DNA from: Desulfobacula sp. | Lineage (GTDB): Bacteria; Desulfobacterota; Desulfobacteria; Desulfobacterales; Desulfobacteraceae | Assembly (NCBI RefSeq): GCF_030611305.1 | Contig: NZ_JAUWQB010000021.1 | Location: 1-46,146, forward strand | Direction of reading: 5' to 3' | Length of the DNA: 46,146 nt | Part shown: positions 1-46,146 of the stretch, piece by piece | How the letters are laid out: each line of letters starts with the position of its first letter | How positions within the stretch are numbered: the first letter of the stretch is position 1 | Program-made: the position numbers and the translations under genes | Notes under the pieces: model-generated | What the model saw: only the letters and a program-made list of their open reading frames with translations | What the model was told of the DNA's origin: nothing | Databases searched by the model: none

Positions 1-957
1 CGTCTTAAACATAGATTGAATCTGTCCATTTTGGAAATCAAATGCAGTGATTGCTTGTGTTGCAGGAGTTGGTACACCTTCTGGAGTATTAATTATGGTA
101 AAATATTTATCTAACCATGCGCTACCGTCTATATTTTCTAAAGTCCCATATAGAGGAGGGCCCTCTGGTGGTTCGTAACTTTCAATCAAGCCTATGAGCT
201 TTTCTTCAAGGTCATTTGCGTTTATTGGATCAAAAAAATTATGCCATGCTGCACAGCTACTCATAGTAGGTGAAAATTCAATACTTGTCACGCAAGGCTC
301 AGGAGGGTCGGGAGGCTTGTCAAAAAAATTTGTTGATATTCCAAATGGAACATATAACTCCCCTGGGCCTACTGTAGCCGGGCTAGAAAGGGCCGCCGTA
401 GCAACAGCAGATACTTGAAAAGTATCAGCACTGCCGCCAAAAAAACTGAAAATTTTTCCAAAAAATGTTGCTACAGAAGTCCGCACAACAGTGACCCTTA
501 CAGCATCCGGCTTTATATTGCTTATAATTAGCTCCGACGTTGCCCAAATCCAGTCACCAATATCAATATCCCCTTCGTTAATGTTGATTGTGATTCCAGC
601 TGCCTTATTTTGAGCTGCAGTATTCTCTGCTACGGCTTCGATTCGATCTCTGTAGGTTCCTTCGGTATCAGGATCATCAACACCAACATCAAAGCCCTCT
701 GGAATAGCAGAATCAAGAGCCAAATAAATCCTTCCCAGTTCCCCGGCGCCCGCAAGAGCAGCCGCATCAGCCATGTTCTGGAGTTCGTTCCGGGTGGAGT
801 ACATGTATCCGACATCAACGGCAAGGGCGGTAAATCCCAGCAGCATGGCTGCAACTATGGCCACTAAAACTGCTGTTACACCGTTCTGGTTTCTTAATAT
901 GCTCAAAGGCATCTTTTTGAACCGAGCCTTATATTTGATGAGTATTTTTAATTTCAT
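1..957 (-). CDS. TadG-like Flp pilus assembly protein (3' end outside window)
   Basis: This frame is open from an ATG at 957 to the window edge (319 codons, no stop), so the C-terminus is missing. After a basic N-terminus (KYKARFKK) comes RNQNGVTAVLVAIVAAMLLGF, then ALAVDVGYMYSTRNELQNMADAAALAGA. This is the classic TadG/TadE-like anchor followed by the 'DVG..y..r..LQ..aDaAALAGA' block. The protein should be anchored in the inner membrane with its bulk in the periplasm, as an accessory pseudopilin of the Tad secretion machine. A GGAG lies 7 nt before the ATG and overlaps the end of the upstream tadE-like gene, so the two are translationally linked. It closes the visible part of the operon. Whether a von Willebrand A domain exists cannot be seen. 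Confidence 0.8.
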   Translation of the reverse strand, partial: MKLKILIKYKARFKKMPLSILRNQNGVTAVLVAIVAAMLLGFTALAVDVGYMYSTRNELQNMADAAALAGAGELGRIYLALDSAIPEGFDVGVDDPDTEGTYRDRIEAVAENTAAQNKAAGITININEGDIDIGDWIWATSELIISNIKPDAVRVTVVRTSVATFFGKIFSFFGGSADTFQVSAVATAALSSPATVGPGELYVPFGISTNFFDKPPDPPEPCVTSIEFSPTMSSCAAWHNFFDPINANDLEEKLIGLIESYEPPEGPPLYGTLENIDGSAWLDKYFTIINTPEGVPTPATQAITAFDFQNGQIQSMFKT

Positions 958-960
958 GAT

Positions 961-1425
961 TTACTCCATCTTCATTGTTGCTGTTGATGTTAAATCAATG
1001 GGCCCGATTCCAATGGTTGAAAGAAACAAAAATTGATACTCATAAGTTACCTGAACAATAAGATCATTGCCAGGGGAAAGTCCTCTAACCGGGTCATCCG
1101 CGTCAATATCATCATCAAAATTTATTTTCACATCATCAATAGTTAAAATATCATCTCCAAAAGTAACAAGATATGACTCAGCAAACTCCATAACCCTTGC
1201 CTTTATTTCAGCATTTTCATCATCAACGATTCTTGTAGGTGCTCTCATTATAACGCCTCTTCTGGCGCCTTCCCGGGCTGCATTTGTAATCACCTGCTGG
1301 TTAAATAAAGCAAGACTGAATTCTATAATGCCGAATATAAACAGCAGCAACACTGATAAAACAATAGCAAATTCAACCGCTGTTGCACCTTCCTGGTTGT
1401 TGATTGTTTTATGGTTAGGGTTCAT
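961..1425 (-). CDS. TadE-like pseudopilin
   Basis: A protein of about 154 aa with the TadE signature near the N-terminus: EGATAVEFAIVLSVLLLFIFG followed by IIEFSLALFNQQVITNAAREGARRG. This gives a short leader, a conserved Glu, one membrane helix, then the 'Q.vitnAaREGAR' block. TadE-type minor pseudopilins are cut by the Tad prepilin peptidase and help assemble Flp fibrils. I prefer the ATG at 1425, because AGGA sits 7 nt before it and its A is shared with the upstream stop (TGATG). The in-frame ATG at 1431 abuts the AGGA and is unlikely. The last ~80 residues are acidic and periplasmic. It is a paralogue of the preceding gene. Confidence 0.8.
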   Translation of the reverse strand: MNPNHKTINNQEGATAVEFAIVLSVLLLFIFGIIEFSLALFNQQVITNAAREGARRGVIMRAPTRIVDDENAEIKARVMEFAESYLVTFGDDILTIDDVKINFDDDIDADDPVRGLSPGNDLIVQVTYEYQFLFLSTIGIGPIDLTSTATMKME

Positions 1426-1859
1426 CACCATTCCTGCCTCATAACGGTCTTGCCTGTTATCGTTGTGTCATCGAATCCAGTAATACCACTAAATAGATGC
1501 TCGTAATTATAGGGAACTGTTACCGTAATAAAAAAATTTACGGAATCACTAACTACAGTGATTTGAGTAGGGTCCAGCTCATTGGCTCCGCCAAGATTAA
1601 TCAGGCCGACACAATAATCACCAACAATTTTTTGAAAATCCGCTATGTCATTAATATCATCTGGGATACCATCTTCATCTTCGTCAACCCAGTTACTCGC
1701 AATAATCGCAGCCCTTGCTCCTTCCCGGCTGGCATTGGTAAGCACCTGTTTATTATAAAACAGGAGGGCAAAATCAATGGTTCCAAACAGTATAAGCGCC
1801 AGCACAGGTAAAACAATGGCAAACTCAACAGCTGCCCCCCCTCTCTGGTTTTTAAACAT
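1425..1859 (-). CDS. TadE-like pseudopilin (second copy)
   Basis: 144 aa, starting MFKNQRGGAAVEFAIVLPVLAL. It has a very short leader, the G-x-x-x-VEF processing region, one membrane helix (about residues 8-32), then QVLTNASREGARAAII, the TadE block also seen in the downstream paralogue. An acidic, aspartate-rich stretch around residues 50-65 (DEDEDGIPDDINDIADF) resembles a calcium-loop-like insert. It is the first of three consecutive pseudopilin-type genes and may stand in for TadE or TadF. AGAGGG precedes the ATG by about 8 nt. Its stop overlaps the next start by one base. Confidence 0.8.
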   Translation of the reverse strand: MFKNQRGGAAVEFAIVLPVLALILFGTIDFALLFYNKQVLTNASREGARAAIIASNWVDEDEDGIPDDINDIADFQKIVGDYCVGLINLGGANELDPTQITVVSDSVNFFITVTVPYNYEHLFSGITGFDDTTITGKTVMRQEW

Positions 1860-1890
1860 GCTTATACCCTCTTGTTAAGACTGTTGTTGT

Positions 1891-2169
1891 CTAATTTCCG
1901 CCCACATTTACATTAAACACCTGAACAGGGGTTTCTGTTTTAAACCCTTTTTGATATTTGTCATAGTTGTCTTTGACAGCAACTCCATCCATGCCCTGAT
2001 CTTCCACCATCATTTCACCTGCTTCCGGATTGATAATCTGGCTGAACCGGGCTGTTTCATAAGATCTTCCCCAGTTCTTGTCAACCAGTGTTTGTTTTTG
2101 CAGAGTGTTGCAGCCGGACAAAACGGGTAACGCAATGGCTATTCCGATAATGATCATTATTTTTCTCAC
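1891..2169 (-). CDS. small Tad-locus lipoprotein
   Basis: A GTG start at 2169 is preferred over the ATG at 2184: GGAGGA lies 6-7 nt before the GTG, while the upstream ATG overlaps that same GGAGGA. The product is about 92 aa: VRKIMIIIGIAIALPVLSGC, a lipoprotein signal peptide ending in the lipobox LSGC, followed by a ~75-aa soluble part with no domain I recognise. It sits directly after the secretin gene, where other tad loci encode RcpB or a pilotin-like protein, so a role in secretin assembly or outer-membrane anchoring is a reasonable inference. No sequence similarity to RcpB is claimed. Confidence 0.7.
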   Translation of the reverse strand: MRKIMIIIGIAIALPVLSGCNTLQKQTLVDKNWGRSYETARFSQIINPEAGEMMVEDQGMDGVAVKDNYDKYQKGFKTETPVQVFNVNVGGN

Positions 2170-2203
2170 AATATTTTCCTCCATGGCATCTGGTTAGCCT
2201 TTA

Positions 2204-3562
2204 TTAATCCTCAAATGAATGACCAAACTGTCCATCCATGCTTCCGTCAGCAGACCCTTGTTCTGATGATTCTTTTGATGATCTTTTCATGTCAAAGTAA
2301 AACTCGGTATCACTTGGTTCTTCATAGTAATCCGTCGGAACCGGCAGTGTCTCTTTATTGATGGGTTTAACCAGCCGCGGCGTAACAATAATAACCAGCT
2401 CTGTTTCATTTTTTAGAAATGAAGAACTCCTGAAAAGAACCCCCAGAAAAGGGATGTCGCCCAGAAAAGGGAATTTTTTTACAGTCTCGGTGATAGATTC
2501 AGATAACAATCCTGCGATTGCAAAACTTTGCCCGTCTGCCAGTTCAACGGTTGTTGACGTCCTTCGGGTACTGAGTCCGGGGGCGACAAAATTCTGGTTT
2601 GTGACATTGGCTGTAGGCAGGAGTTCTGAAACACTGGTTTCCACTTTAATATTAATTTTATCCTGACTCAGCACATTGGGAGTAAATGAAAGGCCGACAC
2701 CATAATCCTTATACTCGATCGTGATTCCATCCTCATCTGAAACAGGGATGGCATATTCACCACCGGCCAGGAAGCTTGCAGTCTGACCGCTTAAGGTAAT
2801 CAGGTTGGGTTCGGCCAGAATTTTAACCTGCCCGTTTGATTTTAATGCATTAATCATTGTATCCCAATCGCTACCACCAATACCAAGTGTCGGACCCCCC
2901 GTTGTCGTCGCATCTACACCGAAATTAGAGAGTAATTGTATTGCCACATTACCGATATTGAAAGCACTTTCAAGATCAATTCCTAAATTACGACCCACAG
3001 AGCGGGACATTTCTGCTATTTTGACCTCCAGCATCACCTGGTGGGTGCCCCCCACAGTCAGCAGGTTAATTACTTTTCCCGCCGGGGCATAGGACTGTGC
3101 AAGGGTTATTGCCTGTGACAAATTTTCAGCGCTGGATATTCTGCCGGATAACATCAGAGAATCATTTGTTGACATTATCCGAATTTCTTTTTCATCCGGA
3201 AGAATCTGGTATAGTTTTTCTTTTAATCTGGACAGGTCATATTTTACTTCTATATCATATATGGCGGTAACGTTGCCGTTCTGCCAGAGGATCATATTGG
3301 TCAGTCCGGCCACTTTTCCCTTGAGATATATTTCTTTGGGTGAAAGGAGTATAAAATCAGCTATTTCAGGTGAACCAATTGAAATTCGCTTTACATTAAC
3401 CTCACTTTTCATCACAATTGATTTTCCGGATATGATATCAATTTTAAACGGTTCCACCGTCTCAGGAACAAGATTATTCTGAGCATGGGAACTGACACCG
3501 ATAAATATCAGAAAAAACAAAACGATCAGTGTTATTTTATTAAATCTCAGTAGCGTGGTCAT
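2204..3562 (-). CDS. cpaC: Tad pilus outer-membrane secretin (CpaC/RcpA family)
   Basis: 452 aa, the usual size of CpaC/RcpA. Signal peptide about residues 1-27 (hydrophobic core, then SHAQ). An N-terminal pilus-type domain follows (about 38-110: KSIVMKSEVNVKRISIGSPEIADF, then KEIYLKGKVAGLTNMILW), then a BON-like stretch, then the secretin barrel domain (about 230-395) with the typical VKILAEPNLITLSGQTASFLAGGE and GLLSESITETVKKFPFLGDIPFLGVLFRS blocks. It should form the outer-membrane channel for the Flp fibre. AGGAGA precedes the ATG by 9 nt. The last ~50 residues are acidic and Ser-rich and look disordered. Confidence 0.93.
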   Translation of the reverse strand: MTTLLRFNKITLIVLFFLIFIGVSSHAQNNLVPETVEPFKIDIISGKSIVMKSEVNVKRISIGSPEIADFILLSPKEIYLKGKVAGLTNMILWQNGNVTAIYDIEVKYDLSRLKEKLYQILPDEKEIRIMSTNDSLMLSGRISSAENLSQAITLAQSYAPAGKVINLLTVGGTHQVMLEVKIAEMSRSVGRNLGIDLESAFNIGNVAIQLLSNFGVDATTTGGPTLGIGGSDWDTMINALKSNGQVKILAEPNLITLSGQTASFLAGGEYAIPVSDEDGITIEYKDYGVGLSFTPNVLSQDKINIKVETSVSELLPTANVTNQNFVAPGLSTRRTSTTVELADGQSFAIAGLLSESITETVKKFPFLGDIPFLGVLFRSSSFLKNETELVIIVTPRLVKPINKETLPVPTDYYEEPSDTEFYFDMKRSSKESSEQGSADGSMDGQFGHSFED

Positions 3563-3594
3563 CTATAGATTTCTCCTGAAAAAAGGTTATTATT

Positions 3595-4494
3595 CTAAAT
3601 GTTAAACACTCTTTTAGTGGGTGTTATCCCCTTGATTATCTCAACAGTTATCTTCTTTTTCTTTGGAGAAGTGTATCTTCTTCCTGTGGTTTTCGATTTC
3701 CCAGAGCCTGTGCCGGATGCCGGCTGAACCTTAACCGGTTTTGATCCTGTCAGAACATAAGAATCCAACAGCTCCGGCACGGTAATTCCTTTTGTCAGAA
3801 CAATATCTGAATCCAGCGCTCCTCTTAAGGCAAACTGGAGCTTGCCTTGGTTTGAAGCCAGTGTCAGTCTTTCGGCCTGTTCAGGCGTAACCTCTACCGT
3901 ATATATATCGACAGGAGCAGCCTCTCCCTTCCTGTTTTCCACAATCTGGCGGCCTGCAGCCATGACATACAGGTCTTCCATTACAATTTTTGTAATGGTT
4001 TTTCCTTCTTTTCCTTTTCTCGGATCAGCAATGGTAATCAACACATCAATGCGATTGCCCGGATTGATGAATCCTGCAATGCCCATTACATTGTTACCCC
4101 TGACGGAAACCGCCCTTTTCCCGGGTTTTAATACGGCTGAAACACCGCCGGTTTGAATGGTTGTCGGGGCCAGCCTGTGTTCTACTACTGCATCTCCTTC
4201 CCTCAGCGGAGAAATGACTATTCGATTTACAACATCAGATACTTTTGAATAATATCCTTTAGGCAGGCTGTTTTCCAGATAAGGAACTGTTGTTACCATT
4301 TCCTCCTGCTCTATTCGTGATCCTATATTGATAGGAATCTTGGCAACCACAACCTGGACTACTTTGCTTTCCTTGACAATGACCTTATCTTGAGTCGCTG
4401 TTTTCCCTTTTACCCATTTATACAAAAAATAACTTCCGCCCAGAGCGATCAGGATTGAAAGCAAAATGGGAATAAAAGCCTTAAAATTGGTCAT
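3595..4494 (-). CDS. cpaB: Flp pilus assembly protein CpaB/RcpC
   Basis: 299 aa with one N-terminal membrane helix (about residues 7-25) and a periplasmic SAF-type domain (about 45-115: VVAKIPINIGSRIEQEEMVTTV, later REGDAVVEHRLAP). The CpaB core follows, with KPGKRAVSVRGNNVMGIAGFINPGNRIDVLIT and VTPEQAERLTLASNQGKLQFALRG, both strong CpaB/RcpC hallmarks. The protein is thought to sit beneath the secretin and bind the cell wall. The C-terminus is basic and low complexity (residues ~255-285, rich in Lys, Ser, Gly, Thr). AAGGAG precedes the ATG. The secretin gene follows after 32 nt. Confidence 0.92.
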   Translation of the reverse strand: MTNFKAFIPILLSILIALGGSYFLYKWVKGKTATQDKVIVKESKVVQVVVAKIPINIGSRIEQEEMVTTVPYLENSLPKGYYSKVSDVVNRIVISPLREGDAVVEHRLAPTTIQTGGVSAVLKPGKRAVSVRGNNVMGIAGFINPGNRIDVLITIADPRKGKEGKTITKIVMEDLYVMAAGRQIVENRKGEAAPVDIYTVEVTPEQAERLTLASNQGKLQFALRGALDSDIVLTKGITVPELLDSYVLTGSKPVKVQPASGTGSGKSKTTGRRYTSPKKKKITVEIIKGITPTKRVFNI

Positions 4495-4510
4495 AATTTA
4501 TCTCCTTGTT

Positions 4511-5086
4511 TCAGGATAGTTTGTAGCCATACAGGGTCAATCCCATGTATGAAAATCCTCCCAGGGCAATTGCGATACCATAACAAAGCCTGGGTTTAAT
4601 GTTACTTTTATTGTCAGATTCCACAGATTCCATCTTGTATCCTTTTGTTAGTACTACTGATAACACTGTATGACAAGCTTTTTTTAAAAAATTTTTTAAT
4701 GACTTCTCATGCCATACAAGTACCAATACCGCATATATCCCGCCAAACAAAGCTGTAAATAAAAAAACATAAACAACACTTATATATCCGACAAACGAAC
4801 CAATCGCACCCAGGAGCTTAACATCTCCTGCGCCCATGCCGCCCATGGCGTAGGGGATAATCAGCAGCGCAATCCCTGTAAATGTGCCGCCCAGGCTGAA
4901 CCATACGCCACTCATTCCGTTTAAAAAAAAATGATAAATCAGTGCGGTAATAACGGTGGGAAAGGTAAGATAGTTGGGTATTTTTTGTTTCTTATAATCA
5001 ATAATCCCGGCAGAAAGGAGAATCACACTCAAATAAATTTCTGGAAAACCAATACTGTTTGGCAAATTACTCCTTGTCTCTATCAT
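4511..5086 (-). CDS. tadV: Flp prepilin peptidase (CpaA/TadV, A24 family)
   Basis: 191 aa with about six membrane segments. The two catalytic aspartates of A24 peptidases are visible: D30 in AGIIDYKKQKIPNYLTFP and D88 in the GMGAGDVK motif. The enzyme should cleave both Flp pilins after the Gly of their leaders, and the TadE-like proteins as well. It is a little longer than many CpaA proteins because of a charged insert (about residues 125-165) before the last helix. The gene starts 3 nt after the flp stop codon, so pilin and peptidase are on one transcript, with no visible terminator between them. Confidence 0.92.
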   Translation of the reverse strand: MIETRSNLPNSIGFPEIYLSVILLSAGIIDYKKQKIPNYLTFPTVITALIYHFFLNGMSGVWFSLGGTFTGIALLIIPYAMGGMGAGDVKLLGAIGSFVGYISVVYVFLFTALFGGIYAVLVLVWHEKSLKNFLKKACHTVLSVVLTKGYKMESVESDNKSNIKPRLCYGIAIALGGFSYMGLTLYGYKLS

Positions 5087-5089
5087 TGT

Positions 5090-5260
5090 TTAGTTTGTTG
5101 GGTTTATTGTGCTGGCTACCACAGAATATTGTTCGCTTGTGCTGGTCCCAATAAAAGAAACAGCAGCAATAATAACTACTGCGATTAAAGCAACCATAAG
5201 CCCATATTCTACTGCTGTGGCACCTTTTTCGCTTTTAACGAACTTTATAATCTGGTTCAT
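5090..5260 (-). CDS. flp: Flp/Fap-type pilin 1
   Basis: A 56-aa ORF read directly from the minus strand: MNQIIKFVKSEKG, then ATAVEYGLMVALIAVVIIAAV, then a polar tail ending STINPTN. This is a textbook Flp prepilin, with cleavage expected after G13, Glu at +5 and Tyr at +6 of the mature chain, and a single hydrophobic helix. CAGGAGAG precedes the ATG. It is the promoter-proximal gene of the tad operon, with a good sigma-70-like promoter about 75 nt upstream. A second pilin of nearly the same sequence is at 7033-7200. Confidence 0.95.
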   Translation of the reverse strand: MNQIIKFVKSEKGATAVEYGLMVALIAVVIIAAVSFIGTSTSEQYSVVASTINPTN

Positions 5261-5332
5261 TTTGACTCTCCTGTATTAAGAGATCTTATATGGGGCCAAA
5301 ATTATATACCATATAAGCAATGATTAATAGTT

Positions 5333-5362
5333 AGTATAGCGCCGCCAGGTTTGATTAGTCAA
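5333..5362 (-). promoter_or_regulatory. putative sigma-70 promoter of the tad operon
   Basis: Read on the minus strand: TTGACT (5357-5362), an 18-nt spacer, then TATACT (5333-5338). Each box matches the consensus at five of six positions. It lies about 75 nt before the flp start, in the divergent region with the gene at 5464. Confidence 0.5.
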
Positions 5363-5391
5363 TAATTTTTACACATTGTAACAATACTTTC

Positions 5392-5420
5392 TTGACAACA
5401 TATTTGTTTATTCATATTTA
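5392..5420 (+). promoter_or_regulatory. possible promoter for the membrane protein gene at 5464
   Basis: A perfect TTGACA (5392-5397), a 17-nt spacer and a weak TATTTA (5415-5420). It lies 44 nt before the ATG. The -10 box is poor, so this is tentative. Confidence 0.35.
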
Positions 5421-5463
5421 GAAGAACAATTCTGCTGAAATATGAACAGGAAAATGAAAGATT

Positions 5464-7029
5464 ATGGACAACATACAAGCTGAAAAATCCCGTCTTTATT
5501 ACTGGCTTCTTCCAAGTTTTGCTGCAATGAGCTTTGCCATTTATCCGATCATAGTTATGTTTTACCCGGATGTCATGCTCAAAGACCCGGGAATTGGATG
5601 GCATCTGATCAGCGGACATTATATGATAGACCACAAAGAATTACTCAGGCATGATATTTTTTCATTTACCCGCCCGGGACAGGAATGGACAACTTATGAA
5701 TGGCTGTTTCAATGTTTTGCTGCCGGGCTTGAAAAAATCGGTGGCCTGCCTTTATTAACTGCTGTAAGCGCTCTGATCTATGGAAGCCTTCCAATATTAA
5801 TATATAAAAGAATGCTCAAAGAAGGCGCAAATATTTACATCGCCGTGTTATTGCTGTTCCTTGCTTTTTTCGGACTCTTTGGCCATTGCCATGCAAGACC
5901 TCATATCTTCACCTATTTCTTTTTTACCCTGCTTTTAGAAAGAATCTTTTCATACGAACAACAAAGAATCTCAGCCCGCTCTCTTTTTTTATTTGTCCCG
6001 GTAATGATTTTATGGGTAAATTTGCATGGGGGTTTTATGGCAGGACTTGCTATTGCAGGAATAGCGTTCCTGGTTTATCTGGGACGTTTTTTTTACTCAA
6101 AAAACCCTTCTGACAAAGATCGTGCAAAAACATATTTTTTCTTTGGATTTGCATTGTCTCTGGCAAGTCTGGTAAACCCGTTTGGATGGAATCTTCATTT
6201 ATCAATTCTTCACTACCTGAACCTTGATTCCCTTCACCTGATGGCTGAATATGCCAGCCCTAACTTTAACAGTCCATATTCGAGTGCAAGAGTTTTTGAA
6301 TTATTGGTTCTTTCTTTATTCCTGCTGATAAGTCGTAAAAGACATAAAACAAGCTTACTTGAACTGGTATTGCTTGTCTTTTTCATTTATCAATCGCTCC
6401 ATGCTGTTCGTCATATTTTCCTGTTTTGTCTGTTAGCAGTCCCTATCCTGGCAAAAGAATTAACTCAGGTTACAAACAAATATGATAACTGGTTTACAAA
6501 GCGTTCTCGAAAAATTGTATCTGAACAACAGAAACTGAAAAGTGATCGATTATGGATCCCATTAATTTGCATCACACTGATCGTTTTGAGTTTGACTGCA
6601 ACTGATTTATTTAAAAAAGATCTTTATGGCCGACATCTTACTTCCGAGGCCGGCGCTTATATAAAAAACAATATTGAAAAATTTAAAACTCCATTTAACA
6701 CTGAAAACATTGGCGGAGCGCTGATCTATCATTTCTGGCCTGACATGAAAATTTTCGGAGACGATAGAAGTGATTTTTATGGAGACGATTTTTATATTGA
6801 TGAGTATATAGAAACTTTGCTCATAAAGCCTGAATGGGAGGCGACACTAAAAAAATATAATATTACATCAGCTATTATTTCAAACCAGCGGCTGGCCACC
6901 TTGATGAAAGCCTCGCCGAATTGGCGGATAGCCTACAAAGATAAGAAAAACACAATTTTTTTTATTAGAGAGGGATTGCCCGATCATATTACGAAAATAA
7001 TAATAATCGGGCAACAAAGACTATTTTAG
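5464..7029 (+). CDS. polytopic membrane protein, GT-C glycosyltransferase-like
   Basis: 521 aa with roughly ten hydrophobic segments. The first periplasmic loop carries DPGIGWHLISGHYMID, then HDIFSFTRPGQEWTTYEW (D41, W46-H47, D64, W80). This resembles the 'D..WHl..G..i......pD.fSft..g..w...eWl' pattern of an uncharacterised GT-C-like family, in which early acidic loop residues bind metal or the lipid-linked donor. The soluble C-terminal part has NIGGALIYHFWPDMKIFGDDRSDFYG, also typical of that family. No substrate can be deduced. It lies between two Flp pilin genes, divergent from flp1 and convergent with flp2 (3-nt gap), which suggests, but does not show, a role in modifying pilin or a co-assembled glycan. 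Confidence 0.65.
   Translation: MDNIQAEKSRLYYWLLPSFAAMSFAIYPIIVMFYPDVMLKDPGIGWHLISGHYMIDHKELLRHDIFSFTRPGQEWTTYEWLFQCFAAGLEKIGGLPLLTAVSALIYGSLPILIYKRMLKEGANIYIAVLLLFLAFFGLFGHCHARPHIFTYFFFTLLLERIFSYEQQRISARSLFLFVPVMILWVNLHGGFMAGLAIAGIAFLVYLGRFFYSKNPSDKDRAKTYFFFGFALSLASLVNPFGWNLHLSILHYLNLDSLHLMAEYASPNFNSPYSSARVFELLVLSLFLLISRKRHKTSLLELVLLVFFIYQSLHAVRHIFLFCLLAVPILAKELTQVTNKYDNWFTKRSRKIVSEQQKLKSDRLWIPLICITLIVLSLTATDLFKKDLYGRHLTSEAGAYIKNNIEKFKTPFNTENIGGALIYHFWPDMKIFGDDRSDFYGDDFYIDEYIETLLIKPEWEATLKKYNITSAIISNQRLATLMKASPNWRIAYKDKKNTIFFIREGLPDHITKIIIIGQQRLF
6976..7014. repeat. 9-bp inverted repeat at the convergent gene ends
   Basis: TTGCCCGAT (6976-6984) and ATCGGGCAA (7006-7014) are perfect complements around a 21-nt AT-rich loop. 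It overlaps the last codons of the membrane protein gene, 19 nt beyond the flp2 stop. It could act as a shared transcription or RNA-stability element for the convergent pair. No clean T-run follows on either strand, so it is not called a terminator. Confidence 0.4.
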
Positions 7030-7032
7030 CGA

Positions 7033-7200
7033 TCAAGTGTCATCGATTGTGCTACCAACCTCACTGAATACTGTACTTACGCTCGTCCCTAAGAATCGAA
7101 CCGCAACAATAATCACAATAGCAATTAATGCAACCATGAGAGCATATTCAACCGCTGTGGCACCTTCTTCATCCATTAAAAACTTAATAATCTTCTGCAT
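7033..7200 (-). CDS. Flp/Fap-type pilin 2
   Basis: A 55-aa ORF: MQKIIKFLMDEEG, then ATAVEYALMVALIAIVIIVAV, then RFLGTSVSTVFSEVGSTIDDT. The leader length (13 residues), cleavage site and +5 Glu match pilin 1 exactly, and the helix is nearly identical, while the C-terminal tails differ. It therefore looks like a diverged duplicate with a different exposed surface. AAAGGAG precedes the ATG. It has its own promoter region and no co-directional gene downstream, so it is probably monocistronic and separately regulated. It would be processed by the peptidase at 4511-5086. Confidence 0.94.
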   Translation of the reverse strand: MQKIIKFLMDEEGATAVEYALMVALIAIVIIVAVRFLGTSVSTVFSEVGSTIDDT

Positions 7201-7275
7201 TTAATTCTCCTTTGTTTTGTGTTAACTGGACTTTTTTCAGGATTTTATTATCTTTTATCGCCATTCGTACTTTCG

Positions 7276-7304
7276 TTCATAGAATAACTTTTGATAGTAG
7301 TCAA
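7276..7304 (-). promoter_or_regulatory. possible sigma-70 promoter of pilin 2
   Basis: On the minus strand: TTGACT (7299-7304), 17-nt spacer, TATGAA (7276-7281). It lies 76 nt upstream of the pilin start, a layout much like that of pilin 1. Confidence 0.4.
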
Positions 7305-7424
7305 GTCTTTTTTAACACAAAAATTTAAAAAATACCCATACCAATATTGCATTCCGGGTAAACTTCAGCTATTTTGATTTAACAATTTTTGGTTACCAGT
7401 ATAACAACAAAGGAAATTTACAAT

Positions 7425-8357
7425 ATGAATAAACAGCAGATTTCCATTTCAATTGTCTGCCCATTTTACAACGAAGAGGACATGGTTAACGCTTTCATGA
7501 AAGAAATTTTTGTCGTATTGGAAAGCATCAGCAGGCCTTTTGAAATTGTTTGTGTAAATGACGGCAGCTCAGATAATACGCTTGAAAAATTGCTCAAAGA
7601 GCAGGAAACAAGAGAAAATATCAAAATCATCAACCTTTCCAGGAATTTTGGAAAAGAAGCGGCTTTGACAGCCGGGCTTGATTTTGCCCGGGGTGAAGCC
7701 ATAATCCCCATTGATGCAGATCTGCAGGACCCCCCTGCCCTGATTAAGGAATTTATCGCATACTGGGACAAAGGATATGATGTTGTTCTTGCAAAAAGAA
7801 CAGATCGATCCACGGATAGTTTCGGAAAACGGATGACAGCACAATTGTTTTATAAAGTACACAACAAGATTTCATCCACCCAAATACCTGAAAATGCAGG
7901 TGATTTCAGGCTGGTAACCAGAAAGGTGATAAGCGCCATTCAGGAATTACCAGAAAACCAGCGGTTTATGAAAGGTATTTTCGCCTGGGTCGGTTTTAAG
8001 ACTGCTGTTGTGGAATATAAACGGAACAAAAGAAAATTAGGTAAAACAAGTTTTAACGGATGGAAGCTGTGGAACTTTGCTCTGGAAGGATTTACAAGCT
8101 TCAGCACAGTGCCGCTCAGGGTATGGCTTTATTTAGGATTATTTATATCCCTTTCCGCCTTTTGTTACGGCAGTTTTATTATCATCAGAACATTAATTTT
8201 TGGAATTGATGTTCCGGGTTATGCATCTTTGCTAACAACCATTCTCTTCCTGGGCGGGGTACAAATGATCGGCATCGGTGTTATTGGAGAATATATCGGC
8301 AGAATGTACATGGAATCCAAAAGAAGACCTCCCTATATTATTGACAGAATCTTTTAA
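7425..8357 (+). CDS. GT2 glycosyltransferase, polyprenyl-phosphate sugar synthase (GtrB/ArnC-like)
   Basis: 310 aa from the ATG at 7425, chosen because AAAGGA precedes it by about 10 nt; an upstream in-frame TTG (7389) has no such site. The N-terminal GT-A domain shows ISIVCPFYNEED, CVNDGSSDNT and PIDADLQDPP (the DxD-type metal site). Two C-terminal membrane helices follow (about residues 225-295). This is the layout of GtrB, ArnC and DPM1-like enzymes, which move a sugar from a nucleotide donor to undecaprenyl phosphate on the cytoplasmic face. The stop is directly followed by the ATG of a GtrA-type gene, the normal partner. Confidence 0.88.
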   Translation: MNKQQISISIVCPFYNEEDMVNAFMKEIFVVLESISRPFEIVCVNDGSSDNTLEKLLKEQETRENIKIINLSRNFGKEAALTAGLDFARGEAIIPIDADLQDPPALIKEFIAYWDKGYDVVLAKRTDRSTDSFGKRMTAQLFYKVHNKISSTQIPENAGDFRLVTRKVISAIQELPENQRFMKGIFAWVGFKTAVVEYKRNKRKLGKTSFNGWKLWNFALEGFTSFSTVPLRVWLYLGLFISLSAFCYGSFIIIRTLIFGIDVPGYASLLTTILFLGGVQMIGIGVIGEYIGRMYMESKRRPPYIIDRIF

Positions 8358-8726
8358 ATGTTACCATACCAGCTTATAAAATATGGGATTGTGGGTGTGA
8401 TATCCACCGCCATTCATTTTTGTGCAGCATCCCTGTTTGTCCTGTTGATTTATGAATCCTTGATATTTTCAAATGTGACCGGATTCATAATTGCTTTTGT
8501 CTGGTCTTACTATGCCCAGTCAAAGTTTGTTTTTAAAAGCAGCCTGTCTACAAAAAAAGGATCTCGATTCTTTATTGTGCAGGCCATATCTCTTGTTTTG
8601 GCTATATATCTTGCCAACCTTACCGAGACCATAAGCATTTATTTGAAAATCTTTATCGTTGCCCTTATGCTGCCTATCTGCGCATTTGTCATTCATAAAT
8701 TATGGACTTTTGTGGATGACCACTGA
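8358..8726 (+). CDS. GtrA family membrane protein (putative lipid-linked sugar flippase)
   Basis: 122 aa with four predicted membrane helices and the GtrA opening YGIVGVISTAIHFCAASLFV; FVWSYYAQSKFVFKSS in the middle is also typical ('N/S..l...fvF'). GtrA proteins are proposed to turn polyprenyl-phosphate sugars to the periplasmic side. The ATG comes immediately after the stop of the GT2 gene, so the two are translationally coupled. A fused version of the same pair occurs at 11596-12714. Confidence 0.85.
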   Translation: MLPYQLIKYGIVGVISTAIHFCAASLFVLLIYESLIFSNVTGFIIAFVWSYYAQSKFVFKSSLSTKKGSRFFIVQAISLVLAIYLANLTETISIYLKIFIVALMLPICAFVIHKLWTFVDDH

Positions 8727-8775
8727 AAAATCCTGCAATATCTCGGTGATATGATCAGCGTCTGATAAATCAGGC

Positions 8776-8804
8776 TTGACAATACAATTATTTGCTAATA
8801 TTTA
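8776..8804 (+). promoter_or_regulatory. possible promoter of the GT87-like pair
   Basis: TTGACA (8776-8781, perfect), 17-nt spacer, TATTTA (8799-8804, weak), 42 nt before the ATG of the next gene. Confidence 0.35.
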
Positions 8805-8846
8805 GACCAAAAATATAAATTTTAACGAAAGGGAAAGCCAATTCCC

Positions 8847-10262
8847 ATGGAAACACCAAATCCAATAAAAAACATTTCCGCTTCTTCTCATCCGATCAAA
8901 GATATTCTTGACTCCCATAATACTTTTGTAATCTTTGTAAAAATACTTTTTTTAATTGCAATGGCTTCTATAGGTGTTTTTAGTATTTACTCTGCAACAA
9001 AATCTTTAGTAATTCCATATGTCTATGAAAAAGATTTTATGCAGGATTATTTACTTGCACAGGCGCTATTACACGGTTTTGATCCCTACCTTCCAATATC
9101 TCAGTTAGCGCAGCAATTCATAGGAGAGTTGCCTAACAATGTGTTGCCACATCCATCTCCACACCCTCCTCCCGTAGCTGTTTTATGCCTGCCTTTTTGC
9201 ATTTTTAATTATGAACATGCTGCTGTGGCATGGTTTCTGTTCGAAATTATCTGTATCTTTTTTGCAACCTATCTGATTCTTTGTAAGTTGCACAATAAAT
9301 CTGACTTGAAATTGACAATATTTATTTTTTTATTGCTAATGGCATGGCCACCTCTTTTTCTTGAGTTAGTCTTCGGACAGTTAATGACGTTACTGCTTCT
9401 TTTGCTGGTCTGCGCCTGGCTGAGTTTAGGCTCAGGAAAAAACATTACAGGCGGCATTTTTATTGGTTTGCTAATTGCCATAAAATTAATGGCATGGCCA
9501 TTCATTATTTTTTTTGCTGTGCGTAAAAATTGGTCTGCTGTGATTGCTGCAGGGATAACTGTAATAACAAGTAATGTGATAGCTGGTTTGATAATGGGTT
9601 TTGATAAGATAGTATATTATTACTTTAAAGTCAGTGCAATTGTTTCCCCGCTGTATCGCGCCTATGAATTTAATTTTTCCATGTGGACAATTGGATGGCG
9701 ATTGTTTGACGGCACAGGTTCTCCAATACTTAAAGGGTTAGAAGCTCCTCCTATAGTGGCAGCACCATTCTTGGCTCTTTTTCTCTCTTTTGCCATGCCA
9801 ATACTTTTACTGGCTGTAGGGTTGAAATTAGCCCTTCGTACTCGCAGTTTTGATACCTCATTCGGTATCCTGGTATGCGTCAGCACCCTTGTTAATCCTG
9901 TAGCATGGACCCATTATCTTATATTAATCTTGATTCCTATTGTTATAGTTGGTCGTGACCTGTTGATCCATGATATGCCCAAGACAGAGACCTGGTACTT
10001 CCTATTATTATGTGCATCGCTGCTCATTACAAATCTTGAAATTCGTCTTTTTATTCTTAAGCTTACAGGCCTTGAAATGACAACCGGTAGAGTTCAAGTT
10101 CCATTTGTTGCTACCCTGTTAACTCTTATTCCGGCAGTTTCAGTAATCTTATTGCTATGGCTTGTTTCACATATGGATCATTTTTATAAAGAGGATACAA
10201 ACATAGACGATGATCATAAAAAAACAAAAAAGTTGATAACCTCCAGCAAAGCCCACGGCTGA
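8847..10262 (+). CDS. GT87-like (DUF2029) membrane glycosyltransferase 1
   Basis: 471 aa with about ten to twelve hydrophobic helices. After the first helix the periplasmic loop reads EKDFMQDYLLAQALLHGFDPYLPI, then LPHPSPHPPPVAVLCLPF. This is the hallmark of GT87/DUF2029 polyprenol-phosphate-mannose-dependent transferases: 'D...y..a.all.G.dpY' plus a 'yppp.......pf' element. These enzymes use lipid-linked sugars on the outer face of the membrane. Sugar and acceptor are unknown. It probably uses the donor made by the upstream GT2/GtrA pair. The polar tail after about residue 450 is Lys/Asp-rich. Three bases separate it from the next, paralogous gene. Confidence 0.75.
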   Translation: METPNPIKNISASSHPIKDILDSHNTFVIFVKILFLIAMASIGVFSIYSATKSLVIPYVYEKDFMQDYLLAQALLHGFDPYLPISQLAQQFIGELPNNVLPHPSPHPPPVAVLCLPFCIFNYEHAAVAWFLFEIICIFFATYLILCKLHNKSDLKLTIFIFLLLMAWPPLFLELVFGQLMTLLLLLLVCAWLSLGSGKNITGGIFIGLLIAIKLMAWPFIIFFAVRKNWSAVIAAGITVITSNVIAGLIMGFDKIVYYYFKVSAIVSPLYRAYEFNFSMWTIGWRLFDGTGSPILKGLEAPPIVAAPFLALFLSFAMPILLLAVGLKLALRTRSFDTSFGILVCVSTLVNPVAWTHYLILILIPIVIVGRDLLIHDMPKTETWYFLLLCASLLITNLEIRLFILKLTGLEMTTGRVQVPFVATLLTLIPAVSVILLLWLVSHMDHFYKEDTNIDDDHKKTKKLITSSKAHG

Positions 10263-10265
10263 CGT

Positions 10266-11504
10266 ATGAAATTATTTACAGGCTCTAACATACACAAAAA
10301 AATTGTAATTACATTGTCGATTGCGCTCTGGTGTTTAGCTTTAGGAGTAATTGGAAAATTTATCTATGTCTATGGATTATTGGGTTCCGATTTTACTCCG
10401 GACTATATGGCAGCCTTTTTTTTTCGTAGAGGTCTTAGTATCTATGACCCAACAATGCCTATTATTACGCTTGAGCAAATAGGAATTGGAGGTATCCCCA
10501 ACTATCATCCTCCTTTTACGGCATTAATTTATCTTCCCTTTAGCTATCTTCCCTATCAAGTTGCTAGCTGGCTTTGGTCTGCACTTATAGTATTGCTGTA
10601 TGTTTGCTTTCTTCTTGGATTGAAAAAGACTTTAAATTTGTCCAGTAGATGGAATATGTTAGTGGCCCCTTTGCTGTTTTTGTGGTACCCATTTCTGTTC
10701 AATGTTGGAACTACTCAAGCTTCTTTGATCATAGTTTATCTCATCTTTATAGCCTGGAAAGCTGTTAGGCATTCTGAAAAGACTTGGGTGGCAGGTGCTT
10801 GTCTGGCATTTGCTTCATTCTTTAAACTTTTTCCAATGATTTTTTGTATTTATTTTGTTTTGACTAAGCAGTGGCGTAATCTTTTGTCGTTTAGTGTTGT
10901 TTTTATAATTGGAATAGCCTCTGTTCTTCATACTATGGGAATAGAAACAGTCGTTTATTATATCAGTAAAATTATCCCCGAACAGTCTGATATCTTTTGT
11001 GCTTTGCCTTTGAATGTGTCTATTACAGGAACCTTCTCCCCCTTGCTAAGAGATAATTTTTTTGTCGATCCTCTTTTTAACTCACCTGAAATATTGAAAA
11101 TTATTATTGGAATATTATTTCTTTCCTTATTAATCCCTTCTTGTTGGGTTGTATGTAGGCTTAGCAATAGAAGGAAAGAAGAATCATTCCTTCTATTTGT
11201 TCCTTTAATGCAGTTGCTTTCCCCTATCTCCTGGGCTCATATGTTTTTAATTAATCTCCTTGTAATTTTTTATCTTTTAAAAATGCGTGACGAACTTCCT
11301 TCTCTCTCAGGCAAGTTGTTATCGGTATGCCTTCTTCTGTTTTCTTTCCCAGATGTTCTCTTTTTCAAATGGGCTTATTCTTTTTCTGAGGGTTCTACCA
11401 TTTCCCCTTGGATATTTATTCTGAGTCGATTCGGTGTCTTAGGATTATTACTACTATGGGGTGTAACCTATAATCTCTTGTTGGAAAGAAGCCGGAAGTC
11501 GTAA
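10266..11504 (+). CDS. GT87-like (DUF2029) membrane glycosyltransferase 2
   Basis: 412 aa, polytopic. The first loop has GSDFTPDYMAAFFFRRGLSIYDP and then NYHPPFTALIYLPFSYLPY, the same GT87 loop signature as the preceding protein. The two are probably paralogues that arose by tandem duplication and then diverged strongly. It starts 3 nt after the upstream stop, so the pair is co-transcribed. The gene ends facing the minus-strand gene at 11596, with no clear terminator in the 91 nt between them. Confidence 0.75.
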   Translation: MKLFTGSNIHKKIVITLSIALWCLALGVIGKFIYVYGLLGSDFTPDYMAAFFFRRGLSIYDPTMPIITLEQIGIGGIPNYHPPFTALIYLPFSYLPYQVASWLWSALIVLLYVCFLLGLKKTLNLSSRWNMLVAPLLFLWYPFLFNVGTTQASLIIVYLIFIAWKAVRHSEKTWVAGACLAFASFFKLFPMIFCIYFVLTKQWRNLLSFSVVFIIGIASVLHTMGIETVVYYISKIIPEQSDIFCALPLNVSITGTFSPLLRDNFFVDPLFNSPEILKIIIGILFLSLLIPSCWVVCRLSNRRKEESFLLFVPLMQLLSPISWAHMFLINLLVIFYLLKMRDELPSLSGKLLSVCLLLFSFPDVLFFKWAYSFSEGSTISPWIFILSRFGVLGLLLLWGVTYNLLLERSRKS

Positions 11505-11595
11505 TTTTAGTATTTAATCAAGATAGTTAACCAGCCTTAAATCTTCTTTGCTATCAGACTTTCCCATAACATTCATAATCAACCTATACTCCGAA

Positions 11596-12714
11596 CTAAT
11601 CCTTTTTTCCAATTTGAGGTTTCCAGGAACCACTTTCTGGTTCAGGAAAAATTAAAAATCGCCGTCCGACAAAATTGAGTAACAACCCTAAACCCGTAGC
11701 TGTAAGCTTTGCATTAAGAGGTTTAACAGAAACGCTTAAAAGCGAAGTGGTAATAATATAATCAAAAACACATAAAGACGAAACAAGAATTAAAAACAGA
11801 AAGATTTCTGTGCTGAAATTCCATTTAACTTTATGCTTGAACAAAATTGAGATGCAAAGAAAATAGTTTAAAATTGCTGCAATAATAAAAGCTGATGGTA
11901 TTGAAAAAACAGGCGATATACCAGCAGAATGAAGGGATAAAAACACACCAAGGTTTGCTATGGCAGCCGTCCCGCCAATAAAAACATACACCAGAAATTG
12001 TAAAAAGAGGGGGGCATGAGAAGCATTATACCTTATAATGCAATATAGTGCTCTAATCCCGTCTTTTATCCCTATTTTTTTTCCTTCTTCATAGGTTCGC
12101 CCACGGTATGATATCCCTGCCTCAAAGATACGAAGCCTTTTATGGGCAATTTTTGCTACTATTTCAGGCTCAAAGCCAAACCGGTTCTCTTCAATATCAA
12201 TTCCCTGAATTACCTCACGTTTGAATACTTTATAACATGTTTCCATATCAGTCAGGTTAAGGTCCGTGAACATATTGGAAAGAAGGGTCAAAAACCGGTT
12301 GCCCATATAATGCCAGAAATAAAGAACCCTATGAATTCCTGTTGAAAGAAATCTCGATCCCAGTATTACATCCGCTTCATCATCAATAAGCGGTTGAATA
12401 AGTTTCTTAAGGTCAACAGGATCATATTCAAGATCTGCATCCTGCACAGCAACAAAATCTCCGGTTGCCATTTTAAAACCGGTTCTCAAAGCAGCCCCTT
12501 TCCCCAGATTTATTTCATGATGAAGCACAACGACCTCTGTGTGTTCCTTTTCTATGGCTTTTGCGATAGAAAAGCTGTCATCCTCTGATGCATCATCAAC
12601 AATTATCAGTTCTATGGACAGTTCATCATCTTGAATATCCAAAACCCTTTCAACACAGTCGCGTAGAGTTGTTTCTTCATTAAAACAAGGTATAACGATA
12701 CTAAGTCTGTTCAT
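11596..12714 (-). CDS. GT2-GtrA fusion: polyprenyl-phosphate sugar synthase with built-in flippase domain
   Basis: 372 aa. Residues 1 to about 230 form a GT2 domain (LSIVIPCFNEETTLRDCVERV, ELIIVDDASEDDS, VAVQDADLEYDPVDL, DPM1-like). Residues about 245-365 form a four-helix GtrA domain beginning FLQFLVYVFIGGTAAIANLGVFL. The two activities that are separate genes at 7425-8726 are here one polypeptide. It should load a sugar on the lipid carrier and move it across the membrane. It follows the UDP-glucuronate decarboxylase gene after 16 nt, which hints at xylose or a related pentose as the sugar. That is inference only. Confidence 0.85.
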   Translation of the reverse strand: MNRLSIVIPCFNEETTLRDCVERVLDIQDDELSIELIIVDDASEDDSFSIAKAIEKEHTEVVVLHHEINLGKGAALRTGFKMATGDFVAVQDADLEYDPVDLKKLIQPLIDDEADVILGSRFLSTGIHRVLYFWHYMGNRFLTLLSNMFTDLNLTDMETCYKVFKREVIQGIDIEENRFGFEPEIVAKIAHKRLRIFEAGISYRGRTYEEGKKIGIKDGIRALYCIIRYNASHAPLFLQFLVYVFIGGTAAIANLGVFLSLHSAGISPVFSIPSAFIIAAILNYFLCISILFKHKVKWNFSTEIFLFLILVSSLCVFDYIITTSLLSVSVKPLNAKLTATGLGLLLNFVGRRFLIFPEPESGSWKPQIGKKD

Positions 12715-12730
12715 ATTAAAAAATTTCCAA

Positions 12731-13666
12731 CTATTTGATTGATTTAAAGTAAGAAATGGTTGCTTTTACTCCGGTTTCAAAATCAGTTACCGGTTCCCAC
12801 CCAAGATTTTTTTGGGCAAGGGATATATCAGGTTGTCTTCTTCTGGGATCATCCTCCGGTATGGCCTTATATTCAATTACAGATTTGGAACCCGTCATTT
12901 CGATAATTTTCTCAGCAATCTCTTTAATGGTAAAATTATTTGGATTGCCTATATTCAATGGGCCTGTGAGGTCATTATTCTCTGAACCCATAAACCGGAT
13001 AAAGGCATCAACAGTATCATCCACATAACAGAATGAGCGCGACTGACTTCCATCGCCAAAAACAGTAACGGGCTTATTTGATAGGGCTTGTACAATAAAA
13101 CTTGATATAACCCTGCCATCGAATGGAAGCATTTTCGGGCCGTAAGTATTGAAGATTCTAGCAACTCTGATATTGATCCTGTGTTGTCTGTAATAATCAA
13201 AAAAAAGAGTCTCTGCACACCGTTTGCCTTCATCATAACATGAACGTATTCCAACAGGATTAACATTCCCCCAATATTCTTCTACCTGTGGATGTATCGC
13301 AGGATCACCATATACTTCAGACGTAGAAGCCTGAAATATTTTTGCGCCGGTCCGTTTTGCAAGCCCTAGCATGTTTATTGCCCCATGCACGCACGTCTTT
13401 AAGGTTTGGACAGGGTCATGCTGGTAATGTACAGGCGATGCCGGACAAGCTAAATTATAAATCTCATCAATTTCAATATACAGCGGGAAAGTAATATCAT
13501 GTCTTATGAACTCAAACCGTGGATTTTGAATCAAATGATAGATGTTTTTTTTCCTGCCAGTATAGCAGTTATCCACACAAATGACCTCATGCCCTTTCTC
13601 TATAAGCCTGTCACAAAGATGCGACCCAAGAAATCCAGCACCTCCTGTTACAAGTATTCTTTTCAA
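12731..13666 (-). CDS. UDP-glucuronate decarboxylase (UDP-xylose synthase), extended SDR
   Basis: 311 aa. NAD-binding GGAGFLG at residues 8-14 and the catalytic Y144-x3-K148 in SCYDEGKR, with the Ser/Thr triad residue in QASTSEVYG. Sequences specific to UXS enzymes are present: [37 protein letters not shown] and [11 protein letters not shown]. The reaction is UDP-glucuronate to UDP-xylose plus CO2, in the cytosol. The start is TTG (13666) with GGGAGG 4 nt before it and no better start nearby. It forms an operon with the GT2-GtrA fusion. A promoter is visible upstream. Confidence 0.92.
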
Positions 13667-13730
13667 AAGGCCTCCCTCTATAATCTTGTAAATTAATAAT
13701 TATTCCTAAAAAAGGTTCGAAATAAGGGAC

Positions 13731-13759
13731 AGCATATTTAGCAGGGAGACGTTTGTCAA
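13731..13759 (-). promoter_or_regulatory. putative sigma-70 promoter of the UXS/GT2-GtrA operon
   Basis: On the minus strand: TTGACA (13754-13759, perfect), 17-nt spacer, TATGCT (13731-13736). It is 65 nt before the TTG start. The remaining gap sequence (13760-13902) shows no gene. Confidence 0.5.
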
Positions 13760-13902
13760 GTCGGTTAGACACTGTTAGTGGCACTACGTGTAAATTCACA
13801 TGATTTGACATTGCTCGTACTGTGCTGTGTGGTTTTACCGTTCAATCGGTTTTCCACTCTTTCTGCAATTTGTCCAATTTCTGTTTAATTTTTTGTTCAA
13901 AA

Positions 13903-15870
13903 TTAATTTCCTTTTACGATCAATTCAGACAAAGCAAAATCATGATCAAATTTAATTGGAATAACTTCAAAGCTATCAACCAGGCCTCTTTTTTTGATAG
14001 CTTCCCACTCCGAAGGAGTAAAAGCAGTATAAACCGAATGCCCATTTTGTAAATGATATTTGATTAATGTGGGAAAATCATGGAAGTTGTCTCTAGTTGG
14101 ACTTGCAATACGTATTCGTCCTCGTTCAATCAAACCAGAAAACGCATTATAATTAGCGGTAAAAAAAATTGAATTCTGGGAAACATCTTTGGCAACATCT
14201 TTGGCAACACTATAATAATAATGCCTCGCAATTCGACTGCGAGGATAGTCGTACAAAAATGCTACAAGACTTGACCAGACCATTGCTACAAAGAATATCG
14301 TTACAGTAACACATGGAAAAATATAGCGATTAAGCTTTGCAAAGTTTTCGCGTACCAATAAGAAAATAGTAAGCAGCAATGCCAATAGCAACGGCAGAGT
14401 AAGAAAAGGAAATTCCTGAGCGTCTACTCCATCTAATGTCGTGAGAAATAGGACAGCAAAGAGATTTAATGTCGTGAGAAATAGGAGACCAAAGCGAAAA
14501 GGGGTCAACGAACACATTTTACGCCAGTTTAAATTTATGGTGCCGGTGTCGGACATCTCGCGCCAGGCATAAGCGGAAAGCATAGAGGTAAAAGGTAAAA
14601 TTGGAATAAAGTACCTGAGATTCATGGACATTCCACCGTGCCAGCCATTATGATACGCATAAAAACCGATAAAAACTACAGGCACAAAAAATAATATTGT
14701 GAGCTGTACAGACTCTTTGTCATTACGTATAATTCTCAGAAAAGGGAGCAGCAACACTACAAGATAAGGACAACTTTGCAGCAACGATTTTTTCAGCCCA
14801 TTTATATAGATCATCCCGCCTCCCTCGCTGCGTGACAAGCCTCCTTCTCTGATGTCAAGATCTCGCACACGAAGATCAACAATCAGTTGATAAGCTCCGT
14901 TCAAAGAGTTCCCGACCGTGCTCCGCACTTGAGGAATGATTGCAAGAACAGTTATCAACAAAATTATCGTAATTACAGCTGTACGTTTGTAACGGCGCAG
15001 CGTGGAGATCACTGGGCGTCGCGTTAATACCCATGAAAGTATGATTATAAGTATGCTCAGCGCGGCAAAAGGCAAATATCGTTTTAGTTCCAATGCATCC
15101 ACATAGTGACCATAGGAAAAAGGTGAAAGGACACCGAATTTTGCGTAGTTCGTGGCGGTGAGAATGACCAAACCAGGAAGTGCTCCGATGCAGGTTGCAA
15201 GGGCAGGCAGCGGACGGTATGGTTTCAGAAAAAGAAAAGGGATAATGAAACATGGAAGCACAAAGATGGAATCAAGACGGATTCCCATGGAAAATCCTGT
15301 GATAAAACCAGACGCCAGAGCAAGCAAAAATGCCGCTCGCCCTGTTTTGGCGTAGAATGAGCAGACAAAAAAGTAGAATGCCGCCATAAGAAAAAAAGTT
15401 ACGCTAGCATGAGGCCATGCTGCTTGCGAATATTCCCACGAGAACGTTGCAAAAATAAGGATAAAACATGAATTTAAGGCCAAGTTTCGATCCTGAAAGA
15501 TTTTTTTTGCAATAGTGTAACAGAAAAAAATAATGCCCGCAAATGCGATAACATTGATAAAAAACAGACCGCGATATCCCCAGATACGGTAAAAGGGTGT
15601 ACTGAGTACAGGGAAAAGGTAAGGATACTGGGAAACAAGTCTCCCGTTACGGGCGAAGATGAAACGCGTCTCCAGTTCCGGAGATGGACATTCCCGATAG
15701 CCATTCCATATCTCAAGTCCACCAGATTCTGAAAAGCTTTTCGTCATCCTGTGGTATGTAACCTCATCGATGGATATGTAACCCGGAATAATAGTAAAAA
15801 CGGAAATCAGGATATGAGCAACGCCAATCAGAAAAAGCAATTTGATTTTAAACTTTTCTGCCGATGTCAT
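13903..15870 (-). CDS. large polytopic membrane protein, GT-C (ArnT/PMT-like) glycosyltransferase
   Basis: 655 aa with a dozen or more hydrophobic helices and a ~100-aa soluble C-terminal tail. The first periplasmic loop has GYISIDEVTYHRMTKSF (an Asp-Glu pair where GT-C enzymes keep their metal or lipid-donor residues). Further on are PYLFPVLSTPFYRIWG and SWEYSQAAWPHASVTFFLMAAFYF, typical of ArnT/PMT-like proteins. It probably transfers a sugar from a polyprenyl-phosphate donor outside the membrane. Substrates are unknown. The gene appears richer in G+C than its neighbours and contains two short tandem duplications (14431-14496, and a 12-nt one near 14180-14205 encoding AKDVAKDV). It is followed 237 nt later by the UXS operon. 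Confidence 0.7.
   Translation of the reverse strand: MTSAEKFKIKLLFLIGVAHILISVFTIIPGYISIDEVTYHRMTKSFSESGGLEIWNGYRECPSPELETRFIFARNGRLVSQYPYLFPVLSTPFYRIWGYRGLFFINVIAFAGIIFFCYTIAKKIFQDRNLALNSCFILIFATFSWEYSQAAWPHASVTFFLMAAFYFFVCSFYAKTGRAAFLLALASGFITGFSMGIRLDSIFVLPCFIIPFLFLKPYRPLPALATCIGALPGLVILTATNYAKFGVLSPFSYGHYVDALELKRYLPFAALSILIIILSWVLTRRPVISTLRRYKRTAVITIILLITVLAIIPQVRSTVGNSLNGAYQLIVDLRVRDLDIREGGLSRSEGGGMIYINGLKKSLLQSCPYLVVLLLPFLRIIRNDKESVQLTILFFVPVVFIGFYAYHNGWHGGMSMNLRYFIPILPFTSMLSAYAWREMSDTGTINLNWRKMCSLTPFRFGLLFLTTLNLFAVLFLTTLDGVDAQEFPFLTLPLLLALLLTIFLLVRENFAKLNRYIFPCVTVTIFFVAMVWSSLVAFLYDYPRSRIARHYYYSVAKDVAKDVSQNSIFFTANYNAFSGLIERGRIRIASPTRDNFHDFPTLIKYHLQNGHSVYTAFTPSEWEAIKKRGLVDSFEVIPIKFDHDFALSELIVKGN
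14431..14496. repeat. 33-bp tandem duplication inside the GT-C gene
   Basis: Two adjacent copies with period 33 share the core TAATGTCGTGAGAAATAGGA (copies begin at 14431 and 14464). In the protein they read as 11-residue repeats, FGLLFLTTLNL and FAVLFLTTLDG, inside a membrane helix region. The reading frame is kept. Confidence 0.75.
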
Positions 15871-16005
15871 GGGTATCCTATTTCTCTACTTTTTAAATAT
15901 AAAATTATTTTTTTATGATTCAACTTTCTGATTTAAAACCCCCTAAAGTTAAAATCAAAATGGATATTAGCCTGATAGAAGAACAAAATCAAAGCTAAAA
16001 AAAAA

Positions 16006-16034
16006 TTGACAAGCCTGGAAATATCCTTTATGAG
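16006..16034 (+). promoter_or_regulatory. putative promoter of the winged-helix regulator
   Basis: TTGACA (16006-16011, perfect), 17-nt spacer, TATGAG (16029-16034). The -10 box lies inside the large palindrome that starts at 16023, so a protein bound there would block RNA polymerase. Confidence 0.5.
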
Positions 16035-16057
16035 TATTAATTATACTCGTAAAGGAT
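16023..16057. promoter_or_regulatory. 35-bp near-perfect palindrome, probable autoregulatory operator
   Basis: The left arm begins ATCCTTTATGAGTAT and the right arm ends ATACTCGTAAAGGAT. Fifteen of 17 base pairs are complementary about the centre at 16040. It covers the -10 box (16029-16034) and the presumed ribosome-binding AAAGGA (16051-16056), and ends 6 nt before the ATG at 16064. Position and symmetry fit binding by a dimeric winged-helix protein, most simply the product of the gene itself. As RNA it could also hide the ribosome-binding site. Confidence 0.65.
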
Positions 16058-16063
16058 TCGATA

Positions 16064-16606
16064 ATGGAAGATCTGTTTGCAGGAATTGTCACTTCAAAAA
16101 CCAGAATTAAACTTTTAATCAAGTTTTTCTTCAACCCAGGCGTACGCTCATATTTAAGAGAACTTTCCAGCGAATTCAATGTTTCGACCAATTCAGTGCG
16201 GCAAGAACTTAATCAGTTGACCAAATCCAAGCTTTTGCAATCGGAAAAAAATGGTCGCCAGGTTTTTTATTCTGCCAATAAAAACCATCCCTTGTTTTCA
16301 GAGCTTATTTCCATTGCCCGGAAGACAATGGGTGTGGATAAAGTCATTGACGGCATAGTGAACAGACTTGGTGATATTGAACTGGCATACCTGATAGACG
16401 ATTATGCAGAAGGTAAGGACACGGGTGTGGTTGACCTGTTATTGGTAGGCAATATTGATCAGTATCATCTAAATGATTTGAGTATAAAAACTGAACGATA
16501 CATCAAAAGAAAAATTCGTTCACTTGTTTTAACCAGAAAAGAATTTGAAGCGTTTCTTCCCAAGCTTGAAAAGCGAAAGCATATATTGATTTGGGAAATG
16601 AAGTAA
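16064..16606 (+). CDS. winged-helix transcriptional regulator with nucleotidyltransferase-like C-terminus
   Basis: 180 aa. Residues about 8-90 are a winged helix: FNPGVRSYLRELSSEFNVSTNSVRQELNQLTKSKLL as the helix-turn-helix, then the wing SEKNGRQVFYSANKNHPLF. This is close to ArsR/MarR-type repressors. The C-terminal half (about 105-175) contains TGVVDLLLVGNIDQYHLNDL, which recalls the beta-strand 'DlLlvG' part of MNT-type nucleotidyltransferases but lacks their GS-x10-DxD catalytic core. It is therefore probably a non-catalytic sensor or dimerisation domain. It opens the glycan cluster and is immediately upstream of the gmd remnant, so it is likely the local regulator. Confidence 0.75.
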   Translation: MEDLFAGIVTSKTRIKLLIKFFFNPGVRSYLRELSSEFNVSTNSVRQELNQLTKSKLLQSEKNGRQVFYSANKNHPLFSELISIARKTMGVDKVIDGIVNRLGDIELAYLIDDYAEGKDTGVVDLLLVGNIDQYHLNDLSIKTERYIKRKIRSLVLTRKEFEAFLPKLEKRKHILIWEMK

Positions 16607-16689
16607 GGTTTTTTTATATAAATTTAAATTGATTATTTTAATCTGTTGTACGCCAATTGGCAATGTAACCGAAGGGGCGGAGCTATTTG

Positions 16690-16770
16690 ATGACTAAAAA
16701 AGCACTGATAACCGGAATCACAGGGCAGGATGGTGCATATCTTGCCGAATTCCTTCTACACAAAAGCTGA
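16690..16770 (+). pseudogene. gmd: gmd 5' remnant (GDP-mannose 4,6-dehydratase), cut off by an IS
   Basis: Only 26 codons: [20 protein letters not shown], then FLLHKS and a TGA whose last base is adjacent to the IS end. The start matches the N-terminus of GDP-mannose 4,6-dehydratase, including its NADP-binding GITGQDG loop. GGCGGAG precedes the ATG. The remaining >300 codons are not found on the far side of the IS, nor elsewhere in the window. The gene is dead, and GDP-4-keto-6-deoxymannose cannot be made from it. Confidence 0.85.
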
Positions 16771-16928
16771 GACCTTTGCGAGAAGACCGGATACCTCCAA
16801 TTTTAGCATTATGAATAAAAATTTTCAGATTCAGGACTCAAAAAGAGCCGTTTTTAAGCAAATTAAACCCATTTTAAAGCATATTCGGCTTATATTAAGC
16901 CAAATATTGCCCCCAATTGAGGCTCTTT

Positions 16929-16950
16929 GCCCGGTTTTTAATCACCGGGC
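16929..16950. other. stem-loop downstream of the transposase gene
   Basis: GCCCGGT (16929-16935) pairs with ACCGGGC (16944-16950) around an 8-nt loop, 13 nt past the transposase stop. No T-run follows on the minus strand. Another short hairpin, GGCTTA/TAAGCC, lies at 16887-16901. They may insulate the transposase from outside transcription. Confidence 0.4.
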
Positions 16951-16962
16951 GCAATTATTCAT

Positions 16963-18045
16963 CTACACCGGGAGAATTTCTAATATTTTGGCCCCCTTTT
17001 TTAACCTAAAGGTCACAGGCAAGTTAAACGCAAATTGCCGGAACATGATATCAATGGTATTTTTAATCATCGTTGGGAATCGTGCTTTATTCCCTTTGTC
17101 ATGCAAGTGGCTGATACCAAAATATTGTTCAACTATATATCGGTATTTTGAAATGGCTTTATTTCTTTTAATTTCAAAGTCAGTTAACTTTGCATTGACA
17201 TTATCCTTTCGCATTATACCATCCTGGATATTATTTAATGCAAGAAATTCTCGATTTGGAGCACCTGCATATCCTTTATCGGCGTAGGCTATTTTGATTT
17301 TACCAGCATGCATACTATAAATCACAGCATAGGGAAGATACTTGGAATCATTATGAGAGGAAGGGCTCAAGGTTGTCGAAAGAATGAAACCGTTTTCAGT
17401 ATCAACAGATGTATGTTCTTTAAAACCATAATGAGGTTTGTCATTTTTAATTGTCCAGTCAGATTCAAAGTCACGGGAAAACTTCTTAAGATTGCCATTT
17501 TTATCCAATCGGCTTTCCGGAGTATCAAGATGAGCCTTAAGTGTTTTTATCTGTTTTTTAGAAATTGGTTTGCTTGCAGATTTAACCAACCTGGCATCCA
17601 CTGCAACCCCCTTATTAACAGTGATTCCATGCTGATGAAATTGTTTGAGAATTTCGCTATTAACCTTGATCATAACCTCTTTGGAAAGATTTTTTCTAAA
17701 ACGGGAAAAAGTACTATGATCAGGAGACGGATAATCCATGGGAAGGTTAAGGAAGTCCCTGAAAGAAAGTCGATCACAGATCAAGTTTTCAAGTTCCGGG
17801 TCAGATTTAATTTGGAACCAGTTTTGCAACAGAATACATTTAAACAAAAGCAAAGGAGAATAGGCTCTTTCTCCCTCCTTGGATTTACCAATTTGATAAT
17901 ATTTAATAAGAAGATGTTCAACAGGTTTCCAGTCAATGGTATTGTTCACTTTACGTAAGAATTGCATGGACCGATTCCGGTCTGCATTTTTGTTGATAGC
18001 GATGTCTGCAAAGGAAAAACCTTGTTCGATTTTTTTATAAGCCAT
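16963..18045 (-). CDS. IS5-family DDE transposase
   Basis: 360 aa, apparently full length and intact. The N-terminal domain has YSPLLLFKCILLQNWFQIKSDPELE and SFRDFLNLP...PDHSTFSRFRKNL, the IS5-type DUF772 region. Catalytic residues are probably D150 (GVAVDARLVKSASKP), D256 (IAYADKGYAGAPNRE) and E306 (YRYIVEQYFG, the Y-(2)-R-(3)-E-like C-terminal motif region). The Y-DKGY-GAPNR block is characteristic. GGAGG lies 4 nt before the ATG. With intact ends and gene the element may still be mobile. Two long open frames antisense to it are shadows. Confidence 0.92.
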   Translation of the reverse strand: MAYKKIEQGFSFADIAINKNADRNRSMQFLRKVNNTIDWKPVEHLLIKYYQIGKSKEGERAYSPLLLFKCILLQNWFQIKSDPELENLICDRLSFRDFLNLPMDYPSPDHSTFSRFRKNLSKEVMIKVNSEILKQFHQHGITVNKGVAVDARLVKSASKPISKKQIKTLKAHLDTPESRLDKNGNLKKFSRDFESDWTIKNDKPHYGFKEHTSVDTENGFILSTTLSPSSHNDSKYLPYAVIYSMHAGKIKIAYADKGYAGAPNREFLALNNIQDGIMRKDNVNAKLTDFEIKRNKAISKYRYIVEQYFGISHLHDKGNKARFPTMIKNTIDIMFRQFAFNLPVTFRLKKGAKILEILPV

Positions 18046-18233
18046 GAAGCCTCCAGTGGGTTGATTTTAATAGGCTCATTATGACATAACCTGAAGGTCA
18101 CACGTAAATATATAATAAATTCAATTGTTTAATTGGTTTTTTGCCAATAAATTGATAAAGATTATCAATAACCTAAAGGGCGAGACAATACCTAAAATCA
18201 AAATTTGGGTAGTCGTGCAAAGGTCTTATAATT

Positions 18234-19010
18234 ATGAAAGTTATGATATTAGCCGGTGGTTACGGAACCAGACTCAGCGAAGAAACCGATATGTATCCAA
18301 AGCCAATGCTCGAAATCGGTGGTAAACCAATTCTATGGCATATTATGAAAATTTACTCAAAATATGGTTATAATGAATTTATAATTCTACTCGGCTACAA
18401 GGGTTATATGATTAAAGAGTATTTTGCCAACTATTTCCTGCACCAAAGTGATGTAACAATAGATCTTGTAAATAACAAAATCGAAACTCATAATACTAAC
18501 AGTGAACCTTGGAAAGTAACTCTTCTTGATACTGGTCAAGAAACCATGACTGGCGGCAGAATACTTAAGGCTAAAAAAATTATTGGCACAAAGCCATTTA
18601 TGTTAACCTATGGTGATGGAGTTTCTGATATTAACATTACTAAATTGGTTAAATTTCACAAATCACATGGGAAAATAGCAACAGTAACTTCAATAAAACC
18701 AGAAGGTCGCTTTGGGACAATTGCGTCTGATAATTCGGGAGAAATAACAAGTTTTCATGAAAAACCCATTGGTAATAGGAATTGGATTAATGCCGGTTTT
18801 TTTGTTTTAAATCCTGAAATATTCGAGTATCTACGGCATGGAGAAAACACCATATTTGAAAGAGAACCAATTGAAAGGCTGGTTGAAGACAAACAGCTAT
18901 ATTCATATCAACATTCTGGTTTCTGGAAATGCATGGATACTCTTCGAGATAAAAATAATTTGAATAAAATGTGGAATGAGTCCAACGCTCCCTGGAAAAC
19001 ATGGGAATAA
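18234..19010 (+). CDS. rfbF: glucose-1-phosphate cytidylyltransferase
   Basis: 258 aa, full length for RfbF. The nucleotide-binding signature LAGGYGTRLSEET (GGYGTR at residues 8-13) and PKPM (22-25) are present, with the RfbF-specific YGDGVSDINI, ATVTSIKPEGRFGT and SGFWKCMDTLRDKN. The reaction is CTP + glucose-1-phosphate to CDP-glucose + PPi, the entry to CDP-deoxysugars. The ATG is only 8 nt from the end of the IS. The only Shine-Dalgarno-like sequence is AAAGG (18219-18223), inside the IS terminal repeat, so the insertion has replaced the native leader and may now set its translation. Four downstream genes are tightly linked. Confidence 0.95.
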   Translation: MKVMILAGGYGTRLSEETDMYPKPMLEIGGKPILWHIMKIYSKYGYNEFIILLGYKGYMIKEYFANYFLHQSDVTIDLVNNKIETHNTNSEPWKVTLLDTGQETMTGGRILKAKKIIGTKPFMLTYGDGVSDINITKLVKFHKSHGKIATVTSIKPEGRFGTIASDNSGEITSFHEKPIGNRNWINAGFFVLNPEIFEYLRHGENTIFEREPIERLVEDKQLYSYQHSGFWKCMDTLRDKNNLNKMWNESNAPWKTWE

Positions 19011-19013
19011 TTT

Positions 19014-20081
19014 ATGTTTAATGATATTTATTTAAATAAAAAAGTTTTAGTAACTGGGCATACTGGATTTAAAGGCTCATGGTTATCTTTGTGGTTAAAA
19101 TCTATTGGAGCTGAGATTTGTGGCTACAGTCTTGGTCTTCCGACCCGACCAAATCATTATGAATTGCTAAAACTTAATATAAAATCTGTTACTGCAGATA
19201 TTCTCAATAAAGAAAAACTTAAAAAAACTTTTTTAAAATTTCAACCGGAAATAGTTTTTCATCTTGCTGCTCAGCCCCTCGTCAGACGTTCATATCTTGA
19301 ACCTGTTGATACTTTCATGACTAATATTATGGGAACAGTTAATATTCTAGAAACATGCAGAAGTTGCGAATCAGTACAAGCTATTATAAACATCACAAGT
19401 GATAAATGTTATGAAAACAAAGAATGGATTTGGGGATACAGAGAGAGTGATCCCGTTGGCGGACATGATCCATATAGCGCATCAAAAGCTTGTTCCGAAA
19501 TTGTCACCACAGCATATCGGAATTCATTTTATGATAACAAAACCCTCATTGCCACAGCACGAAGTGGAAATGTTATTGGAGGTGGTGACTGGGCTGAAGA
19601 CAGACTGATACCAGATATTGTAAAAGCAAGATCTAATAATAAGCATGTTGAAATTCGTAATCCTCAGGCAACAAGACCTTGGCAACATGTTCTGGAACCA
19701 TTAAGCGGCTATTTGCAACTTGGCCAAAAACTTCTTGAAAAAAACAAAGACTTTGCTGAAGCCTGGAATTTTGGCCCTGCAGACACAGGGAATTTGTCGG
19801 TAGAATATATATTGAATTCTTTAAAAAAACATTTGGATATCAAAGTCAAATTTACAAAAATTAATCCTGATTTACATGAAGCCAATCATTTAAAGCTTGA
19901 CTGCTCAAAAGCACATTCAAAACTCAATTGGAAACCTGTATGGAACAATGAGGAGATGATATCTCACACTGCATTATGGTACAAACAATATTATGAAAAA
20001 AAGTCTGTTCTTTCAACCTCTCAACTTGAAGATTTCACATCAAAAGCAAAAGAAAAAAATTTGGAATGGGCAATAAAATGA
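19014..20081 (+). CDS. rfbG: CDP-glucose 4,6-dehydratase
   Basis: 355 aa, an extended SDR. NAD-binding VTGHTGFKGSW (residues 14-23), the catalytic region TSDKCYENKEW, and YSASKACSE as the Tyr-x3-Lys motif. VIGGGDWAEDRLIPD and RPWQHVLEPLSGYL are hallmarks of RfbG. It converts CDP-glucose to CDP-4-keto-6-deoxyglucose. It starts 3 nt after rfbF and overlaps the next gene. Confidence 0.95.
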   Translation: MFNDIYLNKKVLVTGHTGFKGSWLSLWLKSIGAEICGYSLGLPTRPNHYELLKLNIKSVTADILNKEKLKKTFLKFQPEIVFHLAAQPLVRRSYLEPVDTFMTNIMGTVNILETCRSCESVQAIINITSDKCYENKEWIWGYRESDPVGGHDPYSASKACSEIVTTAYRNSFYDNKTLIATARSGNVIGGGDWAEDRLIPDIVKARSNNKHVEIRNPQATRPWQHVLEPLSGYLQLGQKLLEKNKDFAEAWNFGPADTGNLSVEYILNSLKKHLDIKVKFTKINPDLHEANHLKLDCSKAHSKLNWKPVWNNEEMISHTALWYKQYYEKKSVLSTSQLEDFTSKAKEKNLEWAIK

Positions 20082-20629
20082 TTTTTGACCTACTGCCATT
20101 GAATGATGCTTTTATCATAACCCCTGAAATAAATTTTGATAATCGTGGAGCATTTGGCAGACTATTTTGCAAAGAAGAGTTGAAACAAATATCAACAGGA
20201 TTTGAAATAGTACAAATTAATCATTCCTTTAATAAAAATGTTGGTGCACTTCGAGGAATGCATTTTCAATACCAACCAAAAGCCGAGATTAAAATGGTGA
20301 AATGCATAAAAGGATCTGTTTATGATGTTATTGTTGATATTAGAAAAAACTCATCGACATTTTTAAAATGGTACGGGGTTGAATTGTCTGAAGATAACCA
20401 AAAAATTATATACATCCCCAAAGGATTTGCACATGGATTTCAGGTATTAAAACCAGACAGTCAATTATTATATTTACACTCCGAATATTATTCAGTCGCC
20501 CATGAAGGAACCTTGCGCTATAACGACCCGCGACTGTCGATTGACTGGCCATTACCAGTTTCAAATATTTCAGACCGTGACTCAAAACATCCTCTTATAG
20601 ATAACTCTTTTAAAGGTTTACAAGTATGA
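20078..20629 (+). CDS. NDP-4-keto-6-deoxyhexose 3,5-epimerase (RmlC-like cupin)
   Basis: About 183 aa from the ATG at 20078, which overlaps the rfbG stop as ATGA; an in-frame ATG at 20066 is the alternative. The RmlC cupin motifs are visible: GALRGMHFQ with the catalytic His, KMVKCIKGSVYDVIVDIRK, IPKGFAHGF and YYSVAHEGTLRYNDP with the conserved Tyr and Asp. Given its place between CDP-glucose dehydratase and a sugar C-methyltransferase, the substrate should be CDP-4-keto-6-deoxyglucose rather than the dTDP sugar. Whether it epimerises C3, C5 or both cannot be told. Confidence 0.85.
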   Translation: MIFDLLPLNDAFIITPEINFDNRGAFGRLFCKEELKQISTGFEIVQINHSFNKNVGALRGMHFQYQPKAEIKMVKCIKGSVYDVIVDIRKNSSTFLKWYGVELSEDNQKIIYIPKGFAHGFQVLKPDSQLLYLHSEYYSVAHEGTLRYNDPRLSIDWPLPVSNISDRDSKHPLIDNSFKGLQV

Positions 20630-21852
20630 AATGCAGATTCTGTAAAAATGAAATAAGCCACGTTTTTATAGATTTAGATAAGGCACCTCTTTCAAATTCA
20701 TATTTATCATATAATCAACTGAACGAACCGGAAAAGGACTATCCCCTTAAAGTAATGGTCTGTGAAGAGTGCTGGCTGGTTCAGGTGGATGAATATAAAA
20801 AGTCATCAGAAATATTCAATAATGAATATTTATATTTTTCTTCTTATTCCAGGACGTGGCTGGAGCATGCCAAACAATATACAGATACGATTATTCCCCG
20901 CTTAAAACTCAATTCAAACTCTTTGGTTATTGAAATTGCTTCAAATGACGGATATTTGCTTCAATATTTTAAAGAAAAAGATATCCCATGCCTGGGAGTT
21001 GAACCAGCCGGGAATATTGCTGAAACTGCAAGAAAAAGAGGGATTGAAACCATCACCGATTTTTTTTGCACCAGTCTGGCTACTGAATTAAAAAATAAAA
21101 ATCGAAAAGCAGATCTGATTATTGGGAATAATGTCCTTGCCCATGTACCTGATGTTAATAGTTTCACGCAAGGATTAAAACTGGTCCTGAAGAATAACGG
21201 TGTTATTACTATGGAATTCCCTCACCTTCTACAGCTCGTTGAAAACAACCAATTTGATACAATTTATCATGAGCATTTTTCCTATTTTTCATTTCATACT
21301 GTACAAAATATTTTTTCAGATCATGGACTGGAAATTTTTGATGTCGATGAAATCCCGACCCATGGTGGCTCTTTACGCATTTATGCAAGACATATGCAAA
21401 ATGGCAGTCGCAGTCCATGCGCCTCTGTTACGGCACTTATAGAACAGGAAAAAACCGCTGGCATAAATAAACTTTCCTATTATGAAAACTTTCAACCAAA
21501 AGCTGAACGTGTTAAATATGATCTCCTTGAATTCTTGAAAAATCAAAAAAAATCGGGGCATATGATTGCGGCCTATGGTGCCGCTGCAAAAGGCAATACG
21601 CTTCTTAACTATTGCGGCATAACAAAAGACCTTATCTCTTTCGTTGTCGACGCGTCAGAGCATAAACAGGGTAAATTTTTACCTGGAAGCCATATTCCAA
21701 TTCTGAGCGAAGAGCATATTAAACTATCAAAACCCTCTTTTATGCTTATCCTGCCGTGGAATATTAAAGATGAAATTTTACATCAATTGGCCTATATAAA
21801 AAAGTGGGATGTTCAGTTTATTATTGCGATCCCTCACTTAACGGTATTGTAA
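20626..21852 (+). CDS. NDP-hexose C-methyltransferase (TylC3/TcaB9-type)
   Basis: 408 aa. An N-terminal zinc domain with C3-x2-C6 and C46-x2-C49, a central SAM-binding domain (LVIEIASNDGYLLQYF, about residues 100-115), the TIYHEHFSYFS motif (the Tyr-His-Glu-His set involved in sugar deprotonation in TcaB9-type enzymes), and a C-terminal Rossmann domain (IAAYGAAAKGNTLLNY). This order is diagnostic of sugar C-3 methyltransferases of the TylC3/TcaB9/CloU type, which add a methyl branch next to the 4-keto group. It overlaps the previous gene by 4 nt (ATGA) and abuts the following reductase. Confidence 0.9.
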   Translation: MKCRFCKNEISHVFIDLDKAPLSNSYLSYNQLNEPEKDYPLKVMVCEECWLVQVDEYKKSSEIFNNEYLYFSSYSRTWLEHAKQYTDTIIPRLKLNSNSLVIEIASNDGYLLQYFKEKDIPCLGVEPAGNIAETARKRGIETITDFFCTSLATELKNKNRKADLIIGNNVLAHVPDVNSFTQGLKLVLKNNGVITMEFPHLLQLVENNQFDTIYHEHFSYFSFHTVQNIFSDHGLEIFDVDEIPTHGGSLRIYARHMQNGSRSPCASVTALIEQEKTAGINKLSYYENFQPKAERVKYDLLEFLKNQKKSGHMIAAYGAAAKGNTLLNYCGITKDLISFVVDASEHKQGKFLPGSHIPILSEEHIKLSKPSFMLILPWNIKDEILHQLAYIKKWDVQFIIAIPHLTVL

Positions 21853-22716
21853 ATGAAAAAAATACTAATCACCGGTGCAACTGGATTTGTTGGTCGTAAA
21901 GTAGTTGAGCAATGTCTTCAGTATGATTTTGATATTACTATATGCGGTCTCAATGAAATAAAGTTACATGAAATGGAAAAAGAATTTGGTGTCAAAGCAA
22001 TTGCTTTCGATATTAAAAAAAGCCATAATAATTGGTCTAAATATACTGGCCATCCAGATATTTTGATTCACCTTGCATGGGAAGGATTGACAGATTATAA
22101 AGATCTTATTCATATTGAAACCCAACCATTCACCCATTACCAATTCTTAAAAAGTATGCTTCAAGGTGGCCTGAAAAGTTTGACAGTGGCCGGGACTTGT
22201 TCTGAATATGGCATGCAGGAAGGCTGTCTTTCAGAAGACATGCCTACCTTACCGAACAATTCTTACGGAGTAGGTAAAGACACTCTGAGAAAATTTTTAG
22301 AAGTTTTAGGTAATGAATATAGTTTCAGTTTAAAATGGCTCCGCTACTTCTATATGTATGGGCAAAGACAAAGCCCCACAGCGCTTTTCCCACAACTCAA
22401 AGCCTCGATTAAAAGACAAGATAAAATATTCAATATGTCTGGTGGGGAACAGCTCCGGGATTTTCTACCCGTTGAAACAATTGCTGAATATACTATAAAA
22501 GCAGCAATCCAAGACACTATTAATGGAATCATTAACATCTGTTCCGGAAAACCCATCTCTGTCAAAGAGTTTGTGGAACAAAGAATTATTGAACTACAGT
22601 CAGAGATCAAACTGAACTTAGGCTATTATCCTTATCCTGACTTTGAGCCAATGTCATTTTGGGGAGATAATACCCGTTTACAAAATTTACTAAATCTAAA
22701 GAAAAATAACTATTAA
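21853..22716 (+). CDS. SDR family CDP-4-keto-sugar reductase
   Basis: 287 aa, an extended SDR: GATGFVG at residues 8-14, S117 in TCSEYG and Y138-x3-K142 in YGVGKD. LRYFYMYGQRQSPTALFP and QLRDFLPVETIAEY are usual in NDP-sugar 4-ketoreductases and epimerases. Its start directly follows the methyltransferase stop. As the last step of the five-gene set it would reduce the 4-keto group of the C-methylated CDP-6-deoxyhexose, finishing the activated sugar. Stereochemistry cannot be deduced. A 132-nt gap without an obvious terminator follows. Confidence 0.8.
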   Translation: MKKILITGATGFVGRKVVEQCLQYDFDITICGLNEIKLHEMEKEFGVKAIAFDIKKSHNNWSKYTGHPDILIHLAWEGLTDYKDLIHIETQPFTHYQFLKSMLQGGLKSLTVAGTCSEYGMQEGCLSEDMPTLPNNSYGVGKDTLRKFLEVLGNEYSFSLKWLRYFYMYGQRQSPTALFPQLKASIKRQDKIFNMSGGEQLRDFLPVETIAEYTIKAAIQDTINGIINICSGKPISVKEFVEQRIIELQSEIKLNLGYYPYPDFEPMSFWGDNTRLQNLLNLKKNNY

Positions 22717-22848
22717 TTATTTTAATCTCCAGTTCCTGAAACGGTGACATAATAATTTGCCTTTACTTCTCCAGCAAAGAATTATCAAAACAATTGAGAT
22801 AAATTTTCATAAAATTACTGCTTTAATGAAAACACAAAGGATCGATAT

Positions 22849-23865
22849 ATGAAGGCCAAAATAAAACCACGGATCGAACTTGAGAATAGAACAAAATTAG
22901 AAGAAGTCATCCCGATCGAGGTCCCTTTTCTTGTTTTCCTTGATCCATCTGATGTTTGCAACTTTCAATGTAAATTCTGTCCAACTGGGGACAGGGCTTT
23001 GATAAAAAAAATAAAACGGAATTCCTGCCTGATGGATTTTGATTTATTTAAAAAAGTTATTGATGATTTATGTGAATTCAAAAAACCAATAAAAGTATTA
23101 CGTCTTTATAAAGATGGTGAACCGCTTTTAAATCCCAGATTCCCGGATATGGTTAGATACGCGAAAAAAAGCGGATGTGCCTTACAAATTGATACGACCA
23201 CAAATGGCTCTCTTTTAAATCCCAGATTGAATTTAAAAATAATTGAGGCTGGGTTAGATAGAATTCATATTTCTCTGGAAGGACTTTCGCAAGAATCCTA
23301 CAAAGAATTTGCCGGTTATAGAATTAATTTCGAAAAATTTGTTGACAATATCCGCCACTATTATGAGCACAAAAAAGAATGCCTCGTCTGTATAAAAATA
23401 GTCGGTGATAATCTTTCAAAAGAAGCCAAAGGGCATTTTTTTGATATCTTCGGTAATATTTCCGATAGAATATTCGTCGAACATATTGCGCCTTGTTGGC
23501 CACAGTTTGAAATGCATGAAGTTATTCCAAATAGCAATGTTGGTATTTATGGCCAGGAGATAAAGGAGGTAGAAGTCTGCCCCTATATATTTTATTCAAT
23601 AAGTATCAATGCTGACGGAAAAGTCAGCCTGTGTTTTCTGGATTGGGCAAGAGAATTAATTGTGGGTGATGCCAGGGCGGAAAGCATTAAAGACATCTGG
23701 AATAACGAAATTATGTTCAACTATCGAAAAATGCATCTACTTAAAAAGCGTAAGGAACATAAAATTTGTGCCGTTTGTGGGCAATTGTCCCATTGCCTTC
23801 CGGATGACATTGATCCTTTTGCGGAGATGCTTCTCAAGAAACTCAATAATACCCGCAGGGAATAA
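22849..23865 (+). CDS. radical SAM/SPASM protein 1
   Basis: 338 aa. The radical SAM cluster motif C37-x3-C41-x2-C44 sits in SDVCNFQCKFCPTG. SPASM-type auxiliary cysteines lie near the C-terminus: EVCPYIFYSISINADGKVSLCF, then CAVCGQLSHC. Conserved blocks such as TTNGSLLNP and GLDRIHISLEG are typical. AAAGGA is 7 nt before the ATG. It should hold one catalytic and at least one auxiliary Fe-S cluster. The reaction is unknown: within a glycan cluster it might modify a sugar, lipid or peptide. A close paralogue with all three CxxxCxxC cysteines at identical positions is at 26489-27523. Confidence 0.85.
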   Translation: MKAKIKPRIELENRTKLEEVIPIEVPFLVFLDPSDVCNFQCKFCPTGDRALIKKIKRNSCLMDFDLFKKVIDDLCEFKKPIKVLRLYKDGEPLLNPRFPDMVRYAKKSGCALQIDTTTNGSLLNPRLNLKIIEAGLDRIHISLEGLSQESYKEFAGYRINFEKFVDNIRHYYEHKKECLVCIKIVGDNLSKEAKGHFFDIFGNISDRIFVEHIAPCWPQFEMHEVIPNSNVGIYGQEIKEVEVCPYIFYSISINADGKVSLCFLDWARELIVGDARAESIKDIWNNEIMFNYRKMHLLKKRKEHKICAVCGQLSHCLPDDIDPFAEMLLKKLNNTRRE

Positions 23866-23867
23866 TT

Positions 23868-25169
23868 GTGATAAAAATTCTTCATATAACCGCCCATCTT
23901 GGAGGCGGCGTTGGCAAGGCTTTAAGCGGCCTCGTACAACAACCAGCTTCAAAAGAGGTAGAACACACTTTTGTAATCCTGGAGGAGCAGAAAAACCTTC
24001 AATTTATTGATCTAATAAAAAATTGTGGGTGCAGGATTATTATCTGTCCGGTCAATGAACACCTCGTCGAACTGATTGAATCTTCAGATATTGTTCAGTT
24101 AGAATGGTGGAACCATCCTGCTACCATAAAAACTTTATGCAGATGCACTCTCCCGCCGATGAGACTCCTGGTATGGTCCCATGTTTCCGGGTTATTCAAT
24201 CCCAAAATCCCGAGTGGCTTGATTAAAGCTGCACATCGACTCTTATTCACATCACCATGCTCTTTTCAATCCAGAGAAGTCCTTGAATTGCCGTCAAATG
24301 CCTATGACCGGATGGGGGTTGTCTCCAGCAGTGGCGGATTTGATGAATTGCCGAGCCCAGAAGAGGGGAAATATGACTATTTTTCAGTAGGTTATATTGG
24401 AAGCTTTAATTTTTCAAAACTGCATCCCCGATATATTGATTTTTTATCCGCGGTAACAATTCCGGAATTCAAAGTAAAATTGATCGGCGATGTCACTGAT
24501 GAAACTGTTCTTGCAAAACAATGCGAGAAGTCTGACAGACCAAATTTGCTTGAATTCCGGGGTTACACAAATGATATCGCTTCTGAACTGGCTTCAATAA
24601 ATGTCCTTGCCTACTTATTAAATCCAGAGCACTACGGGACAACCGAAAATGCGCTCCTCGAAGCCATGGCCATGGGTATCATACCCATAGTAATGAACAA
24701 CCCGGCCGAACGTCTTATCGTTGATGATCACATAACCGGACTTATCATTAATACACCTGAAGAGTTTGCCGGGGCCATCAACTGGCTGTTTGAATACCCT
24801 GAAAAAAGACAAAAAATTGGAAGACAAGCCTCCAGATCTATACGAGAGCGGTTCACTGCTGAAAAAATGGTCGAGTCTCTCAATTCACATTACACAGCTC
24901 TGCTCTCAATGGAAAAGCAAGCTATTTCATTTACCAGTATATTCGGCAATACTCCGGCTGAATGGTTTCTTTCATGTCAGGGTAATGCAACAAAATTTAC
25001 GGAAAATTCAAAAATATTCCTGTCGCCAGGCACTCTTCCTGATTATTCATTAATGGAACAAACAAAAGGAAGTGTTTTTCATTTTCTACAGCATTTTCCC
25101 GAAAACTCCCTTCTGCAGGCTTGGGGAGCAAAAATTTCTGACTATATTCTTGCCTGTGAAAACACATAA
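23868..25169 (+). CDS. GT4 family glycosyltransferase with C-terminal extension
   Basis: 433 aa from a GTG start 2 nt after the upstream stop (AGGGAA precedes it). N-terminal ILHITAHLGGGVGKALSGL is the GT-B glycine-rich acceptor loop. The GT4 donor site is GTTENALLEAMAMGIIPIV with the E-x7-E motif, followed by VDDHITGLIINTPEEF. Residues beyond about 350 form a tail not typical of GT4 enzymes. It probably transfers a sugar to the growing repeat unit in the cytosol. Tight coupling to the radical SAM gene suggests they act on the same product. Confidence 0.82.
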   Translation: MIKILHITAHLGGGVGKALSGLVQQPASKEVEHTFVILEEQKNLQFIDLIKNCGCRIIICPVNEHLVELIESSDIVQLEWWNHPATIKTLCRCTLPPMRLLVWSHVSGLFNPKIPSGLIKAAHRLLFTSPCSFQSREVLELPSNAYDRMGVVSSSGGFDELPSPEEGKYDYFSVGYIGSFNFSKLHPRYIDFLSAVTIPEFKVKLIGDVTDETVLAKQCEKSDRPNLLEFRGYTNDIASELASINVLAYLLNPEHYGTTENALLEAMAMGIIPIVMNNPAERLIVDDHITGLIINTPEEFAGAINWLFEYPEKRQKIGRQASRSIRERFTAEKMVESLNSHYTALLSMEKQAISFTSIFGNTPAEWFLSCQGNATKFTENSKIFLSPGTLPDYSLMEQTKGSVFHFLQHFPENSLLQAWGAKISDYILACENT

Positions 25170-25270
25170 TATATAATTTCAGATGTCAAAAACACTCTCA
25201 TGGTATAACTTTTCATGTTTTCAAGCATTTGAAAAAGATTTTTCTTGGATATTCATTCAGGTAGCCTTCT

Positions 25271-26470
25271 ATGATATATACTAAACATCGCCAATTTAAC
25301 TTTGCCCCTGACAACTCTGAAGCCCGCCAGCTGCTATCCGTGATCAGCGAGACCAAGGCTTCACCTGTGTCAAGATCGGTTGACCGACCGTTGCTGGCTC
25401 TTTACGGTTGTGGCAATCTCGGCAGAATGGCCCGGAACTACCTGGCTCATTTTGGCTTTAAGCTATCTTTTGCCCTTGACCTAAAAGCCGAGCAGTACCA
25501 ACAGGATCCAGCCTGGCAAGGAGTCTCAGTTCTGCATCCCGATGAGGTTGCTCCTGAACAGAGGAATTCCTGCCTGCTTGCCATTTGCGTGGTTACAAGC
25601 CCCTGCATACCCTTGATTAAAAATCTTCAAACACAGGGATGGTCCGATTGCGTTCCCTTTTACGATATTGCCGAGGCTTATCGGGATCAGCACCCTCTGT
25701 CCAACGGCTGGATTGCGGCTCCTTTTACTGCTGTTGAAATACAGAATATCAGCACCGTTCTCTCAGGTTGGAGTGACAATCTTTCCCGGGCCCACCATCT
25801 CCAGTTTCTATCCTGGCGACGACTAAGGGAGGAATGGTCTTTTACCGACGCACCGGTAACAGCGGATGATCGTTTTTTTATTCCGGAAATTCTATCTATC
25901 CTCAATGATCATGAAACCTTTGCTGACTTCGGAGCCCATACCGGAAGTGTTGCCGAACGTTTTTTGAAAATCAAGAAAGGCAATTTTTCCAGGATCTGGG
26001 CTATTGAACCGGATCAGGCCAATATGGAAAACTTGCGAAAGAAGATTTCCCGAATGACACCCGAAACCAGAAAACGCATCCAGTTAAAACAGACATCGGT
26101 TGGGAGCCACCCAGGTGCAAGCACCTTTTACTATGGATTGGGATATGCCTCCCAGTTGTCTCGTCTTGGGCAGCATAAAATCAAAGTAAACACTATTGAT
26201 GAACTAAAACTTGATCCGAGTTATATTAAACTGCATCTTGAGGGGGCTGAGCTTGATGCCCTCAAGGGTGCGCAAAAAACAATTCTACGCCATCGTCCCA
26301 TTATTACAGCTACGACTTATCATAACGACCTCGGCCTTTGGGAATTACCGCTATGGTTAATGCAAAAAATACCGGATTATCATTTTCTGCTACGGCTGCA
26401 CAGCTGGTGCGGCACCGGCTCGGTTATTTATTGTATACCCAACGAACGCTGGCAGAATCTGAAGATTTAA
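25271..26470 (+). CDS. FkbM family methyltransferase with N-terminal nucleotide-binding domain (1)
   Basis: 399 aa. Residues about 38-135 form a Rossmann-like domain starting LALYGCGNLGRMARNYL, as in PglD-type or dehydrogenase folds. The C-terminal part (about 210-390) is an FkbM SAM-methyltransferase: FADFGAHTGSVAERFLK, IWAIEPDQANMENLRKK and KLHLEGAELDALKGAQKTI. FkbM enzymes usually O-methylate sugars. The first ~600 nt are clearly richer in G+C than the neighbours (35 G/C in the 60 nt at 25321-25380), suggesting separate acquisition. AGGTAG lies 6 nt before the ATG. It is architecturally the same as the protein at 28725-29828. Confidence 0.82.
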   Translation: MIYTKHRQFNFAPDNSEARQLLSVISETKASPVSRSVDRPLLALYGCGNLGRMARNYLAHFGFKLSFALDLKAEQYQQDPAWQGVSVLHPDEVAPEQRNSCLLAICVVTSPCIPLIKNLQTQGWSDCVPFYDIAEAYRDQHPLSNGWIAAPFTAVEIQNISTVLSGWSDNLSRAHHLQFLSWRRLREEWSFTDAPVTADDRFFIPEILSILNDHETFADFGAHTGSVAERFLKIKKGNFSRIWAIEPDQANMENLRKKISRMTPETRKRIQLKQTSVGSHPGASTFYYGLGYASQLSRLGQHKIKVNTIDELKLDPSYIKLHLEGAELDALKGAQKTILRHRPIITATTYHNDLGLWELPLWLMQKIPDYHFLLRLHSWCGTGSVIYCIPNERWQNLKI

Positions 26471-26488
26471 TAAAGGAGTATCAAATAG

Positions 26489-27523
26489 ATGAAAGCGCGT
26501 CTAAAATCAAAATTAAATTTAGAGAAACGGACTCCTCTGCAGGATGTTATCCCTTTGCAAACCCCTTTTCTTCTTTACCTTGATCCTTCCAGTGCCTGCA
26601 ATTTTCGTTGCCAATTCTGCCCGACAGGGCATAAAGATCTGATTGACAAATCAGGATACCGCAGAGGCCCGATGAGCCTTGACCTGTTCGAAAAAACAAT
26701 CCAGGACCTTAGTGAATTTAACCAACCTCTAAAAGTTCTTCGTATGAACAAGGTGGGGGAGCCTTTTCTCAATAAAAATCTCTCTCAAATGGTTGCTTTA
26801 GCAAAAAGGAGCGGTTCTGTAGAATTCATTGATTTGACAACAAACGGTTCTCTATTTTCACCCGAACGATTAAGCCGGCTGCTGGAGGCAGGATTAGATA
26901 GGCTAAATATATCTTTGGAAGGCATGAACCGTGAACAATACCGGCAATATGCAAAAGTTGATTTTGATTTCGATAAATTCGTCAAAAATGTAAAATGGTT
27001 ATATAGCAACAAAGGTAATTGCGAAGTAACAATAAAAATCCCAGGTAATTATATTAATGATGATCAAAAAGAAGAGTTTTTAAATACTTTTGGAAATTAT
27101 TGTGATCGAATCTTTATTGAAGATATAGCCCCGATATGGCCATCTTTTGACATTGAAGCACATTCCGATATCACAATTGGAAAATTAAAAGGACAATATG
27201 AACAATCAGTACACCCAAAAGGCATTTGCTCATATATTTTCTATTCAGCCGTAATTAATTCAGATGGTTCAGTTAGTGCCTGCTGCCCCGACTGGGCCCA
27301 GAAACTAATTGTCGGTAACGTTAAAACAGAATCGTTAAAAAATATCTGGCATTCTTCAAAAATGAACAATTTAAGACGCCAACATCTTGAGGGGAAAAGG
27401 CATGCTAATAATACTTGCAGCGTTTGCGGACACTTGAGTTACTGCCAGGTAGATAACATTGATCCTTTTAGAGAATTACTCTTAAACAAATTTATAACTT
27501 ATGAAAAAGAGTGTTTGGCTTGA
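26489..27523 (+). CDS. radical SAM/SPASM protein 2
   Basis: 344 aa, a paralogue of the protein at 22849. C37-x3-C41-x2-C44 in SACNFRCQFCPTG, TTNGSLFSPERL, LDRLNISLEGMNREQY, and a C-terminal cysteine set GICSYIFYSAVINSDGSVSACC, then CSVCGHLSYC. The extra adjacent Cys (ACC) differs from copy 1. The N-terminal 30 residues, with EKRTPLQDVIPLQTPFLLYLDPS, match copy 1 closely, so both arose by duplication. AAGGAG precedes the ATG. It follows the FkbM gene by 18 nt and overlaps the next methyltransferase by 4 nt if that starts at TTG. Confidence 0.85.
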   Translation: MKARLKSKLNLEKRTPLQDVIPLQTPFLLYLDPSSACNFRCQFCPTGHKDLIDKSGYRRGPMSLDLFEKTIQDLSEFNQPLKVLRMNKVGEPFLNKNLSQMVALAKRSGSVEFIDLTTNGSLFSPERLSRLLEAGLDRLNISLEGMNREQYRQYAKVDFDFDKFVKNVKWLYSNKGNCEVTIKIPGNYINDDQKEEFLNTFGNYCDRIFIEDIAPIWPSFDIEAHSDITIGKLKGQYEQSVHPKGICSYIFYSAVINSDGSVSACCPDWAQKLIVGNVKTESLKNIWHSSKMNNLRRQHLEGKRHANNTCSVCGHLSYCQVDNIDPFRELLLNKFITYEKECLA

Positions 27524-28698
27524 ATACTATTAAATCAAATTATTGTTGTCCGGCGTGTGAAGAAAAAACTCAATTTCTTATTAACTGGGAGTACAGCGGC
27601 CTGAATGATTCGATATTTAACTACATGGCCAAAATTTATGAATGCTTGAACTGCGGATTAGTTTATATTGCAAATATCTCTGCTGAGAGATTATCAGTTT
27701 TCTACAACAAAGAATGTTCTTATTTTGAAAAACCGCATTTCAATATATCCGCTCCGGAAAATATTATAAAATATAAATTTTATAAAGAAATTATTGTCAA
27801 CGCGGGACTGACTGACACACCTGTTACCGATATTGGTTGTGGCCGTGGCGGTTTCCTGCTCTGGCTGAAAAATAATGACTGGAATGGAGACTGTCAGGGA
27901 ATTGATATTGACCTGAAAAGTATTCCCGATACTGGTGTACATACAAATGAACAAAGTATAAAAGTTACTTTTCAGGAGGGGAGAGCGGTTGCCATGCCTT
28001 TTGAAGATGGAACCCAGTCTTTGTTAACATATTTTCATGTACTGGAGCATATATGTAATATCGATAAGGTGTTTAGGGAAGCATTTCGTGTCTTAAATGA
28101 ATCCGGTCACATTATAATTGAAGTCCCTGATGCGGAAAGATACAAAGATTTTCCTGTTGGAACAGCCTTTTGGCTGAGTATTAGAGAACATGTTAATCAT
28201 TTTTCTCCTGACGCTCTATGCAAGGCACTACAAAGAAACGGCTTCGAGGTAATTAGTATCAACCGGGGATTATTGCCAACCCCTGAATTTTCTTATCCTT
28301 CATTAATAGTCTTAGCCCGAAAGGGTAATGTTAAAAGAAAACCTAATATTTCTAAAAAAAATTCTATCGCGTCATTTTTTATTCAATCAAATAAAGATAT
28401 AAAAACTCAGGCGCAAAAAGTCTCAAAATTTTGTTCAAAATTTTCAAGGATGACATTCTGGGGATGCTCGGCTGAATTATTCAGTTTATTGCCAATAATG
28501 AACTTACAGGACTTTACTTTATGTGATTCAAGCAAAATTAAGCAGCAATGCGTATATAAAGGCCTGCCTGTCAATGACCCCGCGGCTGTCAAAAATGCCG
28601 GAGCTTTGATCGTTGCCCCTTATCTACATGGCAGCGCCATTGAAAAGACCGCGATTGAACTAGGCTGGTCCAAAGAAACTATTTTCCGTTTAAGATAA
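27520..28698 (+). CDS. SAM-dependent methyltransferase with zinc-ribbon N-terminus
   Basis: About 392 aa from TTG at 27520 (overlap TTGA with the preceding stop; AAAGAG 8 nt upstream). GTG at 27511 is an alternative. The N-terminus has a zinc-ribbon pattern (C10-x2-C13 and C42-x2-C45). The class I SAM domain has VTDIGCGRGGFLLWL, then LTYFHVLEHI and LNESGHIIIEVPDAERY, then HVNHFSPDALCKAL. The last ~100 residues (FWGCSAELFSLLPIMN, then FTLCDSSKIKQQ) resemble the C-terminal Rossmann domain of sugar C-methyltransferases. It therefore looks like a diverged relative of the enzyme at 20626, without its YHEH motif. Confidence 0.8.
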   Translation: MNTIKSNYCCPACEEKTQFLINWEYSGLNDSIFNYMAKIYECLNCGLVYIANISAERLSVFYNKECSYFEKPHFNISAPENIIKYKFYKEIIVNAGLTDTPVTDIGCGRGGFLLWLKNNDWNGDCQGIDIDLKSIPDTGVHTNEQSIKVTFQEGRAVAMPFEDGTQSLLTYFHVLEHICNIDKVFREAFRVLNESGHIIIEVPDAERYKDFPVGTAFWLSIREHVNHFSPDALCKALQRNGFEVISINRGLLPTPEFSYPSLIVLARKGNVKRKPNISKKNSIASFFIQSNKDIKTQAQKVSKFCSKFSRMTFWGCSAELFSLLPIMNLQDFTLCDSSKIKQQCVYKGLPVNDPAAVKNAGALIVAPYLHGSAIEKTAIELGWSKETIFRLR

Positions 28699-28724
28699 AC
28701 AATTTACCCTGTAGGAAGATGCCT

Positions 28725-29828
28725 ATGAAATACAAGACAGAGGATATTGATTCCCTCGTAAAACAAATGATGCCTTTAGCATCAAAAACAGAGAATGACC
28801 ACAACCGGGGAGTTGCGATTTACGGTGCTGGCTTTGTTGGAACCTGGGCAGCCCAATATCTAAGGTCATCAGGAGCCGCCGTCAAGCATTTTATTGACAG
28901 GGATCCACAAAAAAACGGGACTACAATAAATGGGATTCCGGTAATTTTACCCTCCGACCCCTTAGTAGCCTCATATCCGACTATATATATTGCCGCCCGG
29001 CATGCTGTTAAGGATGTTCAAAAAGCCATGGCGAATAATAATTATAATTTATTATCCTTTGACGGATATTACGTAATTAAAAATTATCAGAAATTTGCCG
29101 ATATCAGAGACAATTATTTTAGTGATGATAAGTCAATAGAAACTTATAACGCGCTTTTACTGGCAATGCTAACCAGTTCCACTAAAAGCTGCCGGACCAT
29201 AATGGAAAAAGATATGTATTTCGGGATTCCGGAATTTAGCGGAACCTTTAATGAAATATTTGTGGATGCCGGAGCCTTCGTAGGAGACTCAATAGAGCGC
29301 TTTATCTGGGAAAATCTTGGAACATTCAAACATATATATGCTTTTGAACCGGGCCACAGACAATTTTTATCTCTACAGCAGAGGATGCTTAGGCTTTCTA
29401 AAGAGTGGGCTTTAGATGACAACTCGGTTACCGCGGTTAACGCAGGCCTGGCAGCTGAGGATGGCCGCATGACTTTTTCCTTTTTATATGATTCACCTCT
29501 TCGTCATGGTTTAACAACTGGAGACCATGGTACCACCAGCAGTGATATAAACAGTATCGAAGTATATTCTTTAGATTCATTTTTAAAAGGTAAACCTGTT
29601 ACATTTATTAAAGCTGATGTTGAAGGCATGGAGATGGACCTTTTGAGAGGGGCACAGGCTACAATACGCCGCAATAAACCCAAAATGGCCCTGTGTGTTT
29701 ATCATTATCCCAGCGACCTGATTGAGGTCGCCGAATTTGTAAAAAACCTGGTACCGGAATATAAATTTCACATAAGACAACACGCGCCGATATTCGGTGA
29801 TTTCGTTTTATATTGCCATTGTGAATAA
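28725..29828 (+). CDS. FkbM family methyltransferase with N-terminal nucleotide-binding domain (2)
   Basis: About 367 aa from the ATG at 28725; AGGAAG is well spaced for it but touches the earlier in-frame ATG (28719). The N-terminal Rossmann-like domain has VAIYGAGFVGTWAAQYL, then FIDRDPQKNG and PTIYIAARHAVKDVQ (a nucleotide- or NAD-type fold). The C-terminal FkbM domain has IFVDAGAFVGDSIERFIW, IYAFEPGHRQFLSLQQ and FIKADVEGMEMDLLRGAQ. It repeats the domain order of the 25271 protein, and each lies next to a SPASM gene. Probably an O-methyltransferase for a glycan residue; the first domain's job is unknown. Confidence 0.82.
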   Translation: MKYKTEDIDSLVKQMMPLASKTENDHNRGVAIYGAGFVGTWAAQYLRSSGAAVKHFIDRDPQKNGTTINGIPVILPSDPLVASYPTIYIAARHAVKDVQKAMANNNYNLLSFDGYYVIKNYQKFADIRDNYFSDDKSIETYNALLLAMLTSSTKSCRTIMEKDMYFGIPEFSGTFNEIFVDAGAFVGDSIERFIWENLGTFKHIYAFEPGHRQFLSLQQRMLRLSKEWALDDNSVTAVNAGLAAEDGRMTFSFLYDSPLRHGLTTGDHGTTSSDINSIEVYSLDSFLKGKPVTFIKADVEGMEMDLLRGAQATIRRNKPKMALCVYHYPSDLIEVAEFVKNLVPEYKFHIRQHAPIFGDFVLYCHCE

Positions 29829-29959
29829 AAATCGACTTATACGAAATCAAAAAATTTTGGCGCAGATACTATTCATAAAAGCCGATATTTCTTGCCGCTA
29901 ATAATAAATAAAAATAATTCCGTAAACACTTAAAAATCATCCGGCGCTTCGGTAGAATT

Positions 29960-29976
29960 ATATTTAGTCTAAATAT
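29960..29976. repeat. 17-bp perfect palindrome before the CmcI-like gene
   Basis: ATATTTAG, a central T, then CTAAATAT. It lies in the 202-nt gap after the FkbM gene, 54 nt before the next start. It could be an operator or an AT-rich chance palindrome. The rest of the gap shows no gene. Confidence 0.35.
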
Positions 29977-30030
29977 TTCATGATTTTTTCTGCGTGCGCG
30001 TTGGTAATAATAAACTTATAGGAGAGAAGT

Positions 30031-30825
30031 ATGATGAAAATCCCCCTGGAACAATATAAACAGGAAATGTCAGAAAGGGTCAGGTCATATAAAACGAATG
30101 CATCACTTCAAACAGCGTCCCAAAATTTCTTTAAAGAGATCGGTATTGGCAAAGCAAATTATGTATATAATTTTTTCTGGCTGGGAGTCCCGATAATTCA
30201 AATACCTCAGGATCTGCAGGCTATGCAGGAAATGATCTGGGAGGCTAAACCCGACCTTATTATTGAAACCGGGATTGCCTGGGGGGGGACTCTGATTCAC
30301 AGTGCTTCCATGCTGGCGATTCTGGAAAGCTGCGGACTTATTGAAAACGGTCATGTTCTAGGCGTTGATATTGACATTCGCCCTCACAACAAAGAAGCCA
30401 TCATTGCCCACCCCTTAAGCAATAAGATTACTATGTTTGAAGGCTCAAGTATCGATGAAAAAATAATTGATAAAGTTCGATTATTTTCAAAGAGTCACAA
30501 AAGAATAATGGTCTTTCTGGATAGTGATCATACTCATGACCATGTTCTTTTTGAATTAGAGGCTTACGCGCCACTTGTTAGTAAGGGAAGCTATTGCATG
30601 GTTGGTGATACAATTATCGAAGACGCACCGGATGGAATGGTTTCAGAACGGCCCTGGTGTAAAGGTAATAATCCCAAAACCGCAGTGTGGGAATTTATCC
30701 GCCGTATAAAGGAAGAAGGACGAAAAGCTGCTGATGGATTAAATCTAAATTTTGAAATCAATAAAGAATTGGAACACAAAATTTTGGTAACAGGTTCACC
30801 TGATGGATTTCTCAAAAGAGTTTAA
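30031..30825 (+). CDS. CmcI-like (cephalosporin hydroxylase family) SAM-dependent methyltransferase
   Basis: 264 aa. The family hallmarks are PDLIIETGIAWGGTLIHSAS (SAM-binding loop), VLGVDIDIRPHN, IMVFLDSDHTHDHVLFELEAYAPLVSKGSY and a DT...DAPDG segment near CMVGDTIIEDAPDGMV. Despite the name, members near polysaccharide genes (for example the rhamnosyl O-methyltransferases of mycobacterial glycolipids) methylate sugar hydroxyls. An O-methyltransferase role is therefore more likely than hydroxylation. GGAGAG precedes two adjacent ATGs (30031 and 30034). Confidence 0.82.
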   Translation: MMKIPLEQYKQEMSERVRSYKTNASLQTASQNFFKEIGIGKANYVYNFFWLGVPIIQIPQDLQAMQEMIWEAKPDLIIETGIAWGGTLIHSASMLAILESCGLIENGHVLGVDIDIRPHNKEAIIAHPLSNKITMFEGSSIDEKIIDKVRLFSKSHKRIMVFLDSDHTHDHVLFELEAYAPLVSKGSYCMVGDTIIEDAPDGMVSERPWCKGNNPKTAVWEFIRRIKEEGRKAADGLNLNFEINKELEHKILVTGSPDGFLKRV

Positions 30826-30907
30826 ATCTCCCATAGCACACATAATATTTTATAGTAATAACTTTGATTCTTAATAAGAAATCGATATTTAAACTCATAG
30901 CTTTTCA

Positions 30908-32434
30908 ATGTCTATCATAAAAAATAATATCCGTGCTAATCTCATCGGGAACATCTGGCAGGTTCTTATGGGATTGGCGTTTATCCCTCTTTACATTGGA
31001 TTTATGGGGGTTGAATCCTATGGTCTGATTGGTATTTTCGCTACCATCCAAGGTGTTATTGTCATTTTTGACATCGGGATAAATGCTACCCTGACACGTG
31101 AAATGGCGCGTCTCTCTGCCCATCCAGGTAGTGAACAGGAAATGCGGAATCTGGTCCGTTCCCTGGAGCTAATCTACTGGGGCATGGCCGTTTTGATTGG
31201 AATTGTCATAATAATCATCTCTCCTTTCATTGCACATCACTGGGTAAAAGCCGGTCAACTGGCTCCCCATACTATTGAACAGGCGTTGCGAATAATGGGA
31301 CTTGCCATGGCACTCCAATGGCCGGCTTCTTTTTATACCGGTGGTCTCATCGGACTCCAAAAACAAGTTCTGTTAAATATTATCAATGCCTGCATAAGCA
31401 CTTTTCGGGGCGTTGGCGCAGTCCTGGTGTTATGGTTAATCGCACCAACAATACAGGCTTTCTTTTCATGGCAGATCATAATCAGCATAATAAACACCTT
31501 TGTATTAGCTTTCTTCCTTTGGCGCAGGCTCTCGCGGACTGGAAAAAAAGCAGTTTTTAAAAAACAACTCCTTACTGGCGTTTGGAGATTTGCTGCTGAG
31601 ATGAGTGGAATTGGGATTTTAGCCACCATACTTACTCAACTGGACAAAATAATCCTAAGTAAAATGTTAACCCTGGAAATGTTCGGATACTACACTCTGG
31701 CAGGAGTAATCGCGATGTCTCTTTATCGACTAATAGGGCCTGTATTTACCGCCATATACCCTATCCTTACTCAATTAGTCTCACTCTCAGACCGGGAAGG
31801 ATTAAAACAACTATATCATAAAAGCTGTCAATTTATGTCCGTCCTGATCCTGCCAGTAACTGTAGTGATTGCACTATTTTCATATGAAATCTTGTATATT
31901 TGGACGCAGGACCCGGTGACGGCTGGGGAAACACATGTTTTGGTTAGTTTTCTCATCTGTGGCACAGCTTTTAGCGGACTAATGAATATCCCTTATGCCT
32001 TGCAACTTGCCCATGGATGGACCAGGCCCGGTTTATATATAAATCTAATTTCCACAATTCTGATAGTGCCGCTGATTATTTTTTTGACTGGGCGCTATGG
32101 AGCTATAGGCGGTGCCAGCGCGTGGGTAATTCTCAATTGCGGTTGTTTCCTGATAGCTATTCCAATAATTCATCATCGCCTGCTGCCGCGTGAAAATTGC
32201 CGCTGGTATTGGCAGGATGTATTTTTACCGCTTGCGGCATGTTTATCTACGTCCGGGTTGGGGCGACTATTTATGGGGGACCAAATGTCTCAATTAGCAA
32301 CAATAGTATATTTATCAGCCGTTTCATTCATCACCCTTGCGGTTACTGCATTGTCGACACCAACAACACGGGCATGGCTAATAAAAAACGTGTCTAGAAT
32401 CAAACCAGCAAAAAAAAAAGAACATTGGAAATAG
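30908..32434 (+). CDS. polysaccharide flippase, Wzx/PST family
   Basis: 508 aa with 12-14 hydrophobic helices. It opens NNIRANLIGNIWQVLMGLAFIPLYIGFMGVESYGLIGIFATIQG, with the typical 'lGvesYGligif.....l...fDlGi..tltRe.Ar' pattern of O-antigen flippases. It should export the undecaprenyl-diphosphate-linked repeat unit to the periplasm. No good Shine-Dalgarno site is visible before the ATG. It is the only lipid-linked oligosaccharide exporter recognised in the cluster. A Wzy-type polymerase was not found beside it. Confidence 0.85.
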   Translation: MSIIKNNIRANLIGNIWQVLMGLAFIPLYIGFMGVESYGLIGIFATIQGVIVIFDIGINATLTREMARLSAHPGSEQEMRNLVRSLELIYWGMAVLIGIVIIIISPFIAHHWVKAGQLAPHTIEQALRIMGLAMALQWPASFYTGGLIGLQKQVLLNIINACISTFRGVGAVLVLWLIAPTIQAFFSWQIIISIINTFVLAFFLWRRLSRTGKKAVFKKQLLTGVWRFAAEMSGIGILATILTQLDKIILSKMLTLEMFGYYTLAGVIAMSLYRLIGPVFTAIYPILTQLVSLSDREGLKQLYHKSCQFMSVLILPVTVVIALFSYEILYIWTQDPVTAGETHVLVSFLICGTAFSGLMNIPYALQLAHGWTRPGLYINLISTILIVPLIIFLTGRYGAIGGASAWVILNCGCFLIAIPIIHHRLLPRENCRWYWQDVFLPLAACLSTSGLGRLFMGDQMSQLATIVYLSAVSFITLAVTALSTPTTRAWLIKNVSRIKPAKKKEHWK

Positions 32435-32530
32435 TAACCCGTAGGAAAATATGAAATTTTTAAAAATAAAATTATTTTTTTGGCGGCTTATAATCTGAAT
32501 TGACCCTTTATTATTGGAACTATCTCAAGT

Positions 32531-33772
32531 ATGAGTGAAAGCATAAAATTCAACATCATTATTCCAACCCGTGAACGGTCTGATACCCTGATACATAGCT
32601 TGCGTACAGTCGTCAATCAGGATTATGAAAATTTAAATATCATCGTCAGCGACAATTTCAGTCAGGACAACACCAGGGAGGTTGTCGATTCATTCAATGA
32701 TCCCAGGATTATTTACTATAATACCGGGAAACGCCTCAGCATGTCTCATAATTGGGAATTCGCTTTATCAAAAGTTAATGATGGATGGGTTTCAATTATA
32801 GGGGATGACGACGGTCTTCTTCCAGGCTGTTTGTATAAAGTCGCAGAACTCATTAAAAAAACCAAGGCCCTGGCAATAAGATCAAATGTATGCTCATATT
32901 TATGGCCAGACGTTAATCAATATAAAAAATGGCGGTTCTCAGTTCCTATCAAGTCCGGCTTTGAAGTTCGTAACTCCGGGGTCTGGTTGTCAAAAGTCTT
33001 AAAAGGTAATGCCAGTTATCCTGAGTTACCAATGTTATATAATGGCGGATTTATCTGCAGTTCATTAATAAAAAAAATTAAACACATCTATAATGGTACT
33101 TTTTATCAATCAAGTGCTCCAGATATTTTTTCTTCTATTGCTCTTGCCAGTATTATTAAAAATTATATTTATTCCCATGAACCATTTGCTATTAATGGTG
33201 CTTCAAGGCACAGCACCGGAACGTCAGGGATAAATAGCGGTTACGATACAAAGAATTCTCCTATCAAAAAATTTTTTTCAGAGGAGAATATACCGTTTCA
33301 TCCCGACATTCCGATTTGTACTGAAAAAAAATACCCTTTACCATTACAGGTGGCAGTCTATGAATCATATCTTAAAACAAGCAATCTTCGGGACCGGTTT
33401 TCAAAAAATCATCATAGGCAACAACTTGGAACTATCCTGGCAATTCCCGAAAGGCATGAATTTTATGTGAAACAATGGGGTCAGAAATTTGCTTCAATTC
33501 ATGGTTTGGATTACTTCAAAATTGAATCAGAGGCACGTCGAAAAAGGATATTCTTAAAATTGGCTTGCTTGCCAAAAAAGCTATCACTTATTCTCGATAT
33601 GTATGTTATGGATGCTAATGAACTCCCTTTAAATAACGTGTACGAAGCAAGTATTGCAGGAGCAAAAATCAGGGACACTATGCCCAGTCAAATAGAAAAT
33701 ATCCGACATTTGCCCTGGAAAATTATTGAACATTTTCGACGCAAATGGCATGAAAAAAAAATCACTCCCTGA
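32531..33772 (+). CDS. GT2 family glycosyltransferase
   Basis: 413 aa. The N-terminal GT-A domain (about 1-230) has FNIIIPTRERSDTLIHSLRTVVNQDY, IIVSDNFSQDNT and WVSIIGDDDGLLPG, where DDD is the metal site. The C-terminal ~180 residues are not a familiar domain. It is probably a cytosolic transferase acting on the lipid-linked oligosaccharide. A 96-nt gap separates it from the flippase, without a clear promoter. Confidence 0.8.
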   Translation: MSESIKFNIIIPTRERSDTLIHSLRTVVNQDYENLNIIVSDNFSQDNTREVVDSFNDPRIIYYNTGKRLSMSHNWEFALSKVNDGWVSIIGDDDGLLPGCLYKVAELIKKTKALAIRSNVCSYLWPDVNQYKKWRFSVPIKSGFEVRNSGVWLSKVLKGNASYPELPMLYNGGFICSSLIKKIKHIYNGTFYQSSAPDIFSSIALASIIKNYIYSHEPFAINGASRHSTGTSGINSGYDTKNSPIKKFFSEENIPFHPDIPICTEKKYPLPLQVAVYESYLKTSNLRDRFSKNHHRQQLGTILAIPERHEFYVKQWGQKFASIHGLDYFKIESEARRKRIFLKLACLPKKLSLILDMYVMDANELPLNNVYEASIAGAKIRDTMPSQIENIRHLPWKIIEHFRRKWHEKKITP

Positions 33773-33867
33773 TATTTCTTAAATTATTCAGCCATACGCG
33801 CCCAAATAATAAATTCGATATACGCTTTCATTATAAGACATCTTTTTTGTCATATTAAAGGAATGCC

Positions 33868-34575
33868 ATGCTTAAAAAAATTGAAATTAAGGATAAAATT
33901 AAACAATTTTTATACCGGATAGGAATTGATGTTGACGATTTCAGGTCAATCATGAAATTGATGGAATATCATAGGATAAATCTGGTTCTTGATGTCGGTG
34001 CATCCATCGGCTTATATGGGGAAAATTTAAGAAAACGTGGATACCGGGGACGGATAGTTTCTTTTGAGCCGATGTCCACACCTTTTGCAGCCCTGGCAAA
34101 AAGAGCCCTGCCTGATAAAAACTGGGATGTCGAGAAGTTTGGATTAGGAGATGAGGATGGCAAAAAAATTATAAACATTGCCACAAATTCTGATAGCAGT
34201 TCAATATTATCAATGCTGCCAAAACATGTTCAGGCAGTTCCTTCAATAAAATTTATTGGACAGGAAGAAATTACAATTCGTTGTCTGGATTCAATTTTTG
34301 AAGACTATTCAAATTCCAGCCGGGCAATGCTCAAATTAGATGTTCAAGGATTTGAAAAATATGTCCTGAAAGGTGCCGAAAAATCATTGCCTAAAATTAA
34401 GGGCCTCCAACTGGAAATGTCACTACAGCCTCTATATCAATCTGAAAAACTATTTTATGAAATGCTTCCCTTTATTTTGGATCAGGGTTTCAAATTAATG
34501 TCCTTAAAGCCGGGCTTCTATGATCCCTCTTCAGGACAATTATTACAAGTTGACGGAATCTTTTACAGGGAATAA
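33868..34575 (+). CDS. FkbM family methyltransferase (single-domain)
   Basis: 235 aa. LVLDVGASIGLYGENLRKRGYRGRIVSFEPM is the SAM-binding region. MLKLDVQGFEKYVLKGAEKSLPKIKGLQLEMS is the FkbM core. It lacks the N-terminal Rossmann domain of the two longer FkbM proteins upstream. A likely sugar O-methyltransferase. AAAGGA is 5 nt before the ATG. Confidence 0.85.
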   Translation: MLKKIEIKDKIKQFLYRIGIDVDDFRSIMKLMEYHRINLVLDVGASIGLYGENLRKRGYRGRIVSFEPMSTPFAALAKRALPDKNWDVEKFGLGDEDGKKIINIATNSDSSSILSMLPKHVQAVPSIKFIGQEEITIRCLDSIFEDYSNSSRAMLKLDVQGFEKYVLKGAEKSLPKIKGLQLEMSLQPLYQSEKLFYEMLPFILDQGFKLMSLKPGFYDPSSGQLLQVDGIFYRE

Positions 34576-34632
34576 TTATCCAAAAGAATAATAAAGATGA
34601 TATTGATAACATAATAATTTATAAAGAAAATT

Positions 34633-35418
34633 ATGGAAAATGTTGTTAAAATATCTATTATAACGGTTTGTTTCAATAGCTTGAATTATATTGATTGTTG
34701 TATTAAAAGTATTCTCTCTCAAACATATGATCATATTGAATATATTATAATTGATGGTGGTTCAGATGACGGCACAAAAGATATTATAAAAAAATATGAT
34801 TATGAAATAGATAAATGGATATCTGAACCTGACAACGGAATCGCCGATGCAATGAATAAGGGGATTAAATTGGCCACCGGCGATTATATTTTGTTTATCC
34901 ACTCTGATGACTATCTTGCAGATTCAATGGTGATTGAAAAAGCTGTTTCAAAGATCACTATACCTTTTGATATTTTTCTTTTTGATATTATCCAAGAAAA
35001 AAATGGGATAAAAACATTATGCGCCCCTAAAGGTTTTATCTGGTGGACTAATTTTAAAACCACTGTGTTCCATCAAGCCTGCTTTTGTTCTAAGAAATTA
35101 TTTGAAAAAATTGGTGTGTTTGACAAGAAATTCCAAATTACAATGGATTTTGATTTTTTCTTAAGAGCATACAGGGTTGGTGTGAGGTTTACTTATATTA
35201 AATTCCCTCTTTCTGTAATGCGTCTTGTGGGCATCAGTTCTCGCCTTGACTGGAATAGTCTTAAAATGCGATTTTCAGAAGAAAGAAAAGTTCACATTAA
35301 AAACTGTCCCAATTTATGGATGAAAATTATTTATAGAGTGTATTGGTTTTTATATTTGCCCTATCGAAAAGTAAAATTTTTATTGAATGAATATATATTC
35401 TTATATTTAAAAAATTAA
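34633..35418 (+). CDS. GT2 family glycosyltransferase (WcaA/WcaE-like)
   Basis: 261 aa. SIITVCFNSLNYIDCCIKSILSQTYDHIEYIIIDGGSDDGT, then WISEPDNGIADAMNKGIKLATGDYILFIHSDDYL: the usual GT2 fold with the Asp-Gly-Ile..DAMNKG block common in colanic-acid and O-antigen transferases, and an SDD metal site. Full length for the family, no membrane helix. Sugar specificity unknown. Confidence 0.85.
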   Translation: MENVVKISIITVCFNSLNYIDCCIKSILSQTYDHIEYIIIDGGSDDGTKDIIKKYDYEIDKWISEPDNGIADAMNKGIKLATGDYILFIHSDDYLADSMVIEKAVSKITIPFDIFLFDIIQEKNGIKTLCAPKGFIWWTNFKTTVFHQACFCSKKLFEKIGVFDKKFQITMDFDFFLRAYRVGVRFTYIKFPLSVMRLVGISSRLDWNSLKMRFSEERKVHIKNCPNLWMKIIYRVYWFLYLPYRKVKFLLNEYIFLYLKN

Positions 35419-35505
35419 ATCCGGTTACAGTATTATTTTTCAAAGAACTGGGATGCCTGAAATCAGAAGATTCTACATTTGATGGGGATCATGGGGGGAA
35501 TTGAG

Positions 35506-36240
35506 ATGCTAAAAAAATATTTTAAACAGCTATCTTTAAGAACAATGCATGAAGCTTACTCTCTTGCCCACAAGGAGATTGCTCAACCATTACAAAAGGG
35601 TGGTAAATGCTTAGACTGTGGCGCAAACAATGGATATAAATATGACACTTTAAAAAAACTTATACATCTGGACCCTGACTCATATTATGGAATAGAATGG
35701 AATAAAAGTCTTGTGATGGAGGCTATGAAAAAAAATTTAAATGTCGTACAGGGTGATCTAAACGAAAAGATTAATTTTCAAGACGATGAATTCAAATGCG
35801 TTTTCGGCTTATCAGTTTTGGAGCATTTATTAAATCCTTGCAGCTTTTTAAAAGAATGTTATCGGATTTTGGATAGAGACGGAACTCTAATAATATTAAC
35901 ACCAAATATAAGTACCTATTTTACTGCAATATTAATACTATTTGGGAGAATGCCATCTAGTGGGCCACACCCGGATTCAAATCAAATCTTAAGTCAAGAT
36001 AGCCTATTGAAAGTGGGTCATGAAAGCATAAAGCCGGACCCAGAAGCAGTTACACCAATTCACCGTCACATAGTCGTTTTTAGTTATAGGGTCCTGCTTT
36101 CTTATTTTAAAATCATCGGTTTCCGAGAAATAAAAGGGTATGGGTTTGGTTTATACCCGTTCCCAAATTTTCTTCAGCCTATCCTACAAAAAATAGATCC
36201 ATATCATTGCCATCAAATGGTAATTGTAGCGCGTAAATAG
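35506..36240 (+). CDS. class I SAM-dependent methyltransferase
   Basis: About 244 aa from the ATG at 35506, chosen for GGGGGGAA about 5 nt before it; in-frame starts at 35479-35491 lie upstream of or inside that site. SAM motif I is CLDCGANNGYKYDTLK, then YYGIEWNKSLVMEAMKK, VVQGDLNEKINFQDDEF and VFGLSVLEHLLNP. It is followed by the 'hl..ys...l...l...GF..' segment HIVVFSYRVLLSYFKIIGF. Acceptor unknown; the glycan context suggests a sugar. Confidence 0.8.
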   Translation: MLKKYFKQLSLRTMHEAYSLAHKEIAQPLQKGGKCLDCGANNGYKYDTLKKLIHLDPDSYYGIEWNKSLVMEAMKKNLNVVQGDLNEKINFQDDEFKCVFGLSVLEHLLNPCSFLKECYRILDRDGTLIILTPNISTYFTAILILFGRMPSSGPHPDSNQILSQDSLLKVGHESIKPDPEAVTPIHRHIVVFSYRVLLSYFKIIGFREIKGYGFGLYPFPNFLQPILQKIDPYHCHQMVIVARK

Positions 36241-36277
36241 TCTGATTGATAATCATTGCCGGAAAGGTTAGCTTTTG

Positions 36278-37366
36278 ATGCTTAATATCTTTGTTATCTC
36301 CAAACGCCAGTATACCAATAGAGATCTTATTGATGATCGATTCGGACGTGTGAGAAATATCCCATATGAACTGGCAAAACGAAATAATAAAGTATATGGA
36401 TTGTGTCTTAGCTACCAAAAAAAGGCTGAGTTAACAATTCATGACGGATCTGTAGAATGGGAGAGCATGAATATCGGGACATTAAAGATTCCAGGGCTGC
36501 TTCGGTTTTACCGAAAAGCAGATGTATATGCCCGAAAATCTGATATTATCCTGGCATTTTCAGATTCAATATATGGAATTATAGGCTATCTGCTTGCAAA
36601 AAAATATGACATCCCTTTAGTATTTGATCTTTATGATAATTTTGAATATTTCAAAATTGGGAGACTGCCTGTTGTCAAACAGATCTATCGCCGGGTAGTG
36701 AGAAAATGTGATGGTGTAACTTGTGTCAGCAGTCCACTTGCAAAATTAGTGAAATCATATGGCCGGGAGAAAGCCATGGCAGTTATCGAAAATGCTGCTC
36801 AGGATAATTTATTCAAACCATTGGACAAGAAATATTGCAGACAAAGCCTGAACCTTCCTGTCAATGCAATTCTTGTTGGTACTGCTGGTGCCTTGTGTAG
36901 CAATCGCGGCATCTCATCGCTTTTCAAGGCATTTGATCTATTGAAAGATAAATATCCGGAACTTCACCTTGTTGTTGCAGGACCGCGGGATATTGATATT
37001 CCGGTTGGGAAAAAAATTCATGATTTGGGAGTGATACCCCACGAAACAGTCCCCCTTCTTTTCAATGCTATGGATGTGGCTGTTGTTTGCAATAAAAACA
37101 ACAAATTCGGACAATATTGTTTCCCGCAAAAAGCAAGGGAAATTATGGCTTGTGGCGTGCCAATTATAGCAGCTGATATTGGGGGAGCGTGTGACCTTTT
37201 AATGGACAATCCCGAATGGCTTTTTAAGCCGGATAACGTGGAAGATTTAACTAAAGTGCTTGAAAACAGACTTAATTACCAGACAACAAATTATAAAAAC
37301 ATTAAATCCTGGTCTGATATTTCAATGCAATTAGAAAAACTGCTTAATAATGTATCAAACAAATAA
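36278..37366 (+). CDS. GT4 family glycosyltransferase
   Basis: About 362 aa from the ATG at 36278 (GGAAAGG upstream; an adjacent in-frame TTG is unlikely). It starts LNIFVISKRQYTNRDLIDDRFGRVRNIPYELAKRNN, a GT-B N-terminal domain. The C-terminal domain has AILVGTAGALCSNRGISSLFKAFDLL, then NKFGQYCFPQKAREIMACGVPIIAADIGG, where the usual first Glu of E-x7-E is replaced (FPQKAREIMACG). A cytosolic transferase; donor unknown. Confidence 0.8.
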   Translation: MLNIFVISKRQYTNRDLIDDRFGRVRNIPYELAKRNNKVYGLCLSYQKKAELTIHDGSVEWESMNIGTLKIPGLLRFYRKADVYARKSDIILAFSDSIYGIIGYLLAKKYDIPLVFDLYDNFEYFKIGRLPVVKQIYRRVVRKCDGVTCVSSPLAKLVKSYGREKAMAVIENAAQDNLFKPLDKKYCRQSLNLPVNAILVGTAGALCSNRGISSLFKAFDLLKDKYPELHLVVAGPRDIDIPVGKKIHDLGVIPHETVPLLFNAMDVAVVCNKNNKFGQYCFPQKAREIMACGVPIIAADIGGACDLLMDNPEWLFKPDNVEDLTKVLENRLNYQTTNYKNIKSWSDISMQLEKLLNNVSNK

Positions 37367-37383
37367 AACAGGTGATGGTCACA

Positions 37384-38142
37384 ATGAAAGGCCTTAAACA
37401 TAAAATTACATCTCAAGAAATTTATAAGGCGATCCGCGCCTATTTACCACAAGATCACTCTAATCATCAGTCACTGTATCCCTATTTGAAACAATTCTTT
37501 GCACAGTCACCTGAAAATATTAAGGTTCTGGACATAGGCTGCGGTGATGGAAATTCCATAAAACTATTCCAAAAAATGGCCAAAAACATTGAATGGTATG
37601 GTGTTGATATTGATAATTCGCCAGAAGTGAAACAACGTGTCCGGAAAAGCGCTCAATTTTCTAATTTTAATGGAGTTAACCTGCCATACTCCGACAATTC
37701 TTTTGACTTACTATACTGTCATCAGGTACTCGAACATGTACGACATCCTGACGCATTGATTGCTGATGCCTTTCGCGTATTAAAACCCAATGGTTTGTTC
37801 GTGGGTGCGGTATCCTACCTGGAACCATATCACTCATACAGCATTTTTAACTTCACTCCCTATGGGATCGTTCGAGTATTTATTGATGCCAATTTTGAAC
37901 TAAAAGAGATACGCCCGGGAACCGATGCATCGGTGTTGATTAACCGCCAGTTGCTCAACCGGTCCAGATTACTGCACCCAATATGGAAGCGCAGCTTTCT
38001 ATATGGAATAATAAACATTATTGGACGTATATTTGACCTGGGACACCGGGAACGAAATTTTCTGAAGATTCAATTTTCCGGCCATCTGGTATTCCTTGCT
38101 ACACGGCCCGGCTGTATTGAGAATTCCAACAGGAAAAAATAG
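37384..38142 (+). CDS. class I SAM-dependent methyltransferase
   Basis: 252 aa from the ATG at 37384 (GTG 37372 and ATG 37375 are in-frame alternatives). Motif I is VLDIGCGDGNSIKLFQ, then WYGVDIDNSPEVKQRVR, FDLLYCHQVLEHVRHPDALIADAFRVLKPNGLFVG: a complete Methyltransf_11 domain. It is the last plus-strand gene of the cluster and converges on the GT4 gene at 38181 with a 38-nt gap. Confidence 0.82.
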   Translation: MKGLKHKITSQEIYKAIRAYLPQDHSNHQSLYPYLKQFFAQSPENIKVLDIGCGDGNSIKLFQKMAKNIEWYGVDIDNSPEVKQRVRKSAQFSNFNGVNLPYSDNSFDLLYCHQVLEHVRHPDALIADAFRVLKPNGLFVGAVSYLEPYHSYSIFNFTPYGIVRVFIDANFELKEIRPGTDASVLINRQLLNRSRLLHPIWKRSFLYGIINIIGRIFDLGHRERNFLKIQFSGHLVFLATRPGCIENSNRKK

Positions 38143-38180
38143 GGAAAATTATTTGAAGAGCTTTTAAACAAAAAAATATC

Positions 38181-39422
38181 TTATGGAAATATTAATCTTT
38201 CAAATAAATGTGAAAATTTCATTGCCGACGCTTTTCGAGAAAATTTAGATGTTGCTATTTTATATCCATTTTTTTTGAGTTTGTCAGACAAACCCGATTC
38301 ATTTATCAATCGCTGAACCGAAAAAGCAATTTCTTCCGGTGCCTTCTCGTTTACAAGCAAACCTGTTTCCTCGTGCTTAACAGAATCTACGATCCCGCCA
38401 ATCCGAGTGGCAATAACCGGCACTTTTGCCATCATGGCTTCGATAAATGTAAGTCCCTGGGCTTCATGTCTCGAAGGGCCAACAAAAATATCAACCGCAG
38501 CAAGATATACTGGAATCTTCTCAGGTTCAATCCATCCAGGGAAAAAAATCCTATTTGAAAGTCTGAGTTTTTTGACGAGATTTTCAAATAATTTGCGATC
38601 CTGGCCTTCCCCAACAATCAGACAGGAAACATCAGGTATTTGCTTTTTTAATAATTTCACTGCCTGAATTAGATCTCCCACCCCCTTTTCCTCAACCAGC
38701 CTGCCTATGAATATCAAAAGAGGCCCTACGCCCTTTTGATATTTTTTTTTTATTTTTTCAGATTCAATCTCAGAGCTCCAGTTCTTATCGGTGACTCCCA
38801 TTGGTATTCTGTGTAATTCATCTAAATTCTGGTTTAATTTTAACACTGCTTCTTCCGTAACTGAACTGTTCACCGTCACAGCATCAACATTACTCAGCGT
38901 AAATTGTTTAAACTTTTTTAATGCTTTGCCCTGTAAACCAAAAACGTCACCGCCATGAACAGTTGTTACATGGGGAATCTTAAGCAGTCTGGAAGCAAGC
39001 ACTCCGGTAAAACCCTGGGGCAAAATCCAGTGAGAATGAAGCAAGTCATATCGGCCTTTAATAAGTTTAGAAAAAATATTTAACCACTCAAAGGCAATTA
39101 GTGACGGCAGTTTTAAATAATTAACTTTGTCTGTTCTAAGATTGATCAGTGCCCCACCCTGATAACAAACAGTCTGCTGTGTCTCGGGCCAGAAATACCT
39201 GAACCGTTCAACATTAACATTCTTTAGAACCTCTGTTCGATATGCCCCTGGGGCGTGGGGAGCCAGAACATCCACTTTCCACCCTATCCTTTGCAAATCT
39301 TCTGCTAAATTTAAAACAAATGGAGTTGTACTGTCAGAAAGCCAGCGGGGAAAATTTGAGGTGACGCAGAGGATTCGACCTTTTGGCTTAGTTCCATAAC
39401 TATTTTTGAATAAAATCGGCAT
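38181..39422 (-). CDS. GT4 family glycosyltransferase
   Basis: 413 aa, standard GT-B/GT4. The N-terminus has RILCVTSNFPRWLSDSTTPFVLNLAEDLQRIGWKVDVLAPHAPG and LLHSHWILPQGFTGVLASRL. The donor domain has LLIFIGRLVEEKGVGDLIQAV, then PSRHEAQGLTFIEAMMAKVPVIATRIGG with the E-x7-E pair. Its first 15 residues are extra relative to the usual start. It follows the GT2 gene by 14 nt and is likely co-transcribed with it, on the strand opposite to the main cluster. Confidence 0.87.
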   Translation of the reverse strand: MPILFKNSYGTKPKGRILCVTSNFPRWLSDSTTPFVLNLAEDLQRIGWKVDVLAPHAPGAYRTEVLKNVNVERFRYFWPETQQTVCYQGGALINLRTDKVNYLKLPSLIAFEWLNIFSKLIKGRYDLLHSHWILPQGFTGVLASRLLKIPHVTTVHGGDVFGLQGKALKKFKQFTLSNVDAVTVNSSVTEEAVLKLNQNLDELHRIPMGVTDKNWSSEIESEKIKKKYQKGVGPLLIFIGRLVEEKGVGDLIQAVKLLKKQIPDVSCLIVGEGQDRKLFENLVKKLRLSNRIFFPGWIEPEKIPVYLAAVDIFVGPSRHEAQGLTFIEAMMAKVPVIATRIGGIVDSVKHEETGLLVNEKAPEEIAFSVQRLINESGLSDKLKKNGYKIATSKFSRKASAMKFSHLFERLIFP

Positions 39423-39436
39423 TTGCTATACCTGAG

Positions 39437-40423
39437 TTACTCGGTTTTATTCGGAACTGTTCGATGGTCTTCGTTTTTAGAATAATGATCCATCTCAACC
39501 CTTTTAACTCTTAACAGAGTTTCTTCGATTAATTTTCTGTTAAATCCAATTACATCTGCAAGCAACCCTATCATATAAACCTGAAAACCGATGATAAAAA
39601 GGATTGAAGCCAGTATAAGGGACTGGATATGGCCGGTGCTTGCTCCGGTTAAATAGAAATAAAGGAACCTGATGGAAGGAATCATCCCCATGGCAATAAA
39701 GAAAGAACCTATGTAAAAAAAGATTCTTAATGGCTGATACATGGTGTACATACGGATCATTGTTGAAATTGACCGTTCGATAAAATTTGGAATGCTCTTA
39801 AATAATCTGGATTCTCTATTTTTTGGATTTGTACCAACCGGGACACTGGCAACTGTCAGATGTTTTTTACCTGCCTGGATAAGGGTCTCTATGGTATATG
39901 AAAAAGGAGAGACAATGTTCAACTGCAAAGCTGTTTCCCGGGAAAAGGCCCTGAAACCGCTTACTGTGTCCTGAGCTTTTGTACCGGAAAGTTTTCTTAC
40001 AACAAAGCTTCCTATTTTCTGCATTTTTTTCTTTGAAAAACTAAAATGTGGTATTTTATCGGTCTGGCGATCTCCAATAACCATATCTGCTTTCTGTTTA
40101 AGAATAGGTTTGATCAATTTTGGGATATCTTCTCCTTTATACTGATTGTCTCCATCTGTATTGACAATAATATCTGCACCAAGTCTTAAACAGGCATCCA
40201 TACCTGTGGAAAAAGCCTTTGCAAGCCCCTTGTTACTTGTATGTTTTACAATGTGATCTACTCCATTTTTTCTTGCCACATCTATTGTGTTGTCAGTTGA
40301 ACCATCATCTATGACAAGTATCTCAACTTCGCTGATACCGGCAATTTGTCTGGGAATATCTTGAATAGTCTGTGGAAGTGTTTTTTCTTCATTAAAACAA
40401 GGAATTTGAACAATTAATTTCAT
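39437..40423 (-). CDS. GT2 polyprenyl-phosphate glycosyltransferase (DPM1/GtrB-like)
   Basis: About 328 aa from the ATG at 40423 (AGGG 6 nt upstream and the usual MKLIVQIPCFNEEKTLPQTI opening). An ATG 13 codons earlier has no ribosome site. GT2 motifs: LVIDDGSTDNTIDVA, GLAKAFSTGMDACLRLGADIIVNTDGDNQYKGEDIPKL. Two C-terminal membrane helices (about residues 235-305) place it with enzymes that put a sugar on undecaprenyl phosphate. The N-DGDNQY form is common in undecaprenyl-phosphate glucose/mannose transferases of glycan clusters. No GtrA partner lies next to it. Confidence 0.85.
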   Translation of the reverse strand: MKLIVQIPCFNEEKTLPQTIQDIPRQIAGISEVEILVIDDGSTDNTIDVARKNGVDHIVKHTSNKGLAKAFSTGMDACLRLGADIIVNTDGDNQYKGEDIPKLIKPILKQKADMVIGDRQTDKIPHFSFSKKKMQKIGSFVVRKLSGTKAQDTVSGFRAFSRETALQLNIVSPFSYTIETLIQAGKKHLTVASVPVGTNPKNRESRLFKSIPNFIERSISTMIRMYTMYQPLRIFFYIGSFFIAMGMIPSIRFLYFYLTGASTGHIQSLILASILFIIGFQVYMIGLLADVIGFNRKLIEETLLRVKRVEMDHYSKNEDHRTVPNKTE

Positions 40424-40531
40424 AGATGGCCCTACTACATTGTTAGTTTTAGTGGAAGTCATTGAAAAATCTTTACCACAGGTTTGCTTTGATATACAAG
40501 TTAAAATTGATAGTTATATTTCAGTTGCTTT

Positions 40532-40560
40532 TTGACTACCCGTCTGATATTCATTTTTAT
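40532..40560 (+). promoter_or_regulatory. possible promoter of the AAA+ ATPase gene
   Basis: TTGACT (40532-40537), 17-nt spacer, TTTTAT (40555-40560), 51 nt before the ATG at 40612 in the divergent region. Confidence 0.35.
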
Positions 40561-40611
40561 GTATATCACCTTTATTCTTAATTTTTAACCCTTGTTTTCA
40601 GGAGATTTCTC

Positions 40612-42015
40612 ATGTCCAGTTTAATGGGAGAAAAATTAATTCAGAAACAAAAAATTTCTCATGATCAATTGCAGAAAGCTTTGGATTATCAAAGACTTCA
40701 TGGCGGACGAATAGGAAACAGTATTGTTACGCTTGGATTTCTCACAGAAGATGAGGTCGCAGAATTTTTCAGGGCGGTTCCGGAAATACCGGATAGCCTG
40801 GCAAAGCTGGATCTGACTTATTCCTTTATAGAAAGTCTGGTTGTTAAACATGCGTTGAATTTAAGAGTATTCAATTTTACCGATATGTGTAACAGTACAA
40901 AACTCCCCATGTTTATCGTGACTGAAGCAATAGATATTTTACGTCAAAATTATTTCCTCCAGGTCAAAAGCGCGGGACAGTTTTCCAAACTCTCATACAC
41001 GTTTAATCTTACAGAAGCCGGTATCAAAAAGGCAAAGGAATTGTTAAGCGTTTCAAGGTATACCGGGCCTGCACCGGTATCATTGCGCGCTTATCGAAAT
41101 CAGGTGGAGGCACAGACCGTTAAAAGCGTTTATGTTGATGAAAAAAATATCAAAAAGGCGTTTTCCGAAATCGTCATTTCTGACGACATGGTTCAGAAAT
41201 TTGGCCCTGCAATCAGTTCGGGCAAATCAATATTTCTTTATGGGCCTCCGGGCAACGGAAAGACAACCATTGCTGAAATCATTGGAGAAGTCCTGCCTGG
41301 CACAATTCGTGTTCCATATGCCGTCCAGGTTGAAGGTGAAATTATTACGGTCTTTGACAGGGCAAGTCACGTAAGAGTTGACTCTGATGAACCAGATGAC
41401 TCCACAGATCAGCGATGGGTAAAAATAAAACGGCCCGTGATAATGACGGGCGGGGAAATGACATTAAAAGGACTTGATCTGGATTTTAATCACATTGCAA
41501 AATTCTATGAAGCACCCTTGCAGATGAAAGCAAATAACGGGCTTTTCATTGTTGATGATTTTGGACGCCAGCAGGTAGATTCCCAAACACTTTTAAACCG
41601 ATGGATTGTTCCTTTGGAACGCAGGACAGACTTTTTAACCCTGCATACCGGGATGAAAATAGAAATTCCATTTGATCAGCTGGTAATCTTTTCCACAAAC
41701 CTTGAACCTAAAAAACTGGTCGATGAGGCTTTTCTAAGAAGAATCCGCTATAAGATCAAGGTTGGCTACCCAAGCCTGGATGAATATAAGCAGATTTTTC
41801 AAAAAGTTTGTGAGTCCAATGGAATGATTTTTGATGAAAATGTCTTCAAATTTCTGATTGATCTGTATAAAGAAAAGCGGGTCAATATGTGTTCATGCCA
41901 CTGCAGGGATATTTTGGACTGGATGGTAAACAATGCCCACTACAGGGATGAAAAACCAAAACTGACAAAAGAGACGATTCTGGCTTCATGGGAAAGTTAT
42001 TTTGTTGAGATGTAG
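40612..42015 (+). CDS. AAA+ ATPase with GspE-type N-terminal domain
   Basis: 467 aa. Residues about 1-60 (GEKLIQKQKISHDQLQKALDYQRLHGG, then IGNSIVTLGFLTEDEVAEFF) resemble the small N-terminal domain of GspE/PilB-type secretion ATPases. A winged-helix-like region follows (about 62-150). The rest is an AAA+ module: Walker A GPPGNGKTT (211-219), Walker B LFIVDDFGRQ (311-320), sensor IFSTN (359-363), arginine-rich FLRRIRYK (374-381). CSCHC (427-431) is an unusual Cys cluster near the lid. This is not a secretion ATPase but a MoxR/AAA-type engine with a secretion-type adaptor. A link to pili or glycan export is a guess. AGGAGA precedes the ATG. Confidence 0.75.
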   Translation: MSSLMGEKLIQKQKISHDQLQKALDYQRLHGGRIGNSIVTLGFLTEDEVAEFFRAVPEIPDSLAKLDLTYSFIESLVVKHALNLRVFNFTDMCNSTKLPMFIVTEAIDILRQNYFLQVKSAGQFSKLSYTFNLTEAGIKKAKELLSVSRYTGPAPVSLRAYRNQVEAQTVKSVYVDEKNIKKAFSEIVISDDMVQKFGPAISSGKSIFLYGPPGNGKTTIAEIIGEVLPGTIRVPYAVQVEGEIITVFDRASHVRVDSDEPDDSTDQRWVKIKRPVIMTGGEMTLKGLDLDFNHIAKFYEAPLQMKANNGLFIVDDFGRQQVDSQTLLNRWIVPLERRTDFLTLHTGMKIEIPFDQLVIFSTNLEPKKLVDEAFLRRIRYKIKVGYPSLDEYKQIFQKVCESNGMIFDENVFKFLIDLYKEKRVNMCSCHCRDILDWMVNNAHYRDEKPKLTKETILASWESYFVEM

Positions 42016-42053
42016 TTCTGTTTTACTGATGTAAAAAAATATTTGTCGTTGAT

Positions 42054-42080
42054 CACCGGTGAAATCCGGTGCATTTTTGT
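42054..42080 (+). terminator. probable intrinsic terminator after the AAA+ ATPase gene
   Basis: CACCGG (42054-42059), 6-nt loop, CCGGTG (42066-42071), followed by CATTTTTGTT. It lies 38 nt past the stop. The stem is short but G+C-rich in an AT-rich context. Confidence 0.6.
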
Positions 42081-42121
42081 TGTTAAAATTTATAAGTCAA
42101 TCATCAAGATTTGAATTATTT

Positions 42122-43372
42122 CTAAGAAAAAAACTTTAATTTTTCTTTCGAAGAATTTTTAATTACATCATTAATTTCGTTTAAAACAGGACTTTTCCCA
42201 TACAGGTCAAAAAACTCTTCGGTTGTGTTTTTTGCCTCACCTGCAATTTTATCAGCCATCGTTACGAGGGTTTCTTTCACAACTTTGTATTTTATTAGTG
42301 TATCCTTGGAAAACCGTTCAAAGTGTCTGGGCTCTAAAAACTGGAAATGCCTACCTCCACCTACTTTCATGGCCATTTTTTTTGCATAGGGATACACATA
42401 TGTGGACAATAAATCATAGAAAGGTGCCAGGATTGTCCCCTTTTCTCCGTGGATGAAGGAAACGTTTTTTGCGTGAGCATCGGAATTGCCGATTAAACCG
42501 TTAAAAATTATAAGTTGTAAAAATCGTTTAGTATCTTTGACTTGAACAGCACTTTCATTTCTGATGAGTGAAAAACACACGTCAAGTGTTGGGGTATATT
42601 TTAATTGAGCATTTACATTCAATGCCTGGCAGAAGTCCTCCTGTATCAGTCTGATAATCTGTCCGTTTTCTATTTTTCTGTCGTATCGGTCAATTATGTA
42701 TAAAGGGATTTCATTAATTGTTATAATTTTAACATCAGGTACGAGCAGACCCATTTTCCTGGCCAGCATCATGCAGAAAGTTTCGTTTTCAACTGTCCCA
42801 TGAAGATCTTTTATCGGAGTCTTTAAAATATGGGAAGAAGGTGCGCCGTTCATCGAGATTCCGATCTTATTATCTTTAAGTGAAACAGGAAGTTTTTCCT
42901 GGGCTCCGGCGAGAGAAAGTCTGATACCCGGATCATTTGCCATAAATGGATTTTCAGGCAGCTCTTTTATTATTCTTGTCAAATGATCGTCAGTGAGGAT
43001 CTTGTATGAATACGCTGTGGGTTTTGGCGGCAAGGCGCCATCTTCAAATAACGACACAGCACCGGCACAATCTCCTCCTACGGCCTTTAACAATTCAAAC
43101 TGATTGCTGACAGGAATTTGAAGTTTTCTGGAAAGGACATTCAGAATTTCGCCTTCAGGCAGCAGATTGGTAAAATATGAATATGAATCATCATTTAAAT
43201 ACGGATCTTCCCGCAAGGGCAGTGAAATAGACAACCGACAGCTATCCGGTGAATTGATCCAGCTTTTATCATACTGAAAACAAAAGCGGCGCTGTTGATC
43301 CAGCCACAACTCACCAGCCTTGAGTTGATTAACAAAAACGTTGAGCTTACTTTTCACTTTGATGATCCTCAA
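42122..43372 (-). CDS. hipA: HipA family serine/threonine kinase toxin
   Basis: 416 aa. The N-terminal HipA subdomain contains FCFQYDKSWINSPDSCRLSISLPL. The kinase part has RLSLAGAQEKLPVSL, IIDRYDRK, LIQEDFCQALN, the catalytic loop LIGNSDAHAKN (the N-x-D-x-H-x-K-N motif) and FYDLLSTYVYP (the metal-binding Asp). All key residues are present, so it is probably active. HipA kinases phosphorylate targets such as glutamyl-tRNA synthetase and halt growth. The ATG overlaps the end of hipB by 26 nt, as usual for the pair. Confidence 0.92.
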   Translation of the reverse strand: MRIIKVKSKLNVFVNQLKAGELWLDQQRRFCFQYDKSWINSPDSCRLSISLPLREDPYLNDDSYSYFTNLLPEGEILNVLSRKLQIPVSNQFELLKAVGGDCAGAVSLFEDGALPPKPTAYSYKILTDDHLTRIIKELPENPFMANDPGIRLSLAGAQEKLPVSLKDNKIGISMNGAPSSHILKTPIKDLHGTVENETFCMMLARKMGLLVPDVKIITINEIPLYIIDRYDRKIENGQIIRLIQEDFCQALNVNAQLKYTPTLDVCFSLIRNESAVQVKDTKRFLQLIIFNGLIGNSDAHAKNVSFIHGEKGTILAPFYDLLSTYVYPYAKKMAMKVGGGRHFQFLEPRHFERFSKDTLIKYKVVKETLVTMADKIAGEAKNTTEEFFDLYGKSPVLNEINDVIKNSSKEKLKFFS

Positions 43373-43595
43373 TATAACGGATTAGCCTGTGGTTTGCTTT
43401 TGGTATAGCAAATACCTCATACCCGAGACCTTTCAATACATTCAGGGCTTTTTCCATCTGAACAGTCGGTTTTCCGTTTTCAAGATCTGACAGGAAACGG
43501 ATACCAATATTTAGATATCCAGCCACTTCTGCCTGGGTTAAGCCCTGTTCCTTCCGTGACTTTCTGACAAGTTTGCCAATTGTTTTTGTGTTCAT
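43347..43595 (-). CDS. hipB: HipB family helix-turn-helix antitoxin
   Basis: 82 aa, a Cro/CI-type HTH: GKLVRKSRKEQGLTQAEVAGYLNIGIRFLSDLENGKPTVQMEKALNVLKGLG. The short C-terminal tail (YIEDHQSEK) would be the protease-sensitive part. It should bind HipA and repress the operon from the two inverted-repeat sites just upstream (43619-43632 and 43668-43685). Gene order hipB-hipA with translational overlap. Confidence 0.92.
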   Translation of the reverse strand: MNTKTIGKLVRKSRKEQGLTQAEVAGYLNIGIRFLSDLENGKPTVQMEKALNVLKGLGYEVFAIPKANHRLIRYIEDHQSEK

Positions 43596-43618
43596 ACTTT
43601 TCAGCTTGTTATTATTTA

Positions 43619-43632
43619 TTCCCGATCAGGAA
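43619..43632. promoter_or_regulatory. putative HipB operator, proximal
   Basis: TTCCCGATCAGGAA: inverted TTCC/GGAA with a 6-nt spacer, 24 nt before the hipB start. It resembles the twofold-symmetric sites of HipB-type repressors. Confidence 0.55.
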
Positions 43633-43667
43633 TATATAATATTTATTTATGAAATGCAATAAAAATA

Positions 43668-43685
43668 TTCCCGAACGGGCAGGAA
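43668..43685. promoter_or_regulatory. putative HipB operator, distal
   Basis: TTCCCGAACGGGCAGGAA: shares TTCCCGA and CAGGAA with the proximal site, plus an inner CCCG-AA-CGGG palindrome. The two sites are centred about 51 nt apart (roughly five helical turns), suggesting cooperative binding or DNA wrapping. Confidence 0.5.
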
Positions 43686-43717
43686 ATTAATGCTTCTCGC
43701 ATGGGACGACAGCTAAC

Positions 43718-44170
43718 TCAGTCTTCCTCAACTCTAAAAAATATATTATCAATCCCCAATCTGTTTGCTGATCGATGCATAATTGCATCACAAGTAATTA
43801 ATTTTGCGTTATATCCCCAACTACAGGCAATGTGTAAAGCATCTAGAGTTCTAAGGGCAGTTTTCCTTGCAGACAGCCATTTCTCAGCTTGTCTAAAACA
43901 TTCAGGCATTACCCGGCGAGTCTCAAAGAGCCCTGAATTAACATCCTTGTTAAAAGTATTTTCTACCAAAACGGCTTGAACTTCATTGAATTCTCCAGTT
44001 CTTATCCAACGGGCAATTGCAGAAACAAATTCAATCTTTGTAAGATCACTTATTAGGATGGGCGGGTCCAGGGATATCAACAAATCCTGAATAGGCCGGC
44101 TCATGGCTTCTTCCCGATAATAAGGAAGTAAAGCACTTGTATCAATATAATAAATTTCAACCTCGTTCAT
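43718..44170 (-). CDS. PIN domain toxin (VapC-like)
   Basis: About 150 aa from the ATG at 44170 (MNEVEIYYIDTSALLPYY), which has GAG 7 nt upstream; an in-frame ATG at 44182 is possible. The PIN acidic residues are visible: IDTSAL (first Asp), LTKIEFVSA (Glu), RTLDALHIACS (Asp) and LITCDAIMHRSANRLG (Asp). It is therefore a likely Mg-dependent RNase. It overlaps the end of its antitoxin gene by 14 nt. Confidence 0.9.
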   Translation of the reverse strand: MNEVEIYYIDTSALLPYYREEAMSRPIQDLLISLDPPILISDLTKIEFVSAIARWIRTGEFNEVQAVLVENTFNKDVNSGLFETRRVMPECFRQAEKWLSARKTALRTLDALHIACSWGYNAKLITCDAIMHRSANRLGIDNIFFRVEED

Positions 44171-44399
44171 CACGCATCTCACGAATCAGTTTTGAACTGC
44201 CTGCCACACTTTTGGGTAACTTAGCTCTAAATTTATCCCGACAAGGAAAACAAAGGAGCTTTATATCTTCTTGACGAATTCCTGACAACTTGGCAATCGG
44301 TGTATTACGTCTGGTAATGATAAATTCCTTACCCGTTACGACAGCATCAAGTATACGACTGATATGCTGTCGAGTTTCTCTCACATTGATAGTTCTCAT
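44157..44399 (-). CDS. Phd/YefM family antitoxin
   Basis: 80 aa: MRTINVRETRQHISRILDAVVTGKEFIITRRNTPIAKLSGI is the Phd/YefM DNA-binding domain. The basic C-terminal tail (KFRAKLPKSVAGSSKLIREMRDERG) should wrap the PIN toxin. AGAGG lies 9 nt before the ATG. It is the first gene of the toxin-antitoxin pair, and probably autoregulates. Confidence 0.9.
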   Translation of the reverse strand: MRTINVRETRQHISRILDAVVTGKEFIITRRNTPIAKLSGIRQEDIKLLCFPCRDKFRAKLPKSVAGSSKLIREMRDERG

Positions 44400-44455
44400 G
44401 ACATAACCTCTCTATTTATATTTTACAGATATGGCACTGTCCGATATTCAATGTA

Positions 44456-44472
44456 TACACATTTCATGTGTA
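44456..44472. promoter_or_regulatory. inverted repeat upstream of the Phd/PIN operon
   Basis: TACACAT, TTC, ATGTGTA: a perfect 7-bp inverted repeat 57 nt before the antitoxin start, where its promoter should be. A candidate operator for the antitoxin complex. Confidence 0.35.
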
Positions 44473-44564
44473 CATGTCAACACCAGATCATTTTTCATTT
44501 TCTCCGTGATGGTTACACAACCACGAAACAAACAAGACTGGAACAAAAGATAAAAATCTATTGA

Positions 44565-44587
44565 TTTATCTCTAAAAAAGAGATAAA
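44565..44587. promoter_or_regulatory. 9-bp perfect inverted repeat before the DUF4143 ATPase gene
   Basis: TTTATCTCT (44565-44573), five A, AGAGATAAA (44579-44587), ending 8 nt before the ATG at 44596. There is no other Shine-Dalgarno-like sequence, so AGAGA in the right arm may also be the ribosome site. It could be a DNA operator or a translation-controlling hairpin. Confidence 0.6.
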
Positions 44588-44595
44588 TACTATAT

Positions 44596-45888
44596 ATGAA
44601 AACCATTATTTCACAATTTATTGATGATTTCCAGGAACGAAATCTGCCAAGTCCCGTTCCGCGGACACAATCCTTTTCTGAAATAAAAGGTAAGGCCGAT
44701 GTTGTCATTGGCATGCGGCGTTCAGGAAAAACCTGGTTCTGTTTTCAAAAAATAAATGAGCTGCTTGAAAAAAACATCCTCAGGCATCAGATCCTGTATT
44801 TAAATTTTGAAGATGAGAGACTGCTTGAATTCAAGGTGAGCAATTTCCAAGAAATCCTTGATGTTTATTATGGTAAGTTTCCCGAGAACAAAAACAGAAC
44901 CTGTTATTTCTTCCTTGATGAATTGCAGCGAATTGATCAATGGGAACTATTCATCCGGCGGCTGCTGGACTCAGAAAACATTCAAATATTTATCACCGGG
45001 TCATCATCAAAATTATTAAGCACGGAAATTGCTACCAGTCTTAGAGGACGTTCACTTACAACGGAAATATTCCCCTTCAGTTTTCAGGAGTTTTTAAGAT
45101 ATCATAATCTGTTTGCTGACAAACCAGAAAATTTTGGATCAAAGACAGCTGCTATCTTAAGAAAAGCTGTAAAAGAATATTTCCAAATCGGCGGATTTCC
45201 TGAAGTCCAAAACATTGATCCCAATATAAGAATCGAAATATTACAAAGTTATATAGATACTGTCCTTCTCAAAGATGTGATCGAACGGTATCGGGTGAAT
45301 AATATCACAGCAATAAAACACCTGGTAAAAACGCTTATGCATTCATCCGGCAGAAAGTTCAGCATAAACAAATTTTACAACACCTTGAAAAGTATGTCTA
45401 TAAAATGTACAAAAAATAACCTTTACGCATACCTTGACCACCTGACGGATGCCTTTGTCTTTTACCGGGTGCCCATTCACACCAGATCTGAAAAAGCCAG
45501 AATGATTAACCCTGTAAAAATATATACCATTGACACGGGCCTTTTAAATGCCATGCGGTTTCAAAACAGCTCCGACTATGGTCAAATTCTCGAAAACATG
45601 GTTTTTATGCATTTGCGAAGAAATAATTACCAAATAGAATATTTCAACACAAAAAAGGGATTTGAAACCGATTTCTTTGCCCGCCACCCAATAACAAATA
45701 AAATTAAATTGATCCAGGTCTGTTGGAAGCTGTCAGATCAAAAAACCTTTGACAGGGAATATCGTGGGCTGCAAAACGCAATGAAAGAATTTTCAATCTC
45801 TTCAGGTACTGTTGTCACCTGGGATGATGAGGTTCAATTGAACAACAACATACACGCAATCCCTATCTGGAAATGGCTTTTAGAATAA
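44596..45888 (+). CDS. AAA_14/DUF4143 family ATPase
   Basis: 430 aa, full length. Walker A GMRRSGKT (residues 39-46), Walker B CYFFLDELQRID (103-114), sensor-like IFITGSSSKLLS, then FPFSFQEFLRYHNL, a hallmark of this family. The C-terminal DUF4143 half has FQIGGFPEVQ, LLKDVIERYRV, KIYTIDTGLLNAM and a nuclease-like end (LENMVFMHLRRNNYQIEYFNTKKGFETDFFA; GxExDF resembles the PD-(D/E)xK fold). The function of the family is unsettled. It is often in mobile or defence regions, which fits its position beside two toxin-antitoxin pairs. Confidence 0.88.
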   Translation: MKTIISQFIDDFQERNLPSPVPRTQSFSEIKGKADVVIGMRRSGKTWFCFQKINELLEKNILRHQILYLNFEDERLLEFKVSNFQEILDVYYGKFPENKNRTCYFFLDELQRIDQWELFIRRLLDSENIQIFITGSSSKLLSTEIATSLRGRSLTTEIFPFSFQEFLRYHNLFADKPENFGSKTAAILRKAVKEYFQIGGFPEVQNIDPNIRIEILQSYIDTVLLKDVIERYRVNNITAIKHLVKTLMHSSGRKFSINKFYNTLKSMSIKCTKNNLYAYLDHLTDAFVFYRVPIHTRSEKARMINPVKIYTIDTGLLNAMRFQNSSDYGQILENMVFMHLRRNNYQIEYFNTKKGFETDFFARHPITNKIKLIQVCWKLSDQKTFDREYRGLQNAMKEFSISSGTVVTWDDEVQLNNNIHAIPIWKWLLE

Positions 45889-45961
45889 GGACTGGTACTA
45901 TTGCCTCACGAATAATGTTACCCAAAACAGATCATTATAACAATTTGGCACGTTTTTCATA

Positions 45962-45995
45962 ATTGCGCCATATGAAATAAATATTGTGGCGCAAT
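45962..45995. repeat. 9-bp perfect inverted repeat between the two ATPase genes
   Basis: ATTGCGCCA (45962-45970) and TGGCGCAAT (45987-45995), 16-nt AT-rich loop. It lies 73 nt after one DUF4143 gene and 71 nt before the next. It could be a protein-binding site. No T-run follows on either strand. Confidence 0.45.
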
Positions 45996-46013
45996 CTGAT
46001 TTTCACATCGAAC

Positions 46014-46049
46014 TTAATTCCGAAAAAGTCTTGACTATTTCGGAATTAA
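46014..46049. promoter_or_regulatory. 12-bp perfect inverted repeat before the second DUF4143 gene
   Basis: TTAATTCCGAAA (46014-46025) and TTTCGGAATTAA (46038-46049). The 12-nt loop holds TTGACT (46031-46036), a good -35 box; a -10-like CAGAAT follows 16 nt later (46053-46058). Binding to the arms would bracket the promoter. It ends 16 nt before the ATG at 46066. Confidence 0.6.
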
Positions 46050-46065
46050 TGTCAGAATAGACGCC

Positions 46066-46146
46066 ATGAAACGATACTTGGAAAAATATATTCAGGAAGA
46101 TCTGGATAAAAAAATAATCCTGCTGACCGGACCACGGCAAACAGGA
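46066..46146 (+). CDS. second AAA_14/DUF4143-type ATPase (3' end outside window)
   Basis: Twenty-seven codons are visible: MKRYLEKYIQEDLDKKIILL, then TGPRQTG, which stops inside a Walker A motif (GPRQTGKT is the standard form in this family). The short basic/acidic leader before the P-loop also matches. It is a second member of the same family in tandem with the gene at 44596, though its N-terminus is shorter and only loosely similar. Confidence 0.7.
   Translation, partial: MKRYLEKYIQEDLDKKIILLTGPRQTG

Follow-up and report, generated by a model that had tools for sequence, protein, structure and literature searches.

The window, the whole 46,146-nucleotide stretch of Desulfobacula sp. DNA analysed here, carries a run of plus-strand genes in which two radical SAM enzymes (rSAM1 and rSAM2) lie among sugar, glycosyltransferase and methyltransferase genes (Table 1). 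The first-pass annotation had described six of these, rSAM1, GT4a, FkbM1, rSAM2, MT23 and FkbM2, as a duplicated radical SAM/SPASM and FkbM module. All six are intact open reading frames at the positions it gave, except that the start assigned to FkbM2 (28725) is the second ATG of a frame that begins at 28719, and the junctions from rSAM1 to FkbM2 are indeed tight, measuring in order 2 nt, 101 nt, 18 nt, a 13-nt overlap and 20 nt. The gene-level description is confirmed apart from the labels "SPASM" and "duplicated": Cys37/41/44 and the C-terminal cysteine layout are common to rSAM1 and rSAM2, and on inspection of the sequences a YGxGxxG segment lies N-terminal to the FkbM domain in both FkbM1 and FkbM2, each of which exceeds the TIGR01444 cut-off, and MT23 begins with a CxxC...CxxC pattern in addition to its PF13489 match. 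The rSAM genes are not a chance finding, because each of the seven cysteines that bind clusters is kept throughout the homologues (155 of 155). Upstream of the module lies a CDP-deoxysugar cassette, RfbF/RfbG/RfbC, with all three above curated cut-offs, and the RfbF and RfbG matches (TIGR02623 and TIGR02622) identify a pathway to deoxysugars derived from CDP-glucose.

Table 1. Genes of the module and its surroundings in the window, with the supporting matches.
Gene	Product	Position	Strand	Evidence
RfbF	glucose-1-phosphate cytidylyltransferase	18234..19010	+	TIGR02623 392.9 bits (cut-off 300.25)
RfbG	CDP-glucose 4,6-dehydratase	19014..20081	+	TIGR02622 491.3 bits (cut-off 278.45)
RfbC	RfbC/RmlC-type sugar epimerase	20066..20629	+	TIGR01221 166.4 bits (cut-off 155.75)
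CMT	zinc-binding C-methyltransferase	20626..21852	+	PF08421 + PF13489 + PF08484 (4.2e-63)
NDR	NAD-dependent epimerase/dehydratase family, probable sugar reductase	21853..22716	+	PF01370 6.3e-24
rSAM1	predicted twitch (BtrN-like) radical SAM enzyme, extra invariant Cys216, 338 aa	22849..23865	+	PF04055/PF13186
GT4a	glycosyltransferase	23868..25169	+	PF00534 3.5e-16
FkbM1	Rossmann-like domain + FkbM methyltransferase	25271..26470	+	TIGR01444 47.9 bits (cut-off 37.7)
rSAM2	predicted twitch (BtrN-like) radical SAM enzyme, separate clade, 344 aa	26489..27523	+	PF04055/PF13186
MT23	zinc-ribbon methyltransferase, C-terminal PF08484-like domain	27511..28698	+	PF13489 3.9e-20
FkbM2	Rossmann-like domain + FkbM methyltransferase	28719..29828	+	TIGR01444 59.5 bits (cut-off 37.7); PDB 2py6 6.9e-23
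CmcI	CmcI/rhamnosyl O-methyltransferase family protein	30031..30825	+	PF04989 2e-80
Wzx	Wzx-like polysaccharide flippase	30908..32434	+	PF01943 4.6e-17

The extra N-terminal domain of the FkbM proteins had been taken as special to the pair, and it is not, since profile alignment suggests that it is related to the PF08484-like C-terminal domain of both zinc-ribbon methyltransferases, CMT and MT23. By hhalign, whose probabilities here are pairwise and not database-scaled, the N-domain of FkbM1 matches the N-domain of FkbM2 and the C-domain of MT23, and the C-domains of MT23 and CMT match each other at 95.8%. Residues 116-366 of FkbM2 match PDB 2py6, an already solved FkbM methyltransferase chain of 409 residues that is similar in length to FkbM1 and FkbM2; the first 163 residues of 2py6 have no sequence match and, judged by length, an N-domain common to 2py6 and FkbM2 is likely. 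The same C-terminal domain was rejected for 31 B12-radical-SAM neighbours (hhalign 0.4-7.2%, again pairwise and not database-scaled); one relative, L054, has a PF08484 match (1.1e-4).

Class, fold and clades of the radical SAM enzymes

PF04055 and PF13186, the Pfam "SPASM" family, match both rSAM1 and rSAM2, and yet the label does not fit. SPASM peptide maturases carry a seven-cysteine motif. Only four auxiliary cysteines are conserved among the 155 sequences, where they are invariant, and they would bind the single auxiliary cluster predicted from these ligands; SPASM enzymes have two auxiliary clusters (PMC9012708). The four cysteines, C244/C262/C307/C310 in rSAM1 and C247/C265/C310/C313 in rSAM2, align gap-free to C169/C187/C232/C235 of BtrN, and rSAM2 245-320 aligns to BtrN 167-242 without gaps. 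The CxxxCxxC motif (Cys37/41/44) is present in 155 of 155 relatives, one of the two patterns used to gather them having required it, and a fifth cysteine (316 in rSAM1) occurs in 49 of the 95 members of the rSAM1 group. None of the curated NCBIfam radical SAM families (MoaA, W-maturase, DesII, PqqE and others) scored over its cut-off among the 25 top-scoring models out of 49 and out of 58, the highest being TIGR04317 with 82 and 88 bits against 380.

Structure prediction had been proposed as a check and, run on rSAM1, it gave an AF2 model (pLDDT 93.2) whose best fold match is BtrN, both by Foldseek (3.0e-13) and as the highest-scoring structure by VIA (4m7t; Z 23.2, rmsd 2.7, 240 residues aligned). 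DesII (Z 21.3), SuiB (20.3), BlsE (19.3) and SpeY (14.4) followed, the structures of SkfB, ChlB and CTP-bound viperin were also among the fold matches, and in profile comparison the sactipeptide enzyme 5wgg ranked above DesII. Motif, ligand spacing and the modelled fold of rSAM1 together place both enzymes, as a prediction, in the twitch (BtrN-type) class. BtrN, the 2-deoxy-scyllo-inosamine dehydrogenase of butirosin synthesis and so a cyclitol dehydrogenase (PDB 4m7s/4m7t), is the best match in sequence and in structure, sharing CxxxCxxC and one auxiliary cluster with its four cysteines at identical spacing, but it is the smaller protein, with 246 residues in its structure and about 50 fewer separating the two stretches that match, and belongs to an antibiotic pathway, whereas rSAM1 and rSAM2 lie in a surface-glycan locus. 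Because fold and ligand spacing match, we take BtrN as the first pointer.

The two enzymes are 48% identical and fall in two old clades of the tree, and we therefore reject the recent duplication that the earlier label implied. Support is 99 for the rSAM2 clade and 89 for the fork holding the rSAM1 group, by a quick tree method without bootstraps, and the rSAM1 group was delimited at 48% identity, a line of our own choosing. Cys216 is found in 95 of 95 members of this group, in 0 of 10 of clade A (Ala in 10/10), in 0 of 5 of the rSAM2 clade (Ile/Val in 5/5, and Ile in rSAM2 itself) and in 4 of 45 sequences elsewhere; L049, which a long branch joins to the rSAM1 group in the tree, has Ile at this position. 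In the AF2 model Cys216 lies five residues past the last barrel strand (207-211).

A few antibiotic pathways contain known twitch radical SAM enzymes that act on sugars, namely BtrN and, in aminoglycoside pathways, the epimerases NeoN and HygY and the dehydrogenase SpeY. According to one report, Cys249 of NeoN is the hydrogen-atom donor and mutation of one cysteine in HygY uncovers dehydrogenase activity, so that a single cysteine donates the hydrogen or decides between epimerase and dehydrogenase (PMC10991966). By analogy, the invariant Cys216 of the rSAM1 group recalls the switch of HygY, although NeoN, HygY and SpeY serve secondary metabolism, rSAM1 and rSAM2 belong to a glycan locus, and SpeY is a weaker fold match. 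Residue 216 may then provide a simple, testable rule for which family member carries out which reaction.

Gene neighbourhoods of the radical SAM family

Neighbourhoods were compared in the best 80 of at least 406 confirmed relatives, which were chosen by rSAM sequence only, lean to the rSAM1 type and come from 16 named phyla (33 of 80 from Pseudomonadota, 10 of 80 without a phylum name). The 61 controls were distant radical SAM loci, not taxon-matched, of which 48 were viral and 13 came from the phylum set, two of the 13 spanning just 4-5 kb; ten loci (L047-L056) and six viral loci with intermediate identity (L161-L166) were left out beforehand, the latter with GT4a or FkbM in none and RfbG in one. 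Among the best 80 of at least 406, GT4a was present in 71 loci (0/61 controls), FkbM1/2 in 54 (0/61), RfbF or RfbG at 80 bits or more in 52 (2/61), RfbC in 59 and a CmcI-type gene in 31, and the 28 loci without RfbF/RfbG at 80 bits include some on short contigs. At any score above cut, the 61 controls gave RfbF 4, RfbG 1, MT23 1 and UXS 7. GT4a, whose matches each reach at least 113 bits (at least 35% identity in 31 of 71, below 35% in 40 of 71), accompanies the rSAM family more consistently than any other partner. The same best 80 have a labelled methyltransferase within 6 kb of the rSAM gene in 68 loci, and all 80 contain one or more genes labelled as sugar, glycosyltransferase or methyltransferase genes, against 3 of 13 phylum controls. 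In the search for co-occurrence that the first-pass annotation had suggested, the arrangement it had named as refuting its idea was not what appeared: the rSAM genes did not stand alone in these loci, and no precursor peptide was found beside them in the window, where small ORFs were screened.

The next labelled gene downstream was GT4a in 35 of 79 loci, FkbM/MT23 in 22 and B12-rSAM in 7, L093 having been dropped for want of a complete anchor ORF; in L092 and L120 this GT4a is 1.7 kb away and an uncalled gene was probably skipped. The sugar cassettes vary, with CMT in 26, DegT in 18 and both in 1 of the best 80 of at least 406, and since they differ among loci one fixed CDP-sugar substrate is doubtful. 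Across 395 genomes, RfbG exceeded its cut-off in 63 overall and in 8 of the 8 with an rSAM match at E<=1e-45, a cut chosen after viewing the list, and in 9 of 22 at 1e-30 (P 0.003); with the query's own genome excluded these became 7/7 (P 1.8e-6) and 8/21 (P 0.009). Genome and viral scans with an 18-row alignment, which was too divergent, were unproductive.

The family also occurs on a plasmid of Brachyspira hyodysenteriae, pBHWA1, where, among isolates from swine dysentery, pathogenic potential is correlated with the presence of genes 9-18; the 2014 report rests on strain correlation without biochemistry and left the role of the block open (La et al. 2014, PMC4267127). Like the window, the block has an rSAM1-type gene (57%), a GT4a homologue (28%), NDR (28%), RfbC (45%) and RfbF (53%), and it has three rSAM2-clade copies; unlike the window, it has no FkbM, MT23 or RfbG match within the 19 kb stretch, and another radical SAM gene occupies the place of RfbG. 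Two phage cassettes (L156 and L158) combine an rSAM1-type gene with MT23 and GT4a, and have no RfbF, RfbG or RfbC in the stretch examined.

Proposed tailoring of surface glycans

Our main reading, with a rough probability of 0.45, is that the window holds a glycan-tailoring module in a surface-polysaccharide locus, in which the twitch rSAMs would epimerise or oxidise sugar carbons in a manner coupled to GT4a and methylation. A radical step on a sugar, lipid or glycopeptide, followed by methylation, had been suggested from the outset; the neighbourhoods support such a sequence on a sugar or glycan (GT4a in 71 and a methyltransferase within 6 kb in 68 of the best 80 of at least 406), while the chemistry stays a proposal. 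Beyond the observed gene content, cluster ligands, modelled fold, clades and conserved co-occurrence, we infer which sugar is the substrate, where the enzymes act, how epimerase and dehydrogenase roles divide and in what order the steps run, as follows. RfbF, RfbG, the epimerase, the C-methyltransferase and the reductase would produce a CDP-activated branched 6-deoxyhexose, and the 5'-deoxyadenosyl radical of rSAM1 or rSAM2 would abstract a hydrogen atom from a sugar C-H, either on the CDP-sugar or, more probably, on the glycan built by GT4a. Cys216 of rSAM1 would then supply a hydrogen atom to the carbon radical to give the epimer, and in rSAM2, which has no such cysteine, the electron would exit through the auxiliary [4Fe-4S] cluster to give a ketone, as in BtrN. 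FkbM1, MT23, FkbM2 and CmcI would then methylate hydroxyls, MT23 possibly acting instead on the carbon next to the new ketone, and Wzx would export the unit.

It is conceivable, if unlikely, that the CDP-sugar is the substrate of both rSAMs while still untransferred, and that they work as DesII-like redox-neutral eliminases or mutases or as nucleotide-sugar oxidases in a variant deoxysugar pathway. NDR is the nearest labelled upstream gene in 34 of 74 loci, the window included, and DesII as second-best fold, together with BlsE and CTP-bound viperin, would suit such a role, but GT4a is a steadier partner than RfbF or RfbG (71 against 52 of the best 80 of at least 406), the phage cassettes keep the rSAM1-type gene without RfbF, RfbG or RfbC in the stretch examined, the branch genes of the CDP-sugar vary where the rSAM stays, and the DesII model TIGR04426 gives rSAM1 40.1 bits against a cut-off of 450. 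We consider it rather improbable that rSAM2 forms a ketone next to which MT23 C-methylates, making rSAM2-MT23-FkbM2 a second branched-sugar maker beside a first one of rSAM1-GT4a-FkbM1. The zinc ribbon of MT23 and the C-domain it has in common with the C-methyltransferase accord with this, as do an MT23-type gene directly after the rSAM in 9 of 79 loci and the recurrence of rSAM2-MT23-FkbM2 in the Planctomycetota locus L149 (53, 44 and 58% identity). However, a Cys216-type rSAM is present in 22 of 22 MT23 loci and an rSAM2-clade member only in L149. In the phylum of L149, 1 of 392 genomes had a match at E<=1e-70, the query's own, so that no second rSAM2 locus came to light there, and pBHWA1, despite its three rSAM2-clade copies, shows no match to MT23 within the 19 kb examined.

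Cluster ligands and neighbourhoods make peptide maturation very improbable, whether by RiPP-type SPASM enzymes lying by chance among glycan genes or by enzymes acting on glycopeptides. The PF13186 call on both rSAMs and the fold matches to SuiB, a peptide enzyme, SkfB and ChlB point that way; against them stand the four conserved auxiliary cysteines in place of seven, the sugar, glycosyltransferase or methyltransferase genes in every one of the best 80 of at least 406 loci, and the NCBIfam peptide-maturase models, none of which reaches its cut-off among the 25 top scorers out of 49 and out of 58. In the window, neither of the two longer gaps, NDR-rSAM1 and GT4a-FkbM1, contains an ORF of at least 20 aa on the plus strand, the remaining junctions beside the rSAM genes being those of 2 nt, 18 nt and the overlap; this small-ORF screen covered the window, and gene calls in the related loci start at 100-120 aa.

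Extending the glycan-tailoring reading, we propose, more tentatively, a widespread class of twitch radical SAM enzymes in bacteria and archaea (at least 16 phyla), in which Cys216-type epimerases and oxidases lacking that cysteine would be deployed as sets next to one GT4 family and would rewrite stereocentres or oxidation states in finished surface glycans, or in phages in virion or host glycans, and in which the FkbM, C-methyltransferase and MT23 partners would share one substrate-recognition domain. We found no description of the function of such glycan-locus rSAM genes in open-licence PMC text or in NCBIfam, and the pair points to little-studied chemistry on cell-surface sugars. If this is true, unactivated sugar carbons would be inverted or oxidised late in glycan assembly, and twitch radical chemistry would be a scattered, widespread and unstudied part of that assembly. 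The family reaches from a plasmid block correlated with pathogenic potential (PMC4267127) to phage contigs, where the stretch that carries its members also includes tail-connector genes.

Genes of the cluster and class of the radical SAM proteins

Every gene that the first-pass annotation had listed was found and is intact. The radical SAM proteins rSAM1 (338 aa) and rSAM2 (344 aa) are 48% identical and both match PF04055 and PF13186. RfbF, RfbG and RfbC exceed their NCBIfam equivalog cut-offs, and the sugar branch is therefore CDP-glucose-derived; with the C-methyltransferase CMT and the probable sugar reductase NDR in the cassette, its product is presumably a branched CDP-6-deoxyhexose. An IS5 family transposase (NF033581, 161.9 bits against a cut-off of 140) adjoins this cassette upstream, a possible sign of mobility, and G+C around GT4a and FkbM1 rises to 0.435, compared with 0.34-0.36 in the 6 kb upstream, which hints at a mosaic origin. 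A third, single-domain FkbM methyltransferase (TIGR01444, 76.1 bits) lies downstream in the same glycan locus.

Coordinates of the cluster genes and of related features in other loci
Feature	Location	Strand	Remark
RfbF-RfbG-RfbC-CMT-NDR-rSAM1-GT4a-FkbM1-rSAM2-MT23-FkbM2-CmcI-Wzx	window, from 18234	+	gene order
IS5 family transposase	window 16963-18045	-	
CMT	window 20626-21852	+	zinc-binding C-methyltransferase
NDR	window 21853-22716	+	probable sugar reductase
rSAM1	window 22849-23865	+	radical SAM protein
GT4a	window 23868-25169	+	glycosyltransferase
G+C rise	window 24001-26000		around GT4a/FkbM1
FkbM1	window 25271-26470	+	two-domain FkbM methyltransferase
rSAM2	window 26489-27523	+	radical SAM protein
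MT23	window 27511-28698	+	zinc-ribbon methyltransferase
FkbM2	window 28719-29828	+	two-domain FkbM methyltransferase
Third FkbM	window 33868-34575		single-domain
Radical SAM gene of pBHWA1	L047 832-1935		between rfbF and rfbC
B12-radical SAM protein	L054 11088-12944		PF08484-matching C-terminus
Split B12-binding radical SAM	L154 10149-12623		viral contig
Cys216-type rSAM + MT23 + GT4a cassette	L156 1205-12081		IMG/VR contig
Cys216-type rSAM + MT23 + GT4a cassette	L158 598-12080		IMG/VR contig

Both proteins had been labelled SPASM enzymes; they are instead of the twitch type, with four conserved C-terminal cysteines. Residues 245-320 of rSAM2 align without gaps (phmmer) to residues 167-242 of BtrN, a cyclitol dehydrogenase of an antibiotic pathway, pairing C247, C265, C310 and C313 with BtrN C169, C187, C232 and C235 (numbering taken from the alignment). 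In a review, BtrN is classed as a twitch enzyme that performs a two-electron oxidation and whose single auxiliary cluster is held by four Cys (PMC9012708). We aligned 155 homologues, namely the two window proteins and complete ORFs longer than 280 aa taken from 121 of the 169 loci; Cys37, 41, 44, 247, 265, 310 and 313 (rSAM2 numbering) are present in all 155, the first three being required by one of the two search patterns and the four auxiliary ones unconstrained, and Cys319 is variable (53/155).

The AF2 model of rSAM1, built from a 44-row alignment, has a pLDDT of 93.2 and a pTM of 0.92. BtrN is its top match both in Foldseek (3.0e-13) and in VIA (Z 23.2, rmsd 2.7, 240 aligned), where DesII (21.3), SuiB (20.3), BlsE (19.3) and SkfB (19.0) follow, with MoaA (18.2), EpeE (16.5) and SpeY (14.4) lower. 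The profile search ranks BtrN at 4.8e-28, MoaA at 2e-17, the sactipeptide enzyme 5wgg at 4.4e-11 and DesII at 8.6e-11. BtrN is clearly first, and peptide enzymes share second rank with sugar enzymes. Among the best 25 NCBIfam radical SAM models listed for each protein none passes its cut-off, and we found no description of the module in open-licence PMC text or NCBIfam.

The locus methyltransferases were compared by hhalign on sub-alignments. The N-terminal part of FkbM1 scored 97.7 with that of FkbM2, which scored 97.7 with the C-terminal part of MT23, and the C-terminal parts of CMT and MT23 scored 95.8 with each other; FkbM1 N to MT23 C and FkbM2 N to CMT C both gave 93.2, the direct FkbM1 N to CMT C comparison only 35.8, and the negative control, the C-terminal end of a B12-radical SAM protein, 0.4-7.2. 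The four thus appear to have one Rossmann-like module in common, situated on the N side of the catalytic domain in the FkbM proteins and on the C side in MT23 and CMT, and its role may be a common one in substrate recognition.

Paralogue clades and Cys216

A quick maximum-likelihood tree was calculated from 120 rows, the 155 homologues filtered at 80% identity. The rSAM2 clade (SH-aLRT 99) also takes in the second gene of L149, a Planctomycetota locus, and three genes from pBHWA1, a plasmid of Brachyspira hyodysenteriae. It stands apart from a large rSAM1 group (fork at 89) that encloses a third clade (10 rows, support 100), and each of these 10 shares its locus with an rSAM1-group gene. The window pair had been described as duplicated; since the two proteins fall in separate clades, a recent local duplication is ruled out. 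More than one paralogue occurs in 21 of the 80 best loci (of at least 406 relatives), and pBHWA1 carries five rSAM genes consecutively.

Position 216 follows these divisions. With the two partner clades left out, Cys216 is present in all 95 rows that share 48% identity or more with rSAM1; the residue is Ala in 10/10 rows of the third clade and Ile or Val in 5/5 of the rSAM2 clade, and among the 45 other rows it is Cys in four, three of them viral-contig relatives. One pBHZ526 protein, a long branch within the rSAM1 group by the tree, has Ile. In the rSAM1 model Cys216 lies five positions past the last barrel strand (207-211). In the aminoglycoside enzyme NeoN the hydrogen atom comes from Cys249 (PMC10991966), and a study cited there links mutation of a single Cys in HygY to dehydrogenase activity. 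By analogy we infer that rSAM1 may be epimerase-like and rSAM2 oxidase-like.

Conserved neighbourhoods and the variable sugar

Scanning genome contigs with the rSAM alignment confirmed at least 406 relatives, the best 80 of which were taken as loci and searched with the window proteins by tblastn. GT4a was found in 71/80, each at 113 bits or more and 31 at 35% identity or more, and FkbM1 or FkbM2 in 54 (47 at this identity); RfbC was present in 59, RfbF or RfbG (at least 80 bits) in 52, NDR in 43, CmcI in 31, CMT in 26 and MT23 in 22. The 61 controls were 13 loci with distant radical SAM genes from the window's phylum and 48 viral ones, likewise distant; in them the counts were 0 for GT4a, 0 for FkbM1/2 and 2 for RfbF/RfbG (80 bits). 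For GT4a, Fisher P is 1.2e-30 pooled and 1.9e-10 against the 13 alone, the loci not being phylogenetically independent. GT4a and FkbM are also lacking in all six viral loci of intermediate identity, which belonged to neither group. Of 79 loci, 35 have GT4a as the nearest labelled same-strand downstream gene (two at 1.7 kb) and 22 have FkbM or MT23; 7 have a B12-type radical SAM there and 6 a further family rSAM; upstream, NDR is nearest in 34/74. Gene order and strands vary among taxa, therefore the linkage is not simply one inherited block. The module is real and conserved.

The family is rare and scattered. At the search's own threshold of 1e-30 it occurs in 22 of 395 genomes of the window's phylum, nine of which have RfbG over cut-off (P 0.003); at E≤1e-45, a line set after the list had been seen, 8/8 do, against 63/395 overall. 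rSAM2 at 1e-70 is found in 1/392 genomes of the phylum of L149. The 80 loci bear 16 phylum names, including an archaeon, and 10 are without one. Cultured carriers of an rSAM1 orthologue include Dechloromonas denitrificans ATCC BAA-841 (L114) and Rhizobium sp. Root1203 (L147).

CMT (26 loci) and a DegT-type enzyme (18) largely alternate in the best 80 of at least 406, both occurring in one, and 6 loci have an enzyme of a thiamine-diphosphate family of which one member was scanned. As these genes interchange, the CDP-sugar varies while rSAM and GT4a are constant. This points to the glycan as the site of action, or to a portion of the sugar that all variants share. Context and fold support the proposed radical step on a sugar; the chemistry itself we infer.

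The commonest unlabelled neighbour in the same 80 loci is a B12-binding radical SAM family (31 genes, 27 loci); two of these genes were scanned with Pfam and gave PF02310 and PF04055. Such a gene immediately follows rSAM in seven loci, four of them Nitrospira, and stands one gene further on in two Dechloromonas loci. A B12-radical SAM protein of L054 matches PF08484 at its C-terminal end (1.1e-4, just under cut-off), and this module is that of the cluster's methyltransferases.

Plasmid and phage relatives

On pBHWA1 the order is RfbF, radical SAM, RfbC, NDR, GT and the five rSAM genes, corresponding to genes 18 to 9 of La et al. 2014 (PMC4267127). By order, not locus tag, gene 13 is rSAM1-type (57%) and has Cys216; genes 9, 11 and 12 belong to the rSAM2 clade. 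According to that paper, genes 13-16 were present in 6/6 virulent strains tested and in 0/8 strains whose pathogenic potential was reduced. One virulent strain also lacked genes 11-12; among four more strains of low pathogenic potential, two had the genes and in one only radical SAM genes were missing. Gene inactivation is stated there as not possible (PMC4267127). The radical SAM gene between rfbF and rfbC has no BLAST match to rSAM1 or rSAM2 and occupies the place that the CDP-glucose dehydratase RfbG has in other loci.

In IMG/VR, an rSAM at 45% or more was found in 12 of 66 loci; of these 12, 10 have GT4a and 8 have MT23. The L156 cassette shares its stretch with head-tail adaptor, neck and tail-terminator genes and that of L158 with a virion structural gene; among the proteins scanned, L159, L160 and L155 gave no clear structural phage gene. 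RfbF, RfbG and RfbC are absent within the L156 and L158 stretches, which suggests a minimal unit of rSAM, methyltransferase and GT4a. L154 and L155 have a B12-radical SAM in addition, and the one in L154 is split by an intein-splicing domain that contains an HNH nuclease.
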